From a virus, in the IMG/VR virus record IMGVR_UViG_3300042988_000862, positions 1-42,790 of that record: a stretch of DNA of 42,790 nucleotides. The stretch is one strand, 5' to 3'. Both the position numbers and the translations under genes were made by a program. Shown one piece after another: positions 1-42,790 of this stretch (positions within the stretch are counted from its first letter, which is position 1; each line of letters begins with the position of its first letter). The notes beneath the pieces were generated by a model. That model saw nothing but the letters and a program-made list of their open reading frames with translations, had not been told where the DNA came from and searched no databases.

Positions 1-37
1 ACGCAGTAATGTTTGAAGGCGTAAAAGGAAGTGAGAT

Positions 38-247
38 ATGAAAGATAACCTTGGGACAGCGTTAAAAGCACTAAAGAAAGTCGGCAAGAAAGGTATTACC
101 GTGCGCCAACTGTTTGACCTTGGAATCAATGACGTGTACGGCTGTATCAAGAAACTACGGCGTAAAGGGCATTGTATCTATGCCGACCAGAGGGAGAACT
201 TAAAAACAGGGGTTAAGTTTGTTGAATATGTTCTGGTGGAGGAATGA
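38..247 (+). CDS. Small winged-helix (HTH_39-like) protein
   Basis: A 69-residue basic protein. The pattern of a helical N-terminus, then GITVRQLFDLGINDVYGCI and a Lys/Arg-rich turn before a beta-hairpin (YADQRENLKTG...FVEYVLV), matches the small phage winged-helix family HTH_39, which usually binds DNA as an early regulator. The ATG follows a good Shine-Dalgarno (AAGGAAGTGAG). The stop overlaps the ATG of the next gene (ATGA), so it is translationally coupled. The family call rests on pattern recognition; the binding target is unknown. Confidence 0.6.
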   Translation: MKDNLGTALKALKKVGKKGITVRQLFDLGINDVYGCIKKLRRKGHCIYADQRENLKTGVKFVEYVLVEE

Positions 248-456
248 GCAATAAACGCTCACACTGTAAAGCGTGTGGTAAACCTATCCCACGGATTGCG
301 TGTTATAGCCAAGAACGTGTGAGCTGTAGCGGTTATTGCGAGAAACAGTTGATGAGGGCAAGTATCAGACCAAATAAAAACGAGTTGTATAGGAAGTTAA
401 GGAATCCAACAATCGTTAAACGTGTGAAAGAAAAACGAAAGGCGAGTGAGGTATGA
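244..456 (+). CDS. Small zinc-finger-like protein
   Basis: A 70-residue very basic protein. It starts with CKACGK (Cys-x2-Cys) and has a second pair in CSGYC (Cys-x3-Cys) about 20 residues later, which could bind one zinc. The rest is Lys/Arg-rich helix. It starts at an ATGA overlap with the upstream gene and ends in an ATGA overlap with the methyltransferase fusion, so the three form one operon. The function is not recognised; a nucleic-acid-binding helper of the downstream modification genes is possible (inference). Confidence 0.6.
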   Translation: MSNKRSHCKACGKPIPRIACYSQERVSCSGYCEKQLMRASIRPNKNELYRKLRNPTIVKRVKEKRKASEV

Positions 457-1850
457 TGAAAATTAACCAGATAGAACTTTTTGAAAAGAATGTTGAATTT
501 ATTCAAGTTAACTCGGTTATAGGTTCTGGATATGAAAATTATGTTTCTAAGCTTGCTATCGAAGATGGTGTTGCATATAGAGCCGCACGAAAAAATATGC
601 AGATACATTCAGCAATTATATTAAAAATTAACGGTGTATTTTCTGGATTTATGACGTATCAAGTAAACCATGAGGTAGGAGAATTTTGTTTATTGCAATC
701 TGCAATGTCAAGGGGTAAAGAGGATAAAGAAATCTATAAAAAAATGGTAACTGAAATTATCAATCAAAATACGTTTGGTTATCCGATGATTATGACAGTT
801 AGCACAAAACATCCGCTTGAATGTCCAAAGGTTTTTGAGGCAATAGGATTTAAAACATATTTAGATTTGAGCGGATACGCATACATGGTTTATGGTACTC
901 TTGAACAAGTTAGGCTTAAAAGGCTTGCTCATGCGACAATGACAAATGTTTGGACAACTACTCGTGCAGATTGGTTAAAGATGAAAAAAGAATGGAATGA
1001 AAAAATAGAATCAGCTGGTGAAAAACAAGGCATAAAAAACCCAAAGTTTGCTTCTCGTGATGGATGTTGGCAAGGTTCAAGCGGAATGTCAAATGTCGTT
1101 TTGGCAAAGCAATCAGTACAAGATGGTGAAGTTGTTCATGAAAATGGAAAATCTTTTAATGGTAACGCTTCTGTTCTTGACCCCGTAGCGTGTGAAGTTA
1201 TAACAAGATTTTTTATGCCTAAAGATGGCAAAAGAATTTATAATCCATTTGGCGGTGGAGTACAGTTTGGCTTTGTTTCCGCTTCATACGGATATGAATA
1301 TATTGCCAGTGAAATACGACAGAATCAATGTGACGCAAATAACGCAATATGCAAACATCTTAATAGTGCTAAGTGGATAAAAAGCGATAGCTCGACATAT
1401 AAACCAAAAGGAAAATTTGATTTAATCTTTTCTTGTCCACCGTATTATCAGGTTGAAGAATATCTTGACTATGACGGAAAATCACCAGAAGGAGAACTAA
1501 ACAAAATACCAACATATGAACAGTTTAGGGATACGCTATTTACCGGATATAAAAAAGGTATTGAGGCATTAAACGAAAACTGTTTCTTTGTTGTAATGAC
1601 TGGTGACAGTAGGGACAAAAATGGCGGATATTATGGATGTGAGGCGGAACACGAGCTTTTCTTTAAACAACAAGGTTTACATATTTATAATAAAATTGTT
1701 TATCTTGAGTGTGAATTTACAAGATTAGCACAAGCGAAGGTTACGCTTAACTACCGGAAATTTCCTAAAAGAGAACAGAAAATCCTAGTTTTCTTTAAGG
1801 GGAATATTTCTAAAATAAGTGAATTATATTCAAAAATTGGAAGGCTATAA
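453..1850 (+). CDS. GNAT-like / DNA amino-methyltransferase fusion
   Basis: A 465-residue two-domain protein. Residues about 255-450 look like an N6-adenine/N4-cytosine DNA methyltransferase: an SAM-binding motif I at 264-269 (NPFGGG) followed by YEYIASEI, and catalytic motif IV SCPPYY at 327-332. Residues about 1-150 have the strand/helix order of a GNAT acyltransferase: beta strands at 54-80, a helix at 91-105, strand MIMTVS, then a helix with the GNAT-like end VFEAIGF. Phage Mu Mom, which adds a carbamoylmethyl group to adenine, has a GNAT fold, so a two-step base modification is plausible. The methylase call is strong. The GNAT call is by fold pattern only. The next gene is radical-SAM-like. 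It starts at an ATGA overlap; a second ATG follows directly at 456. Confidence 0.72.
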   Translation: MMKINQIELFEKNVEFIQVNSVIGSGYENYVSKLAIEDGVAYRAARKNMQIHSAIILKINGVFSGFMTYQVNHEVGEFCLLQSAMSRGKEDKEIYKKMVTEIINQNTFGYPMIMTVSTKHPLECPKVFEAIGFKTYLDLSGYAYMVYGTLEQVRLKRLAHATMTNVWTTTRADWLKMKKEWNEKIESAGEKQGIKNPKFASRDGCWQGSSGMSNVVLAKQSVQDGEVVHENGKSFNGNASVLDPVACEVITRFFMPKDGKRIYNPFGGGVQFGFVSASYGYEYIASEIRQNQCDANNAICKHLNSAKWIKSDSSTYKPKGKFDLIFSCPPYYQVEEYLDYDGKSPEGELNKIPTYEQFRDTLFTGYKKGIEALNENCFFVVMTGDSRDKNGGYYGCEAEHELFFKQQGLHIYNKIVYLECEFTRLAQAKVTLNYRKFPKREQKILVFFKGNISKISELYSKIGRL

Positions 1851-1851
1851 A

Positions 1852-2676
1852 ATGATTTATAAAGAAGCCATAACTCTAATAAAAAATGGTCGTGGATGTT
1901 GGATACTGGATACCATAAAAGGTTGCCATTTTGGTATGACAAATTATCAAAACGGATGTTACGGCGAGTGCTACGCAAATAAAATACAATCCCGGTATGG
2001 GTTTGATTTCAGTAAAACCGTAAACAGGGAATTTAAAAAAACTAATCCATGCCAAATGACACTTGATTTTAATGACGAAATTCACGCCATAGAAATCATT
2101 AAAAGAATTAAAAAACATGATGTCCCTTTTGTCAGAATTGGAGAAACAGGAGACCCTTCACACGATTGGGAACACACAATAAAAACATGCGAAATAATAT
2201 CAAAAGCTAAAAAGCCAATTGTTATAGTGACGAAACACTGGAAAACAATTCCTGAGTGTTTGTTGCCAAGAATAAAAAAAATGAACCTATGTATAAACAA
2301 TTCAATATCAGCTCTTGATACAGAAAAAGAAAGAACTCATAGACTTGAACAATTCAACCGACTAAAGCCTTTTTGTAAATCAGTACTTAGGATAATGTCC
2401 TGTCATTTCAACACAATCAATAAGACGGGCAAGGAATTAAAAGCAGTTCAGGACAATCTGTTTAATGAATCACCAATAATAGACACTATTTTCCGCTGTA
2501 GTGCTAAAAGTTTCTGGGTAGTAAACGGAATTATAAAAATACAAAAAGTTAATTTTTTAAACTCTAATGTTACTGCAAGCATTTTTAACAAAAATACATA
2601 CTTCGGATGCTGTGATAATTGTCCCGAACAATGCGGCTTAAGTTTGAATAGAAACACAGCAGGAAAAACTGTTTGA
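1852..2676 (+). CDS. Radical-SAM-like protein (Gp37/Gp68, DUF5131-type pattern)
   Basis: A 274-residue protein. Near the N-terminus Cys25, Cys36 and Cys40 lie in GCHFG...NGCYGECYAN. The CYA ending resembles the Fe-S loop of phage Gp37/Gp68 (DUF5131) radical-SAM-like proteins, but a canonical CxxxCxxC is not present because the expected third position is Asn43. A barrel strand GETGDPSHDW (97-106) and PIVIVTK (122-128) also fit this family. The C-terminus has a second Cys cluster (C253, C254, C257, C261) that could hold an extra cluster. ATG 1852 follows GGAAGG; an upstream ATG at 1819 lies inside the methyltransferase gene and is less likely. Its position suggests it acts with the fusion protein on DNA bases (inference). 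Confidence 0.6.
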   Translation: MIYKEAITLIKNGRGCWILDTIKGCHFGMTNYQNGCYGECYANKIQSRYGFDFSKTVNREFKKTNPCQMTLDFNDEIHAIEIIKRIKKHDVPFVRIGETGDPSHDWEHTIKTCEIISKAKKPIVIVTKHWKTIPECLLPRIKKMNLCINNSISALDTEKERTHRLEQFNRLKPFCKSVLRIMSCHFNTINKTGKELKAVQDNLFNESPIIDTIFRCSAKSFWVVNGIIKIQKVNFLNSNVTASIFNKNTYFGCCDNCPEQCGLSLNRNTAGKTV

Positions 2677-2685
2677 TTATTGACG

Positions 2686-2713
2686 TTGACAAAGTGGTTG
2701 GTTGTGGTAGAGT
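2686..2713 (+). promoter_or_regulatory. Sigma-70 promoter for leader RNA and replication operon
   Basis: TTGACA at 2686-2691, a 16-bp spacer, then TAGAGT at 2708-2713. The predicted start site (about 2720) falls on the first base of a 12-nt arm that pairs downstream, so the transcript would begin with a structured RNA. Confidence 0.65.
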
Positions 2714-2719
2714 AATTCC

Positions 2720-2837
2720 GTTAAGCGTTCATTAAAATATCTAACAAAAAAACAAATCGTGTAGGGTGTGCCAAGGCTTCTTGACCTTCATGGTCGTGAA
2801 CGCTTAACACTTGGCGCATCCGCACGGTTTTATTTTT
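2720..2837 (+). ncRNA. Pseudoknotted leader RNA ending in a terminator-like stem
   Basis: Two interleaved helices are visible. Helix A: 2720-2731 pairs perfectly (12 bp) with 2797-2808. Helix B: 2764-2775 pairs with 2810-2821 over 12 bp including two G-U pairs, and extends by CGTG 2758-2761 with CACG 2823-2826. A small hairpin GACC/GGTC lies at 2783-2795. Helix B is preceded by an A-rich tract and followed by TTTTATTTTT (2828-2837), like an intrinsic terminator. The G-U pairs and the match between the promoter start and helix A argue for function as RNA. It lies 15 nt before the replication initiator gene, so it could be a riboswitch-like attenuator or a free small RNA. I do not recognise a known family. 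Confidence 0.6.
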
Positions 2838-2852
2838 CAAAGGCGGTTTGTT

Positions 2853-3635
2853 ATGGGTAAGAGATTTACTGCAACCGAAAAATGGGAAGACCCGTGGTAT
2901 AGGAAACTACCACCTGCCTATAAAGCTATATGGTCGTTCCTATGCGAGAAGTGCGACAACGCAGGATTCTGGAAGGTAGACCTCGACCTCGCCGCTTTTC
3001 AGGTCGGGTGCAAGTTCAATAAAGAAGATGTCTTTAATGCGTTCAATAAAGAAAAAATCCGTGTTATTGAACACGCAGAGTTCTGGCATCTGCCGGACTT
3101 CATTCCGTTCCAGTACGGGAAGCTGTCTTTAACGTGCAATCCACATATTCGCATTATAGACACTCTTAAAGAACGGGGCTTCTGGGATGACAATCAAGGG
3201 TACTTCAAGGGTACCTATGTTACCCTTGTGGAAGAGGATAAGGATAAGGATAAGGATAAGGATAAGGATAAGGATAAAGAAGTGGAAGATAATAATATAT
3301 CTATTAAGAAGAGAAAACCGTCTTCCGCTCCATCGGCTATAATTGTTGACGGAATGAAAAAGATTTATGAAGAAAAAACAGGTAAACCATTTAACGCGCC
3401 TAAACACTATTTTCTAAAAATAGATAGTCTTATAAAAACACATGGGTTCGATGCGGTAAAAGATAAAGCCGTGATAATGGCTGAATTGTGCGAGCATAAG
3501 TCGGCGTGGTTTACCAAAGAAGGGTGGTCATGTTATCTACCAACAAAAATAGGACAGTTCTGGAATGAGATTGTTCCTAAAGACGATTTAAGGGGTTCGT
3601 TACGAGAATGGGCGAAAAAGGAGGGCGTATGTTAG
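2853..3635 (+). CDS. Phage replication initiator / replisome organiser-like protein
   Basis: 260 residues from ATG 2853, which follows AAGGCGG. The frame is open back to TTG 2811, but that would run through the leader RNA and has no ribosome site. Residues 1-100 (EKWEDPWYRKLPPAYKAIW..., CDNAGFWKVD) look like the winged-helix N-terminus of phage replisome organisers. A seven-fold Asp-Lys linker follows, then a helical C-terminal domain rich in aromatic residues. Such proteins bind the phage origin and recruit helicase through the C-terminal part. The next gene looks like the helicase loader, which supports the assignment. The promoter and structured leader RNA sit directly upstream. Confidence 0.65.
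   Translation: MGKRFTATEKWEDPWYRKLPPAYKAIWSFLCEKCDNAGFWKVDLDLAAFQVGCKFNKEDVFNAFNKEKIRVIEHAEFWHLPDFIPFQYGKLSLTCNPHIRIIDTLKERGFWDDNQGYFKGTYVTLVEEDKDKDKDKDKDKDKEVEDNNISIKKRKPSSAPSAIIVDGMKKIYEEKTGKPFNAPKHYFLKIDSLIKTHGFDAVKDKAVIMAELCEHKSAWFTKEGWSCYLPTKIGQFWNEIVPKDDLRGSLREWAKKEGVC
3236..3277 (+). repeat. Hexanucleotide tandem repeat GGATAA x7 (Asp-Lys linker)
   Basis: Seven perfect copies of GGATAA encode seven Asp-Lys pairs between the two domains of the replication protein. The 6-bp unit keeps the reading frame if copies are gained or lost, so linker length can vary without breaking the gene. Confidence 0.95.
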
Positions 3636-4102
3636 ACAAAAAGGTTTTCATTGTGATTATGGATGTGTTCTTTGATATTGCAGGAAAAGAGTTAAAGCCA
3701 ACAACATTGGATTTTTACTACGACACATTAAAACAGTACGACACTGAAACCGTAAAACTTGCGGCGCAGATGATATTAAAAACACGGTCGTATAAAGATA
3801 TACCGACACCTGCCGAGTTTATCAAGATAATCGAAGGTGATAACGTAAACGATGCAAATGACGCATGGGAAACAGCGTTAAAGGCTATACGGTCAGGTAA
3901 ACCATGCGGAATACCTTTAGTTGATAAGTTGATAGCATCACATAATCTCATGGATTTACATACTGAAAATATACCGTACGCTAAACGTGATTTTATGGAA
4001 GCGTATAAACACATGGAAGGGAAAGAAGAATTGCATACGCAGATAGGCATGAGCGAAGAACTAAAAAAATTAACAGCTACAATAGGTGGTAAAGATGTTT
4101 GA
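3629..4102 (+). CDS. G39P-like helicase loader
   Basis: 157 residues from ATG 3629, with AAGGAGG just upstream. The N-terminal half (LDFYYDTLKQYDTETVKLA, then DIPTPAEFIKII) follows the helical pattern of SPP1 G39P-type helicase loader/inhibitors: a helix bundle, 'K..R..K..PT.AE', then a variable tail. These proteins carry the host or phage replicative helicase to the initiator at the origin. It overlaps the end of the initiator gene by 7 nt, which fits a joint role. No helicase gene was recognised in the window, so the host helicase would be the partner (inference). Confidence 0.55.
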   Translation: MLDKKVFIVIMDVFFDIAGKELKPTTLDFYYDTLKQYDTETVKLAAQMILKTRSYKDIPTPAEFIKIIEGDNVNDANDAWETALKAIRSGKPCGIPLVDKLIASHNLMDLHTENIPYAKRDFMEAYKHMEGKEELHTQIGMSEELKKLTATIGGKDV

Positions 4103-4400
4103 TACAAGTTGTATTTATTGTACGTCTGGAATAGTTGTTATGGTAAACCAAGAAACTAAACAACATAAAGGATTTAAGTGTACGTGTAAGTTTGGAGAAA
4201 AAAGAACGATGTCTATATGGTCAGGTGATGATATTTTTTATAGTCTTGGTAAAACATGGTTTCATCACGATTTAAACCTGCTTGGTGAAGAAGGATATTT
4301 AAAAATGAAACGTAGGACAAAATTGAAACAGAATATATCAACGCCAAGTGTACAAAAATCAGTTACGTTTATTGAGCAGAGCTTCAATAATGATATTTAA
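4095..4400 (+). CDS. Small zinc-ribbon-like protein
   Basis: 101 residues from ATG 4095 after AGGTGG; a GTG at 4086 in the same frame is possible but lies in the ribosome site. Cysteines CIYC and CTC form a likely zinc site in the first 35 residues. The remainder is basic with several aromatic residues. It overlaps the end of the loader gene by 8 nt and closes this operon. Function is not recognised. Confidence 0.55.
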   Translation: MFDTSCIYCTSGIVVMVNQETKQHKGFKCTCKFGEKRTMSIWSGDDIFYSLGKTWFHHDLNLLGEEGYLKMKRRTKLKQNISTPSVQKSVTFIEQSFNNDI

Positions 4401-4402
4401 TA

Positions 4403-4431
4403 TTGACAAACATTCTTTAATATTGTATAAT
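4403..4431 (+). promoter_or_regulatory. Consensus sigma-70 promoter
   Basis: TTGACA 4403-4408, a 17-bp spacer, TATAAT 4426-4431: a perfect consensus in a 59-bp gap. The following gene starts at 4460 after AAGGAGG, giving a leader of only about 20 nt. The DUF7666-like repeat protein is therefore expressed from its own strong promoter. Confidence 0.9.
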
Positions 4432-4459
4432 GATGTTAATAACCAGTTAAGGAGGAACG

Positions 4460-5383
4460 ATGTCAGAAGTAATCAAAGCGTATAAGGGGTTTGATAAGGA
4501 TTTTAAGTGTAAAGGGATGCAGTATGAAGTGGGAAAAACATATGAAGAACCAGAAGCTAAATGTTGTGAAAAAGGACTTCATTCCTGTTTAAACACATTA
4601 GACGTACTATCGTATTACGATGTATGCTCATCAGAGTTTGCCGAAGTGGAGGCATCGGGTAAAATAGACAAAGCAACAGATGATACAAAAATAGCGTCGA
4701 CAAAATTAAAGGTTGTTGCGAAGCTATCACTTAAAAGTTTAATAGACGCATCGATAAAGTTTATTTTTGAATCATGCAAAGCCGATAAAACGGACTACAG
4801 CCAGAATGCCAGCTCTGGGGACTACAGCAAGAACGCATCGAGTGGGCACAACAGCAGGAACGCATCGAGCGGGGACAACAGCCAGAACGCATCGAGCGGG
4901 GACTACAGCAGGAACGCATCGAGCGGGGACAACAGCCAGAACGCATCGAGCGGGGACTACAGCAAGAACGCATCGAGCGGGCACAACAGCAAGAACGTAT
5001 CGAGTGGGGACAACAGCAAGAACGTATCGAGCGGGTACAACAGCAAGAACGTATCGAGCGGGTACTACAGCCAGAACGCATCGAGCGGGGACAACAGCAA
5101 GAACGCATCGAGCGGGGACAACAGCAGGAACGCATCGAGCGGGGACTACAGCAAGAACGCCATGACTGGTAAAAACTCTGTATCGGTTGACGCAGGAATA
5201 AATGGACAGGCAAAAGGAATTATCGGGTGTTGGTTTTGTTTGTCTGAGTGGAAGCAAAACAAAGAAAATATTTATGTTCCAGTATGTGTAAAAGCCGTAA
5301 AGGTAGACGGAAAGAAAATCAAAGCGGATACATGGTACACGCTTGAAAATGGTAAGTTTATAGAGGTTAAGAAGGCATTATGA
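4460..5383 (+). CDS. DUF7666-like protein with nonapeptide repeats
   Basis: 307 residues. The N-terminal 110 residues (AYKGFDKDFKCKGMQYEVGK..., CEKGLHSC, DVLSYYD) match the DUF7666 pattern. Residues 112-237 are 14 nonapeptides of the form [DHY][YN]S[QKR]N[AV]SSG. The C-terminus (AKGIIGCWFCLSEW, IKADTWYTLENGKF) is also typical of this family. The repeats are rich in Ser, Gly and Asn and probably form a stacked beta structure (inference). No signal peptide is present, so it is cytoplasmic. The role of DUF7666 is unknown to me. Own consensus promoter and strong ribosome site; the stop overlaps the next ATG. Confidence 0.75.
   Translation: MSEVIKAYKGFDKDFKCKGMQYEVGKTYEEPEAKCCEKGLHSCLNTLDVLSYYDVCSSEFAEVEASGKIDKATDDTKIASTKLKVVAKLSLKSLIDASIKFIFESCKADKTDYSQNASSGDYSKNASSGHNSRNASSGDNSQNASSGDYSRNASSGDNSQNASSGDYSKNASSGHNSKNVSSGDNSKNVSSGYNSKNVSSGYYSQNASSGDNSKNASSGDNSRNASSGDYSKNAMTGKNSVSVDAGINGQAKGIIGCWFCLSEWKQNKENIYVPVCVKAVKVDGKKIKADTWYTLENGKFIEVKKAL
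4793..5170 (+). repeat. 27-bp coding tandem repeat, 14 units
   Basis: Fourteen 27-bp units lie in frame inside the DUF7666-like gene; the first and last are the most diverged. Differences between inner units fall at codon 1 (GAC/CAC/TAC), codon 2 (TAC/AAC), codon 4 (CAG/AAG/AGG) and codon 6 (GCA/GTA). Only AGC/AGT in two units is silent. The GC-rich array keeps other frames open too; those frames are not genes. Confidence 0.95.
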
Positions 5384-5595
5384 AAAGCGGGTTGAAGGAT
5401 TCGATTGAAGATATTTTATGTAAGTCTAACTGTCCAGATTCGTACTTTTCTGGCTACAAATGCACTCACAAATTATGCGGAATAAAAAAACAAGCCAACA
5501 AAATCTACCGCTTTTTCTACTGTTATGTCAGAAGCAAACACGTCACAAAGAATATCAGACGCTTCGATTATCTCAAAAACGGTGAGGTGAGATGA
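5380..5595 (+). CDS. Small Cys-rich basic protein
   Basis: 71 residues with five cysteines in the first half (CKSNC, CTHKLC) and one more in the FFYCYVR segment, a possible zinc site. The C-terminus is strongly basic. It begins in an ATGA overlap with the DUF7666-like gene and ends in an overlap with the next small gene, so it is part of that operon. Function is not recognised. Confidence 0.55.
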   Translation: MKSGLKDSIEDILCKSNCPDSYFSGYKCTHKLCGIKKQANKIYRFFYCYVRSKHVTKNIRRFDYLKNGEVR

Positions 5596-5762
5596 TGAAA
5601 CAGAAAAAGAAAGACTTGATATCCGAGCTTAAGCGTATTATGGCTATTGCCGAACGTACGTCAGATGCTCCAGATAAATTATATCAAACAGCATATAATC
5701 TTGGTGCAATGCGTGGGTCGATATACGGGCTTATATGTGCTATAGAAGCAGGGAAATATTAA
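5592..5762 (+). CDS. Small helical protein
   Basis: 56 residues starting MMKQKKKDLISELKRIMAI. It is predicted helical by its heptad-like spacing of Leu/Ile/Ala, and ends GLICAIEAGKY. The ATG overlaps the stop of the upstream gene and a GAGGTGAG ribosome site precedes it. No family recognised. Confidence 0.55.
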   Translation: MMKQKKKDLISELKRIMAIAERTSDAPDKLYQTAYNLGAMRGSIYGLICAIEAGKY

Positions 5763-5779
5763 GCAAAAGAGGTGAAACC

Positions 5780-6427
5780 ATGACACGAGATACACTAAAG
5801 CATGAAATCGACTGCATTATATCGGGAACAGACTATAGCGGTGGATGTGACCCAGATGCTGATTTGGATAAAATCCTCGCCCTCATCGACACCTACCACT
5901 CGGCGAATGGGTTGAAGGCGTTGGATGCTGGTGAATTGTTTAAATTCATGGTTCGTAATGGTTCATGTGCCTCAATAGAATCAGCCCAATCCATCTGCGC
6001 CCAATTCGGTGCGCCCGTTGTGCCGAGTGTTGATGATATACAGACAGAACTTTGTACTTGGTTGCCTGAAAGTAGTCGTTTCAAAGATTGTGTTGATTGC
6101 AGTGAGCAAGAGAGAGATTGCGCAAGAAATGCTAGAGCAATCCACGCTCTTCTCACTCGAGGTGCGCCGAAGGACAAAGACCCTATGGGGTTTAAAACAA
6201 ACGGTGATGGTGCGCCTGCCTACAAACAGCCAGAAGAGAAGAAGGATGTTTGTGAGGATATAAAACCAGAAACACTTAAAGCTCTGCAAAAGAATGGGGT
6301 CACACTTGTCGGTTCACTTGCCAAAGAAGAGAAGAAGGAAGAGCCAGTGTGCGAGAACCATGAATGGTCAACGTCAACAGGTGAATGTATAAATTGCGGA
6401 CGAAAAATCGTAGTTAAAACAAAATAA
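5780..6427 (+). CDS. Hypothetical protein with C-terminal zinc ribbon
   Basis: 215 residues from ATG 5780 after AGAGGTGA; an in-frame ATG at 5735 lies inside the previous gene and lacks a ribosome site. The last 30 residues hold a likely zinc ribbon (CENH...CINCG). The middle contains CVDCSEQERDC and a low-complexity Lys/Glu linker. Codon use and GC content are somewhat higher than in the neighbours. No family is recognised; it sits between two repeat-protein genes. Confidence 0.6.
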   Translation: MTRDTLKHEIDCIISGTDYSGGCDPDADLDKILALIDTYHSANGLKALDAGELFKFMVRNGSCASIESAQSICAQFGAPVVPSVDDIQTELCTWLPESSRFKDCVDCSEQERDCARNARAIHALLTRGAPKDKDPMGFKTNGDGAPAYKQPEEKKDVCEDIKPETLKALQKNGVTLVGSLAKEEKKEEPVCENHEWSTSTGECINCGRKIVVKTK

Positions 6428-6440
6428 ACAGGAGGATTGT

Positions 6441-7106
6441 ATGTCAGTATCAAATTCGGATGGCGTGAACTGGTCGAATAGCGTGAACGGGTCGAATAGC
6501 GTGAACGGGTCGAATAGCGTGAACTGGTCGAATGGCGTGAACTGGTCGAATGGCGTGAACGGGTCGGATGGCGTGAACAGGTCGGATGGCGTGAACTGGT
6601 CGTATGGCGTGAACAGGTCGGATGGCGTGAACGGGTCGAATGGCGTGAACGGGTCGAATGGCGTGAACTGGTCGTATGGCGTGAACAGGTCGGATGGCGT
6701 ATCAAAAGCTATATTCTTATCAAACAAAAAATCAACTCCTACATTATTCGGGAAAGATATTTCAGATGAACGATTCGAAGAAGTCTTTGCAAAAATAAAA
6801 GAGTTGGTCGGTAACTGGAAACCAACATTCAACAACGCTTTTAAGCTATATGATGCAAACGGCAAAGAATGGAAAAAAGTTGATGCGTCACAGATAGTAA
6901 GCACACCAGAAGCTGGGGCGTGGCTCGATATGCCGATTGAAGCAGTTAAGTATATCCAGTCATTGCCTGAATACGATGCTGATATTTTCTTTGAGATTAC
7001 TGGCATCAAAGAAACAACGAAAAAAGAGACAATCAAAATCGGTGACTACGAGTTTTACAAAGAGGATGTTGAGAAGCGTTTAAACGGTTTAAATCCGATA
7101 GTTTAA
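6441..7106 (+). CDS. Hexapeptide-repeat protein
   Basis: 221 residues. After nine residues come 13 hexapeptides of the form N[GWR]S[NDY][SG]V (residues 10-87). A globular C-terminal domain follows (LFGKDISDERFEEVFAKI, WKPTFNNAFKLY, AWLDMPIEAVKYIQSLPEYDAD). I have seen this combination of 'N-G-V' repeats and this C-terminal domain in other phage proteins of unknown function, but know no named family. There is no signal peptide, so it is cytoplasmic or virion-associated. A strong AGGAGG lies 5 nt before the ATG. The repeats could form a narrow beta-solenoid with variable side chains on one face (inference). Confidence 0.65.
   Translation: MSVSNSDGVNWSNSVNGSNSVNGSNSVNWSNGVNWSNGVNGSDGVNRSDGVNWSYGVNRSDGVNGSNGVNGSNGVNWSYGVNRSDGVSKAIFLSNKKSTPTLFGKDISDERFEEVFAKIKELVGNWKPTFNNAFKLYDANGKEWKKVDASQIVSTPEAGAWLDMPIEAVKYIQSLPEYDADIFFEITGIKETTKKETIKIGDYEFYKEDVEKRLNGLNPIV
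6468..6701 (+). repeat. 18-bp coding tandem repeat, 13 units
   Basis: Thirteen 18-bp units encode N[GWR]S[NDY][SG]V. Variation is limited to the first base of codons 2 (G/T/A), 4 (A/G/T) and 5 (A/G). The only silent difference is GTA in the last unit. Confidence 0.95.
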
Positions 7107-7134
7107 AAATCGTTGTTAACGGGGAGAATGTAAA

Positions 7135-7224
7135 ATGAAAAGGATGTTGATAAAAAAAAGAAAGCTCGATTTAGTTGTTGACAAACTCATCGCCGCGCTA
7201 AAAACTGAACGAGGTGTCAAGTGA
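7135..7224 (+). CDS. 29-residue basic peptide
   Basis: A short ORF starting MKRMLIKKRKLDLVVDKLI after a GGGGAG ribosome site. Its stop overlaps the GTG start of the next gene (GTGA), the same coupling used throughout this operon. It is amphipathic and Lys-rich. Length makes the call uncertain. Confidence 0.4.
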   Translation: MKRMLIKKRKLDLVVDKLIAALKTERGVK

Positions 7225-7487
7225 AAGGACTTGAAGAACTCAATGACACAGACCGCAAGATGATTGAAAAACAAATTGACGAACTCGACAAAGAGAAAGC
7301 TGATTTTCTAGCCTCAATCCACGTGGACGAAAACCAGTTTAGACACTGGTTTGTTAAGACGATGTACGAAAGAATATCATTGAAAACATACGCATCATCT
7401 TTTATACGCCAATGGGTTTTTGGTGAACGTGATGCTTCGGCGCAGGCACTTAAAACAATGTATGATTTTATCAAGGAGGTCAAATGA
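7221..7487 (+). CDS. Hypothetical helical protein
   Basis: 88 residues starting with GTG at 7221, overlapping the stop of the small ORF before it. The first 30 residues are charged and heptad-like (coiled coil). The remainder has aromatic residues (HWFVKTMYERI, IRQWVFGE). The stop overlaps the next ATG. No family recognised. Confidence 0.6.
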   Translation: MKGLEELNDTDRKMIEKQIDELDKEKADFLASIHVDENQFRHWFVKTMYERISLKTYASSFIRQWVFGERDASAQALKTMYDFIKEVK

Positions 7488-7666
7488 AAGACTTTGCGGT
7501 GTGTTCAGGGGTAGCGCAGTGGTCTTCAGTGTGTCCAAGACGCACGGGCTGTAAACGGCATAGAATGTATATGCTGTGCAAGCACCAAGATAATATAAAT
7601 CAAAACCATGTAATGCCAGCGTTCAAAGGAAAAACGTGCGTAAACTTTGTGGAGGTGGAGAAATGA
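7484..7666 (+). CDS. Small Cys-rich protein
   Basis: 60 residues with five cysteines (VCSG, VCPRRTGC, LCKH, TCVN), suggesting a metal site. It starts in an ATGA overlap after AAGGAGG and ends in another ATGA overlap. Function is not recognised. Confidence 0.6.
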   Translation: MKDFAVCSGVAQWSSVCPRRTGCKRHRMYMLCKHQDNINQNHVMPAFKGKTCVNFVEVEK

Positions 7667-7965
7667 TTACAAAATCTAAGTTCAAAAATCCCGACAAGTT
7701 CATATCTCACTTAAAAGCTGACCTTGAATACGCACGAAGTCGGGTAAGGTCGCTGTCTAATCAGCTTGGAAATTATTGGTTTGGGTTTTCTAAAAACCGG
7801 ACGATATGCCCAGTACTCAACATCGGGTATTATGAACATATCACAATAGGGACTCGTATCGCTATAACTGCCGAGGTTACAGGGCTGGTCAAAAACGATG
7901 ACGGCACAGTGACGTGTACGCTTTCTTTAAAAGAAGCGAGAAACATAATCAAGGAGTCCAAATGA
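7663..7965 (+). CDS. Hypothetical protein with beta-rich C-terminus
   Basis: 100 residues from ATG 7663 (ATGA overlap; GGAGGTGGAG upstream). An in-frame ATG at 7636 lies within the previous gene. The N-terminus is helical and basic; the C-terminus (TRIAITAEVTGLVKNDDGTVTCTL) reads as a small beta barrel. Function is not recognised. Confidence 0.6.
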   Translation: MITKSKFKNPDKFISHLKADLEYARSRVRSLSNQLGNYWFGFSKNRTICPVLNIGYYEHITIGTRIAITAEVTGLVKNDDGTVTCTLSLKEARNIIKESK

Positions 7966-8171
7966 ACCCAATACTTTTCTGGTACATCGTGGGGTGCGTG
8001 GTGGCGTTGATTCAACAATTGAACTTAGTGTATCTGCGAGGAAAATATAATTACTCTGTTTTTGAAACGTCACTTGCAACAACAGTTTTTAGTTGGGTCG
8101 GTCTTATTATCGCACTGGACAGCTACATCACATTAGTAAATCTCTGGCGGCGAAATAAGAAGGGGGAGTAG
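7962..8171 (+). CDS. Small two-helix membrane protein
   Basis: 69 residues from ATG 7962 (AAGGAG upstream, ATGA overlap). Two hydrophobic segments, residues about 3-25 and 38-61, are joined by a polar loop; the tail is basic (RRNKKG), which favours a cytoplasmic C-terminus. It is followed two bases later by a lipoprotein gene. A role in holin function or superinfection exclusion is possible but not shown. Confidence 0.6.
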   Translation: MNPILFWYIVGCVVALIQQLNLVYLRGKYNYSVFETSLATTVFSWVGLIIALDSYITLVNLWRRNKKGE

Positions 8172-8173
8172 GG

Positions 8174-8326
8174 ATGGGTAAACTATTAATTATATTATGC
8201 GTGTTATTGTGTGGGTGTGCATCGAATAAACAATATCCATACGAATGTTACCATTATGGTCAAGGGACTTTAGTAGAAACGACTCGGTGTATTCCGTGTG
8301 ACAAAAGCAATAAATGTGATTGGTAA
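8174..8326 (+). CDS. Small lipoprotein
   Basis: 50 residues, too short for most gene callers. The N-terminus MGKLLIILCVLLCGC is a lipoprotein signal with the lipobox LCGC, so Cys15 would be lipidated. The mature part is 36 residues with four Cys that could form disulfides. GGGGAGTAGGG lies upstream. It pairs with the membrane-protein gene before it. Small phage lipoproteins often block superinfection or act as spanins. It is not proline-rich like Rz1, so exclusion is the better guess (inference). Confidence 0.65.
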   Translation: MGKLLIILCVLLCGCASNKQYPYECYHYGQGTLVETTRCIPCDKSNKCDW

Positions 8327-8331
8327 AAATT

Positions 8332-8802
8332 ATGAATAATTCTATTTTTGAATGTCCGATATTTTTAATATTACAACGAAAGACTAAGCCTCCAAAGAAA
8401 TATTGGATAAATAAAAACCAAGAACATAACTGGCATCCGTTCGTATACAACGCATTGAAAGTAGAGTTCTGTCGTGTAATGGATAAAGCATATCCGATAG
8501 TCGGTAAGATACAGACACCGATTATGGTCAATTACGTTGTCCACTATGGCAGAAAATGCGATTTTGATGTAAACAATATATCATCAATCGTTGACAAGTT
8601 TTTTATGGATTGGCTCGTAACACGTGGTGCGATAGAAGATGATTGTATGCGTTTTGTCCATGGTGGTTCGTATTATTGGGGTGGATATGAAAAGGATGTA
8701 TTCAAATGTACTGCATCGGTACAGACCGTAGCACCATTGCCAGAATCACAAAACAAGCCTTTAACGCCACGCAAAGCATTAAAACAAGGCAATATAGCCT
8801 GA
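8332..8802 (+). CDS. rusA-like: RusA-like Holliday junction resolvase
   Basis: 156 residues from ATG 8332. The stretch CDFDVNNISSIVDKFFMDWL...GAIEDD carries the RusA pattern: Asp77, Asp79, Asp93 and the Asp103-Asp104 pair, with spacing like the metal-binding aspartates of E. coli RusA. RusA-family enzymes cut four-way junctions made during recombination and replication, clearing branched DNA before packaging. The C-terminal 25 residues are a basic tail. The start has no clear Shine-Dalgarno; coupling to the lipoprotein gene 5 nt upstream may help. Confidence 0.72.
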   Translation: MNNSIFECPIFLILQRKTKPPKKYWINKNQEHNWHPFVYNALKVEFCRVMDKAYPIVGKIQTPIMVNYVVHYGRKCDFDVNNISSIVDKFFMDWLVTRGAIEDDCMRFVHGGSYYWGGYEKDVFKCTASVQTVAPLPESQNKPLTPRKALKQGNIA

Positions 8803-8852
8803 ACGTGTATTTATAGCTTAAATCGTGTTTGTTGATATATTAAAGATAATTA

Positions 8853-8881
8853 TTGACAATTAAACAATGTTACTGTATTAT
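8853..8881 (+). promoter_or_regulatory. Sigma-70 promoter
   Basis: TTGACA 8853-8858, a 17-bp spacer, TATTAT 8876-8881, in a 104-bp AT-rich gap. It serves the repeat-protein gene starting at 8907. Confidence 0.85.
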
Positions 8882-8906
8882 TGAAACATAAACAAAGGCG
8901 GTATGT

Positions 8907-10361
8907 ATGAAAAAAATTGTAAGAACTTCTACTAGTGCTAAAGGTGGAATTACAGAAGAAGAAAAAAAAAAGATGGATAAGATAACTGAAAAATGGATAA
9001 CTAATGCGTACAAAACAGGACGTACCGATAAAAAGGCTTGCGTTGAAGCTATTGAAAGATTATACGAAGTTTCTGGTTTAAAAAAACCAAGAGTTATTAT
9101 TGTACCATCTCCTTTAGTAATGTCAATTACATACGGATTGAGTGCAGGTATATGGTTTTTAAGAAAAACTCGTGACGCAACTGATGACGCAACTGATGAC
9201 GCAACTCGTGCCGCAACTGATGCCGCAACTGATGCCGCAACTAGTGCCGCAATTGATGCCGCAACTTATGCCGCAACTCGTGCCGCAACTTATGCCGCAA
9301 CTTATGACGCAACTCGTGCCGCAACTTATGCCGCAACTTATGACGCAACTGATGACGCAACTGATGACGCAACTCGTGCCGCAACTGATGCCGCAACTGA
9401 TGCCGCAACTGATGCCGCAACTCGTGCCGCAATTGATGCCGCAACTTATGCCGCAACTTATGACGCAACTGATGACGCAACTCGTGCCGCAACTGATGCC
9501 GCAATTGATGCCGCAACTTATGCCGCAACTCGTGCCGCAACTGATGACGCAACTAATGCCGCAACTTATGACGCAACTGATGACGCAACTCGTGCCGCAA
9601 CTGATGCCGCAATTGATGCCGCAACTGATGACGCAACTCGTGCCGCAACTTATGATTTTAAATGGTTATATTATTTAGCAAAGAAGTTTGGAGGTAAAAA
9701 TTATAAACTACTTATATCCTGCATAAATAGATGGGCAAATGTAAGACAATGGGGAAATATGTGGTCTTCATATCCAGCTTATGCTGAGGCATACAGAGAT
9801 GTATTAAAACTTTCTGGTTTAAAATGTTGGAATAAATGGTCTGCATATGAAGATTGTGCAAAACTTGGTGGTTATAGAGTTATGCACGAAGAATTTTGCA
9901 TTGTAAGCGATTTTCCTGATGTAATAAAAATTGATTCTCAAAATAGAGCACACTGTGAAGATGGGGCTTCACATAGATGGTCAGATGGGTTTGAGATATA
10001 TTCATGGCATGGTATCAAGGTAAATAAAAAAATAATATGTACACCAGAACTTTTGACTATTGAAGAAATACAATCAGAAAAAAATATTGAAGTGCAACGT
10101 GTAATGATAGAACGTTTTGGAGTTGAAAAGTACCTTGAAAAAATCGATTGTGATGTTATTGATACAGATATGCGTGGAATTGAAGGAGGTGGCGCACGTT
10201 GTTTGCTTAGAGAAAATAACGGTAATCAATGGTTAGTATGTACAGATGGAAGCACTGAACGAGTTTACCATCTATCAGCACCTAAAGAATCTAAGACGTG
10301 TAAAGAAGCGCATGAGGCATTATCTGGATTCGCAGAATCAAAAATTAAAATGGAGGGATGA
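8907..10361 (+). CDS. DUF6745-like protein with 40 tetrapeptide repeats
   Basis: 484 residues. The N-terminal 88 residues end in a 'VIIVPSP' strand. Residues 89-248 are 40 tetrapeptides [DRYSN][AD]A[TI]. The C-terminal part (EFCIVSDFPDVIKIDSQNR, HCEDGASHRWSDG, YSWHGIKV, NIEVQRVMIERFG) matches DUF6745, whose role is unknown to me. In known DUF6745 proteins the N-terminal and C-terminal parts are adjacent, so the Ala/Thr-rich array looks like an insertion that has expanded. No signal peptide. It has its own strong promoter and AAAGGCGG. The next gene shares its operon. Confidence 0.72.
   Translation: MKKIVRTSTSAKGGITEEEKKKMDKITEKWITNAYKTGRTDKKACVEAIERLYEVSGLKKPRVIIVPSPLVMSITYGLSAGIWFLRKTRDATDDATDDATRAATDAATDAATSAAIDAATYAATRAATYAATYDATRAATYAATYDATDDATDDATRAATDAATDAATDAATRAAIDAATYAATYDATDDATRAATDAAIDAATYAATRAATDDATNAATYDATDDATRAATDAAIDAATDDATRAATYDFKWLYYLAKKFGGKNYKLLISCINRWANVRQWGNMWSSYPAYAEAYRDVLKLSGLKCWNKWSAYEDCAKLGGYRVMHEEFCIVSDFPDVIKIDSQNRAHCEDGASHRWSDGFEIYSWHGIKVNKKIICTPELLTIEEIQSEKNIEVQRVMIERFGVEKYLEKIDCDVIDTDMRGIEGGGARCLLRENNGNQWLVCTDGSTERVYHLSAPKESKTCKEAHEALSGFAESKIKMEG
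9171..9650 (+). repeat. 12-bp coding tandem repeat, 40 units
   Basis: Forty units of the form NNTG[AC]CGCAA[CT]T. Codon 1 is GAT, CGT, TAT, AGT or AAT; codon 2 GAC or GCC; codon 3 always GCA; codon 4 ACT or ATT. I found no silent difference in all 40 units. Blocks of several units recur (for example units 2-6 and 16-20), which points to segmental duplication. Confidence 0.97.
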
Positions 10362-10362
10362 G

Positions 10363-10797
10363 ATGAAAAGCGTAGAAGTATTAGAGCAGATAAAAGAAGT
10401 AGCGTTAAAGAACGCATCAAGAAAAAAAAGTCAGAAGCGTAGAACGGTAGACCTTAAAGTCGGAGATTGTTTTAGGCAGGGAGACCTATATTTTCATGTT
10501 GTTTCTAATAATCATAAAGTCGGTGACATTGTAGAACGTAAACAACTTGCTGACGGTGACCAGTTGGGCGCACGGCATATACTTACAGGACATACAAAGG
10601 TATATGAAGGGATTGAATTACCTTATTATGTTTCTTCACAATATAAGAAAGCTGCATTAGGGTATGCTTTTGATATACTTGAAAAAGGTGTTGTGGCAAC
10701 GCATCCTGAACACGACGAGTATGTATTTCCTGATAAATGTAGGATTCAGGTAACACATCAACTTGATTTACGAACACTAGAACGTGTAAGAGATTAA
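10363..10797 (+). CDS. Conserved 'QGD...ARH...HPEH' protein
   Basis: 144 residues from ATG 10363, two bases after the DUF6745-like gene and after GGAGGG; the frame is open upstream to 10246 but that overlaps the previous gene. Motifs: RQGDLYFHVV (about 37-46), ADGDQLGARHIL, a GH pair, then ATHPEHDEYVFP and QVTHQLDLRTLERVRD at the C-terminus. Proteins with 'QGD', 'GHxH' and 'HEEH' spacing ending in a Q-x-x-x-x-x-x-R-x-V-x-D tail are known in bacteria, with no function I can name. The conserved His residues suggest a metal-binding beta barrel (inference). Confidence 0.6.
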   Translation: MKSVEVLEQIKEVALKNASRKKSQKRRTVDLKVGDCFRQGDLYFHVVSNNHKVGDIVERKQLADGDQLGARHILTGHTKVYEGIELPYYVSSQYKKAALGYAFDILEKGVVATHPEHDEYVFPDKCRIQVTHQLDLRTLERVRD

Positions 10798-10812
10798 ATA
10801 ACAAGGAGTATC

Positions 10813-11016
10813 ATGGGAATAAAAGACGAATGTTTTACGATGGAAGAAGCGGCGAGTGAGTTGGGGTACGCACATGGGTCGTTAGCGGTTAATTGGCGTA
10901 AGATATGCGCTAAATTAAATATCACTGCTAAAGAAATATCTGGTCGTGTATGGTTCACGAAAGATTCAGTTCGTAAGGCGATACAAAACTCAAACATTGA
11001 TTTAAGTAAAAAATAA
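10813..11016 (+). CDS. Small HTH (excisionase/MerR-like) protein
   Basis: 67 residues. FTMEEAASELGYAHGSLAVNW is a helix-turn-helix of the HTH_17/excisionase type, followed by the short wing GRVWFTKDSVRKAI. Such proteins bind DNA as small regulators or recombination directionality factors. No integrase is seen in the window, so regulation is more likely. AAGGAG precedes the ATG. It lies between the DUF6745 pair and the recombination genes. Confidence 0.65.
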   Translation: MGIKDECFTMEEAASELGYAHGSLAVNWRKICAKLNITAKEISGRVWFTKDSVRKAIQNSNIDLSKK

Positions 11017-11072
11017 AATTGTGGTAATGAGCCGACCACATTTAACAGGCTCAAAAAAAGGTAGGTGTTGTT

Positions 11073-11984
11073 ATGGCGTTAAAAGGGGTCAAACCAGAGA
11101 AAAAAGAGAAACGGCTGAAGATGTTCGTGTACGGTCCAGCCGGAATTGGAAAGACTACTGCTGCAATCCAATTCCCAAACTCGTATGTAGTGGACACGGA
11201 AAAGGGTACTGATTTTTACAGTGAAACAATCAATAAATCAAGTTCAGCGGTATTTCAATCAGCTAATCCAGATGATATATACGCTGAAATCAGGGAGTTG
11301 CTTACAACAAAACATCAGTATAAGACATTGATTATTGACCCGATTACTCATGTCTATAACGCAACACAAGAGAAATGGACACGTATTTTCGAGAAGAACT
11401 CAAAGACTTCAAAAGATTCTGATATTCAGGATTTTGGTATGCGTTATTGGAGCAAAATCAAAGGTGAGTTTAAGGGTCTTGAACGGCTGATACTCGCCCT
11501 TGATATGAATGTTATCTGTACAGCACACCAGAAAGACGTATACGGTTCAAACTTCTCAAAATTAGGTGTCACGTTTGACAGTATGCGTGGCGATGATTAC
11601 CTGTTTGACCTGATATTCAGGATTGAAAAACGAGGGACTGACCGTATCGCAATCTGCGAGAAAGAACGTGCGGATATGGGAAAACAAAAGTTTCCAGCTG
11701 AGTTTATATGGTCATATGAAAACTTCTGCAAATATTATGGACGTGAAATAATCGAGAAGGAAAGTGTTCCTGTAGTGTTAGCATCACCTGAACAAGTTGA
11801 CACTATTCAGAAGCTTATATCGGCGTTAAATGTCGATGAAGCGACAATAACAAAATGGTTTGTTAAAGCGGATGTAGAGAAGTTCTCAGAAATGAATGGT
11901 GATACAATACAGAAATGTATCGACGTTCTTAACAAAAAGATTGATGAACTTAAAAACACGGATTCTAAAAAGGAGGTTAAATAA
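11073..11984 (+). CDS. AAA_24 / Sak4-like RecA-fold ATPase
   Basis: 303 residues. Walker A is GPAGIGKTT at 21-29; VVDTEKGT follows; Walker B is LIIDP at 86-90; ICTAHQ (sensor-like) comes later. This is the pattern of the phage AAA_24 family, which includes Sak4 single-strand annealing proteins. Such proteins help repair and recombine replicating phage DNA and usually sit beside an SSB-like gene, as here: the DUF669-like gene starts with a 1-nt overlap. The C-terminal 60 residues (EQVDTIQKLISALNVD...) look like a helical add-on. ATG 11073 follows AAAGGTAGG. Confidence 0.72.
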   Translation: MALKGVKPEKKEKRLKMFVYGPAGIGKTTAAIQFPNSYVVDTEKGTDFYSETINKSSSAVFQSANPDDIYAEIRELLTTKHQYKTLIIDPITHVYNATQEKWTRIFEKNSKTSKDSDIQDFGMRYWSKIKGEFKGLERLILALDMNVICTAHQKDVYGSNFSKLGVTFDSMRGDDYLFDLIFRIEKRGTDRIAICEKERADMGKQKFPAEFIWSYENFCKYYGREIIEKESVPVVLASPEQVDTIQKLISALNVDEATITKWFVKADVEKFSEMNGDTIQKCIDVLNKKIDELKNTDSKKEVK

Positions 11985-12466
11985 TGAAACTCAAGCGTAA
12001 TATGAAAAATGTGGATGAGGGTGAGGCTGGTTCTGACAAGTTTACGATTAGCGTAGGACAGCATGAATTTATTATTTCTGAGATTCAGGAATTGTACACG
12101 AAAAATGGTGACCCGATGTTTAACATCAAGCTAATATGCAATAAAGGAGATAAAGACGCTGGTAAATGGTGTTTCGATAAAATCGTTATACCAGAAGAAA
12201 ATAGTTCGGCTATTAAGATTATGGGACGGTCAAAACATTTTCTGCATTGTATCGGTGAACCGTATGACAATGACGGACTGGATATTGATAGTGACCGATG
12301 GTTAAACAAGAAAGTTGTTGCTGAAACTGAAATTGAAGCACCGAACGAATACCATCCAAAGTTTCCAGTAACAAAAATCACAAACTATGTTCTTGTTGAA
12401 GGGCTTAACTCTATACCTGATGCAAGCATGGAACAATCAGCGTCACCTATTGAAGAACCATTTTAA
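11984..12466 (+). CDS. DUF669-like ssDNA-binding protein
   Basis: 160 residues. GQHEFIISEIQEL, DPMFNIKLIC, and DRWLNKKVVAETEIE form the strands expected of the DUF669/SSB-like OB fold that accompanies phage recombinases. The tail is acidic and ends with Phe (EEPF), as in many SSB proteins, where the tip recruits partners. It starts inside the stop of the ATPase gene (TAATG), so both are made together. Confidence 0.6.
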   Translation: MKLKRNMKNVDEGEAGSDKFTISVGQHEFIISEIQELYTKNGDPMFNIKLICNKGDKDAGKWCFDKIVIPEENSSAIKIMGRSKHFLHCIGEPYDNDGLDIDSDRWLNKKVVAETEIEAPNEYHPKFPVTKITNYVLVEGLNSIPDASMEQSASPIEEPF

Positions 12467-12482
12467 TTGTTAAAATAAGATT

Positions 12483-12501
12483 ACAGCGTCCAATCCGCTG
12501 T
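12483..12501 (+). promoter_or_regulatory. Hairpin between operon genes
   Basis: ACAGCG / CGCTGT with a 7-nt loop, 16 nt after the stop of the ssDNA-binding gene, followed by TTAGCTT. The U-tract is weak, so partial termination or transcript-end protection is more likely than full termination. Confidence 0.4.
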
Positions 12502-12520
12502 TTAGCTTAAAAGGAAGCCG

Positions 12521-12643
12521 ATGAAGCCTAAAATCAAGAAAGAATGTTCAAATTGTCGGCATGAACCTGAAAGAAAGGCGTGTCAAGAACATAAAATCAA
12601 ACCGTGTTATAAATGCCAATATATCTATTGGGAGAAGAAATGA
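12521..12643 (+). CDS. 40-residue zinc-ribbon peptide
   Basis: Starts MKPKIKKECSNCRHEPERKAC and has CSNC plus CYKC, two Cys pairs with a His nearby, typical of a single zinc site. AAAAGGAAG lies upstream. Its stop overlaps the ATG of the next gene. Confidence 0.6.
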   Translation: MKPKIKKECSNCRHEPERKACQEHKIKPCYKCQYIYWEKK

Positions 12644-12843
12644 AACTACCACTTTGTCCATACTGTAATAAACGTAGATTACATTATATAAAAATTGATA
12701 GCAAGAAACTTACCAAGACGTGTAAAGCAAAAGTATGTAGGAAAATATGTGCTTCTAAGAACGCACAAAGGAATGCTTTGTTTCTTAATAATCCGTATGT
12801 TCGTAAAACTAAATATGTATCATCGTATGGAGAACTAGTATAA
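12640..12843 (+). CDS. Small zinc-finger-like protein
   Basis: 67 residues from ATG 12640 (ATGA overlap; GGGAGAAG upstream). CPYC at the N-terminus and CKAKVCRKIC further on are likely metal ligands. The protein is basic and ends in a flexible tail. It is the last gene of the rightward early block; its stop lies 3 nt from the stop of the leftward late block. Confidence 0.55.
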   Translation: MKLPLCPYCNKRRLHYIKIDSKKLTKTCKAKVCRKICASKNAQRNALFLNNPYVRKTKYVSSYGELV

Positions 12844-12846
12844 TAT

Positions 12847-13386
12847 TTATAAAGTACCTTCCCAAACAGTTTCAAACTCGTCACTGTCGATGAAATGACC
12901 GGGCATACAGTCTCCCGGTTTATCAACGTTCTTTAATGCAAACGGTATTTCTTTACGGAACGCCCATAACGTGTTCTCTGAACAGAACATCTTATTCTTT
13001 GACCCTGTGCAGAGTTTCCCTAACAAGAAATGAGCTATACCGAACCAATCATACCCAAGATTGCATTTAGTCGCTGACCAGAACGCTATTTTGTATCGCA
13101 ACCGCTCATCATACGCTTGTGAATTTCTGAACTTGCGTATACAGACGTATCGACCTTTATAGAACTTAGGAAAATCATCTAATATCTGCGTTGTAGGCGG
13201 TGCAACACGAACGCTGTTATATCCACCACCTAGTATCTCAACGTGGCTGTAACGTGATGCTAGAGGGCTTAAACCACGCTTTAATTGTTCTTTCTCAATG
13301 CCACGACCGAATATATCCGGTTTTTCACGATTAAGGTAACACGCTATGTAGCCCATTTTCGGGACATCTTCATTAAGCGGTTGCAT
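12847..13386 (-). CDS. Permuted NlpC/P60 (YiiX-like) cysteine peptidase/amidase
   Basis: 179 residues. RYSHVEIL holds His48 and Glu50, and NKMFCSENTLWAF holds Cys135 in a C-S-E context. His before Cys is the order of permuted papain-like enzymes of the YiiX/LRAT type, which cut or ligate amide or ester bonds in cell-wall or lipid substrates. It is the last gene of the late operon and overlaps a small membrane-protein gene by 14 nt, so a lysis role is likely. The ATG at 13386 has GGAAGG 7 nt upstream. Confidence 0.62.
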   Translation of the reverse strand: MQPLNEDVPKMGYIACYLNREKPDIFGRGIEKEQLKRGLSPLASRYSHVEILGGGYNSVRVAPPTTQILDDFPKFYKGRYVCIRKFRNSQAYDERLRYKIAFWSATKCNLGYDWFGIAHFLLGKLCTGSKNKMFCSENTLWAFRKEIPFALKNVDKPGDCMPGHFIDSDEFETVWEGTL

Positions 13387-13558
13387 CTGTACCTTCCTTT
13401 TTACGTAGCTGATACCCTGTTATTACTGTTGCCGCTAACCCTAAGAACGCTTCAGGTGGGATTAACTTCATCAAGAACCCAACACACGTTGTTATTGAAA
13501 AACACAACAACGCAAAGTATTGACCTGACATCGCTTTCTTTTTAAAGAAATCGTTCAT
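13373..13558 (-). CDS. Small membrane protein, holin candidate
   Basis: 61 residues with a basic N-terminus, two hydrophobic segments (about 14-33 and 36-51) and a charged C-terminus (RKKEGTDATA). Size, topology and position before the cysteine peptidase fit a class II-type holin, but no family motif is visible. It overlaps both neighbours by a few bases. Confidence 0.5.
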   Translation of the reverse strand: MNDFFKKKAMSGQYFALLCFSITTCVGFLMKLIPPEAFLGLAATVITGYQLRKKEGTDATA

Positions 13559-13812
13559 ACTACATCACCTTCATCTAAACCATCCCTTTGAACACCGATA
13601 ATCTTTGTTAGTATCTCACGGAATGTAAAAAAACCTTTATCATCATCTGCTATTGATTGATGTAACAAGACAAGGGAATCATCGTATTCTTCTTCACGCA
13701 TCTCATAATCGAGTAGCTCAAGAATACGTTCTTTTGATACCATACCACGACCGTTTGGGAACTCTTTAATCAAGTCTGACTTGAAATCCTCGACAACATG
13801 GACTGGTGACAT
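13555..13812 (-). CDS. Hypothetical acidic protein
   Basis: 85 residues, acidic and helical, with no Cys or membrane segment. A strong GGAGGT precedes the ATG. It overlaps the holin candidate by 4 nt. No family recognised. Confidence 0.55.
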   Translation of the reverse strand: MSPVHVVEDFKSDLIKEFPNGRGMVSKERILELLDYEMREEEYDDSLVLLHQSIADDDKGFFTFREILTKIIGVQRDGLDEGDVV

Positions 13813-13824
13813 GATACCTCCAGT

Positions 13825-14778
13825 TTAACGTGTTGCGTATCGTTTCCTACGTTCAATTTCTCTCTGTTTCGCTATCGCACGTTGTGCCATTGTCATACCA
13901 ACACCTAATCCTGCAACACCTGCGGACATAGCTGGCGTGGTGAAGGATTTTTGACCTGTCTTCCCATGCGCCTCGTTCCAAATGTCGGTGAGTTGGGTAT
14001 CTGTAACCTTATTCATTTTTCTATCAGGCTTATATAATAGCTCATACGATACTGGATTTTTTGGATTGCTTATATCGACTTCGTCAGGATATTCAGTTAC
14101 CAAATTTTTGAGCTTAGTTTTTATTGAAACAACTTTACTTGGAGAATCGGTATAAGCCAACGCATCATTATAATCCGTTGTTACAAAATCACCGTTTTTT
14201 ATTCCTTTACCAGATACACTTTTTGAATCTATGCCACGATAAACCGTTATTGTTGATTCAGGGTCTAATCCTTTAATATCTCCAACGAAAACACTTTGCG
14301 GTTTTACATAATTTCTCAACTTTGGACTATACTCACCATATTGAGTTGAACTACCTCGCATCTTAGAAAGAAACCTGTCTAAAGTATCGTGTTTTTTTGC
14401 TTCGCTTAAAAGTGTAGCTTTTTGTGGCTCTGAAAAAGAATCTATACTTCTATCAAGTTCTTTTAATTTTGCATCAGCATTTTTTTGTTTAATTAAGTTT
14501 GCGTTTTCTTTTACCACTGACATTTTGGTGTCAATATCTTCAAGCTCTTTCAATAAAGATTGTCTTTCCTTAAATGAGCTGTACGATTGTTCATTTTTAA
14601 AAGTTCCCGTTTTTTTATCAAACCCATCATTTACCATTGGAGTAATTTCATCAATCCTTTTTGTAATATAGTTCCTTTTCTCGTTCAAGGCTTCTGACTT
14701 CAATTCAGGCGTGATATTTGATGACTGTTTACCAACGCCTTGTGGTGGAACAGCCTCACCTTTTTTTTGGCACACCAA
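13825..14778 (-). CDS. Putative ADP-ribosyltransferase-domain virion protein
   Basis: Up to 317 residues. Residues about 20-140 are coiled-coil helices. Residues 176-250 show the pattern TVYRG (Arg181) then GDFVTTDYNDALAY (196-209) then VSIKTKL, like ADP-ribosyltransferase domains in phage polyvalent virion proteins, with Glu229 or Glu246 as a possible catalytic acid. The C-terminus has a Gly/Ala hydrophobic stretch and a basic tail. The only upstream start is TTG at 14778, with no good ribosome site. The frame joins the preceding 733-residue protein across an A8 run, so it may be made as a fusion. Catalysis is not proven. Confidence 0.5.
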   Translation of the reverse strand: MVCQKKGEAVPPQGVGKQSSNITPELKSEALNEKRNYITKRIDEITPMVNDGFDKKTGTFKNEQSYSSFKERQSLLKELEDIDTKMSVVKENANLIKQKNADAKLKELDRSIDSFSEPQKATLLSEAKKHDTLDRFLSKMRGSSTQYGEYSPKLRNYVKPQSVFVGDIKGLDPESTITVYRGIDSKSVSGKGIKNGDFVTTDYNDALAYTDSPSKVVSIKTKLKNLVTEYPDEVDISNPKNPVSYELLYKPDRKMNKVTDTQLTDIWNEAHGKTGQKSFTTPAMSAGVAGLGVGMTMAQRAIAKQREIERRKRYATR

Positions 14779-16957
14779 ACACCGCTTGACCTTTCTTGGT
14801 TGGCATTTTGAACCTGCCCTCTTTCTTCATACGTGCGACCATGTTTTTAAGTGACGCTAAATCGTTATATTCTTTGACAACGGACGTATCTACATCTTTA
14901 CCATTTTTAATAGCTTCACGGACGTACTTCTTGTGCTCAATAACTGCACTACGTATCTGTTCAGGAGTTCCACGTTTGCCTAACCGCATCTCTATGAACT
15001 CTTGTTTTGTCAAATTGTGCGGTGCTTTAGCAAACGGCTGTTGACCTCGTGGTTGTACCGTAAACTGTCCTTTCCCCTCTGCACCGTACTGATATTTCGG
15101 TGCTGGTAGTGCTAATGGCTTACCCTTCATCTCAGAACCTATTGGCGGTACATTCGATGGTTCAAATGGTCGATTGATTACACGCCATTCTTCTGCCATC
15201 ATCGGTGAAGATGCCGGAACTCGTGGTTGTGGTACTTGTTTTTTATATGGTAATGCTTTAGGAACACCAATACCACGTTGTGCGCCCATTGCTTTAACAG
15301 CTTGTTGTTGATATGCACCTCTACCTGCTTGCTGTGAGCCAAGAACAGCTTTACTGTACTTACTACTTAATCGTGGACTTCGTTTTAATATCTTATCAGC
15401 ATCATCAAACATTCCCTTAATAAGAAAATCAGGTGAATTGACTAATTTTTTTACTTCTTTGATCGTATATCCACCCAATGAACTTAATATGCTTTTAATG
15501 TCCTTTGTTGCTATACCATATAAAATATTTGCACCTATAGCGGGATTTAATATGTTTTCAGATACTTCGTTGCCTGATTTACTTACAAGACCATTTATTC
15601 TTTTTACTAATGCCCTTTGCATTGTCAATACATCGCCATAACTCTTTCTTAGTTCTTTATGACCTGTCGTTCCAAGAGCGTTCATAATCCCATCTTCCAT
15701 GCTTTCTTTTACCCGTGATGCTACCTTAGCGTATAACTCACCAAGTATAGTATTCTTGCCATTATAAAATTCTTTTGATTTAGCATTAAATTTCTTGAGT
15801 ATTTTGTTAGATACATCGTCTACGCTTCCGCCTGAGTTTCCTTGTAGAATATTTGCGATTTTCCTAGCAGCACTTCTTTCTTCAGGCAATATACCCATAT
15901 CATTTATAACTCTATTCAAATCAGATATATCATTTGTCGGGTCATATTTCCAAAGTTGTTTACCGACCTTCTTTTCTATACCAGAATATTCAGAATGAAG
16001 TTGTTTAAGAGTATTGTCGGTAGCTTCAACCGCTTCAACTACGTTTTCGGGATTTCTTTTAATAAGATTACCGGCATCATCTGTTATTATATTCCCTTTA
16101 CGGTTTAATATTTCAGTTACACCATTAGCAATACTATTATCAAATCTTTCTATTGCATTAGGCGTAGCACCTCTTAATTGTCCGGGCTTAACAGCTTTAA
16201 AGAACGATTTCTTTACGGTATCTTTTATAGCTTGTTTAGCTACATCTTCAGATAATTCACGTCCTACGCTTAAAGCCCTGCCCATACCTTTAATAGCAGT
16301 ATTTACGCCTCGTCCTACTTGAACCGCGTCAGGGACTATTGCACCTGCTTGTATCAACCCTAATGTCGAAGCAACTTTCTCGGGCATCCCAGCACCAACG
16401 TTAACGTCACCTATTTCTGCTTTTGATTGACCGGATAAAACTTTAGGAATTGATTTTCCTAGTTGACCTATGCCACCAAGAAGCGGTGCTGCTTGCGTCA
16501 TTAAGAATTTAGGATTTATTGGTATCATTGGATTGTCAACTAATGATGTTCGTATCTGTTGTTGTGTAGGTATAGAAGATTTTCTTTGCTCCATTACCGC
16601 TGGCTCTGCTACTGCTTGTTCAGCCATTTGTCCAGCCGTTAAAACTGCTGGTGCAACATTTAAAGAAGCCATTTGTCCCGGTATTAATGGTGATATAGCT
16701 TGAACAATAGGATTAGATAAGACTTTTTGTGCCTGCTGATTTAGTCCTTGAAACATTTGTCCAGCATTAGGTCTACCCTGTTGTCTTTGTATTGATGCTT
16801 GAATAGGTTTTGTACTAGATACATACTGCTTTACTTCATCAAACGTAACACCTTCATCAGAAGCGTATTTGTCTATAACGGCAGACGGTTGTTTTTGTGT
16901 TAACAGCTTAGATATATTACCTTTAATCCTCTCGAAGTTTCTATCACCAATTGGCAT
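14756..16957 (-). CDS. Large internal virion protein candidate
   Basis: 733 residues, no signal peptide. The N-terminal 150 residues are Gln/Pro/Ala-rich; the middle is helical (residues 230-560); the last 180 are Pro/Gln/Gly-rich and basic. Long, helical, low-complexity proteins at this place after the tail genes are typical of ejection or internal core proteins of podoviruses that enter the cell with the DNA. No enzyme motif was seen. It ends with VFGVPKKR next to an A8 run where a frame change would extend it into the ART-domain protein. Confidence 0.5.
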   Translation of the reverse strand: MPIGDRNFERIKGNISKLLTQKQPSAVIDKYASDEGVTFDEVKQYVSSTKPIQASIQRQQGRPNAGQMFQGLNQQAQKVLSNPIVQAISPLIPGQMASLNVAPAVLTAGQMAEQAVAEPAVMEQRKSSIPTQQQIRTSLVDNPMIPINPKFLMTQAAPLLGGIGQLGKSIPKVLSGQSKAEIGDVNVGAGMPEKVASTLGLIQAGAIVPDAVQVGRGVNTAIKGMGRALSVGRELSEDVAKQAIKDTVKKSFFKAVKPGQLRGATPNAIERFDNSIANGVTEILNRKGNIITDDAGNLIKRNPENVVEAVEATDNTLKQLHSEYSGIEKKVGKQLWKYDPTNDISDLNRVINDMGILPEERSAARKIANILQGNSGGSVDDVSNKILKKFNAKSKEFYNGKNTILGELYAKVASRVKESMEDGIMNALGTTGHKELRKSYGDVLTMQRALVKRINGLVSKSGNEVSENILNPAIGANILYGIATKDIKSILSSLGGYTIKEVKKLVNSPDFLIKGMFDDADKILKRSPRLSSKYSKAVLGSQQAGRGAYQQQAVKAMGAQRGIGVPKALPYKKQVPQPRVPASSPMMAEEWRVINRPFEPSNVPPIGSEMKGKPLALPAPKYQYGAEGKGQFTVQPRGQQPFAKAPHNLTKQEFIEMRLGKRGTPEQIRSAVIEHKKYVREAIKNGKDVDTSVVKEYNDLASLKNMVARMKKEGRFKMPTKKGQAVFGVPKKR
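14761..14768 (-). other. A8 slippery run at a frame junction
   Basis: On the coding strand eight A's lie just before the stop codon of the 733-residue frame (CCA AAA AAA AGG TGA). Loss of one A in the mRNA, or a +1 ribosome shift, continues into the downstream 317-residue frame (..AAA AAA GGT GAG..). A sequencing or assembly indel would look the same. Confidence 0.5.
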
Positions 16958-16972
16958 GATTACCGCCTTGAT

Positions 16973-17917
16973 TTATTGTATATCTAGTCCTAAAGTACTC
17001 CAATCATTTCCTTGCGTGTCTTGTTGTTCTGTCTGTTGTTCAAATTGTCCCATACCTCGTGTAACGTGTTTAGGGTTTAGCCCATATTCAGATGATAAAT
17101 CTTCGTACTCAGAATACCTTTCATTGTATCTCTTTCCTCGCTCAGCAGATATAACACGTGCAGCATCAATTATTGCTTGTCTATCATCATTAGTAACACC
17201 TGTTCCACCTTTAAGTATTTTATTGTAAGCACCAATAAACTTGTTTGCTAAAGGCAATCCCTGTTCCGTTCTTAGATATTCTGATTCCCTTACAACTGAC
17301 GTTGGGTCACCAATCTTGTTAAAAGTCGTAATAAGATATTGGTCAGAAGCATTAAGATTTTTTGTTTTCCCAGAAACAACATCTTTTAAAATTCCTTCCA
17401 TAGCACCAAGTTGTGTTTGTATATTTACATAATCTTTGACTTCTGGTAGTGATACAAACTCTTTTCTAAGACGAGATGTATTTAAAAACTCCTGTTGTTT
17501 TGTTTTTTGTGTTTCCTTGTTAGAAGTTTCATCAAGCAATGTTTGATTTTGATATGTCACATCTCCAATCTTAGCTTCTTTCGCAACAAATCCTTCAGGG
17601 ATTGCCTGTTGTACTTCAATACCTGCGAGTGAGTCCCGCCACTGTTGTTCACGTTCGGTAAGTGGGACACCTGATTCCATCTTTCTTCTCAAATTCATAA
17701 ATGTAAACTTCGCAGGGTCATATTTCGCTTCTAATTCAAGTTTACGCCCAAACGCATCTTCTTGTTCTTTCTGTAAAGCAAGTCGTTGCTGTGTTTCTTG
17801 TTTCTTTTGAATATTGTTTAGATATTGACTTCCAAGTGATTCAATAAGACCGCCTAAAAACTGTTCTTTACCTGCGCCCGGGTCTTCTTGCTGTTGTTGT
17901 AATACTGAATAAGCCAT
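16973..17917 (-). CDS. Internal virion / ejection protein candidate
   Basis: 314 residues, mostly helical and Gln/Glu-rich: coiled coil at 45-65, then a central domain (LRKEFVSLPEVKDY, YLITTFNKIGDPTSVVRESE, LANKFIGAYNKILKGG). That middle motif set recurs in phage structural proteins of unknown role. No signal peptide, unlike the tail proteins downstream in coordinate. It starts 15 nt after the previous gene in transcription order (17933-18610), with the ribosome site GAGGTGAC. Confidence 0.5.
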   Translation of the reverse strand: MAYSVLQQQQEDPGAGKEQFLGGLIESLGSQYLNNIQKKQETQQRLALQKEQEDAFGRKLELEAKYDPAKFTFMNLRRKMESGVPLTEREQQWRDSLAGIEVQQAIPEGFVAKEAKIGDVTYQNQTLLDETSNKETQKTKQQEFLNTSRLRKEFVSLPEVKDYVNIQTQLGAMEGILKDVVSGKTKNLNASDQYLITTFNKIGDPTSVVRESEYLRTEQGLPLANKFIGAYNKILKGGTGVTNDDRQAIIDAARVISAERGKRYNERYSEYEDLSSEYGLNPKHVTRGMGQFEQQTEQQDTQGNDWSTLGLDIQ

Positions 17918-17932
17918 TTTGTCACCTCGTAT

Positions 17933-18610
17933 TTATGATAAACCGAATTGGTCAAGATTGCTACCAAAACTTCCAAACCCACCTACATCACCAGAATTTA
18001 ACATACCGCTACCAGTTGTCACCGGATTAGTCGTAGTACCTGAATCAAACATAGAACCGCCCATCTTAGCCCCAACTGCACCACCGACACCCGGCATCAA
18101 CATATTACCTAATGCTGCTCCTGCTATAGTTCCTAACGTTTTTCCAAATCCAGCGGTTTTTGATTCTGGCTGATACATAGCGTCAGGTTTCATTCCTGCA
18201 AGACCGAACAACTGTGACATAAGGCTCTGTCTTGCATTTTCTGCCATTGTAGCTTTTTGTGTTCCAATATCAGTAGTAACAGATGCAAGCTGTGGAGCCA
18301 TCTCGCTTGCCATACGTCCTTGTAGTACACCAAGCGCAGGTGAATCAGTGACACCACGCTTTGATGCGCTTGATTGTAACATCTGTAATACACCCGGTTT
18401 ACCTAAGCCACCACCCATATATGTCTGTTCAATTTTCTTTTGCGCCCTTGATTCAATATCAGCCCAATCAGGATTTACAGCACCATAATCAGGCGACCCA
18501 GCAAACTGTTGAAGAAGATTTGATAGACTTGTCCTTGCATTTGTAGCTTCTGCATACTCAGGAGCCATAATCCATTGAGCATCTTGTTTTTTACCACTAA
18601 ACCAACCCAT
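17933..18610 (-). CDS. Gly-rich internal virion protein candidate
   Basis: 225 residues from ATG 18610 (MGWFSGKK), which follows GGAGGTAAATAAC; an in-frame ATG at 18625 lies in the upstream gene. The N-terminal 130 residues are helical; residues 140-190 are Gly/Ala/Met-rich and hydrophobic (GFGKTLGTIAGAALG, PGVGGAVGAKMGG), like membrane-inserting segments of ejection proteins. The tail is Gly/Ser-rich. Confidence 0.5.
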   Translation of the reverse strand: MGWFSGKKQDAQWIMAPEYAEATNARTSLSNLLQQFAGSPDYGAVNPDWADIESRAQKKIEQTYMGGGLGKPGVLQMLQSSASKRGVTDSPALGVLQGRMASEMAPQLASVTTDIGTQKATMAENARQSLMSQLFGLAGMKPDAMYQPESKTAGFGKTLGTIAGAALGNMLMPGVGGAVGAKMGGSMFDSGTTTNPVTTGSGMLNSGDVGGFGSFGSNLDQFGLS

Positions 18611-18611
18611 G

Positions 18612-18992
18612 TTATTTACCTCCATCAGTATGCGGAAGATTTTCGTTCCGTGCTTTTATACGCTCAATTGCTATTGCTCGTATCTCACCATTAATACGTT
18701 TTTCTTCATCAGCTATTTCACGAGCTTGTATTTCAGCTTTAGCGGATTCCTCAAGTTTTCTTGAATCGACCTTGATACGTCCATCTTTATACAAATAAAA
18801 ATCCTGTGAGTACGTCAGACCAAGGTCGCTAATATGTTTGTCTTTAAGTACGACCTTATCAGCATCTTTAGGCTGTACAGCATCATCAGCTTCACTCAGT
18901 GAGTAGATACGTCCACCACTTTTTTCATATAACATATACACATCAGCAAAAGCTACGTTCGCAACCAGCATCATTAGAATAAAATATCTCAT
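18612..18992 (-). CDS. Exported small protein
   Basis: 126 residues. The first 16 (MRYFILMMLVANVAFA) form a Sec signal peptide ending in AFA. The mature part has a beta segment then a long charged helix (KLEESAKAEIQAREIADEEKR), likely coiled coil. AAGGAG precedes the ATG. One of several exported proteins in the tail block. Function is not recognised. Confidence 0.6.
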   Translation of the reverse strand: MRYFILMMLVANVAFADVYMLYEKSGGRIYSLSEADDAVQPKDADKVVLKDKHISDLGLTYSQDFYLYKDGRIKVDSRKLEESAKAEIQAREIADEEKRINGEIRAIAIERIKARNENLPHTDGGK

Positions 18993-19001
18993 ATGTTCTC
19001 C

Positions 19002-19733
19002 TTAGTTTGTTTCAATTGTGTATACACTGGTCGCCCCCGTGACTTTCCAGTAGTACCCCGCTGGAACAACAACCATTGACCCAACATTGTTTGAGCCCGC
19101 AAGTGACAATACAGCCGTCGAAGGAGAGCTTGATCCATCAACAAAAAATGTCAGCACTGACCCATCTGAATTATTCGCAACAACAAACCGATCAGTTTCA
19201 GCTAAATAAGACACGTTGTTACTTTTGCTGGTGTATCCTTTAAACTCGCCTTTTATATTATCATTATCAAGTAATGTGATATCTCCACTAGAATTATTAT
19301 AAAAATAGCCGATTCTCCGATACTGCAATGAACCAGTCGGAAACGTTGAATTTGTTGATACCTTAACCGTAAATGTATCGGCAGAGCTAGACCCGACCGC
19401 GTACACATAATACGTCGTGCTTGTCGCCTCACTTCCCGTGTCTATATCAGACCATGTTACCGTTGTTGCTGATGAATTATACAGCATTTCACAATCGTCA
19501 GCAGCGGCGTTGCATACCATAACGCTTCCAGATGTGACCGTCAATGTCGATGCTGATGCGTATTGGATAACAACATCGTTCCCACGAAACTGACGCATAA
19601 TTGCGGAATTATTCGTTGGTATGTATGTGTCCAAATCTGACGGAGAACGTGTGCCTAATGGCTCTAATGGTTCAAAGGCATCCCCAAACGCTAAAACCGG
19701 TATCAAGAGAAACGCTAACAAAAACCTTTTCAT
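19002..19733 (-). CDS. Exported beta-rich tail/fibre-like protein
   Basis: 243 residues with signal peptide MKRFLLAFLLIPVLAFG. The mature protein is Thr/Ser/Val/Gly-rich with many short strands and ends in a hydrophobic beta segment (SMVVVPAGYYWKVTGATSVY) typical of the last repeat of phage tail-fibre or spike accessory proteins. A strong ribosome site (AAGGGGGG) is present. It sits next to the collar protein. Confidence 0.55.
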   Translation of the reverse strand: MKRFLLAFLLIPVLAFGDAFEPLEPLGTRSPSDLDTYIPTNNSAIMRQFRGNDVVIQYASASTLTVTSGSVMVCNAAADDCEMLYNSSATTVTWSDIDTGSEATSTTYYVYAVGSSSADTFTVKVSTNSTFPTGSLQYRRIGYFYNNSSGDITLLDNDNIKGEFKGYTSKSNNVSYLAETDRFVVANNSDGSVLTFFVDGSSSPSTAVLSLAGSNNVGSMVVVPAGYYWKVTGATSVYTIETN

Positions 19734-19744
19734 AGACCCCCCTT

Positions 19745-20458
19745 TTATTCCTTCATTATATACGCAAGTGCATAATATTTTGCAATGTTAACAGTACCTG
19801 TTCCTGTATTTGCTGTTGAACCGCTGACCGTTGCTGTGTGTCCATGCGATGAACCAGCAGCGGAACTACCACTAAATGAATGTGTATGTGCACTTCCAGC
19901 TCCTGAAGACTCAAACCCATAAACATTGGCAACTGTTGTTGCTTCACCTGCATGACCTGTTCCTGCCGCATCAGTAGCTACATCATGCGTGTGAGCCGAT
20001 TCATTTGCTATTGCATACGAACCTACACCGTGAGTATGACTTGATTCGTTCGCATTCGATACCGCAATAGTACCGTATGCGTGCAAGTGTTCAGGTATCG
20101 TGCCATTACCAGATACTGTCAATGAACCTGTAATGTTTGTCTTAGCTGCACCTGCATCATCTTGATTAGCACCAACAATAAACCTATCACGTAAATCAGG
20201 TGTTCCATTCCCACCATCACATAACAACCACCCTGCTGGTATCGTTGCTATTGTACCACTCCACATGACAATCACACCGCTTGGGATAGCATAATCAGAC
20301 AACACATACGACACATCTTTTTTCAATGAACGTAATTCTTCATTAAGAATGACATTCGAGTTTGTGCATTCAGTAACATACTGACCTGATTCACCTGACA
20401 AAGCAAACGCATAAGTGCTTATTAAACATAAAATTATTGACAAAATAAGTTTTTTCAT
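19745..20458 (-). CDS. Tail collar domain protein with signal peptide
   Basis: 237 residues. Signal peptide MKKLILSIILCLISTYAFA. Residues 60-95 match the phage tail collar domain (PSGVIVMWSGTIATIPAGW, then CDGGNGTPDLRDRFIVGA). The C-terminal half is His/Gly/Ser/Thr-rich (SSHTHGVG, HTHSFSG), typical of distal fibre tips where metal ions are held between chains. Collar-domain proteins normally fold in the cytoplasm; a Sec signal on one is unexpected. The start overlaps the previous gene in an ATGA. Confidence 0.75.
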   Translation of the reverse strand: MKKLILSIILCLISTYAFALSGESGQYVTECTNSNVILNEELRSLKKDVSYVLSDYAIPSGVIVMWSGTIATIPAGWLLCDGGNGTPDLRDRFIVGANQDDAGAAKTNITGSLTVSGNGTIPEHLHAYGTIAVSNANESSHTHGVGSYAIANESAHTHDVATDAAGTGHAGEATTVANVYGFESSGAGSAHTHSFSGSSAAGSSHGHTATVSGSTANTGTGTVNIAKYYALAYIMKE

Positions 20459-22824
20459 CTGTTTACGCTCTCAACATCTACATCATATACCGCTGATAAA
20501 CGCCTGACCTTAAAATCATACGCATCATTTTTCTCTATTTTTACCTTTACTGTTTCAGCACTAAAACTACCACCGCTAAAACCTTCACGATAATAACCAT
20601 CATGTTCATCAAGGTCAACGGTAAACGTATCTGTTTCCCCTGTTTCATTAGTAAACGTGATTGTCGCTGTTCCTTGTGTTCCTTCATATTCAAACGTGAT
20701 TAACTTTAATTCTTTTATATACCCCGGCATAAACAATGTATTTATACCGCTTTCCCATGCAAACGGTACTGTTGATTCTGACACAGAACCAAATTTAGAA
20801 TAAAGCAATTTAACAACATATCCATTTTCTTTATATACAGTTGGAGTATACGCAATAGAATCACTTGTTGCTGATATACGGTATTGAACAATCGTGTTTG
20901 CTGTTACACCAGAAACAAGACTTCCTGCTGAATTAGTAAACTCGCTTGACCATGTAGCAGCAAGACAATCTGATGTTGACGCACCTGAACGTAAAGCAAT
21001 AGTTATATCGCTTCCGTCAGTTGGTAGACTTTCGTTCCAATATATTGTATCAAATGCACCTGCATTTAATTCTAGATATTGGCTTGTATATGTCCCTGTT
21101 TTATCAGGACGGTCTATATTTGCTTCTGGTAAATATGTAACTATATCATTTATAGTTGAAATACTTGCGTTTTTAGTTTGCAATTCAGTTAACCAACCGT
21201 CAACCGTACAATCCCATGATATCTCAAGTTCAGGACTGTCAGCGTCACCACCAACACCTTCTGGGATATATCGCATATCGTCCCATGTTCCAGTAAAATC
21301 TGCGTGTTCTTTATGTATAAGCTGATATACGATTTCATCATATGTATATATTGTGCTACTACTTGACGACCCAGATATTAGTGATTCATCGTCAGTACCT
21401 GAAAGAAACACGCAAAATGCTGAAATATTTATTGTGTCTATAGAAAAAGATTGCGTCAACGTGTCATATATAAGGACTCTATCGTTATATGTTGCACCTG
21501 ATTCAGATGATGTATACGCAAGATAGTATGAGTTTCTGAATATTGAAGCACACACATCATCTCTATTTGATTGTGATATATCTTTTATCTCTGGTTCGAC
21601 TTTATCAGATATTATTGTTGAGTTTTGACCACCAAATACGTATATTCCGTTGTTACCTAAGTAGTATAGACCATCTGAACCGTTAGCTACTGAATACGGC
21701 GCACGACACCCGATAATAGAATACGGGTCAGACACTGACCAATCACTAAATGTATCAGCACCGTCAGTATACAGATATTGAATAGTGTTATCTTTACCAA
21801 CGACTAATCTACCGTATAATGTCTTGACAAACGTTATCTGGTCACCATCGTTCTTGCGTATATCAAAATAGAACAATGGGTCAAAGTATTCAGGAGTATC
21901 ATCTTCTGAATAATATAACCGTGATTGATATGTAGGATTGTTACCACCAAATATACGATTTTGATGAAGCTGTATAAATCTAAACTTCGGAACTGTAGCT
22001 GCTACTGTTGGACTTAAAGACGCACCTAACGCACCATCAGCATCACTATCTACCAACGTTGTAGTCGTATTATCTGCGATTGTGCCGTTTGTAAGTAATT
22101 TATATGTTGAGCCACTATTAGCTATGCGATATACCTTGCGTCCTATAACACTTTCACCTTCATATGTGTTAGGCGCAAATGGTATCATACTAAGATTTAT
22201 GTCATTATCTGTCACAGTCATAGGATATGACGCAATATCAAATGAAACTTCATAACTTGCCGTATAAAACGTTACCTTATACGTATAAGTACCATCCGGT
22301 CCAGCTCCACTTCCTGCGTCTGCTGTGTACACGCTACCTGCATACGCTACTTTTGTACCGTCAGTCTTTAGCATATTATTATAGCCATCACAACCATACG
22401 CAATATTATTATATGTTACCCATGTCCATCGCTTTTCAGATGTAGCAAATGAGAACTTCGATGAACATACACCTGTATCATCACTACATACTTCAACATC
22501 GTTTCCAAGAGTGCGAATAGTGTATTTATTTCCATCTGGTAAATACAACCTGTGTATGCTTGTTGACGCATCTGTATCTGTAGACGTATACGCAGTTATT
22601 ACAGGGCTACGTTTAACAAGAGCACCTGTTTCACTGTTAAGCCGTGCGTTTTGTACTACAGTCCCTTGATTTAATGATACACCACGTTCATTTGCCTTAC
22701 TGTTTAGACCACCTGAGAAATCAAATATGTTCAATTGACGGTCTTTGACTTCATCAGCCGTAGCACAGAACCCAGATACACAAAAATTAACGATACATAG
22801 AAGGGCGTAAAGAAATACCCGCAT
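20455..22824 (-). CDS. Beta-propeller tail protein (nozzle/stabilisation-like) with signal peptide
   Basis: 789 residues from ATG 22824 (MRVFLYALLCIVNFCV..., cleavage near CATA); ATG 22839 is an alternative. After the signal comes LNIFDFSGGLNSKANERG...QGTVVQNARLN...LVKRSP, the hallmark opening of podovirus tail-tube/nozzle proteins built on a propeller. Propeller-like strands follow (FRFIQLHQNRIFGGN, GRLVVGKDNTIQYLY, APYSVANGSDGLYYLGNNGIYVF). The C-terminal 300 residues are beta-sandwich-like. It follows the head-tail adaptor gene directly, as in podoviruses. The signal peptide is odd for a protein that must join the head-tail channel. Confidence 0.68.
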   Translation of the reverse strand: MRVFLYALLCIVNFCVSGFCATADEVKDRQLNIFDFSGGLNSKANERGVSLNQGTVVQNARLNSETGALVKRSPVITAYTSTDTDASTSIHRLYLPDGNKYTIRTLGNDVEVCSDDTGVCSSKFSFATSEKRWTWVTYNNIAYGCDGYNNMLKTDGTKVAYAGSVYTADAGSGAGPDGTYTYKVTFYTASYEVSFDIASYPMTVTDNDINLSMIPFAPNTYEGESVIGRKVYRIANSGSTYKLLTNGTIADNTTTTLVDSDADGALGASLSPTVAATVPKFRFIQLHQNRIFGGNNPTYQSRLYYSEDDTPEYFDPLFYFDIRKNDGDQITFVKTLYGRLVVGKDNTIQYLYTDGADTFSDWSVSDPYSIIGCRAPYSVANGSDGLYYLGNNGIYVFGGQNSTIISDKVEPEIKDISQSNRDDVCASIFRNSYYLAYTSSESGATYNDRVLIYDTLTQSFSIDTINISAFCVFLSGTDDESLISGSSSSSTIYTYDEIVYQLIHKEHADFTGTWDDMRYIPEGVGGDADSPELEISWDCTVDGWLTELQTKNASISTINDIVTYLPEANIDRPDKTGTYTSQYLELNAGAFDTIYWNESLPTDGSDITIALRSGASTSDCLAATWSSEFTNSAGSLVSGVTANTIVQYRISATSDSIAYTPTVYKENGYVVKLLYSKFGSVSESTVPFAWESGINTLFMPGYIKELKLITFEYEGTQGTATITFTNETGETDTFTVDLDEHDGYYREGFSGGSFSAETVKVKIEKNDAYDFKVRRLSAVYDVDVESVNR

Positions 22825-23461
22825 TTCTGACACCACCATTTAAAGAATATGCCTGTTTTATATACCTTTCAAACTCACTGTATGCGTAATTGACTTCTTG
22901 GTCTTTACCAAGTTTGATTTTTGCTTTCCACTGCAAATATGCTACTAACGCATAATGAAATGGTTCTAAATATCCAATCCCATTAAATGGTTCTAGCGAG
23001 TCACTAGAAAAATCGTTTGGTTTATACACAGTTGATACTACTATCTCGACATCATCAGCACTTGGTTCTTTATCAAGAAAAAGATATGTCCCTCTCTGAT
23101 ACCATTTACGAGGTGTACCATTTGAAACATGATTACGCCATGTCCTACTGTCGTTGCTTAACTCTACAGGTGATGCAGCTTTTAAGTATTCACCGTCATA
23201 CCATATACCACCAGAACGGTCATCAATTTTGTAAAAATTAGGTATCAATGTCGCAAGGTCATATTCTCTTTGGTTATCGACTGTCAATAACGTTTCTTCA
23301 CCAACAATACATTCTGCTCGTGTGCAAAACTCTATATTCGCTTGCGTAAGCCATGAATTTAGTATTGCGTCAGCTTCAGAAGATGTGTTTGCATCTAGCC
23401 GTTTATCTGTTACATCAGGATTTTCTTGTCTAAATCGTGTTCGTATCTCTAATCTTGTCAT
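22787..23461 (-). CDS. Head-tail adaptor (tail tubular A-like)
   Basis: 224 residues, no signal peptide. The pattern MTRLEIRTRFRQENPD, ILNSWLTQANIEFCTRAEC, REYDLATLIPNFYKI, GTPRKWYQRGTYLFLDKEP, and a helical end (YALVAYLQWKAKIKLG) follows phage adaptor proteins that bind the portal and start the tail. It lies just before the nozzle-like gene and overlaps its start by 38 nt. A strong GGAGG precedes the ATG. Confidence 0.68.
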   Translation of the reverse strand: MTRLEIRTRFRQENPDVTDKRLDANTSSEADAILNSWLTQANIEFCTRAECIVGEETLLTVDNQREYDLATLIPNFYKIDDRSGGIWYDGEYLKAASPVELSNDSRTWRNHVSNGTPRKWYQRGTYLFLDKEPSADDVEIVVSTVYKPNDFSSDSLEPFNGIGYLEPFHYALVAYLQWKAKIKLGKDQEVNYAYSEFERYIKQAYSLNGGVRNAGISLRPSMYR

Positions 23462-23470
23462 CTTTTCCTC

Positions 23471-23647
23471 CTATTTAGTTTCATCGTACCCGACATCATA
23501 CAACTTTTCCATATATTGTTCAATCTCAGGACTATCATATAACCTTGGATGCGATTGTAATATCATAAATTTATCGCCAACTGGTTCGATTCTAATGACA
23601 CTGTCATCACGCTTAAAACAGATTCCCTGTGAACGCTTCTGTAGCAT
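23471..23647 (-). CDS. Small hypothetical protein
   Basis: 58 residues starting MLQKRSQGICFKRDDSVIR and ending YDVGYDETK. A good ribosome site (AAGGCGG) lies 6-7 nt before the ATG, and the gene overlaps its neighbour by 35 nt. It reads as two strands and a helix (SPEIEQYMEKLYDVG). No family recognised. Confidence 0.55.
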   Translation of the reverse strand: MLQKRSQGICFKRDDSVIRIEPVGDKFMILQSHPRLYDSPEIEQYMEKLYDVGYDETK

Positions 23648-23972
23648 CTGTTACCGCCTTTTTGATTACACCTGATTCAGCAAACGCCGATTTAGTGAAC
23701 ATATCTATAAGGCTAGGACACGCACGTCCCATCAATCCACCTATAAATGACGATACAGAAGCGATAATGCACAATGTGACCGCATACCCTTTCATGTTCT
23801 TTTCAACAGTTTTAAACCCATCTTCTAGGCTTGTACGCAATGATATAAGACCGTTTTCAAGTGTAACAATACGTCCTTCACGTTTAGGAAGTTCTGAAAG
23901 ATGTTCATCCCACTGCCTACCACGCATTGATGCCTCAGCCAGTTCTTTCTCTTTAGCGCAGTGTTCACACAT
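23613..23972 (-). CDS. Coiled-coil membrane protein (XhlA/holin-like layout)
   Basis: 119 residues: a CEHC motif at the N-terminus, a helical region (about 20-60) with heptads, one transmembrane segment (YAVTLCIIASVSSFIGGLM), and a tail of about 35 residues. Coiled coil plus one membrane segment resembles XhlA-type haemolysin/holin accessory proteins, but the tail is longer than usual. It sits amid tail genes, away from the peptidase. Confidence 0.45.
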   Translation of the reverse strand: MCEHCAKEKELAEASMRGRQWDEHLSELPKREGRIVTLENGLISLRTSLEDGFKTVEKNMKGYAVTLCIIASVSSFIGGLMGRACPSLIDMFTKSAFAESGVIKKAVTDATEAFTGNLF

Positions 23973-24111
23973 CTTTCTTCATCCTTTCCAATTTCCGTTT
24001 TGTCACGCCTTTTATACGAATGCCTTTCACAGCAGGAGCACCACAATACTCGCACGAATGACTCACGCTTCTTGCCCTGCCACATTCTGGACAGGTGGAG
24101 AACTTAGGCAT
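23965..24111 (-). CDS. 48-residue zinc ribbon
   Basis: MPKFSTCPECGRARSVSHSC then EYCG: two Cys pairs (C-x2-C, C-x2-C) in the first 23 residues, then a basic tail. It is coupled on both sides: the start is in TAATG with the upstream gene and the stop overlaps the next ATG. Confidence 0.6.
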   Translation of the reverse strand: MPKFSTCPECGRARSVSHSCEYCGAPAVKGIRIKGVTKRKLERMKKDV

Positions 24112-24425
24112 TATTCATCAGCCTCAGAAGCGTTTGTTACATTAAGAGCCTTCATCGTGTCACGTAATCCACGATAGTACACAAGTTTAGAATTGATAAA
24201 CGTAATGGTATCTTGATGCCTAGTCTTCGCAGTTTTTAATGCGTCGATTTTATTCCTGATATCTATAGGCGAAAATTCTTTCTGGACTACTGGGTTATCA
24301 GACACTACCAATTTAGTTTCATCAGCCGATTTTGTGTAGCTCTCAGCAAACACCGAGTACACAAGCACACAAACAAACGCTATGAACAGAGCAAACACTG
24401 CGACAACGTTCTTTTTCTTCTTCAT
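24111..24425 (-). CDS. Exported or membrane-anchored helical protein
   Basis: 104 residues. A basic start and hydrophobic stretch ending in YSVFA form a signal peptide or anchor. The mature part is helical and charged (IRNKIDALKTAKTRHQDTITF). This layout also fits an inner-membrane spanin (Rz-like). No outer-membrane partner lies next to it, although a lipoprotein gene exists at 8174. AAGGAG precedes the ATG. Confidence 0.5.
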   Translation of the reverse strand: MKKKKNVVAVFALFIAFVCVLVYSVFAESYTKSADETKLVVSDNPVVQKEFSPIDIRNKIDALKTAKTRHQDTITFINSKLVYYRGLRDTMKALNVTNASEADE

Positions 24426-24439
24426 ATCGGACTCCTTTT

Positions 24440-27400
24440 TTATACGTCACCGGCTTCGATGCCGATGTGTTTAGTGTTATAGTAAAATGTTCCACTGTGC
24501 ACGGTAATATCATCGACCTCAGACGTGTCCGTTTCAATGTTGCATGAAGCGCATAAAACGTCACCGACTGCTACCACGTTAGAGGCTTCATCCCAATTTA
24601 TCGGAAACAAACCGGTAAATTGTTTGTACTGAGCCGCCGCACCGACCACTATTGCGCCCTCAACCGTCTGAGTCCGTGTTGCGACATCACCAGCTTTTTT
24701 GTAATACAGAACACACTTAATATCGACCGTATCACCTGCACCGCCACCGGTGTTATCTACGTTTGTGCTGAACTTGAACTCGCCATTTAAATCAGACGCA
24801 CCATCCCAATCAGCATGGACATCGAGGTCACTGAAAACAAGGACTTCACTTGCCGCATCAATATCCCAACCGCATAACTGGTTTGCGTCAGCCGCTTTCC
24901 ATGTTGCGCCAGATGCGCCAGGATTAGCTGAAATCATATTGGCGTGGTAGTACCTGCGGTACAGCGTTGTGTCAGCTCGTATTTCGTCACTGATATTGAT
25001 AAGGTCGTTATCCTCATCAAACGTGATGCTCTGGTCAGTTGTTTCACCATTGACCGATATAGCGTAATCCACACCAGCCGCACCAGACCCGATATTGACG
25101 TTGCCGTTGACATCGAGTTTCTGTGTTGGGGAGGTAGCCCCCACCCCGACATTACCGCTTACTATTATGTTGCCCGTCACCTGTAATGCCTGAGTAGGTG
25201 CTGTCTGTGCTGTCGTTCCGATTCCGACATTGCCGGCAAATAACGTCTGCATGTTGAAATAGTTTTTAAGTGCCATTGACTCGAAGCTGGCGATCTTGCT
25301 ACTTATCGCAACAACTGCACTACTGCCTGTCGTTGTCACCGTGCGTATTGCGTCAGTGTCTGTCGATGTAGTAAAATACGCACCAGTATTGTCCTGATAC
25401 CCTGCTGACGTGACATACTCAGCGACTGGCGCAGTGAAGTTTGCTGTATACCGAGCGACACCTTTATCAATTTTAAACTCGTCGATGTACCCGTCAAATT
25501 CGTTAGCGTCATTATATGCGCCATTGCGCCCTATCGCCCACACTTGGGTTGAGTCTTTCATAGACGATGTAGATACTCCAACCGTACCGTCCGCAGTTCC
25601 ATCGACATATAAAGTTATTGTCGTTCCGTTGCGTACATAGGCGATGTGATGCCAGTTAGTGTCAAGCGTCCCCGCCATCGTCAGTGAATACGGTGTCCCT
25701 GCTGAGTCAAAATATATCGCTGTTATTTTTCCAGCGTTGACATATGCGTACGTTGAAGCGCTTGCATTTGTTGCCGCATTATCGACCTGTCCCCACATAC
25801 GGTCTATCGTTGAAGCAGACGTAAGTTTTATCTGCGCTTCAATGGTAAAGTTACCTGCTCCCATTGTGAAATCCGCACTGTCTGCCGCTTCAAGGTAGTC
25901 ATCTGTACCATCAAGTTTTAATGATGCAGTCCCCCATTTCTTCACCGCTGTAGCCAACTGTGCGTTACCGTTAGCTGTCCATGCTGTACCACCAGATACC
26001 GCATTTGTCATAGTAGTACTTGCGTCAACACCGTTAAATTGTAGCAACGTTTTGACGTACGAATCAAGAGCAGTTCCAGCTCCCGCATCAGTGAAATCTA
26101 CATTCGCCCCTATTTTTGTGACTCCGATCGAATTGACTATGATGTCACCACTGGTCGTTGTGGTAAGCGATAAGTCGCCAGATGCTCTTGTGATTGTCTG
26201 CATCGCCGCCGTTCCGTTCACATCCAACTTCTGCGCTGGGGAGGTTGTCCCGATGCCAATATTTCCGACAAGGTTCATCATCCCATCGCCAGCTTGTATT
26301 GTGGCTATAGTCTGGTTGTGGAAGAACTCGATGTAATCAGTGGCATTAGTCGCATCAGAAGAATATATCCGTAATGTCGGATCAACCGTTGCGGCTAATG
26401 GCGACCGGTCGACATCAGCAAAATCAGCAAACTCAATAATACTAATATACCCAGTGTCATTTGTTGCATCATTGCATACAAGTCCTAATTGTAGGTTATC
26501 ATTTCCAGTTGTTGAAAACATAAATCCTGAATCGTTTGATGAGCCGAATTGATGTTTAACGTTATCTGACAAATATGCGGTAACGCTGAAGTTTGTGGTA
26601 CTTAAAAAATTAGTTACACCATCCGAAGCAGCAACATTGTCTATAGATAATATCCCCGTTGGTAGTATCGCTAATTCTGACCCAGAGGCATTTCCAGGTG
26701 CGCCGTATACATCCCAGAGATTTGTGTTTGTCCTTGGCAGAACGCAGAAGACGGACATTGTGTTTGACGGTGCAATCGAAGAGCTGAATCTAAACCAATA
26801 TCGGCTTGTTGCATCATAGCCACCAGCAGGCACTCCTCCGTCACCAGAAGCACTCATAGCCCAATCAGCTGGTGCTGTAAATGTTATTGCGCCACGAACT
26901 GTATAATTAGTTGTCCCGTCTGTACACGATGCCGTGTAATCCGTCCACGTTGAGCCGTTCCAATATTCAGCTTTCATCGTTGCGCCAATAGCATATGTAC
27001 TGCCATAAATTAAAACTGAGGTGAAAGGCGTAACTGAGCCTACATATGTTGCCCTTGATGTTCCACTGCTTGAAGCAAAGCCTGAGAAGGTTGTACCTCT
27101 TGAGCTTGACGCCTCTGTGGTGTTGTTAGTGTTCCAAGCTGTCGTCCAGTACCATACGGCGGAAAACATATCGGTTGGGATTGCAGTTATTCTTGTGTCC
27201 CCTGTTATGGTCGTTGTGCCTGATACATCAAGTTTTGCAGTTGGCTCTGTCGTTCCAATACCGACGTTGCCGCTTGATGTCGCTAATGTAACACCGCCAG
27301 TGGTCGTTGCGCCTCTGGTCACTACTGATTGTAACGTATCGGATTCATTTACCGTTGCTGTAATCGTTGAACCAGATGCACCCCATGTCAGTGATGTACT

Positions 27401-27712
27401 GTTGGTGAAGTCGGGGTCTGTTATTTCGGCTGTATTAACATATACCGAACCGCCACCACCTGCACCGACCTCTGTATACGCTCCACCATTTTTTGACACT
27501 TTTAGCTTATTATCAGTGTCATTATATATAAGTCGTGCTTTATTTGTTGGTGATACGTTTGGGTCAGTAGCGAAACCGTCTAGTTCGACTATCTCGACAT
27601 CATCTATACAGCGTCCGTTCTCATATACTTCACATTCTGCAAAGACATATGAACACACAAACACTAGTATGATAAAACTACTTAACGTCCTTCGTAAGTC
27701 TGTTATATTCAT
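24440..27712 (-). CDS. Large exported tail fibre with LamG-like domain
   Basis: 1090 residues. The N-terminus (MNITDLRRTLSSFIILVFV, ending YVFA) is a signal peptide. Four copies of a 'G[IV]G[TA]T.P...LDV.G' motif punctuate the chain (for example VGIGTTEPTAKLDVSG), as in many tail fibres and host-recognition proteins. Around residues 600-770 lies a concanavalin/LamG-like sandwich (AGNFTIEAQIKL, NWHHIAYVRNGTTITLYVDG, DGYIDEFKIDKGVARYT), a likely glycan-binding fold. The C-terminus is beta-rich. It probably binds the host surface. It overlaps the coiled-coil gene by 35 nt and has AAGGAA upstream. Confidence 0.68.
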   Translation of the reverse strand: MNITDLRRTLSSFIILVFVCSYVFAECEVYENGRCIDDVEIVELDGFATDPNVSPTNKARLIYNDTDNKLKVSKNGGAYTEVGAGGGGSVYVNTAEITDPDFTNSTSLTWGASGSTITATVNESDTLQSVVTRGATTTGGVTLATSSGNVGIGTTEPTAKLDVSGTTTITGDTRITAIPTDMFSAVWYWTTAWNTNNTTEASSSRGTTFSGFASSSGTSRATYVGSVTPFTSVLIYGSTYAIGATMKAEYWNGSTWTDYTASCTDGTTNYTVRGAITFTAPADWAMSASGDGGVPAGGYDATSRYWFRFSSSIAPSNTMSVFCVLPRTNTNLWDVYGAPGNASGSELAILPTGILSIDNVAASDGVTNFLSTTNFSVTAYLSDNVKHQFGSSNDSGFMFSTTGNDNLQLGLVCNDATNDTGYISIIEFADFADVDRSPLAATVDPTLRIYSSDATNATDYIEFFHNQTIATIQAGDGMMNLVGNIGIGTTSPAQKLDVNGTAAMQTITRASGDLSLTTTTSGDIIVNSIGVTKIGANVDFTDAGAGTALDSYVKTLLQFNGVDASTTMTNAVSGGTAWTANGNAQLATAVKKWGTASLKLDGTDDYLEAADSADFTMGAGNFTIEAQIKLTSASTIDRMWGQVDNAATNASASTYAYVNAGKITAIYFDSAGTPYSLTMAGTLDTNWHHIAYVRNGTTITLYVDGTADGTVGVSTSSMKDSTQVWAIGRNGAYNDANEFDGYIDEFKIDKGVARYTANFTAPVAEYVTSAGYQDNTGAYFTTSTDTDAIRTVTTTGSSAVVAISSKIASFESMALKNYFNMQTLFAGNVGIGTTAQTAPTQALQVTGNIIVSGNVGVGATSPTQKLDVNGNVNIGSGAAGVDYAISVNGETTDQSITFDEDNDLINISDEIRADTTLYRRYYHANMISANPGASGATWKAADANQLCGWDIDAASEVLVFSDLDVHADWDGASDLNGEFKFSTNVDNTGGGAGDTVDIKCVLYYKKAGDVATRTQTVEGAIVVGAAAQYKQFTGLFPINWDEASNVVAVGDVLCASCNIETDTSEVDDITVHSGTFYYNTKHIGIEAGDV

Positions 27713-28541
27713 CTTCTATTCCTTTTTGACGTGAAAATTCTTTAAGTTTTAACTCTCTGATAGTCAGACTTTTTTCTTCAAGTTCTAAAGACTTTTTCAT
27801 GTTCTCAAACGATGCTTTAACACTATTAGCTTCTTTTTCTCGCACTTCAACATCAACTAAAGCAGAATCAAGTTTCACTCTTAATGCAGAACATTTAACT
27901 TGATTTTCATTAAGTGACTTTTGTTCGTCAACACACTTCTTTAATTTTGCATCAAGCTCGGCTTGTTTTTCTTTAATTGCAAACATAATCATATTTTTAG
28001 CGTTTTGTTTTATTCCATCAGCTTCGTTCTTTATAGCAATAGACTTTTCAAGCTGGTCTTTAGCGTATACAGTGCTTTTTTCAATAGACTCTTGCTTGTC
28101 TTTTAATATGACTGAAAGCCTGTTCATATCATCAGACAATTGCTTTACGACTGATTCACGTTTAGATACTTTTTCTTCACGTTCTTTTACTGAACGCAAT
28201 CTATCAGAAATGTCTTTTGAGTCTGACATAATCTTCTCTGTCATTTCTTCAAGTTTTTTGCTTTCTGAAGCAATAATATCTTTAATATTAGCACATCCTT
28301 TCTCTATGTCTTTTCGCTCAACCCTGATTTTGCTAACTGCTTGAGTTTCAGTATTGACCGCTTGCTTAATATCTTTATGTTTGGCAGACAATACCTCATA
28401 ATTACTTTTCATCGCTTCAATGGCATCTGTCAATGTCTTTAACTCACGTTCTTTATCTTTTATCTTAACTTCACATGATTTTATGCGTCCATCAAGTTCT
28501 TTAAATTTCTCAATCGACTTTTCATACTCTTTAATGTCCAT
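27678..28541 (-). CDS. Long coiled-coil protein
   Basis: 287 residues from ATG 28541 after GTGAGG. Nearly the whole length is charged heptads (Lys/Glu with Leu/Ile/Val), so it is a rod about 40 nm long if fully extended as a coiled coil. No signal peptide. It lies directly before the big fibre gene, so a shaft, trimerisation or assembly-chaperone role is plausible (inference). Confidence 0.55.
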   Translation of the reverse strand: MDIKEYEKSIEKFKELDGRIKSCEVKIKDKERELKTLTDAIEAMKSNYEVLSAKHKDIKQAVNTETQAVSKIRVERKDIEKGCANIKDIIASESKKLEEMTEKIMSDSKDISDRLRSVKEREEKVSKRESVVKQLSDDMNRLSVILKDKQESIEKSTVYAKDQLEKSIAIKNEADGIKQNAKNMIMFAIKEKQAELDAKLKKCVDEQKSLNENQVKCSALRVKLDSALVDVEVREKEANSVKASFENMKKSLELEEKSLTIRELKLKEFSRQKGIEDEYNRLTKDVK

Positions 28542-28542
28542 G

Positions 28543-28896
28543 TTATGCCTCACTTGCTTTGATTTCTACGTATACCGTTCCTGTTGTATTCGCATTTGTA
28601 CATTGTACTCTTAACTGGTCACCATTCGACAAGTACAAATCACCATCTGGTTCAAATCTAACGCTGTCTGATGCGCTAAAATCTAGTTTCCTGATAACAC
28701 GGTCATATGTAGAACCATGCTTTGAATCAATAGACAATGTCACTTGTTCTGTTATGTTTACGCTTGCTTTTACATACACAGCTTCAAGTTTTACTGGGTG
28801 TCTATACGCTGTAGTATAATCAAGCGCACCTGATGTAAGGTTCTGTGATGTTGTCTTATCGAGATTAGGAAACCTAAACACTCTTAAAGTGCTCAT
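28543..28896 (-). CDS. Small beta-rich structural protein
   Basis: 117 residues, beta-rich (VKLEAVYVKASVNITEQVTL, GDQLRVQCTNANTTGTVYVEI). It has the form of a small jelly-roll or fibre-associated domain. No signal peptide. It overlaps the upstream exported protein by 4 nt. Function is not recognised. Confidence 0.5.
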   Translation of the reverse strand: MSTLRVFRFPNLDKTTSQNLTSGALDYTTAYRHPVKLEAVYVKASVNITEQVTLSIDSKHGSTYDRVIRKLDFSASDSVRFEPDGDLYLSNGDQLRVQCTNANTTGTVYVEIKASEA

Positions 28897-29324
28897 TGAG
28901 TTACCACCTTCATACTTAACGCTGTAGTTGAATCATTAGTAGCACCACCGACAACATGAAACCGTCCGTATGGCATTATCTCTTTATCAACATCTTCAAC
29001 GTGTGCATTTTCGTCTGTAACGGCAGTTAGCGTATCAGTTGTTGCCCACAATGAATCTACAGCACCCTCAGTTGTTGGTTTTGTGTATGATTGTTCAAAG
29101 TATATCGTCACTGCTACTGTACCGTCAGAAGATGCTTTATAAAACGCTGAAACATATTCTGCGTTAGCCATAGGAAAACTTTTAGTATATACAGAAGCTG
29201 CGCTTGCTACAGCAATCGTATTTGACCCAACTGATGTCTGGATAGGAACAACACCCATACTTGCTGCAATCGCTACACTACACACTAAACCCATACATAC
29301 CGCTACTAGACATTTACGTACCAT
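28893..29324 (-). CDS. Exported beta-rich protein
   Basis: 143 residues with signal peptide MVRKCLVAVCMGLVCSVAIA. The mature part is beta-rich (SVYTKSFPMANAEYVSAFYK, GTVAVTIYFEQSY), a pattern seen in small phage surface or fibre proteins. AGGAGG precedes the ATG, and the gene overlaps the O-antigen ligase-like gene by 11 nt, so they are co-expressed. Confidence 0.55.
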   Translation of the reverse strand: MVRKCLVAVCMGLVCSVAIAASMGVVPIQTSVGSNTIAVASAASVYTKSFPMANAEYVSAFYKASSDGTVAVTIYFEQSYTKPTTEGAVDSLWATTDTLTAVTDENAHVEDVDKEIMPYGRFHVVGGATNDSTTALSMKVVTQ

Positions 29325-30498
29325 GTTGACCTCCTGATTCTGCTAAGCCAATAAAAAACAGTGTATAAAATATATGTGCCCCAAGATGCCACGAGTACAC
29401 CCCGAATGCACCGACCATTGACGCTATTAGACTTGAATATACAAACGCTGAATATTCAGTAAACCTGTGTTTTCTAAATAATGACACAAACGCCATTACT
29501 AACAACAAAAACCCTATAATACCTATCTCATATAACAACTCAAAATATTCTCCATCAGCATGAAGCATCTTTGCGATATTTTCACCTTTATATTTATTGT
29601 GGTACATAACAGGAAATGAACCTATACCGTTGCCTGTCATCGGATATGCTTTTTTTATACCTTCAAGTGGTGATGTATTTAAATCTTTGACTATATTAGT
29701 CCATGTACTAAATCTTGCGCCATCACCAACAAAATACCTTACTTTATCATACTTGAAGTACGCAAATACCGACAATACAGCTATTATAACGCCTGTCAAT
29801 ACGCACCAAACAAGCCGTTTTTTCGACGTTAGGGCATAATAAGCTAGCACACAGCACACTAATGCACAAATACTCATCTGCGACACTGTAAGACATATTG
29901 AGAAAGCTATTAAAGCAAGATGTACATACTTTCTACGATATATCGCTGAAGGTATCGCCATCGCTAAAAATGTACCGACAAACAAAGGATGCCCAAGCGT
30001 TCCACCACAAGCACCATTTGGTACGCTACCATAAAACGGTACTACTTTAAAGAACTGGTCATACCCTAAGAACTGTATTATTATGTATGCGCTTATAACT
30101 GAGGCTGTGAATATTATGACATCAAGCAATGGTCTTACGCATCCATCTTTTCGTAAAAAAGCTATATCTCCATACTTCTGTCCTATGACCGAAACTAAAA
30201 ACATAACAGATGTAAACACGCACAATGCGCTAATCCATAACCATGGTGTATAAAACGGTATTCCGTACAATACAATTGTCAACTTCGGAGCACAAAAGAT
30301 ATTTATTGCTAGATACGCTAACAATATCAATAACCATTTATTTCGTATTTTCCCTAGAGTTCCTGAGTAACACGCTGTTAGGAATAGAGCTATTGAGAAC
30401 ACCACAGCAAGTATCAACTTCAGCGTTTGAGCGTCTGCCGTAGCGACAAAAAACAATGGTATTATCGCAAGCCCTATTCCTAACAACGTTTTATACAT
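29314..30498 (-). CDS. O-antigen ligase / Wzy-like membrane protein
   Basis: 394 residues with about 10-11 membrane helices. A large periplasmic-type loop near residues 265-335 (GDGARFSTWTNIVKDL, MTGNGIGSFPVMYH, MLHADGEYFELLYEIGIIG) matches the Wzy_C/O-antigen ligase pattern (PF04932), as does GTLGHPLFVGTFLAMAIP earlier. The family joins or polymerises lipid-linked sugar chains onto lipid A core, or, as PglL-type enzymes, onto exported proteins. It lies between two genes for Sec-exported proteins inside the tail cluster. It could change the host surface during infection or glycosylate the exported tail proteins (inference). Confidence 0.72.
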   Translation of the reverse strand: MYKTLLGIGLAIIPLFFVATADAQTLKLILAVVFSIALFLTACYSGTLGKIRNKWLLILLAYLAINIFCAPKLTIVLYGIPFYTPWLWISALCVFTSVMFLVSVIGQKYGDIAFLRKDGCVRPLLDVIIFTASVISAYIIIQFLGYDQFFKVVPFYGSVPNGACGGTLGHPLFVGTFLAMAIPSAIYRRKYVHLALIAFSICLTVSQMSICALVCCVLAYYALTSKKRLVWCVLTGVIIAVLSVFAYFKYDKVRYFVGDGARFSTWTNIVKDLNTSPLEGIKKAYPMTGNGIGSFPVMYHNKYKGENIAKMLHADGEYFELLYEIGIIGFLLLVMAFVSLFRKHRFTEYSAFVYSSLIASMVGAFGVYSWHLGAHIFYTLFFIGLAESGGQHGT

Positions 30499-31043
30499 TA
30501 CGTTGCGCCCCCGTCAGTCCATGTGCCTTTCATATTGACAACATACCATTTGTGATTCGTTCCATCACCGATAAGTGTTACGCTGTCACCTGTAGCACCG
30601 GGACTATCAATCGTATCTCCTGCGTCAAGTGCAAGATACTCGATAGTATCTGTAGTTACGCCTGTGTCGATAGTGATAGTACAACCTGTGCCGTCAACAA
30701 ACTGATATTGTAGTCCTGTCGCTGCTGTAGGCAAAGTCTTAGTCGAAGTCGTAGTAACAACATTTACACGTCCACTTTCAATAGCGGTAAGCGTGTCAGT
30801 CGTTACACCTACTTCGATATCAGTCCTCATGCCACTGATCTCGCCAGTACCATCACCAACGATATTTCCAGTAGCTGTTATGTCATCAACTGTCATGTCA
30901 CCAGTAGCGATAATAGCACCGTTTACCGTGAAATCGTCATTAGTCGTGTCGATGACGAGAAAACCATCGTACATCTCTGACGTTCCTGCGAAACACGGAA
31001 ACGCTATCATCACGGCAACCAGCGTGATAAGCAATTTCTTCAT
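30498..31043 (-). CDS. Exported fibre-like protein
   Basis: 181 residues with signal peptide MKKLLITLVAVMIAFPCFA. The mature protein is rich in Thr, Gly, Asp and Val in repeated strand patterns (TVNGAIIATGDMTVDDITATG), the style of beta-helical fibre or 'GDMTVD'-type tail proteins. AAAAGGAG precedes the ATG. It follows the major capsid gene and is coupled to the O-antigen ligase-like gene (1-nt overlap). Confidence 0.58.
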   Translation of the reverse strand: MKKLLITLVAVMIAFPCFAGTSEMYDGFLVIDTTNDDFTVNGAIIATGDMTVDDITATGNIVGDGTGEISGMRTDIEVGVTTDTLTAIESGRVNVVTTTSTKTLPTAATGLQYQFVDGTGCTITIDTGVTTDTIEYLALDAGDTIDSPGATGDSVTLIGDGTNHKWYVVNMKGTWTDGGAT

Positions 31044-31073
31044 GTCAAACTCCTTTTCATGCTTGGTTGCTGT

Positions 31074-32024
31074 TTATAAACCTGTTGACCCGAATAATTC
31101 ACGGAAATTCGTTTCGCCAACTGATGCTCTCATACTACCCTTGTGCTTAACCAAATCTTCGTTATCTTCAACCCATGAACGGAAATTTGGTTTCTTGCGC
31201 CAGTAAAAACGGAACATATTCATGTTAGGTATACGAATATACCAAGCAGTGTCAGAACCGCCGAACTGTGCAGCAAGATACCGCAACTCGACTGGGTCAT
31301 AATCAAGCGACAACAACGAACTGAACTTTTTCTTTTCAGAACCAAACTTGTTCGCATCGTTGTCAGGAGTACCCGGTACTGCTCGTGAAGCAAGTATACG
31401 ATATGCAACATCACGTAAAGCAGGCGGTAGAATCAACTGACGGACGCCACTTTCGATAATCGGCATACCATCTTCACCAACAAGGTTGTTAGCAATCTGC
31501 GTTTCAGCAAGAATAAGGTTGTCAATTGACAACGCACCTGACAACAAATTGCTAAGTGTAGCAGTTGTTTCAGCGTTCTGTAGATGCGATGCGCTAAACA
31601 GATACACACCATCAGGAGTTGTGTTTGTAGCAAATCCGTTGTACAGACGTGCAGCAACAAGTTTATTGCATTTAGCAATAGCGCCTTTTGCCATAGCTTT
31701 CGCTGATACAAGACCTTCAACAACAGCTGCTTCATCATCTTCAATAGCTTCAACCGACAACGTTGCAGTCTTATCGTACTTGATATGAGTAAACGTCTTA
31801 TCATATCCTTGTACTAAACGACCTTCGTTGCCTGCGTTGCCTTCAGTTGTTGCTTCCCATTCTCCAAGACCTGATACCTCAGACACTTGTACCATAGAAG
31901 AATCATCTTCCATGATATTGACAACTTTCTCAAACTCTTTTGGAGTCGTTTCATACGACCTATTAGCTACTTCATCGTAGGTGCGTGTGTACGCATCTGC
32001 GATACTCGATTTTAATATAGCCAT
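31074..32024 (-). CDS. Major capsid protein (Mu gpT / HK97-fold-like)
   Basis: 316 residues, no signal peptide. The pattern EWEATTEGN, YDKTFTHIKYDKTATLSVEAIEDD, then LPPALRDVAYRILASRAVPGTPDNDAN and WYIRIPNMNMFRFYWRKKP matches the order of motifs in Mu-like major head proteins (an HK97 fold). About 400 copies would form the shell. Position after scaffold and decoration genes supports it. AGAGAGG precedes the ATG. Confidence 0.8.
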   Translation of the reverse strand: MAILKSSIADAYTRTYDEVANRSYETTPKEFEKVVNIMEDDSSMVQVSEVSGLGEWEATTEGNAGNEGRLVQGYDKTFTHIKYDKTATLSVEAIEDDEAAVVEGLVSAKAMAKGAIAKCNKLVAARLYNGFATNTTPDGVYLFSASHLQNAETTATLSNLLSGALSIDNLILAETQIANNLVGEDGMPIIESGVRQLILPPALRDVAYRILASRAVPGTPDNDANKFGSEKKKFSSLLSLDYDPVELRYLAAQFGGSDTAWYIRIPNMNMFRFYWRKKPNFRSWVEDNEDLVKHKGSMRASVGETNFRELFGSTGL

Positions 32025-32052
32025 TATACACCTCTCTTAATTCTTGTTTATA

Positions 32053-32520
32053 TTACAGTGACACAAAACGACCGATTGCGAACCCATACGTGTTAGCTGC
32101 GACAGCATCCGCTGAAGCATCTATCTCGTCAATATGGAATCCGTACCCACTAGAAATAGTCGTGTCTGTCAAGTCAACGCCTTTACCAGTTGAATCAATG
32201 TCGACAACCGTACCACGTGCAGCGGTAGTAATCAGCACTGAACTTTTTACTGGCGCACGAAACTGGATATTGTCGTTTAATGGAGTCACTGGAATATTAG
32301 CACCACCGTTTGCTGCGGTAGCTTCGGTAACAGCAGCAGCAGCGACACCAACAACTGCGTTTGTAAGAGAAGATGCGGTATCTGCGAACCCTGAAGTCAA
32401 ATAAACTACTTCACCACGTGCGATGACCTGTGAAGCAGCCATAGGATACTCTTGTACTCTCTGGCGACCATCACGATACACCTCAAAACCATTGAGGTAC
32501 TGTTTGCTATTTACAGCCAT
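32053..32520 (-). CDS. Head decoration / stabilisation protein
   Basis: 155 residues, small and beta-rich (RGEVVYLTSGFADTA, AVVGVAAAAVTEATAANGG, GYGFHIDEIDA). Small proteins of this size and composition just upstream of the capsid gene usually bind the outside of the capsid. No family motif named with certainty. AAAAGGAG precedes the ATG. Confidence 0.6.
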   Translation of the reverse strand: MAVNSKQYLNGFEVYRDGRQRVQEYPMAASQVIARGEVVYLTSGFADTASSLTNAVVGVAAAAVTEATAANGGANIPVTPLNDNIQFRAPVKSSVLITTAARGTVVDIDSTGKGVDLTDTTISSGYGFHIDEIDASADAVAANTYGFAIGRFVSL

Positions 32521-32540
32521 GATATGCTCCTTTTAAATTT

Positions 32541-32705
32541 CTAAAGCTCAAATCTAGGCTGAGGAGTATCTCGATAGTCTTTTTCTCCGTGTGTCCATTC
32601 ACAGACAGGACAGTCAGGACGTTCATCATCTATGAGATAATCGACGATTTCGCCACATCTCCCACAGATATATTCACGTTCCTTATTTTCCTGTACTGTT
32701 CCCAT
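32541..32705 (-). CDS. 54-residue rubredoxin-like zinc ribbon
   Basis: CGRCG at 14-18 and CPVC at 32-35 form a C-x2-C ... C-x2-C metal site, as in rubredoxin-like ribbons. AAAGGTG precedes the ATG. It lies between scaffold and decoration genes, 9 nt after the scaffold stop. Confidence 0.65.
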   Translation of the reverse strand: MGTVQENKEREYICGRCGEIVDYLIDDERPDCPVCEWTHGEKDYRDTPQPRFEL

Positions 32706-32714
32706 GACACACCT

Positions 32715-33836
32715 TTACTTTGACCGCCGAGCAATTTCTTCTGGTTTTAATGTTATACCAGCTTTTTTCGCTATAGCAGCCATTCGCTTATCTGCATCAG
32801 ATATGTGTATGTCTTCACTTCTGATACCAGCAGTGCTTGACGATACACCATTTGGTGCTGATTTTAGACGTTCGAGTTCTTTCCTCATCACTTCGATTTG
32901 TGACTCTAATTCTTTTTCTTTGTTCTTCGCCCTTGTCTTTTGAAACTCATCGACCATGATAGCGAATCCGTCAGCTCTGTTTGCGTACTTGCCATTGGTA
33001 CTCTCGATAAACCGGAATAACTCACCTCTAACAGTTGTGTCTTTACGCAACGTGTCTTCGATAGCCGTTTCATCAAGACCTTTAGCTTTCAACTCAGCAG
33101 CAACTTTAAACAAATCGTATTCAGGGTTTTTCGTAACGACGTCTTTATATATCATCGCACGTTTACCTGAATCATCTTGAACGGTATTAACTACTTCCTG
33201 TTTCGGCGCAATAGATTTTAGCGTTTCTTCAAACTCCCTGTCATGGCGTAACGCACGGCGTGCTATCCATTCATTGAAGCGTATAGGGTCTTCAAGATTG
33301 AACGACTCCATGTCAGATACGCTCATCTCTCTACGAAGATGATATGCTTTTGTGCTATCTTCATCAGCGTATTTTGAACGCTTCTTTTCAAGCACATATT
33401 CTGCTCGTTCTTCTGCTGTCATATCCTCGACGACTGGCTCTTTAGGCTGTATTTTCGTTTCAAGCTCTTTAAACCGATTGTCGTACTCTGACAACTTCTT
33501 TTCAAGGAGTTCTTTCTCTTGTAAAAGAGCAGCGGCTTTTTCTTCCGCTTCCTTACGTTTACCTGTAAGTGTCGCTATCCTCTTTTGCGTCTTCTCAGAA
33601 AGTCCACCATCATCTTTTTCGTCAAGGTGCGAATCCTGACCAGCCTTGATGTCTGCTGTTTTTTCGTCCGATTTTGTATCGCCATTTTCATCAGGTTTTT
33701 TATCTTCCTTCTTACTTATGTCAACACCAAACCGTTCTTTCGCTAGGGCATTGAACCGTTCAAGTTTCTCGTCTTTTACAACGACTTGTTCCGAACCTTT
33801 TTCTTCTCCTACTTTTTCAATCGTCTGAGTTTCCAT
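32715..33836 (-). CDS. Scaffolding protein
   Basis: 373 residues, highly charged and helical, with a long Lys/Glu coiled coil (about 80-130) and a basic end (KPEEIARRSK). No Cys and no fold-like hydrophobic core. Scaffolds in podoviruses are this size, lie between portal and capsid genes, and use a basic C-terminal helix to bind capsid subunits, as seen here. Confidence 0.7.
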   Translation of the reverse strand: METQTIEKVGEEKGSEQVVVKDEKLERFNALAKERFGVDISKKEDKKPDENGDTKSDEKTADIKAGQDSHLDEKDDGGLSEKTQKRIATLTGKRKEAEEKAAALLQEKELLEKKLSEYDNRFKELETKIQPKEPVVEDMTAEERAEYVLEKKRSKYADEDSTKAYHLRREMSVSDMESFNLEDPIRFNEWIARRALRHDREFEETLKSIAPKQEVVNTVQDDSGKRAMIYKDVVTKNPEYDLFKVAAELKAKGLDETAIEDTLRKDTTVRGELFRFIESTNGKYANRADGFAIMVDEFQKTRAKNKEKELESQIEVMRKELERLKSAPNGVSSSTAGIRSEDIHISDADKRMAAIAKKAGITLKPEEIARRSK

Positions 33837-33849
33837 CGTTCTCCTTTAC

Positions 33850-33871
33850 CATGCGTTTTAAAGACCGCATG
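33850..33871 (-). promoter_or_regulatory. Hairpin in the scaffold 5' leader
   Basis: CATGCG / CGCATG arms with a 10-nt loop, ending about 9 nt before AAAGGAG and the scaffold ATG. It could tune scaffold expression relative to its neighbours or protect a processed 5' end. Confidence 0.4.
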
Positions 33872-33905
33872 AAACTTTTATTAAACTTACGAAACCAAAG
33901 ATTTA

Positions 33906-34241
33906 TTATGCCTCTTTGCGAGCATCAGCAGGTGACTTGCGTGGTCTACCTCTGCCTAATCGTACTACTTCGCCATTACCTTCATCAGCTGGGTCTTTCT
34001 CTGACGCAATAACTTCTTGGTCTATATCAACATTTGTTGACGTTGATTTGTTGCCCAGTATTGACTCAACATCAAAATCTTCTGTTTCTTTAATCCTATT
34101 ACGTTCACGAGCAATCAACGCATTAGTCACTTTAATCGCTTGTTCACGTGGTAAATGTTTCAACTCAGGACACGGTGGCAATACAAATCGTGCTACTGGT
34201 TTCTCTCGTTCCGCTGCGCTTCTGTAAACATTATCTCCCAT
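33906..34241 (-). CDS. AT-hook-like hypothetical protein
   Basis: 111 residues. LGRGRPRKSP near the C-terminus is a classical AT-hook core (GRP flanked by basic residues), suggesting minor-groove DNA binding. The centre is acidic and flexible. The start overlaps the stop of the 71-residue gene by 1 nt. Position between portal and scaffold suggests a virion or packaging accessory. Confidence 0.55.
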   Translation of the reverse strand: MGDNVYRSAAEREKPVARFVLPPCPELKHLPREQAIKVTNALIARERNRIKETEDFDVESILGNKSTSTNVDIDQEVIASEKDPADEGNGEVVRLGRGRPRKSPADARKEA

Positions 34242-34456
34242 TACATACCCCTTTCGTTTTTAATTTCGCAACTCCATTGCATTAGCGATTCCACTTCCTT
34301 CAACCTCGCCCCCAGTTCCATCAAGTCCTTGCTGTCTTGGCATTTGACCGCCACTAATATCTGCGCTTCCAACTTGCCCTTGCGTTCCTCCAGCGCCTCC
34401 TGAACCAAGTCCCATTGCGGACTGTTCACTAGTTCCTTTAGGTGTTCCTTGTCCAT
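34241..34456 (-). CDS. Small head protein overlapping the portal gene
   Basis: 71 residues, helical (HLKELVNSPQWDLVQEALEE, LGARLKEVESLMQW). Proteins with 'SPxWD.L...L' starts lie after portal genes in many phages. The first 197 nt overlap the Gly/Gln-rich end of the portal gene in another frame. Support for being real: GGGGG ribosome site 5-6 nt before the ATG, and a stop overlapping the next ATG. Confidence 0.6.
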   Translation of the reverse strand: MDKEHLKELVNSPQWDLVQEALEERKGKLEAQILVAVKCQDSKDLMELGARLKEVESLMQWSCEIKNERGM

Positions 34457-36497
34457 TGTACCCCCTGTGCATTAAGTTCTGTATTGCCATCTGTGTACTC
34501 ATCATCTCAGCAAACATCTCTTTTTGATACAGTGCAACATTTATCATCGTCTTTTGAATATGTTCATTAAAAAAACCACGGTATTCAGCAGGTATATCGT
34601 GCATACTTTCTGTGTACTGCTTCAAATGCCCTTCAAGATGGTTCATCGCTTCGGCAGTAGAACCCTCAGGTGGGTCTATACGTTCACCTTGCTTTAATCT
34701 ATAAAACTCGTCTTTAATAGAATCAGATACGCCATTAATGGCTTTCGGTTCTGGTGGCATATATAATTCAGGATTGTCCGCACCTGCACCACGCATAGCA
34801 TCTTTTGTTAACCGATAAAATCCTTGTGCATTTACTTGCGGATTAAACATCGGATTAGTGCTAAACGTTTCATATCGTTTCATCGCAAGCATCGCTTCAA
34901 ATGCTTTACTACCTGCGACTATATCCGGCGACATCTGGGCATCATACTGACCTTGTAATTGGTCAATAGTAAGGTTACGGTGCAATGATTTTCCATCACC
35001 TTCAAGCAAGTTCTCAAAGAAGTCAGGTGGCGACCATTGCTGATAATATGACATCAATAACGCTTGTGCTTCACATATTGACTCTTGTAATGTCTTGACC
35101 CATAAACTAAATCGTGTTTCGCTCTTGCTTTCAACAAGATTATCCCTAGTAGCGGTAGTATCATTCGATTGTGTAGTCAAAAAGTATGATGCTGAACCTG
35201 TCATACGTTCAAGCGATTCAATAAGTAAACGTATCATGTTCTCGCCCCACGCCATAGATCGTTGGATGGTCGGGAACACTATTTCGTTCGGTGCTTCAAC
35301 AGGTATCAATTTACCCGGCTCAATATCATATGTGCCTTTAATGCTTTCAGCATTCTTGTTGTAAAACCCGAATGGACAATTCACTACTGTCTGATAATCT
35401 GTCATCTGATTAAATATCGTGTTGATACCGTTACATATCTGTGCAACGTGTTCAGGCATACCACGACCACGCAGTTTACCGGGGTATTGTATAAATGGCG
35501 TTGATACAAACGGACGTTTATTCGACCTGTTTATCTTGCGTAACGGTTTACCGCTTAAAAACGTTCGTGTTGCTTCATGTACACAAAACACGTATTCTTC
35601 AAGCGTTCCATTCTTCTCAAATTTACCGTACCACTCAAGTATATCTTGTGGCTTATACAAGAAATCCACATCATCATCAGTGATACTTTCATGTAATGTC
35701 TTAAGTTTCTGTTCTTTAGTTCCGTCTACTACCATGCCTTGGTCTGCTTCCGCTTTCTTTTCAAATCCTTCTGATTTAACAAAAACACCACGTTTTATCA
35801 AGTCTTTTATCTCGTAACCGTACTTGTGTATGACGTGTATAACGTGTGCTACTTCTTGAAGTGATATGCCATAGGCAGGAGTCAATATATCTTCGACATC
35901 AGCTATGTTCTCAAGTACTCCATACTCACGGCGCATAGTTTCTGTCTTGACTTTCATCTTTCCCGATTCATCTGGTATCTGTCTATCAACCGTTTCGTAA
36001 TATACTTTCCAGTAGACTTTAAATACAGAAAATCCACACACAACACAATTGTGTATGAAATCAAATACGTTCTTCGTCATAGACAAACGCTTGTCTTCAA
36101 CGATTGCTTTTGCAGCACGACTTAAATTGTTGCTATAATCTTTATCGTTTTTTCCTGACGCTATAAAATGTAATGAATTAGGATTCCAACACGTTGCGGA
36201 TAATGTCGGGATAAGTGAATCACATACGGACGCATTAAATCCAATGTTCCTATCAGCCATCCATGAACGTTTCGCAAGTCCTTCGACTTTAGATGGTGGT
36301 TCAGACGTATACATCTTGTAATTTAACGCTAGCTGTTTTTTCCAAGCATCAAGTTCTTTTCTATCACGTTCAGCATCATCAATGACCATCGAAACAATAC
36401 GCAATTGTTCTTCAGCAGAAAACTTATCAGTTTCTATTTGTGGTTCAACACGATTGTTTTTGATATCTTTATCTTCGATAGGATTCTGGTCTGACAT
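34260..36497 (-). CDS. Portal protein
   Basis: 745 residues, no signal peptide. Typical podovirus portal features: RDRKELDAWKKQLALNYKMY, RSWMADRNIGFNASVCDSLI, FVSTPFIQYPGKLRGRGMPE, MTGSASYFLTTQSNDTTATRDNL. The C-terminal 70 residues are Gly/Gln-rich and overlap another gene. Twelve copies form the ring through which DNA enters and leaves. It has its own promoter 64 bp upstream. Confidence 0.85.
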   Translation of the reverse strand: MSDQNPIEDKDIKNNRVEPQIETDKFSAEEQLRIVSMVIDDAERDRKELDAWKKQLALNYKMYTSEPPSKVEGLAKRSWMADRNIGFNASVCDSLIPTLSATCWNPNSLHFIASGKNDKDYSNNLSRAAKAIVEDKRLSMTKNVFDFIHNCVVCGFSVFKVYWKVYYETVDRQIPDESGKMKVKTETMRREYGVLENIADVEDILTPAYGISLQEVAHVIHVIHKYGYEIKDLIKRGVFVKSEGFEKKAEADQGMVVDGTKEQKLKTLHESITDDDVDFLYKPQDILEWYGKFEKNGTLEEYVFCVHEATRTFLSGKPLRKINRSNKRPFVSTPFIQYPGKLRGRGMPEHVAQICNGINTIFNQMTDYQTVVNCPFGFYNKNAESIKGTYDIEPGKLIPVEAPNEIVFPTIQRSMAWGENMIRLLIESLERMTGSASYFLTTQSNDTTATRDNLVESKSETRFSLWVKTLQESICEAQALLMSYYQQWSPPDFFENLLEGDGKSLHRNLTIDQLQGQYDAQMSPDIVAGSKAFEAMLAMKRYETFSTNPMFNPQVNAQGFYRLTKDAMRGAGADNPELYMPPEPKAINGVSDSIKDEFYRLKQGERIDPPEGSTAEAMNHLEGHLKQYTESMHDIPAEYRGFFNEHIQKTMINVALYQKEMFAEMMSTQMAIQNLMHRGYNGQGTPKGTSEQSAMGLGSGGAGGTQGQVGSADISGGQMPRQQGLDGTGGEVEGSGIANAMELRN

Positions 36498-36560
36498 ATG
36501 CCCTGCTTTTTATCTCACAAGGCGTATGCTTATTGCAGTGACGCACAGCTATACAACAAC

Positions 36561-36589
36561 AATATAAAACACAAATACTTATTTGTCAA
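36561..36589 (-). promoter_or_regulatory. Sigma-70 promoter for portal and structural genes
   Basis: On the minus strand: TTGACA (36584-36589), a 17-bp spacer, TATATT (36561-36566). It sits in the 97-bp gap between the hydrolase and portal genes and gives the structural block a second start besides the one at 40023-40051. Confidence 0.82.
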
Positions 36590-36594
36590 TACAT

Positions 36595-36984
36595 TTATGT
36601 AAGAAACACATGATTACCTATCTCTGCCATTATAACCATATCATCAGCCCATGATGGACGTTTGTCAGAATAGTACAACTTCCGTGTCAAATAATGGTCA
36701 GCACCTCGTGTGCTATCTTTTATCAACTTAAAAAACACGCCTGAATATAAACACATAGCAAGCGCATCGGTTACATCGTTCACGTCTTTATAGTTTCGTT
36801 CACACATCGGCATATCTTCATACGCTGAGAACTGGAATCGTTGTGTAACAATATCATAAGCCGATTTATTGCGTTTATCCATCCTGTTCGCTATTACACA
36901 CGCAACAGCTTTCATTCCTTCAACACCTTCACCACCTGCTTCACCCGCAATCACTAGTGACACTATCTTTGTCTTCTCGTCCAT
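36595..36984 (-). CDS. SleB-like cell-wall hydrolase
   Basis: 129 residues. AGEAGGEGVEGMKAVACVIANR holds catalytic Glu15; QFSAYED, TRGADHYL and the end PSWADDMVIMAEIGNHVFL are all hallmarks of the Hydrolase_2/SleB family, which cuts peptidoglycan glycan strands. No signal peptide, so release needs a holin. AAAGGACATCA precedes the ATG. It lies between terminase and portal genes rather than by the holin candidate. Confidence 0.8.
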   Translation of the reverse strand: MDEKTKIVSLVIAGEAGGEGVEGMKAVACVIANRMDKRNKSAYDIVTQRFQFSAYEDMPMCERNYKDVNDVTDALAMCLYSGVFFKLIKDSTRGADHYLTRKLYYSDKRPSWADDMVIMAEIGNHVFLT

Positions 36985-37141
36985 TGATGTCCTTTGGTAT
37001 TAATAACTGTGAATATGATATATTTATCCTGTTCCCAACGTGACCTGATACAAACGTGAACGACACGCTACCAGTAAATCCTTCAACACAACATTGTTTC
37101 ATCGTTTCAACTGCTTTCTCTAACGATTGTCCATACTTCAA
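36941..37141 (-). CDS. Small beta-hairpin protein
   Basis: 66 residues. A helical start (LEKAVETMKQCC) leads to GSVSFTFVSGHVGNRINISYSQLL, a pattern shared with small phage proteins of the DUF2292 type. Only a TTG start (37141) is available, overlapping the terminase stop, so coupling would be needed. The 44-nt overlap with the hydrolase gene and poor start lower confidence. Confidence 0.5.
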   Translation of the reverse strand: MKYGQSLEKAVETMKQCCVEGFTGSVSFTFVSGHVGNRINISYSQLLIPKDINGREDKDSVTSDCG

Positions 37142-38640
37142 TATACACGCTCGCCTTCGTCTTGCCTATAGTTAGCAGGCTCGACATATTTTGGTGTTGA
37201 TGTCCAAAAGTATCTGACACAATCACAGAAATCTTTATACTTTTCAATAAGTATCGTTCTATCACGCATATCACCATCACGAGTTTCTGGCGATTTAAAG
37301 CTGTACTTGCTCATATGTTCAATAGTGTTCTTGCAGTGTGAACAGAAATATATCTGCGGTTGTACTGTTATCAATTCGCCTTTAACAACAAATCGTAACG
37401 CTTCTTTAACAGCAAGATGACCAGCATCTATTGAATCAAAGGCATCTTTAAAGTATAACCCACGTCTTGATAATTCACGTATCGGTGTCGTCGAACTATC
37501 AACACCTTCACGGACTGACAACTTGACGGTCTTACGTCCAAAGTTAGGGTCAATCAATCTACGTACATCTTTAGCATTTAAATCGTTCTTTAAGTATCGT
37601 TCACGTTCTTTTATCAATTCAGCGTAATCATCATACGTCTTATCATCATACGGTATATCATCAAACGGTCTATCAGGATACTCATCGACTAAGTACGCAC
37701 TACCGCTCTTATTGACAACCCACCATTGTATCGCCCAAGGTTTTCTATCGTGTGGGTCAAGCACTGTATACAATGTGTTGTTCTTTTCAGGAACGTGTGA
37801 ATAATCTATGACGTGTACTGTCCTTGAAAACATTGGGTATACACGACCTGCAACATCAGTAGGAATACCATATATACGTGACATAAGTTCTATGTCGCTC
37901 ATATATTTCACTTCTTGAATCAATCGGTCTTTATCTATGTACGGATTGTCCGTTGTCCATAAGAAGTAGAGCTTCCATCCTTTGTTCTCTGCTATTATCG
38001 GTAACGTTTTATTAACCAGTGGTGCATGACGTATTTCAACAGCGGTATACCCTTCAAGTACATCGTTCATCAACTGCGACATACCTTTAAGAGGTGTCAT
38101 CGTCATAAGAAACTCACCGTTTCTATCTAACAATCGCAATCGTTGCTCTTTGAATATATCAATCGGTGCTTCTTCATCAAACCATGCTCCATCACAGTCT
38201 TCACCTTGATACGAGTCACGACCTTGGTCAAACGATTTGAAACTTATCTCACTACTGTTTTTAAGGATTATCTTACGATTAGTATATCCATTAGCTTCAC
38301 TATATGTACCGTACTTTATAAGATGTTTAGGTAAATACTCGTATATCTTACGTTGTTGTATATCACGGCTATCTGCGTATGTCGTTCCTGATACCCACCA
38401 TTTTTGTTTAGGTTTTTCAATACATCTTTTAAGTACATACGGTGCGCCGGCGTTGCTCTTTCCGGAGCGATTCCCACCAGCTAACAGTTTCATCTTACAT
38501 GGGTCATCAAAAAACTTTTGTTGCATCGGTAACGGGTCAAAGAATGAAAGAGGGTCACGTTTCTTCCTGTACAGATACTCCATCATAAGTTCTTTCTGTG
38601 TACAGGTCTTACCATCTGGAAGAACTATTGTATCAGACAA
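37138..38640 (-). CDS. terL: Terminase large subunit
   Basis: 500 residues. Walker A is GGNRSGKS at 55-62; Walker B GAWFDEE at 151-157; a coupling motif TMTPLKGM at 180-187. The nuclease domain starts near TVLDPHDRKPW, with DPNFGRK and KDFCDCVRYF supplying further acidic residues. It cuts concatemeric DNA and pumps it through the portal. The start is TTG with CGAGGT 5 nt upstream; no in-frame ATG precedes the Walker box sensibly. The small-subunit gene lies 10 nt before it. Confidence 0.9.
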   Translation of the reverse strand: MSDTIVLPDGKTCTQKELMMEYLYRKKRDPLSFFDPLPMQQKFFDDPCKMKLLAGGNRSGKSNAGAPYVLKRCIEKPKQKWWVSGTTYADSRDIQQRKIYEYLPKHLIKYGTYSEANGYTNRKIILKNSSEISFKSFDQGRDSYQGEDCDGAWFDEEAPIDIFKEQRLRLLDRNGEFLMTMTPLKGMSQLMNDVLEGYTAVEIRHAPLVNKTLPIIAENKGWKLYFLWTTDNPYIDKDRLIQEVKYMSDIELMSRIYGIPTDVAGRVYPMFSRTVHVIDYSHVPEKNNTLYTVLDPHDRKPWAIQWWVVNKSGSAYLVDEYPDRPFDDIPYDDKTYDDYAELIKERERYLKNDLNAKDVRRLIDPNFGRKTVKLSVREGVDSSTTPIRELSRRGLYFKDAFDSIDAGHLAVKEALRFVVKGELITVQPQIYFCSHCKNTIEHMSKYSFKSPETRDGDMRDRTILIEKYKDFCDCVRYFWTSTPKYVEPANYRQDEGERVY

Positions 38641-38650
38641 CGATACCTCG

Positions 38651-39175
38651 TTATTTTAATCCAAGGTCTTTACGTATCATTGCTTTAAGTTGTTCATCGT
38701 CAGTAGCATTTAATTTTTCTATAAGACTAGTTTTATCAATAATCTCTATGTCTTGTCTTGCGCCAAATTTTTTCGGTAACAACTTTTCTGCTATCCACTT
38801 TCTTGAATCAACTCTAAGTTTTGACCTGTTGATATTCTCATGGTCACAAACTGCCATACTCGTTCCGTTTCTTAATTCTTTTTCAACAAAATCGTTAGTC
38901 CCATTATCACTTATATCTATTATATCGTCTGACATAATCTCTGCCTGAACTCTCCGTGCTTGCTCGTAGCGGTTACAAAAGTCTATTAAATCATTATCTT
39001 TTTTTGCTGTTCCTTTCAATAACCATCTACAAACAGTCAATTTATTTGGCATACCATCATCTCTACAAATCGAGTTTAAACTTTCACCAAGCATAATACG
39101 TTCACATATTTCATCAGCTAATTTATCAGAATAGATAGTAGGTCTACCCATTTTTTTTTTAGGTTTGTCAATCAT
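38651..39175 (-). CDS. terS: Terminase small subunit (Sf6-type)
   Basis: 174 residues. GRPTIYSDKLADEICERIMLGESL then VCRWLLKG is the DNA-binding helix-turn-helix; RYEQARRVQAEIMSDDIIDISDNG, DHENINRSKLRVDSRKWIAEKLLPKKFG is the oligomerisation core of Sf6-like small terminases. It recognises the packaging site and loads the large subunit. It overlaps the GroES-like gene by 8 nt. Confidence 0.85.
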   Translation of the reverse strand: MIDKPKKKMGRPTIYSDKLADEICERIMLGESLNSICRDDGMPNKLTVCRWLLKGTAKKDNDLIDFCNRYEQARRVQAEIMSDDIIDISDNGTNDFVEKELRNGTSMAVCDHENINRSKLRVDSRKWIAEKLLPKKFGARQDIEIIDKTSLIEKLNATDDEQLKAMIRKDLGLK

Positions 39176-39464
39176 TTTTATTCACTTTACCATGAACCCA
39201 TGCTTCACGCATGACCCACAGTTCTTGATTATCGACGTATATTTTACGTCCTTCAGTTTTTTGACAGACAAGCATATCACCTATTTTAATATCATCTTTA
39301 TATGGGTAATCGTTTCCTATAGCAACAACTTCTGATAATTCGTCAGCGACATAAAGTTTATAGAAATTAGTACCTTCAGGAATAACGATAGTAGATGATT
39401 TAGATCGTATTGTATCGATATGTTTACGAACGATGATATTAGAACCGATAGCTTTAACTACCAT
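39168..39464 (-). CDS. GroES-like co-chaperonin
   Basis: 98 residues from ATG 39464 after GAGGCGAAG. The order VKAIGSNIIVRKH, STIVIPEGTNF, SEVVAIGNDYPYKDDIKIGDMLVCQK and ELWVMREAWVHGKV follows Cpn10: barrel strand, mobile loop, dome, then 'vkvGD.V'. Phage co-chaperonins (T4 gp31 is the known case) adapt host GroEL to fold large capsid proteins. The length matches. The mobile loop is Ser/Thr-rich rather than the usual Gly-Gly-Ile-Val-Leu. Position next to terminase fits assembly. Confidence 0.72.
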   Translation of the reverse strand: MVVKAIGSNIIVRKHIDTIRSKSSTIVIPEGTNFYKLYVADELSEVVAIGNDYPYKDDIKIGDMLVCQKTEGRKIYVDNQELWVMREAWVHGKVNKND

Positions 39465-39799
39465 AACTTCGCCTCGATAATAGAGATACAATCAGCGTCG
39501 ATAATAATATTTTTTTTACCTGAGCGGATAGTTATATACGTTTTATATACTTTTTGTTCCTGCGTAGTTGATTCTATTGTATCAGAAGCTTTCTTTTGAC
39601 GTTGTGTTGTTTCAATTGAGTTTGATGATATAGATTGTTCTTCTTGAGAAGACACGCTAATAAGAGTACCGGAATATTCTTTTGATTGGCATATAACTAA
39701 AACATTTTTGTCGATAAGTTCATCGAAAATATTTTTATCAAAAGCGAATGATTGATTTGATACGATTAATAGAGCAATAAGAACAAACAATTTTTTCAT
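39458..39799 (-). CDS. Exported Ser/Gln-rich small protein
   Basis: 113 residues with signal peptide MKKLFVLIALLIVSNQSFA. The mature part has a Ser/Gln/Thr-rich centre and ends in beta strands (YITIRSGKKNIIIDADCISI), resembling a small beta barrel. AAAAGGTAG precedes the ATG. Unknown role; it is the second gene of the late operon, so it is made early in the late phase. Confidence 0.55.
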   Translation of the reverse strand: MKKLFVLIALLIVSNQSFAFDKNIFDELIDKNVLVICQSKEYSGTLISVSSQEEQSISSNSIETTQRQKKASDTIESTTQEQKVYKTYITIRSGKKNIIIDADCISIIEAKLW

Positions 39800-39821
39800 A
39801 TACTACCTTTTGATTATCGGT

Positions 39822-40001
39822 TCAGCCATTACCCATACCATACCAACACAAAAATAAAAAATAGCTAACAGTGATAATATCACGTTTATAAAAACCGTTC
39901 GAATCTTTTTTAAAATATTGTTTGATAGCATAATGGATAAGAGAGATGAGAGTAAATGTTATAAAAATCGCAACCCATGAAAGATATAGACTAATAAACA
40001 T
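39822..40001 (-). CDS. Small membrane protein, first late-operon gene
   Basis: 59 residues from ATG 40001. The frame is open to TTG 40034, but that lies upstream of the predicted start site (about 40016), so ATG 40001 is chosen. Two hydrophobic segments flank a basic loop (KQYFKKDSNGFYKRD). Function is not recognised. Confidence 0.5.
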   Translation of the reverse strand: MFISLYLSWVAIFITFTLISLIHYAIKQYFKKDSNGFYKRDIITVSYFLFLCWYGMGNG

Positions 40002-40022
40002 TTTAAAGATATCCACAAATAG

Positions 40023-40051
40023 ACTGTACAACAATAGTTGAAGTATGTCAA
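40023..40051 (-). promoter_or_regulatory. Late promoter overlapping octamer array
   Basis: On the minus strand: TTGACA (40046-40051), a 17-bp spacer, TACAGT (40023-40028). The -35 box lies within the second octamer of the array, so a protein bound there could block or activate the leftward late operon. Confidence 0.75.
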
Positions 40052-40142
40052 GTAAATACTTTAAGTAGATGAAGTAGTTAAAGTGATTACTTTAAGTACA
40101 TGAAGTAAACGCTTTAAGTAGTTGAAGTAATTACTTTAAGTA
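40038..40142 (+). repeat. Array of ten octamers at 9/13-bp spacing (iteron/operator)
   Basis: Ten copies of [TAG]T[TGAC]AAGT[AG] start at 40038, 40047, 40060, 40069, 40078, 40091, 40100, 40113, 40122 and 40135. Steps are 9, 13, 9, 9, 13, 9, 13, 9, 13 bp. Two steps make 22 bp, about two helical turns, so bound proteins would line one face. It overlaps the late promoter. It may be an operator, a replication origin, or both. Confidence 0.9.
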
Positions 40143-40180
40143 TAAGAGGTTGTTTAATGAGAAAATTCGTTAAGGCAGAG

Positions 40181-40209
40181 TTGTTACCAACGGTGGAATA
40201 TCATATAAT
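40181..40209 (+). promoter_or_regulatory. Candidate rightward promoter
   Basis: TTGTTA 40181-40186, a 17-bp spacer, TATAAT 40204-40209 (perfect -10, 4/6 -35). The predicted start (about 40216) is only 50 nt before a hairpin with T-run, so it would make a very short RNA. Confidence 0.5.
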
Positions 40210-40234
40210 ATCATGCCGCTGCGCTACGCTTGCG

Positions 40235-40270
40235 CCTGCTTCGTTTCACTTCGCAGGTCTTGTGTTTTTT
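40235..40270 (+). terminator. Hairpin and T-run (possible end of a small RNA)
   Basis: CCTGC 40235-40239 pairs with GCAGG 40253-40257, followed by TCTTGTG and seven T's (40264-40270). The stem is only 5 bp with a 13-nt loop, so termination may be weak. Confidence 0.4.
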
Positions 40271-40307
40271 TAATATCGTTCAAATTCAAAATGCGGAATA
40301 TCAATCG

Positions 40308-40335
40308 TAGCTTACAAAGCTATCTAGATTATAGC
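40308..40335 (+). promoter_or_regulatory. Two adjacent dyads, operator-like
   Basis: TAGCTT-aca-AAGCTA (40308-40322) is a perfect 6-bp dyad. GCTAT-7 nt-ATAGC (40319-40335) overlaps it. They lie between the two octamer clusters and look like regulator sites. Confidence 0.45.
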
Positions 40336-40391
40336 ACATGTCACCTAATAATATTGGTATGATGTTGGGGTGTGGTGTGATGTGTGTTTTT

Positions 40392-40464
40392 TACTTTAAG
40401 TCATTGATAAAATAACGTAATAGAATCAATGTTCTTAAAGTAGTTAAAGTAAATGCTTTAAGTG
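40392..40464 (+). repeat. Second octamer cluster
   Basis: Four more octamers of the same family start at 40395, 40435, 40444 and 40457; the last three again step 9 and 13 bp. This supports the 9/13 rule seen in the first array 250 bp away. Confidence 0.75.
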
Positions 40465-40482
40465 GTAGTGATGTATCTATTT

Positions 40483-40610
40483 TAGGTTATATACCTATAT
40501 AATACGCTATAAACACGAATAAGCATTGATTTTATTGAGTTAAATCTACCTCTTTCATAAAGGGCTCTATTTTCAACGATACATAGCGGGGTAATGGTAG
40601 TATAGCCCTT
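40483..40610 (+). promoter_or_regulatory. Inverted repeats in the control region
   Basis: TAGGT-TATAT-ACCTA lies at 40483-40497. AAGGGCTcTAT near 40559-40570 pairs with ATAGCCCTT at 40602-40610 across a 31-nt loop. Apart from these, the octamers and the promoters, no gene was recognised between 40002 and 40788 (a 38-codon ORF at 40157 is doubtful). Confidence 0.45.
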
Positions 40611-40701
40611 AATATTGGCTAATATCCTTTAACTACCTGTAGTGGTATACCTAAAAAACCACAATATGTAGTAAAACAGCATAAAATAGTTGCTTATAAT
40701 C

Positions 40702-40730
40702 TTTACTTAGCGTGATATACATGATATACT
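40702..40730 (+). promoter_or_regulatory. Promoter for the rightward small-gene block
   Basis: TTTACT 40702-40707, a 17-bp spacer, TATACT 40725-40730. It starts a transcript about 50 nt before the first ATG at 40789. Confidence 0.65.
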
Positions 40731-40788
40731 CTTAATTAGATAGAGGGATCGAGCTGACGGCGAAACGGTTAAAAGTGGAGGTAGTGAG

Positions 40789-40929
40789 ATGAAAGTATCA
40801 TTAAGAAAACTCGAAAAAGGACGGCAGACACCGCTAGTAGGCTATTCTAGAGCATACGATTTCGCAGTTGCATTCTGCGGTGTTTCGCGACACGCTGTTT
40901 ATTTTTTCAATTTTGTATTTGAATTTTAA
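40789..40929 (+). CDS. 46-residue leader-type ORF
   Basis: A strong GGAGGTAGTGAG precedes ATG 40789. The peptide starts MKVSLRKLEKGRQTPLVGY and ends in an aromatic run (VYFFNFVFEF). The gene body contains a terminator-like hairpin at 40877-40908 and a competing hairpin at 40864-40878, so it may be a leader peptide that controls readthrough. No family recognised. Confidence 0.4.
   Translation: MKVSLRKLEKGRQTPLVGYSRAYDFAVAFCGVSRHAVYFFNFVFEF
40877..40908 (+). terminator. Terminator-like hairpin inside the leader ORF
   Basis: GC(G)GTGT / ACACGC pair around a 6-nt loop (40877-40895), followed by TGTTTATTTTTT. An alternative hairpin GCAG 40864-40867 / CTGC 40875-40878 uses the same 5' arm bases, so the two are mutually exclusive. 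Confidence 0.45.
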
Positions 40930-40958
40930 AAACAGATACGAAAAAAGGGGATGGTGAG

Positions 40959-41177
40959 ATGAAACAAGTAGAAAAAGTAAGGGTCGAGAAAATCGAAACG
41001 AACGATGATGGGTCAGTGTCCATGCAGCTGGAAGGCAAAGATGGGATTTCTATTTCGGTTATCGTGTACGCCGACGGAAGCATTTTTGTCGCAGGCAGAA
41101 AAGGGATGACGGCAGTCGAAGACACGACATCAATAAGAAAGACTTTTTTAGGGCTTGTAATACACCCAGAAAAATAA
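40959..41177 (+). CDS. Small hypothetical beta-rich protein
   Basis: 72 residues after AAGGGGATGGTGAG. Strand pattern (KVRVEKIETNDDGSVSMQLEGKD, ISVIVYADGSIFVAGRKG) suggests a small beta barrel or sheet. Function is not recognised. Its upstream region resembles that of the leader ORF (GGTGAGATGAAA versus TAGTGAGATGAAA). Confidence 0.55.
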   Translation: MKQVEKVRVEKIETNDDGSVSMQLEGKDGISISVIVYADGSIFVAGRKGMTAVEDTTSIRKTFLGLVIHPEK

Positions 41178-41200
41178 CCAAACCAAACAAGGAAGTCATC

Positions 41201-41362
41201 ATGGAACAGAGAATAAAGGAATTAAAAGAAGCTCTTGAAGTTGCAGAACGGTTGTTGTCGGCGTATGGCTCAGGAACAACAAAGCACGTTGACCAAACTA
41301 CAGGCGAAGCATTGACACCAGCGATGAAACAGATACGTAAAGCACTAACACTAGTTGTTTAA
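41201..41362 (+). CDS. Small helical protein
   Basis: 53 residues, a helical N-terminus (RIKELKEALEVAERLLSAYG) and a second helix (PAMKQIRKALTLVV). AAGGAAG precedes the ATG; the 18-nt start region is identical to that of the next gene. No family recognised. Confidence 0.55.
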   Translation: MEQRIKELKEALEVAERLLSAYGSGTTKHVDQTTGEALTPAMKQIRKALTLVV

Positions 41363-41375
41363 AAAGGAAGTCATC

Positions 41376-41543
41376 ATGGAAAAACAAAAGACAATCTTAT
41401 CACGGTTATCACTGGCTGAGTGCCGACAGATACGAAAAGCGCAACTCGACATTGAAACGAAAACCGGGGAAAAGGTCAGCTATCGCAATTTATTGCTTGC
41501 AGGGGTTGCAGCGAAACTCAAAGAAAATAATATCGAGGGGTGA
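41376..41543 (+). CDS. Small possible ribbon-helix-helix protein
   Basis: 55 residues from ATG 41376, the start supported by AAGGAAG. A short strand (TILSRLSL), a helix (AECRQIRKAQLDIE) and a second helix (SYRNLLLAGVAAKLKE) could form a ribbon-helix-helix DNA-binding unit. Not certain. Confidence 0.5.
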   Translation: MEKQKTILSRLSLAECRQIRKAQLDIETKTGEKVSYRNLLLAGVAAKLKENNIEG

Positions 41544-41546
41544 ACC

Positions 41547-41696
41547 ATGCAAAAATATATTGTCGAGTTATGCAAAAAGGCAATAGTAAAGACAGAAGAA
41601 ACAATCTCTATTACAGAGAAATACGCCATTGAACTACGAAAACATATTACCGTATATCAGGCAATAATCGACCGTAATACAGAAGTAAAGCCATGA
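41547..41696 (+). CDS. 49-residue helical protein
   Basis: Starts MQKYIVELCKKAIVKTEETI and is predicted helical with a hydrophobic face. GAGGGGTG precedes the ATG; its stop overlaps the next ATG. No family recognised. Confidence 0.5.
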   Translation: MQKYIVELCKKAIVKTEETISITEKYAIELRKHITVYQAIIDRNTEVKP

Positions 41697-41875
41697 TAAC
41701 CAATCTATACTACGTTCAAAACACACAAAAACAGCCTTTCCCGTGGCGATTAGTGCTAAAGTATATCATTGCTTGCCTTTTATCTTATTGCTTGATTCTA
41801 GCCCTATTATGTGCATCTGAGCGTGAGGATAATGCGCGTATCAAATCAAACAAAACATGGAGCAGGACAAAATGA
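41693..41875 (+). CDS. Small single-pass membrane protein
   Basis: 60 residues; one hydrophobic segment (YIIACLLSYCLILALLC) between a basic N-part and a charged, basic C-tail. ATGA overlap at both ends. Function is not recognised. Confidence 0.5.
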   Translation: MITNLYYVQNTQKQPFPWRLVLKYIIACLLSYCLILALLCASEREDNARIKSNKTWSRTK

Positions 41876-42144
41876 ACATAGAAACATTAAAACAAATACG
41901 AGATAAAGCGTTGACTGAATTGGATTTAGAGCGGTCATCAGTTGGAAAAAGTATTAAGGAAGCGCAGATAGAATCGTTGAACGCTCAAATAATTGAGGCG
42001 AGCACTGCTATTAAAAAACCGATTATACATATTGTGAAAGAAATAACAAGTGGATATGGTTTTCAGGTCTGTCCACATTGCGGATACGACCACGGGCAAG
42101 AGGTCAGCGGATGCAGGAATTGTCATAAATCGTTTGTAGGTTAA
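41872..42144 (+). CDS. Coiled-coil plus zinc-ribbon protein
   Basis: 90 residues from ATG 41872 (ATGA overlap; GGAGCAGG upstream); ATG 41857 is a less likely alternative. A helical N-terminus is followed by a zinc ribbon (CPHCG...CRNCH) near the C-terminus. Confidence 0.58.
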   Translation: MNIETLKQIRDKALTELDLERSSVGKSIKEAQIESLNAQIIEASTAIKKPIIHIVKEITSGYGFQVCPHCGYDHGQEVSGCRNCHKSFVG

Positions 42145-42158
42145 AAGGAGAATGAGCT

Positions 42159-42260
42159 ATGGATATTATTTTATTACTTTGGAACAGTGTAGAGTTTTGG
42201 CGAGGGATTGTAATAGGAATGATAATCACTGTAACATATTTGCGCATTAAAGGAGAATAA
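42159..42260 (+). CDS. 33-residue membrane peptide
   Basis: MDIILLLWNSVEFWRGIVI and a following hydrophobic stretch make one membrane span; the end is basic. AAAAGGAG lies upstream of the ATG. Confidence 0.45.
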   Translation: MDIILLLWNSVEFWRGIVIGMIITVTYLRIKGE

Positions 42261-42261
42261 C

Positions 42262-42549
42262 ATGACGCAAGGAATACACGTTATCCCGGACATGATAAAG
42301 GACGATGAAGAAAATCCTTACTACTTCGGCATTGAATCAATTCACGGTAGCTATTGCGCTGGATATAGATTGACTGCACACGGTAAACGGTATTGGCTAA
42401 TAACGCCTAATGATTTACCGACAATGGAAAGCGCATTGATAGACCTTGTTGACCAGTTTGAATCAATAAAAAAATCATTGCACGATGATGATGGCTGTAC
42501 GTTCTGGATATGGGATAGTGTAGAGGGAACGTATAAGGAGACGAAATAA
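42262..42549 (+). CDS. Hypothetical acidic protein
   Basis: 95 residues, acidic, with aromatic motifs (YYFGIESIHGSYCAGYRL, RYWLITPND, FWIWDSVEGTY). AAAGGAG precedes the ATG; the stop overlaps the next ATG by one base. No family recognised. Confidence 0.58.
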   Translation: MTQGIHVIPDMIKDDEENPYYFGIESIHGSYCAGYRLTAHGKRYWLITPNDLPTMESALIDLVDQFESIKKSLHDDDGCTFWIWDSVEGTYKETK

Positions 42550-42635
42550 TGCTATGGTCTATCGTTTTACTGGTCTTAATCGGCGTTCTGTTTTTCCACA
42601 TAGACACAACAGACAAAAACGAAGGATGGTATTAA
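42549..42635 (+). CDS. 28-residue membrane peptide
   Basis: MLWSIVLLVLIGVLFFHI is a single hydrophobic segment, followed by a short acidic tail. It starts in TAATG overlap with the previous gene. Confidence 0.4.
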   Translation: MLWSIVLLVLIGVLFFHIDTTDKNEGWY

Positions 42636-42637
42636 CT

Positions 42638-42790
42638 ATGGTTTGCTATTCAAGAGTTAAGTTTTTGAATAAGAATGGATATGATTATCAAAGACGTAAT
42701 GCTTTAAGGGATGGAATTTTAAAAGATTTCGAGTACCCTATATCAAAAATCGTAATAGATGATTTTTATACAACGCTCTATATCACAGTA
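42638..42790 (+). CDS. Partial small basic protein (runs off the window)
   Basis: 51 codons from ATG 42638, open to the last base. It begins MVCYSRVKFLNKNGYDYQRR. If the contig is circular the frame continues with two codons and TAA at bases 1-9, giving 53 residues. GGATGG is the only candidate ribosome site. Confidence 0.5.
   Translation, partial: MVCYSRVKFLNKNGYDYQRRNALRDGILKDFEYPISKIVIDDFYTTLYITV

Follow-up and report, generated by a model that had tools for sequence, protein, structure and literature searches.

In-frame repeat arrays carried by three genes of one phage, and by relatives of these genes, are reshuffled through loss, gain and exchange of blocks of units much faster than point mutation alters their flanks. 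Moreover, the data support selection for residue variety, by which the mixture of unit types inside the arrays is maintained. The window analysed is the whole 42,790-nucleotide stretch of viral record IMGVR_UViG_3300042988_000862. With moderate confidence, we suggest that the three arrays may be diversity-selected, recombination-shuffled recognition modules in accessory early phage proteins, probably acting in counter-defence.

Results

Three genes with in-frame arrays

The sequence-only reading described 27-, 18- and 12-bp arrays in three genes, with differences between units confined almost wholly to fixed, residue-changing codon columns. Tandem Repeats Finder and codon tables bear out the arrays, and codon tables the confinement (Table 1).

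Table 1. Genes, repeat arrays and neighbouring recombination genes in the window
Feature	Positions	Strand	Basis	Tandem Repeats Finder (score)
Gene 1: N-terminal DUF7666 (PF24703), 9-residue array, C-terminal domain	4460..5383	+	phrog_4433, ES18 gp53-like	
Array 1: 13 units x 27 bp, [DHY][NY]S[KQR]N[AV]SSG	4793..5143	+	codon table; Tandem Repeats Finder	4817-5160 (548)
Gene 2: N-terminal array, C-terminal domain common to L029 and L218-L221	6441..7106	+	homologue comparison	
Array 2: 13 units x 18 bp, [NDY][GS]VN[GWR]S	6459..6692	+	codon table; Tandem Repeats Finder	6456-6700 (364)
RusA-like Holliday junction resolvase, possible shuffling enzyme	8320..8802	+	phrog_1682 E=7e-13	
Gene 3: N-terminal helical region, 4-residue array, C-terminal DUF6745 (PF20530)	8907..10361	+	profile match	
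Array 3: 40 units x 12 bp, A[TI][DYRSN][AD]	9177..9656	+	codon table; comparison with L018	9176-9654 (629)
Sak4-like single-strand annealing ATPase	11073..11984	+	phrog_124 E=4.1e-22; PF13479 E=1.2e-20	
Single-strand DNA binding protein	11984..12466	+	phrog_7778 E=9.8e-5; phrog_378 E=1.2e-4	

Gene 1 belongs to DUF7666 (116 bits against a gathering score of 27); profile searches gave E=1.1e-33 with PF24703 and E=2.3e-59 with phrog_4433, and this domain sets the reading frame of array 1. The second mark of DUF7666/phrog_4433 proteins, a 9-residue array whose fixed variable columns follow Gly, is present as well. Variable codons are GAC/CAC/TAC, TAC/AAC, AAG/CAG/AGG and GCA/GTA. Array 1 also carries several silent changes (two units have AGT for AGC, and unit 1 is degenerate), which is a point against the reading proposed here. 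Homologues of gene 1 were found in 67 phage records and DUF7666 domains in hundreds of viral contigs; a literature search on DUF7666 or DUF6745 found no paper. ES18 gp53 (phrog_4433) has the same types of N-terminal domain, 9-residue array and C-terminal domain as gene 1, and it matched no genome when searched in E. coli genomes. Gene 1 matches the model of E. coli YdhT across the array and C-terminal region, but YdhT has another N-terminus and a degenerate array, whereas the phage arrays are homogeneous and shuffled. The YdhT array occupies a single chromosomal site in nearly all E. coli genomes.

For array 2, the frame follows from proteins homologous to the C-terminal domain of gene 2, among them L219 (44% identity across 143 aa). 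The codons of this array vary as AAT/GAT/TAT, GGC/AGC and GGG/TGG/AGG, with zero silent differences in complete units and GTG to GTA solely in the partial last unit. In L029 the same type of C-terminal domain is fused behind a DUF7666 domain, and the earlier description of the three proteins as unrelated is right only in part.

Gene 3 matches PF20530 over residues 313-467 (E=6.8e-19; 68.4 bits against a gathering score of 27), and this DUF6745 domain sets the frame of array 3, where ACT/ATT, GAT/TAT/CGT/AAT/AGT and GCC/GAC alternate. The initial count of no silent difference in 40 units stands for units 1-39 and fails at one edge unit (GAC to GAT, unit 40); because the units are copies of one another, it does not amount to 40 independent tests. 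Array-less homologues of gene 3 keep both flanks, with a short linker in place of the array. DUF6745 proteins of actinobacterial chromosomes share the C-terminal domain and often the N-terminal region, but nearly all lack the 4-residue array, which is present in 5/55 loci. No DUF7666 match was obtained in the tested DUF6745 viral records, but none was obtained in control genomes either, so we make no claim that the two domains travel together.

Turnover of arrays and copying of units

Close relatives present the reverse of what the sequence-only reading had named as evidence against itself, namely identical arrays amid normal silent divergence: flanks are near-identical and arrays differ. L018, a near-identical phage with 2 mismatches in 6 kb, lacks units 1-14 of array 3. 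Two M. abscessus prophages show 0 differences in 984 nt of flanks, yet carry 45 vs 18 units. Likewise, Tweety, Taj, KristaRAM and DeadP (0/549 flank differences) have 48, 30, 16 and 38 units, respectively, and all 17 complete arrays of P. aeruginosa phages are different, including one pair with 0/522 flank differences. In the phages of P. aeruginosa, M. abscessus and M. smegmatis, arrays differ in both length and order despite identical flanks.

Unit order is usually near random, with the longest repeated block about that of shuffled arrays in most cases, some of the arrays being taken from short-read assemblies, in which repeat order can be wrong. Codon usage for arginine was surveyed in 60 arrays in which GGG and TGG are both present (a total of 471 Arg codons), and 58/60 use only AGG or only CGG. 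This survey also drew on the 65 arrays found with a pattern that fixes three units and admits no A as first base of their variable codon, which biases that subset towards CGG; AGG-only arrays were still the majority. More than one codon per residue was seen in only 23/618 residue-column cases. Near-random order together with one codon per residue per array indicates copying and shuffling of existing unit types instead of renewed mutation.

These observations bear on a dedicated, diversity-generating retroelement-like process that mutates the variable codons. Such a process could account for a simulated change rate of variable sites hundreds of times that of silent sites, but the variable codons seldom vary silently and AGG and CGG almost never occur in one array. 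Random substitution at template adenines, the mark of diversity-generating retroelements, was not seen, as each array uses one codon per residue, and the window contains no reverse transcriptase (PF00078). We regard targeted mutagenesis as very unlikely; templated short-tract conversion at variable codons may operate.

The order of units is also informative about a fixed, code-like reading of nucleic acid in the manner of TALE or PUF proteins, which had been offered at the outset. In its favour, units of DUF7666 arrays vary at two neighbouring residues, which occur as linked pairs (DY, NR, YQ) in P. aeruginosa phages, and TALE and PUF units likewise carry fixed hypervariable residues. However, units follow one another almost at random, in an order that is not the same in phages whose flanks are identical, the units are much shorter, and the array proteins have no homology to these families and match no TALE or PUF profile of Pfam. 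This proposal is extremely unlikely.

Silent deficit and residue variety

The window alone offers only ~17 residue-changing steps, and the statistical weight is drawn from relatives; all three array types are found again in other viral contigs. Among 55 independent 9-residue (DUF7666) arrays, counted without the arrays with the three-unit pattern, we found 205 residue-changing and 25 silent codon steps, against ~67 silent steps expected (P ~3e-11). In 15 independent 4-residue arrays, the steps were 73 and 13, against ~22 silent expected (P ~0.017), with 8/13 silent steps coming from one degenerate array. Silent cells in constant columns were 34/2258 and 5/1522. Codons for the same residue, compared between different 9-residue arrays, are silently different in 70% of pairs; hence constraint on the DNA is not the cause of the silent deficit, and the special feature is homogeneity inside each array.

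Within arrays, heterozygosity was 0.72 for the variable residue pair vs 0.10 for a silent marker of the same unit, and differentiation between arrays was 0.06 vs 0.61, in a comparison that covers 14 arrays and one silent marker, which may track lineage. Residues were evenly mixed in all 14 of these arrays and the silent marker was usually fixed. In addition, several scaffolds that differ in period draw their variable residues from a similar set (D, N, Y, R, W, G, S, Q, K). The proposal of selection for residue variety, made from the window itself, is thus upheld by silent steps far below expectation, evenly mixed residues and an alphabet similar across scaffolds.

Neutral tandem-repeat drift would require young, recently expanded arrays with too little time for silent change. 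True block duplications do occur in some arrays (L132, L296), as drift would have it, but residue-changing variety is high and silent variety is not, in most arrays the longest repeated block is about as long as in shuffled versions, and in a neutral simulation with equal rates silent variety amounts to 50-60% when residue variety is at the level seen. For variable sites, the steady-state simulation required an effective rate of change hundreds of times as high as for silent sites. This ratio assumes recurrent mutation, against which the arginine codons speak, and the simulation therefore serves only to reject neutrality. Drift is a most improbable explanation.

Structure and database searches

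AlphaFold2 models (25 and 13 sequences) were good in the flanks and reached a confidence of only ~30-60 in the arrays; accordingly, neither beta-solenoid nor helix can be claimed, and the suggested solenoid face is not demonstrable. Searching solved structures by sequence turned up no relative, and Foldseek gave no match in the PDB. Among viral models, Foldseek returned DUF7666 proteins, a Rheinheimera phage pentapeptide protein, giant-virus ankyrin proteins and, weakly, RIIB, to be read as a lead only. PADLOC defence models gave no credible match, only a weak SspB match of 14 bits.

Discussion

In behaviour, the best match to the window arrays is gp54 of mycobacteriophage Tweety (phrog_3416), in which the pattern and 'selection for variation' were noted earlier (PMC2884959). 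It has a tetrapeptide array of 12-bp units with third bases invariant in most variants, two variable codons, few DNA unit types, and unit numbers that vary between identical flanks; array 3 likewise combines a 12-bp period, near-invariant silent sites and a variable count at constant flanks (L018). However, the terminal parts of gp54 are not homologous to gene 3 (hhalign probability of 0.1% for the flanks, and gene 3 has no phrog_3416 match), its constant residues are AA instead of A[TI], and one array gene is described in Tweety compared with three here. Array-length mutants of gp54 are reported to tune counter-defence (PMC9262239, PMC8549241).

Each array consists of a few unit types, which have a common DNA backbone and are told apart by two to four codons. 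According to our explanation, they would be shuffled when the 12-27 bp repeats undergo homologous recombination or anneal with one another, possibly aided by the phage's own Sak4, SSB and RusA genes. Variable residues would contact a partner protein, and a changed array would re-tune the choice of partner. If Tweety gp54 is taken as an analogue, this partner would most likely be a host or prophage defence protein, and the genes may act as tunable counter-defence or exclusion factors.

The arrays could instead be linkers whose length is tuned by gain and loss of units, the variable residues being tolerated and not recognised. Reported Tweety escape mutants changed the number of array units, the published model, by a review author, invokes juxtaposition or spacing of two ends and not contacts by variable residues, and a short linker occupies this position in DUF6745 proteins that lack an array. 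A mere spacer, however, does not account for the silent deficit at codons that are otherwise free and leaves the even mixing of residues in 14/14 tested arrays unexplained, and we consider it unlikely. Quite unlikely, too, is a self/non-self barcode for superinfection exclusion, in which an array would pair with an identical one of a resident prophage; the setting in temperate phages is in its favour, ES18 gp53 being part of the early-left operon and the gene of SEN22 adjoining a superinfection exclusion gene.

Similar dynamics are known elsewhere. Podospora hnwd allorecognition genes combine concerted evolution of near-identical units, rapid array rearrangement and diversifying selection at few surface codons (PMC2873952), but they are fungal, consist of WD40 units in STAND receptors and have no homology to the phage genes. 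VR2 of bbp36 in Bordetella phage BMP-1 (cited in PMC2884959) also has short repeats with isolate-specific copy number in a non-essential phage gene; its element is 24 bp with spacers.

More tentatively than for the three arrays themselves, we propose that 3-, 4-, 6- and 9-residue arrays could form one functional class. They would constitute a general DNA-shuffling device of phages, in which short in-frame repeats on several unrelated scaffolds are recombined at random, without a mutator enzyme, and a single lineage thereby samples a combinatorial set of surfaces for recognition, directed against defences of host and prophage. Of this putative class, we found one tested member, Tweety gp54. Short-read assemblies break in these repeat genes, which calls for caution. 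If the proposal is true, Tweety gp54 would turn from a single odd case into a class, and a large set of phage repeat genes that now lack annotation would be explained as tunable recognition modules. Whether reshuffling of an array switches the defence that a phage overcomes would then become a question for direct test.

Results

The array observation is real and general. In-frame arrays were found in three genes of the window, all on the plus strand. The sequence-only reading held that differences between units fall in fixed columns and change the residue, and codon tables bore this out, apart from a few silent changes: several in array 1 and a single one, in the last unit, in array 3. Counted as minimum codon steps per column, residue-changing steps number 6 in array 1, 5 in array 2 and 6 in array 3; silent steps number 5, 0 and 1, respectively. 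Since the units derive from one another, agreement at silent sites across forty of them does not amount to forty independent tests. These counts are weak by themselves; hence, relatives were gathered.

Features of the 42.8 kb virus record
Feature	Position	Strand	Content
Early module	1 to ~12.5 kb	plus	
Head, portal and terminase genes		minus	
Repeats in gene 2811-3635	3235-3277		Seven perfect 6-bp repeats, DK run; possible second unstable site
Gene 1	4460-5383	plus	DUF7666 (N-terminal), thirteen 27-bp units, C-terminal domain
Gene 2	6441-7106	plus	Thirteen 18-bp units at start, terminal domain with few relatives
Gene 3	8907-10361	plus	N-terminal helical region, forty 12-bp units, DUF6745
Protein without Pfam match	13825-14778	minus	C-terminal half ADP-ribosyltransferase-like by eye (VYRGI...FVTTD...A)
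O-antigen ligase-like membrane protein (PF04932, E=1.6e-13)	29314-30498	minus	Amid structural genes; possible lysogenic conversion gene

DUF7666 proteins are common: tblastn found them in 67 phage records, and no fewer than 587 viral stretches carry them. Among 86 loci read, 67 carry an array, whose units almost always have 9 residues and vary mainly among Y, D, S, N, Q, R and K. Viral DUF6745 proteins mostly carry 4-residue arrays, with differing constant residues (QV, QL, SV, NL, SSL, AT) and variable residues that are mainly D, G, R, A, W, N and S. Viral members lacking an array have a short linker at its site, and the array is absent from nearly all chromosomal DUF6745 proteins. The C-terminal domain of gene 2 is joined to 6-residue arrays in two sequences (L218, L219), in two others (L220, 612-1226; L221) follows an array of 3-residue units, C[NRYD][AS], that replaces the 6-residue type, and sits behind a DUF7666 domain in L029. 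Thus, this C-terminal part is constant and the array type switches.

Further arrays were an LSGA[DNY] pentapeptide array on a terminase-relative contig (L017) and, in L021, the phage with the best DUF7666 match, an array of GDC[ST][SG]L[RYS] units. Many DUF7666 contigs (L031-L110) terminate within or shortly past the array, where short-read assemblies seem to break. In one phage record (L025, 3369-3586), pieces of the DUF7666 array are labelled CRISPR spacers, a misannotation due to the repeats. The DUF7666 array gene of Acinetobacter phage fEg-Aba01 (L205) is frameshifted, and variable codons of fLi-Aba03 (L206) contain ambiguous bases. Dulem virus 31 (L217) is listed in Microviridae yet has 35.8 kb and a replisome organizer gene, and this classification looks wrong.

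Arrays turn over at constant flanks. Across 6 kb, the window and L018 represent one and the same phage (99.97% identity); array 3 of L018 lacks units 1-14 through a deletion joining two copies of a five-unit block. The L018 contig begins ~36 bases ahead of the array, which may reflect a mixed population or an assembly error. The coding flanks of three M. abscessus-type prophages are identical, and their arrays differ, being built from no more than six DNA unit types, CAGCTC[GCT]GGG[AG]C. No two of 17 complete P. aeruginosa arrays are alike, with 0 flank differences in 522 nt between L294 and BR228a and 3 between FluPA14 and YA3; these arrays permute a set made up mainly of three linked pairs of residues (DY, NR and YQ).

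Sixty arrays contain both GGG and TGG, from which AGG or CGG is reachable by one transition. Arg arising by mutation in the arrays is disfavoured, as 58 of the 60 use a single Arg codon, AGG or CGG. Moreover, variable-column residues had more than one codon in only 23 of 618 cases, and unit types are therefore copied. Identical neighbouring units were no commoner than in random order (51 versus 48.7; 126 versus 120.6), and some arrays contain genuine block duplications. All P. aeruginosa arrays show a mixture at the residue pair, and 10 of 14 are fixed for a silent marker carried by the same unit, a combination that simulated neutral turnover failed to yield. Selection alone may uphold the residue mixture, or other arrays may form a pool with which exchange takes place.

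For selection counts, a single array was taken from each cluster of similar units. Among the 55 9-residue arrays, 205 steps changed the residue and 25 were silent, where ~67 silent ones were expected (P ~3e-11); 41 arrays were free of silent steps. The 15 4-residue arrays gave 73 and 13, against ~22 silent expected (P ~0.017); one degenerate array (L141) supplies 8 of the 13. Between 9-residue arrays, identical residues have differing codons in 70% of comparisons, and silent sites are therefore not frozen by a constraint on the DNA. They are homogenised inside each array.

Discussion

The sequence-only reading proposed selection for residue variety or a TALE- or PUF-like code. The silent deficit and the maintained residue mixture support diversification; the fixed-code part is not supported.

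None of the databases searched named a function for genes 1-3. The closest studied case is gp54 of mycobacteriophage Tweety, with 48 units of GCC GCA [GGG/TGG/CAG] [AGC/TAC], for which invariant third bases were reported and selection for variation was proposed in 2007 (PMC2884959). Our comparison adds to that work differences in unit count at identical flanks: Tweety, Taj, KristaRAM and DeadP share 549/549 flank bases and have 48, 30, 16 and 38 units, respectively. According to reviews (PMC9262239, PMC8549241), mutants escaping the Phrann and MichelleMyBell prophage defences have gained or lost gp54 repeats, which is said to tune the counter-defence. Sequence comparison found no homology between gene 3 and gp54, so the likeness is one of behaviour and not of family membership. 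In addition, ES18 gp53 belongs to the early-left operon, and a superinfection exclusion gene adjoins the SEN22 homologue; these settings fit, and do not prove, phage-phage or phage-host conflict. The window genes are new cases, on different scaffolds, of behaviour known from one phage protein.

Follow-up and report, generated by a model that had tools for sequence, protein, structure and literature searches.

Predicted Sec signal peptides on tail but not head proteins in a clade of uncultured tailed phages

Results

Gene content of the tail and head regions

The window is the whole stretch of 42,790 nucleotides that was analysed, the IMG/VR virus record IMGVR_UViG_3300042988_000862, and all the features described in this section lie on its minus strand. 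The head module (31074..39175), which encodes the capsid, decoration, zinc-ribbon, scaffold and portal proteins, an endolysin, TerL and TerS, is free of signal peptides. The first gene after the capsid gene (SP1, 30498..31043) encodes a protein with the signal MKKLLITLVAVMIAFPCFA (signal peptide score 7.0) followed by a beta-rich spike or fibre domain. The C-terminal half of SP1 is modelled by AlphaFold with a pLDDT of about 90 and its best PDB match was the capsid spike of phage Pa223 (E 2.8e-6), followed by the tailspike TSP4; as modelled, SP1 resembles a capsid spike. A signal was found in 9 of 10 SP1 homologues by score and in all 10 by eye. The adjoining gene (29314..30498) encodes a multi-span membrane protein of the Wzy/WaaL/PglL ligase superfamily, similar to O-antigen ligases (Pfam Wzy_C 1.5e-13, above the cut-off), which had no match above the cut-off in NCBIfam. 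This gene also scores for a signal but, since the product is a multi-span Wzy_C protein, its N-terminus was taken as the first transmembrane helix and not counted as a signal peptide. The small protein SP2 (28893..29324; phrog_28213) carries the signal MVRKCLVAVCMGLVCSVAIA (score 7.9), and signals were present in all three members of its family.

The conserved 117-aa protein (28543..28896), used below as an unbiased retrieval anchor, has no signal, and neither has any of the 18 members of about 115 aa in its family; the sole signal-bearing member of the cluster, L034_13914, is the SP2 protein of its phage. A coiled-coil protein (27678..28541), also without a signal, is followed by a 1090-aa fibre with a LamG/ConA-like domain (24440..27712; Laminin_G_3 1.4e-18) and the signal MNITDLRRTLSSFIILVFVCSYVFA (score 7.5). 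The 104-aa protein (24111..24425) has a signal-like or transmembrane N-terminus (score 8.0), lies within or close to the presumed lysis cluster and gave no family matches above the cut-off. This product may be a membrane or lysis protein rather than a tail part. The SU10-type adaptor (22787..23461; Pfam SU10_adaptor 1e-14) is signal-free, and the four genes beyond it all bear signals: the beta-propeller tail nozzle (20455..22824; MRVFLYALLCIVNFCVSGFCATA; score 7.5), the collar-domain tail fibre (19745..20458; MKKLILSIILCLISTYAFA; score 8.5; phrog_5795/1800, tail and collar fibre), an Mtd-like receptor-binding protein (19002..19733; MKRFLLAFLLIPVLAFG; score 7.4; Pfam mtd_2nd 2.1e-7) with a predicted cleavage site after LA or FG, and a 126-aa protein (18612..18992; MRYFILMMLVANVAFA; score 7.7) with signal-bearing positional counterparts in G001, G002, G018 and G019. 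The presumed internal or ejection proteins (13825..18610) have none.

Signal peptides in the window

In eight genes within 18612-31043 and in that at 39458, the product opens with an n/h/c signal peptide with an A-x-A-like end, so that all nine N-terminal signals named in the earlier note were recovered as open frames of classical structure. They combine a positive n-region, a hydrophobic core of 8-16 residues and small residues at -3 and -1, as expected for Sec and signal peptidase I, and they stand at the true protein starts, which are backed by Shine-Dalgarno sequences and by homologues. A good Shine-Dalgarno sequence precedes most of the nine starts (that at 19745 is weak), and for the nozzle the start at 22824 (ATG, GGTGG upstream) is better than that at 22839. 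The scores of 7.0-8.5, obtained with a home-made scorer that was tried out on signals and genes of E. coli, fall in the range of OmpA, MalE and DsbA. Shuffling of the window's own N-termini gave an expectation of about 0.9 signal genes versus 11 observed, a count that includes 29314 and one weak non-structural ORF. Chance or miscalled starts were thus ruled out by the shuffles, the Shine-Dalgarno sequences and the homologues. No cysteine at +1, the mark of lipoproteins processed by SPase II, occurred among 51 signal peptide proteins, and the Tat motif S/T-R-R-x-F-L-K was not found when the N-termini were inspected; the window fibre has RR but lacks the remainder of that motif. As far as sequence can tell, the signal peptides on these genes are firmly shown.

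Eight tail-region genes and no head gene in the window carry a signal, which is absent from the terminase, portal, scaffold, decoration, capsid and adaptor as well as from the coiled-coil, 117-aa and internal proteins. The distinction between tail and head proposed earlier therefore holds, with the refinement that the adaptor, adjoining the portal, also lacks a signal; the boundary runs between adaptor and nozzle.

The nozzle

The best 25 Foldseek matches of the nozzle were podovirus tail or nozzle chains, with low global TM-scores, and the top matches included T7 gp12, SU10 and P22 gp10. The predicted beta-propeller fold and the position of the gene after the SU10_adaptor gene support its assignment as a podovirus-type tail nozzle. 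All 16 nozzles of the clade described below bear a signal. The identity of these signals (0.29) equals that of shuffled sequences (0.29), whereas that of the core is 0.53; the predicted signal is kept as a property while its sequence sits at chance identity. The outgroup nozzles of L148 and L149 open with MEQIFSDFSGG, right at the conserved core. Glutamine directly follows the predicted cleavage site in 13 of the 16 clade nozzles. A single nozzle gene per phage was found in the searches.

Conservation in related phages

Relatives were drawn from IMG/VR with the signal-free capsid protein as the query. The phages with signal peptides form one clade on the MCP tree (n = 18 including the window; support 100/99). 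Within it, 50 of 125 genes downstream of the MCP gene carry signals, versus 4/211 upstream and 5/278 downstream in outgroups (Fisher p 1.6e-20 and 1.1e-23, respectively). A second retrieval with the signal-free anchor protein had the same outcome in 9 of 10 new relatives, and the layout recurs in six long genomes of 42-49 kb, the window among them. With the home-made scorer, the signals described by the earlier note were found to be kept on homologues across these monophyletic relatives. The cleavage-site motif was present in 54 of 57 proteins with a single hydrophobic segment, none of which had a further such segment, versus 2 of 8 multi-span proteins. In-frame alternative starts with a Shine-Dalgarno sequence near the cleavage site were rarer in signal peptide genes (4/51) than in the background of other genes (26/197), and dual starts, which would yield a cytosolic as well as an exported form, were rejected on this ground.

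G017 is a relative without the signals. Its fibre (MAEIYIDG...) starts at the mature position of the signal-bearing homologues, and its signal-free Mtd-like protein (MTATRAWNESLPAGT) starts at the mature N-terminus, whereas the other Mtd-like homologues have a signal peptide.

As to the host, glutamine at +1 is common in the nozzles but occurs in only 4 of 51 proteins of the signal peptide set, and the 'Q-rule' was therefore not taken to point to a Bacteroidota host. A search of genome contigs found only distant Rhodobacterales prophages, and cultured phages gave one weak partial match only, to a capsid protein of the clade. The Chlorobiaceae phage CV-1-33 and EBPR podovirus 1, considered as possible relatives for their terminase similarity, differ in gene order.

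Discussion

Tailed phages are taken to complete their virions in the cytoplasm. Export signals on the nozzle, fibres and receptor-binding proteins, and not on the heads, suggest that in this clade parts of the tail form beyond the inner membrane and join the heads late. A clade with such signals on nearly all its external appendages, including the head-sealing nozzle, would break this rule and give a natural system in which tails are joined late or extracellularly; it would also raise the question of how the particles stay closed before lysis.

By a narrow balance we favour the reading that Sec exports the external appendages, which are then cleaved and join cytoplasmic heads during lysis or later. 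The fuller picture, of a monophyletic lineage using two compartments, with adaptor-bearing heads in the cytoplasm, with nozzle, fibres, receptor-binding proteins and spike exported, and with completion only on mixing at lysis, is put forward tentatively. The terminase, capsid, scaffold, portal, adaptor and internal proteins would remain in the cytoplasm, as their lack of signals implies, and form DNA-filled heads. SP1, SP2, the side fibres, nozzle, collar fibre, Mtd-like receptor-binding protein and 126-aa protein would be translocated by Sec, cleaved by signal peptidase I and folded outside the inner membrane. Once holin and endolysin had broken this membrane, adaptor-closed heads would come into contact with the nozzle and fibres exported earlier, and infectious particles would be finished at or after lysis. 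A possible gain is that, until lysis, heads could be neither acted on nor triggered by the receptor-binding proteins and the nozzle; these proteins might also be modified outside the cytoplasm.

Export of the tail proteins is well supported at the sequence level; assembly after export is the step that we infer. Of the two explanations offered by the earlier note, addition of tail parts in the periplasm or at the cell surface fits best, given the kept cleavage motif, the signal kept as a property and the start of signal-free homologues at the mature end, while uncleaved membrane anchors acting in adsorption leave the conserved A-x-A unexplained. The nozzle of P22 and T7 is put together within the cell, where it seals the head; this counts against joining after lysis, as would the closure of heads by the adaptor alone and the dilution of the parts. 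Also counted against the model were the failure to identify an exported assembly factor and the lack of a disulphide sign in the mature proteins, in which neither cysteine enrichment nor an even-number bias was seen; disulphide bonds were rejected on these grounds as the reason for export.

Hydrophobic N-termini might instead anchor the tail proteins in the inner membrane, with late or no cleavage, and heads would dock to tails under assembly there. Membrane association is known for T4 head assembly, and in the distant relative L077/G011 the products of the counterpart genes have transmembrane-like N-termini that lack A-x-A. Such tethering is nevertheless unlikely in view of the canonical cleavage motif and the N-terminal glutamine of most nozzles; moreover, a translocated nozzle would point away from a cytoplasmic head. 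Slightly less probable is export for the sake of modification, by which a phage Wzy/PglL-like ligase would glycosylate the proteins outside the membrane before they assemble as proposed above. A Wzy_C protein with conserved motifs (R..W and G.G, often H-N/S-D/E) is encoded in most relatives between SP1 and SP2, a weak PEP_O_lig match (TIGR03097) below the cut-off was obtained with the copy of L017, and G017 lacks both this gene and the signals. However, L021, L030 and L159 bear signal peptides and have no Wzy gene at that place, by which Wzy was rejected as an obligatory partner, L037-L039 have lost the histidine of the motif, and the protein may do no more than alter the host O-antigen.

The exported copies could also be non-virion products serving superinfection exclusion, as decoys or in surface display, with the virion copies made from other starts. 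The Wzy/O-antigen-ligase-like gene in the operon would suit this, and T4 Spackle (gp61.3), an inhibitor of the gp5 lysozyme, is a phage protein of the periplasm that loses its Sec signal by cleavage and acts against superinfection (PMC7650644). Spackle, however, is one small inhibitor encoded apart from the virion module, whereas here most of the tail module, with nozzle, fibres and spike, bears signals; alternative starts are scarce, and with one nozzle gene per phage this route would divert the only copy. We regard it as quite improbable. That the signals are inert relics, or starts that are hydrophobic by chance, and export nothing is hardly credible, as one clade has kept them as a property although their sequence has turned over fully, and outgroups lack them.

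To our knowledge, no comparable export route for tail parts exists in any other tailed phage, and a literature search for tailed phages whose tail proteins bear signals as a set found no precedent. Part of the virion morphogenesis of the Acidianus two-tailed virus occurs outside the cell, but this is an unrelated archaeal spindle virus, in which the tails grow from the released particle without added exported parts. In filamentous phages (Inoviridae), virion proteins are inserted into the membrane by the secretion machinery of the host ahead of assembly (PMC4823517); their virion is extruded without lysis and has neither head nor tail, unlike the phage described here, a tailed dsDNA phage that encodes a portal and a terminase. 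SignalP matches were reported on genes of Porphyromonas gingivalis phages, some with core functions, those on capsid proteins being ascribed to a prohead protease and the rest falling on spanins or unknown genes (PMC10367356), without the systematic tail set seen here. The clade nozzles resemble T7 gp12, P22 gp10, the SU10 nozzle and the Pa223 tail in their beta-propeller fold matches, gene position after the adaptor and PHROG Hc3 similarity, but differ in the N-terminal Sec signal predicted on every clade member, where signal-free relatives start at the core.

Results

The window spans one entire IMG/VR virus record (42,790 bases) and carries genes for TerS, TerL, a cell-wall hydrolase and the portal, scaffold, decoration and capsid proteins, followed by a minus-strand tail module. 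Genes were called with a home-made caller, and Sec signal peptides were sought with a home-made scorer of n/h/c structure. Applied to textbook E. coli signals, the scorer missed PhoA; among 39 genes of E. coli K-12, it picked the known exported proteins and three membrane proteins, so it cannot by itself tell signals from first transmembrane helices. The genes at 18612, 19002, 19745, 20455, 24111, 24440, 28893, 30498 and 39458 were positive, together with the Wzy_C membrane protein at 29314 and one weak non-structural ORF, while about 0.9 positives were expected by chance from shuffled N-termini. Head, adaptor and internal genes scored nothing. Both the nine signal-like N-termini and the signal-free head proteins of an earlier note were thus confirmed.

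The adaptor (22787) matches Pfam SU10_adaptor (1e-14), and the 19745 protein has matches in collar-fibre families; the fibre (24440) contains a LamG/ConA-like domain and the 19002 protein an Mtd domain. The beta-propeller nozzle (20455-22824) is better started at 22824. Its AlphaFold model (mean pLDDT 73) had podovirus tail proteins (T7 gp12, SU10, P22 gp10, Pa223) as its first 25 Foldseek matches, at modest TM-scores of 0.25-0.5. The ninth signal-bearing gene (39458-39799) lies outside the tail module, adjoining TerS and a GroES-like gene (39168-39464); its mature part had no family match above the cut-off and looks vaguely Sm-like by eye. A small zinc-ribbon/rubredoxin-like gene (32541-32705, CxxC...CxxC), kept in 17 relatives, sits between scaffold and decoration. 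In three early genes (4460-5383, 6441-7106 and 8907-10361) there are long in-frame repeats of short period (NASSGDYS, SVNGSNGVNW, ATDDATRAAT), and a 50-aa ORF at 8174-8326, MGKLLIILCVLLCGCASNK, has a lipoprotein-type lipobox and possibly encodes a lysis (spanin) or surface lipoprotein.

Nozzle, portal or adaptor as direct queries retrieved only the same phage from another assembly; a two-sequence capsid alignment yielded 80 loci. All relatives with about 33-40% capsid identity and readable downstream sequence were signal-bearing downstream of the capsid gene, more distant ones almost never. In deduplicated loci of this near clade, signals were found in 50/125 downstream genes vs 4/211 upstream (Fisher p 1.6e-20), and in the far set in 5/278 and 0/261, respectively (downstream, near vs far, p 1.1e-23); since genes and phages are related, these values describe a contrast, not independent events. 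In the capsid tree, all 18 signal-bearing phages grouped in a single clade (support 100/99), and the window, represented by its duplicate L016, was sister to the others. The check on homologues suggested by the earlier note, run with our scorer, thus found signals across monophyletic relatives. Five more long relatives (G001, G002, G003, G018 and G019) had the same layout, and most of their extra fibre genes also carried signals; the start of the G001 collar gene is ambiguous. One weak partial match was all that a search of a phage collection for a cultured clade member gave. Three far-set IMG/VR records from isolate genomes each have one signal-like N-terminus on a tail-region protein of 587-1030 aa (L065 16920, L082 16216, L091 16609). 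In a distant relative (L077/G011, 27521-38915), post-capsid, fibre and other tail genes begin with transmembrane-like segments lacking A-x-A, perhaps pointing to a host whose envelope is of another type.

Clustering showed that signals are limited to certain families. They were scored in 9/10 members of the family of SP1 (30498-31043, the first gene after the capsid gene), the tenth having an evident signal that a c-region Lys hid from the scorer, in 3/3 of the SP2 family (28893-29324), in 14/14 SP1/SP2 proteins of the second subclade and in 4/4 nozzles. Capsid, scaffold, zinc-ribbon, adaptor and coiled-coil families had none, and of the 19 decoration proteins a single one was falsely positive. 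The 115-aa family (28543-28896 in the window) was signal-free, except for one SP2 protein falling into the same cluster.

A nozzle profile retrieved further members, and all 16 distinct clade nozzles (profile set plus G001, G018 and G019) carry a signal, that of L133 read from the open frame by eye and that of the L136 group weak. The signal segments are at the shuffled identity level (0.29 vs 0.29); the rest of the protein is 53% identical. Outgroup nozzles L148/L149 start at the core itself (MEQIFSDFSGG), and those of MW202497 and MW202601 likewise have no signals. Gln immediately follows the predicted cleavage site in 13/16 clade nozzles (e.g. L131, L134, L146, L147, G018, G019), which is reminiscent of the Bacteroidota Q-rule; Gln there is rare in other signal-bearing proteins.

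The signal-free 115-aa protein served as an unbiased bait, and 9/10 new relatives had signals on adjacent tail genes. The sole exception, G017 (L161), has fibre, Mtd-like and nozzle homologues, all without signals, and no SP1, SP2 or Wzy. Both the fibre (MAEIYIDGKSF...) and the Mtd-like protein (MTATRAWNESLPAGT...) of G017 start at the predicted cleavage position of the other homologues. The contrast identifies the signal as a removable module ahead of a complete protein. In G017 (L161, L181-L183), radical-SAM/B12-like and other inserted genes occupy the place of SP1, Wzy and SP2, and the capsid gene is possibly interrupted by an inserted gene.

Discussion

The hydrophobic N-termini could be cleaved signals or could stay as anchors. 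An A-x-A-like site is present in 54/57 downstream proteins with one N-terminal hydrophobic segment and in 2/8 multi-span ones; close to the cleavage site, signal genes have alternative starts less often (4/51) than the background does (26/197). Retention of the site and scarcity of alternative starts favour cleavage, and the latter argues against dual products from two starts. Cysteine statistics of the signal-bearing proteins revealed nothing.

The nozzle, the fibres and the collar and Mtd-like proteins all lie distal to the adaptor, and the predicted SP1 domain has the phage Pa223 capsid spike as its best PDB match (E 2.8e-6), with tailspike domains next. The signal-bearing set therefore reads as external appendages and the signal-free set as head, neck and internal proteins. 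This split suggests assembly in two compartments: appendage proteins would be exported and cleaved, and would join the virion on its completion at lysis. The earlier note had likewise proposed, as one of two alternatives, export of part of the tail.

T4 Spackle is a single exported phage protein (PMC7650644) and P. gingivalis phages have scattered SignalP matches (PMC10367356). No tailed phage whose tail module bears signals was found in the full-text library searched, which covers few subscription journals, so the absence of such a phage is unproven.

In most relatives, SP1 and SP2 flank the gene of a multi-span Wzy/WaaL/PglL-type protein (Wzy_C, 29314-30498 in the window), which may modify the exported proteins or host surface glycans. 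Its motifs (R..W, G.G, H-N/S-D/E) are present in one subclade and partly degenerate in the other; L021, L030 and L159 keep the signals and lack the gene at this place.
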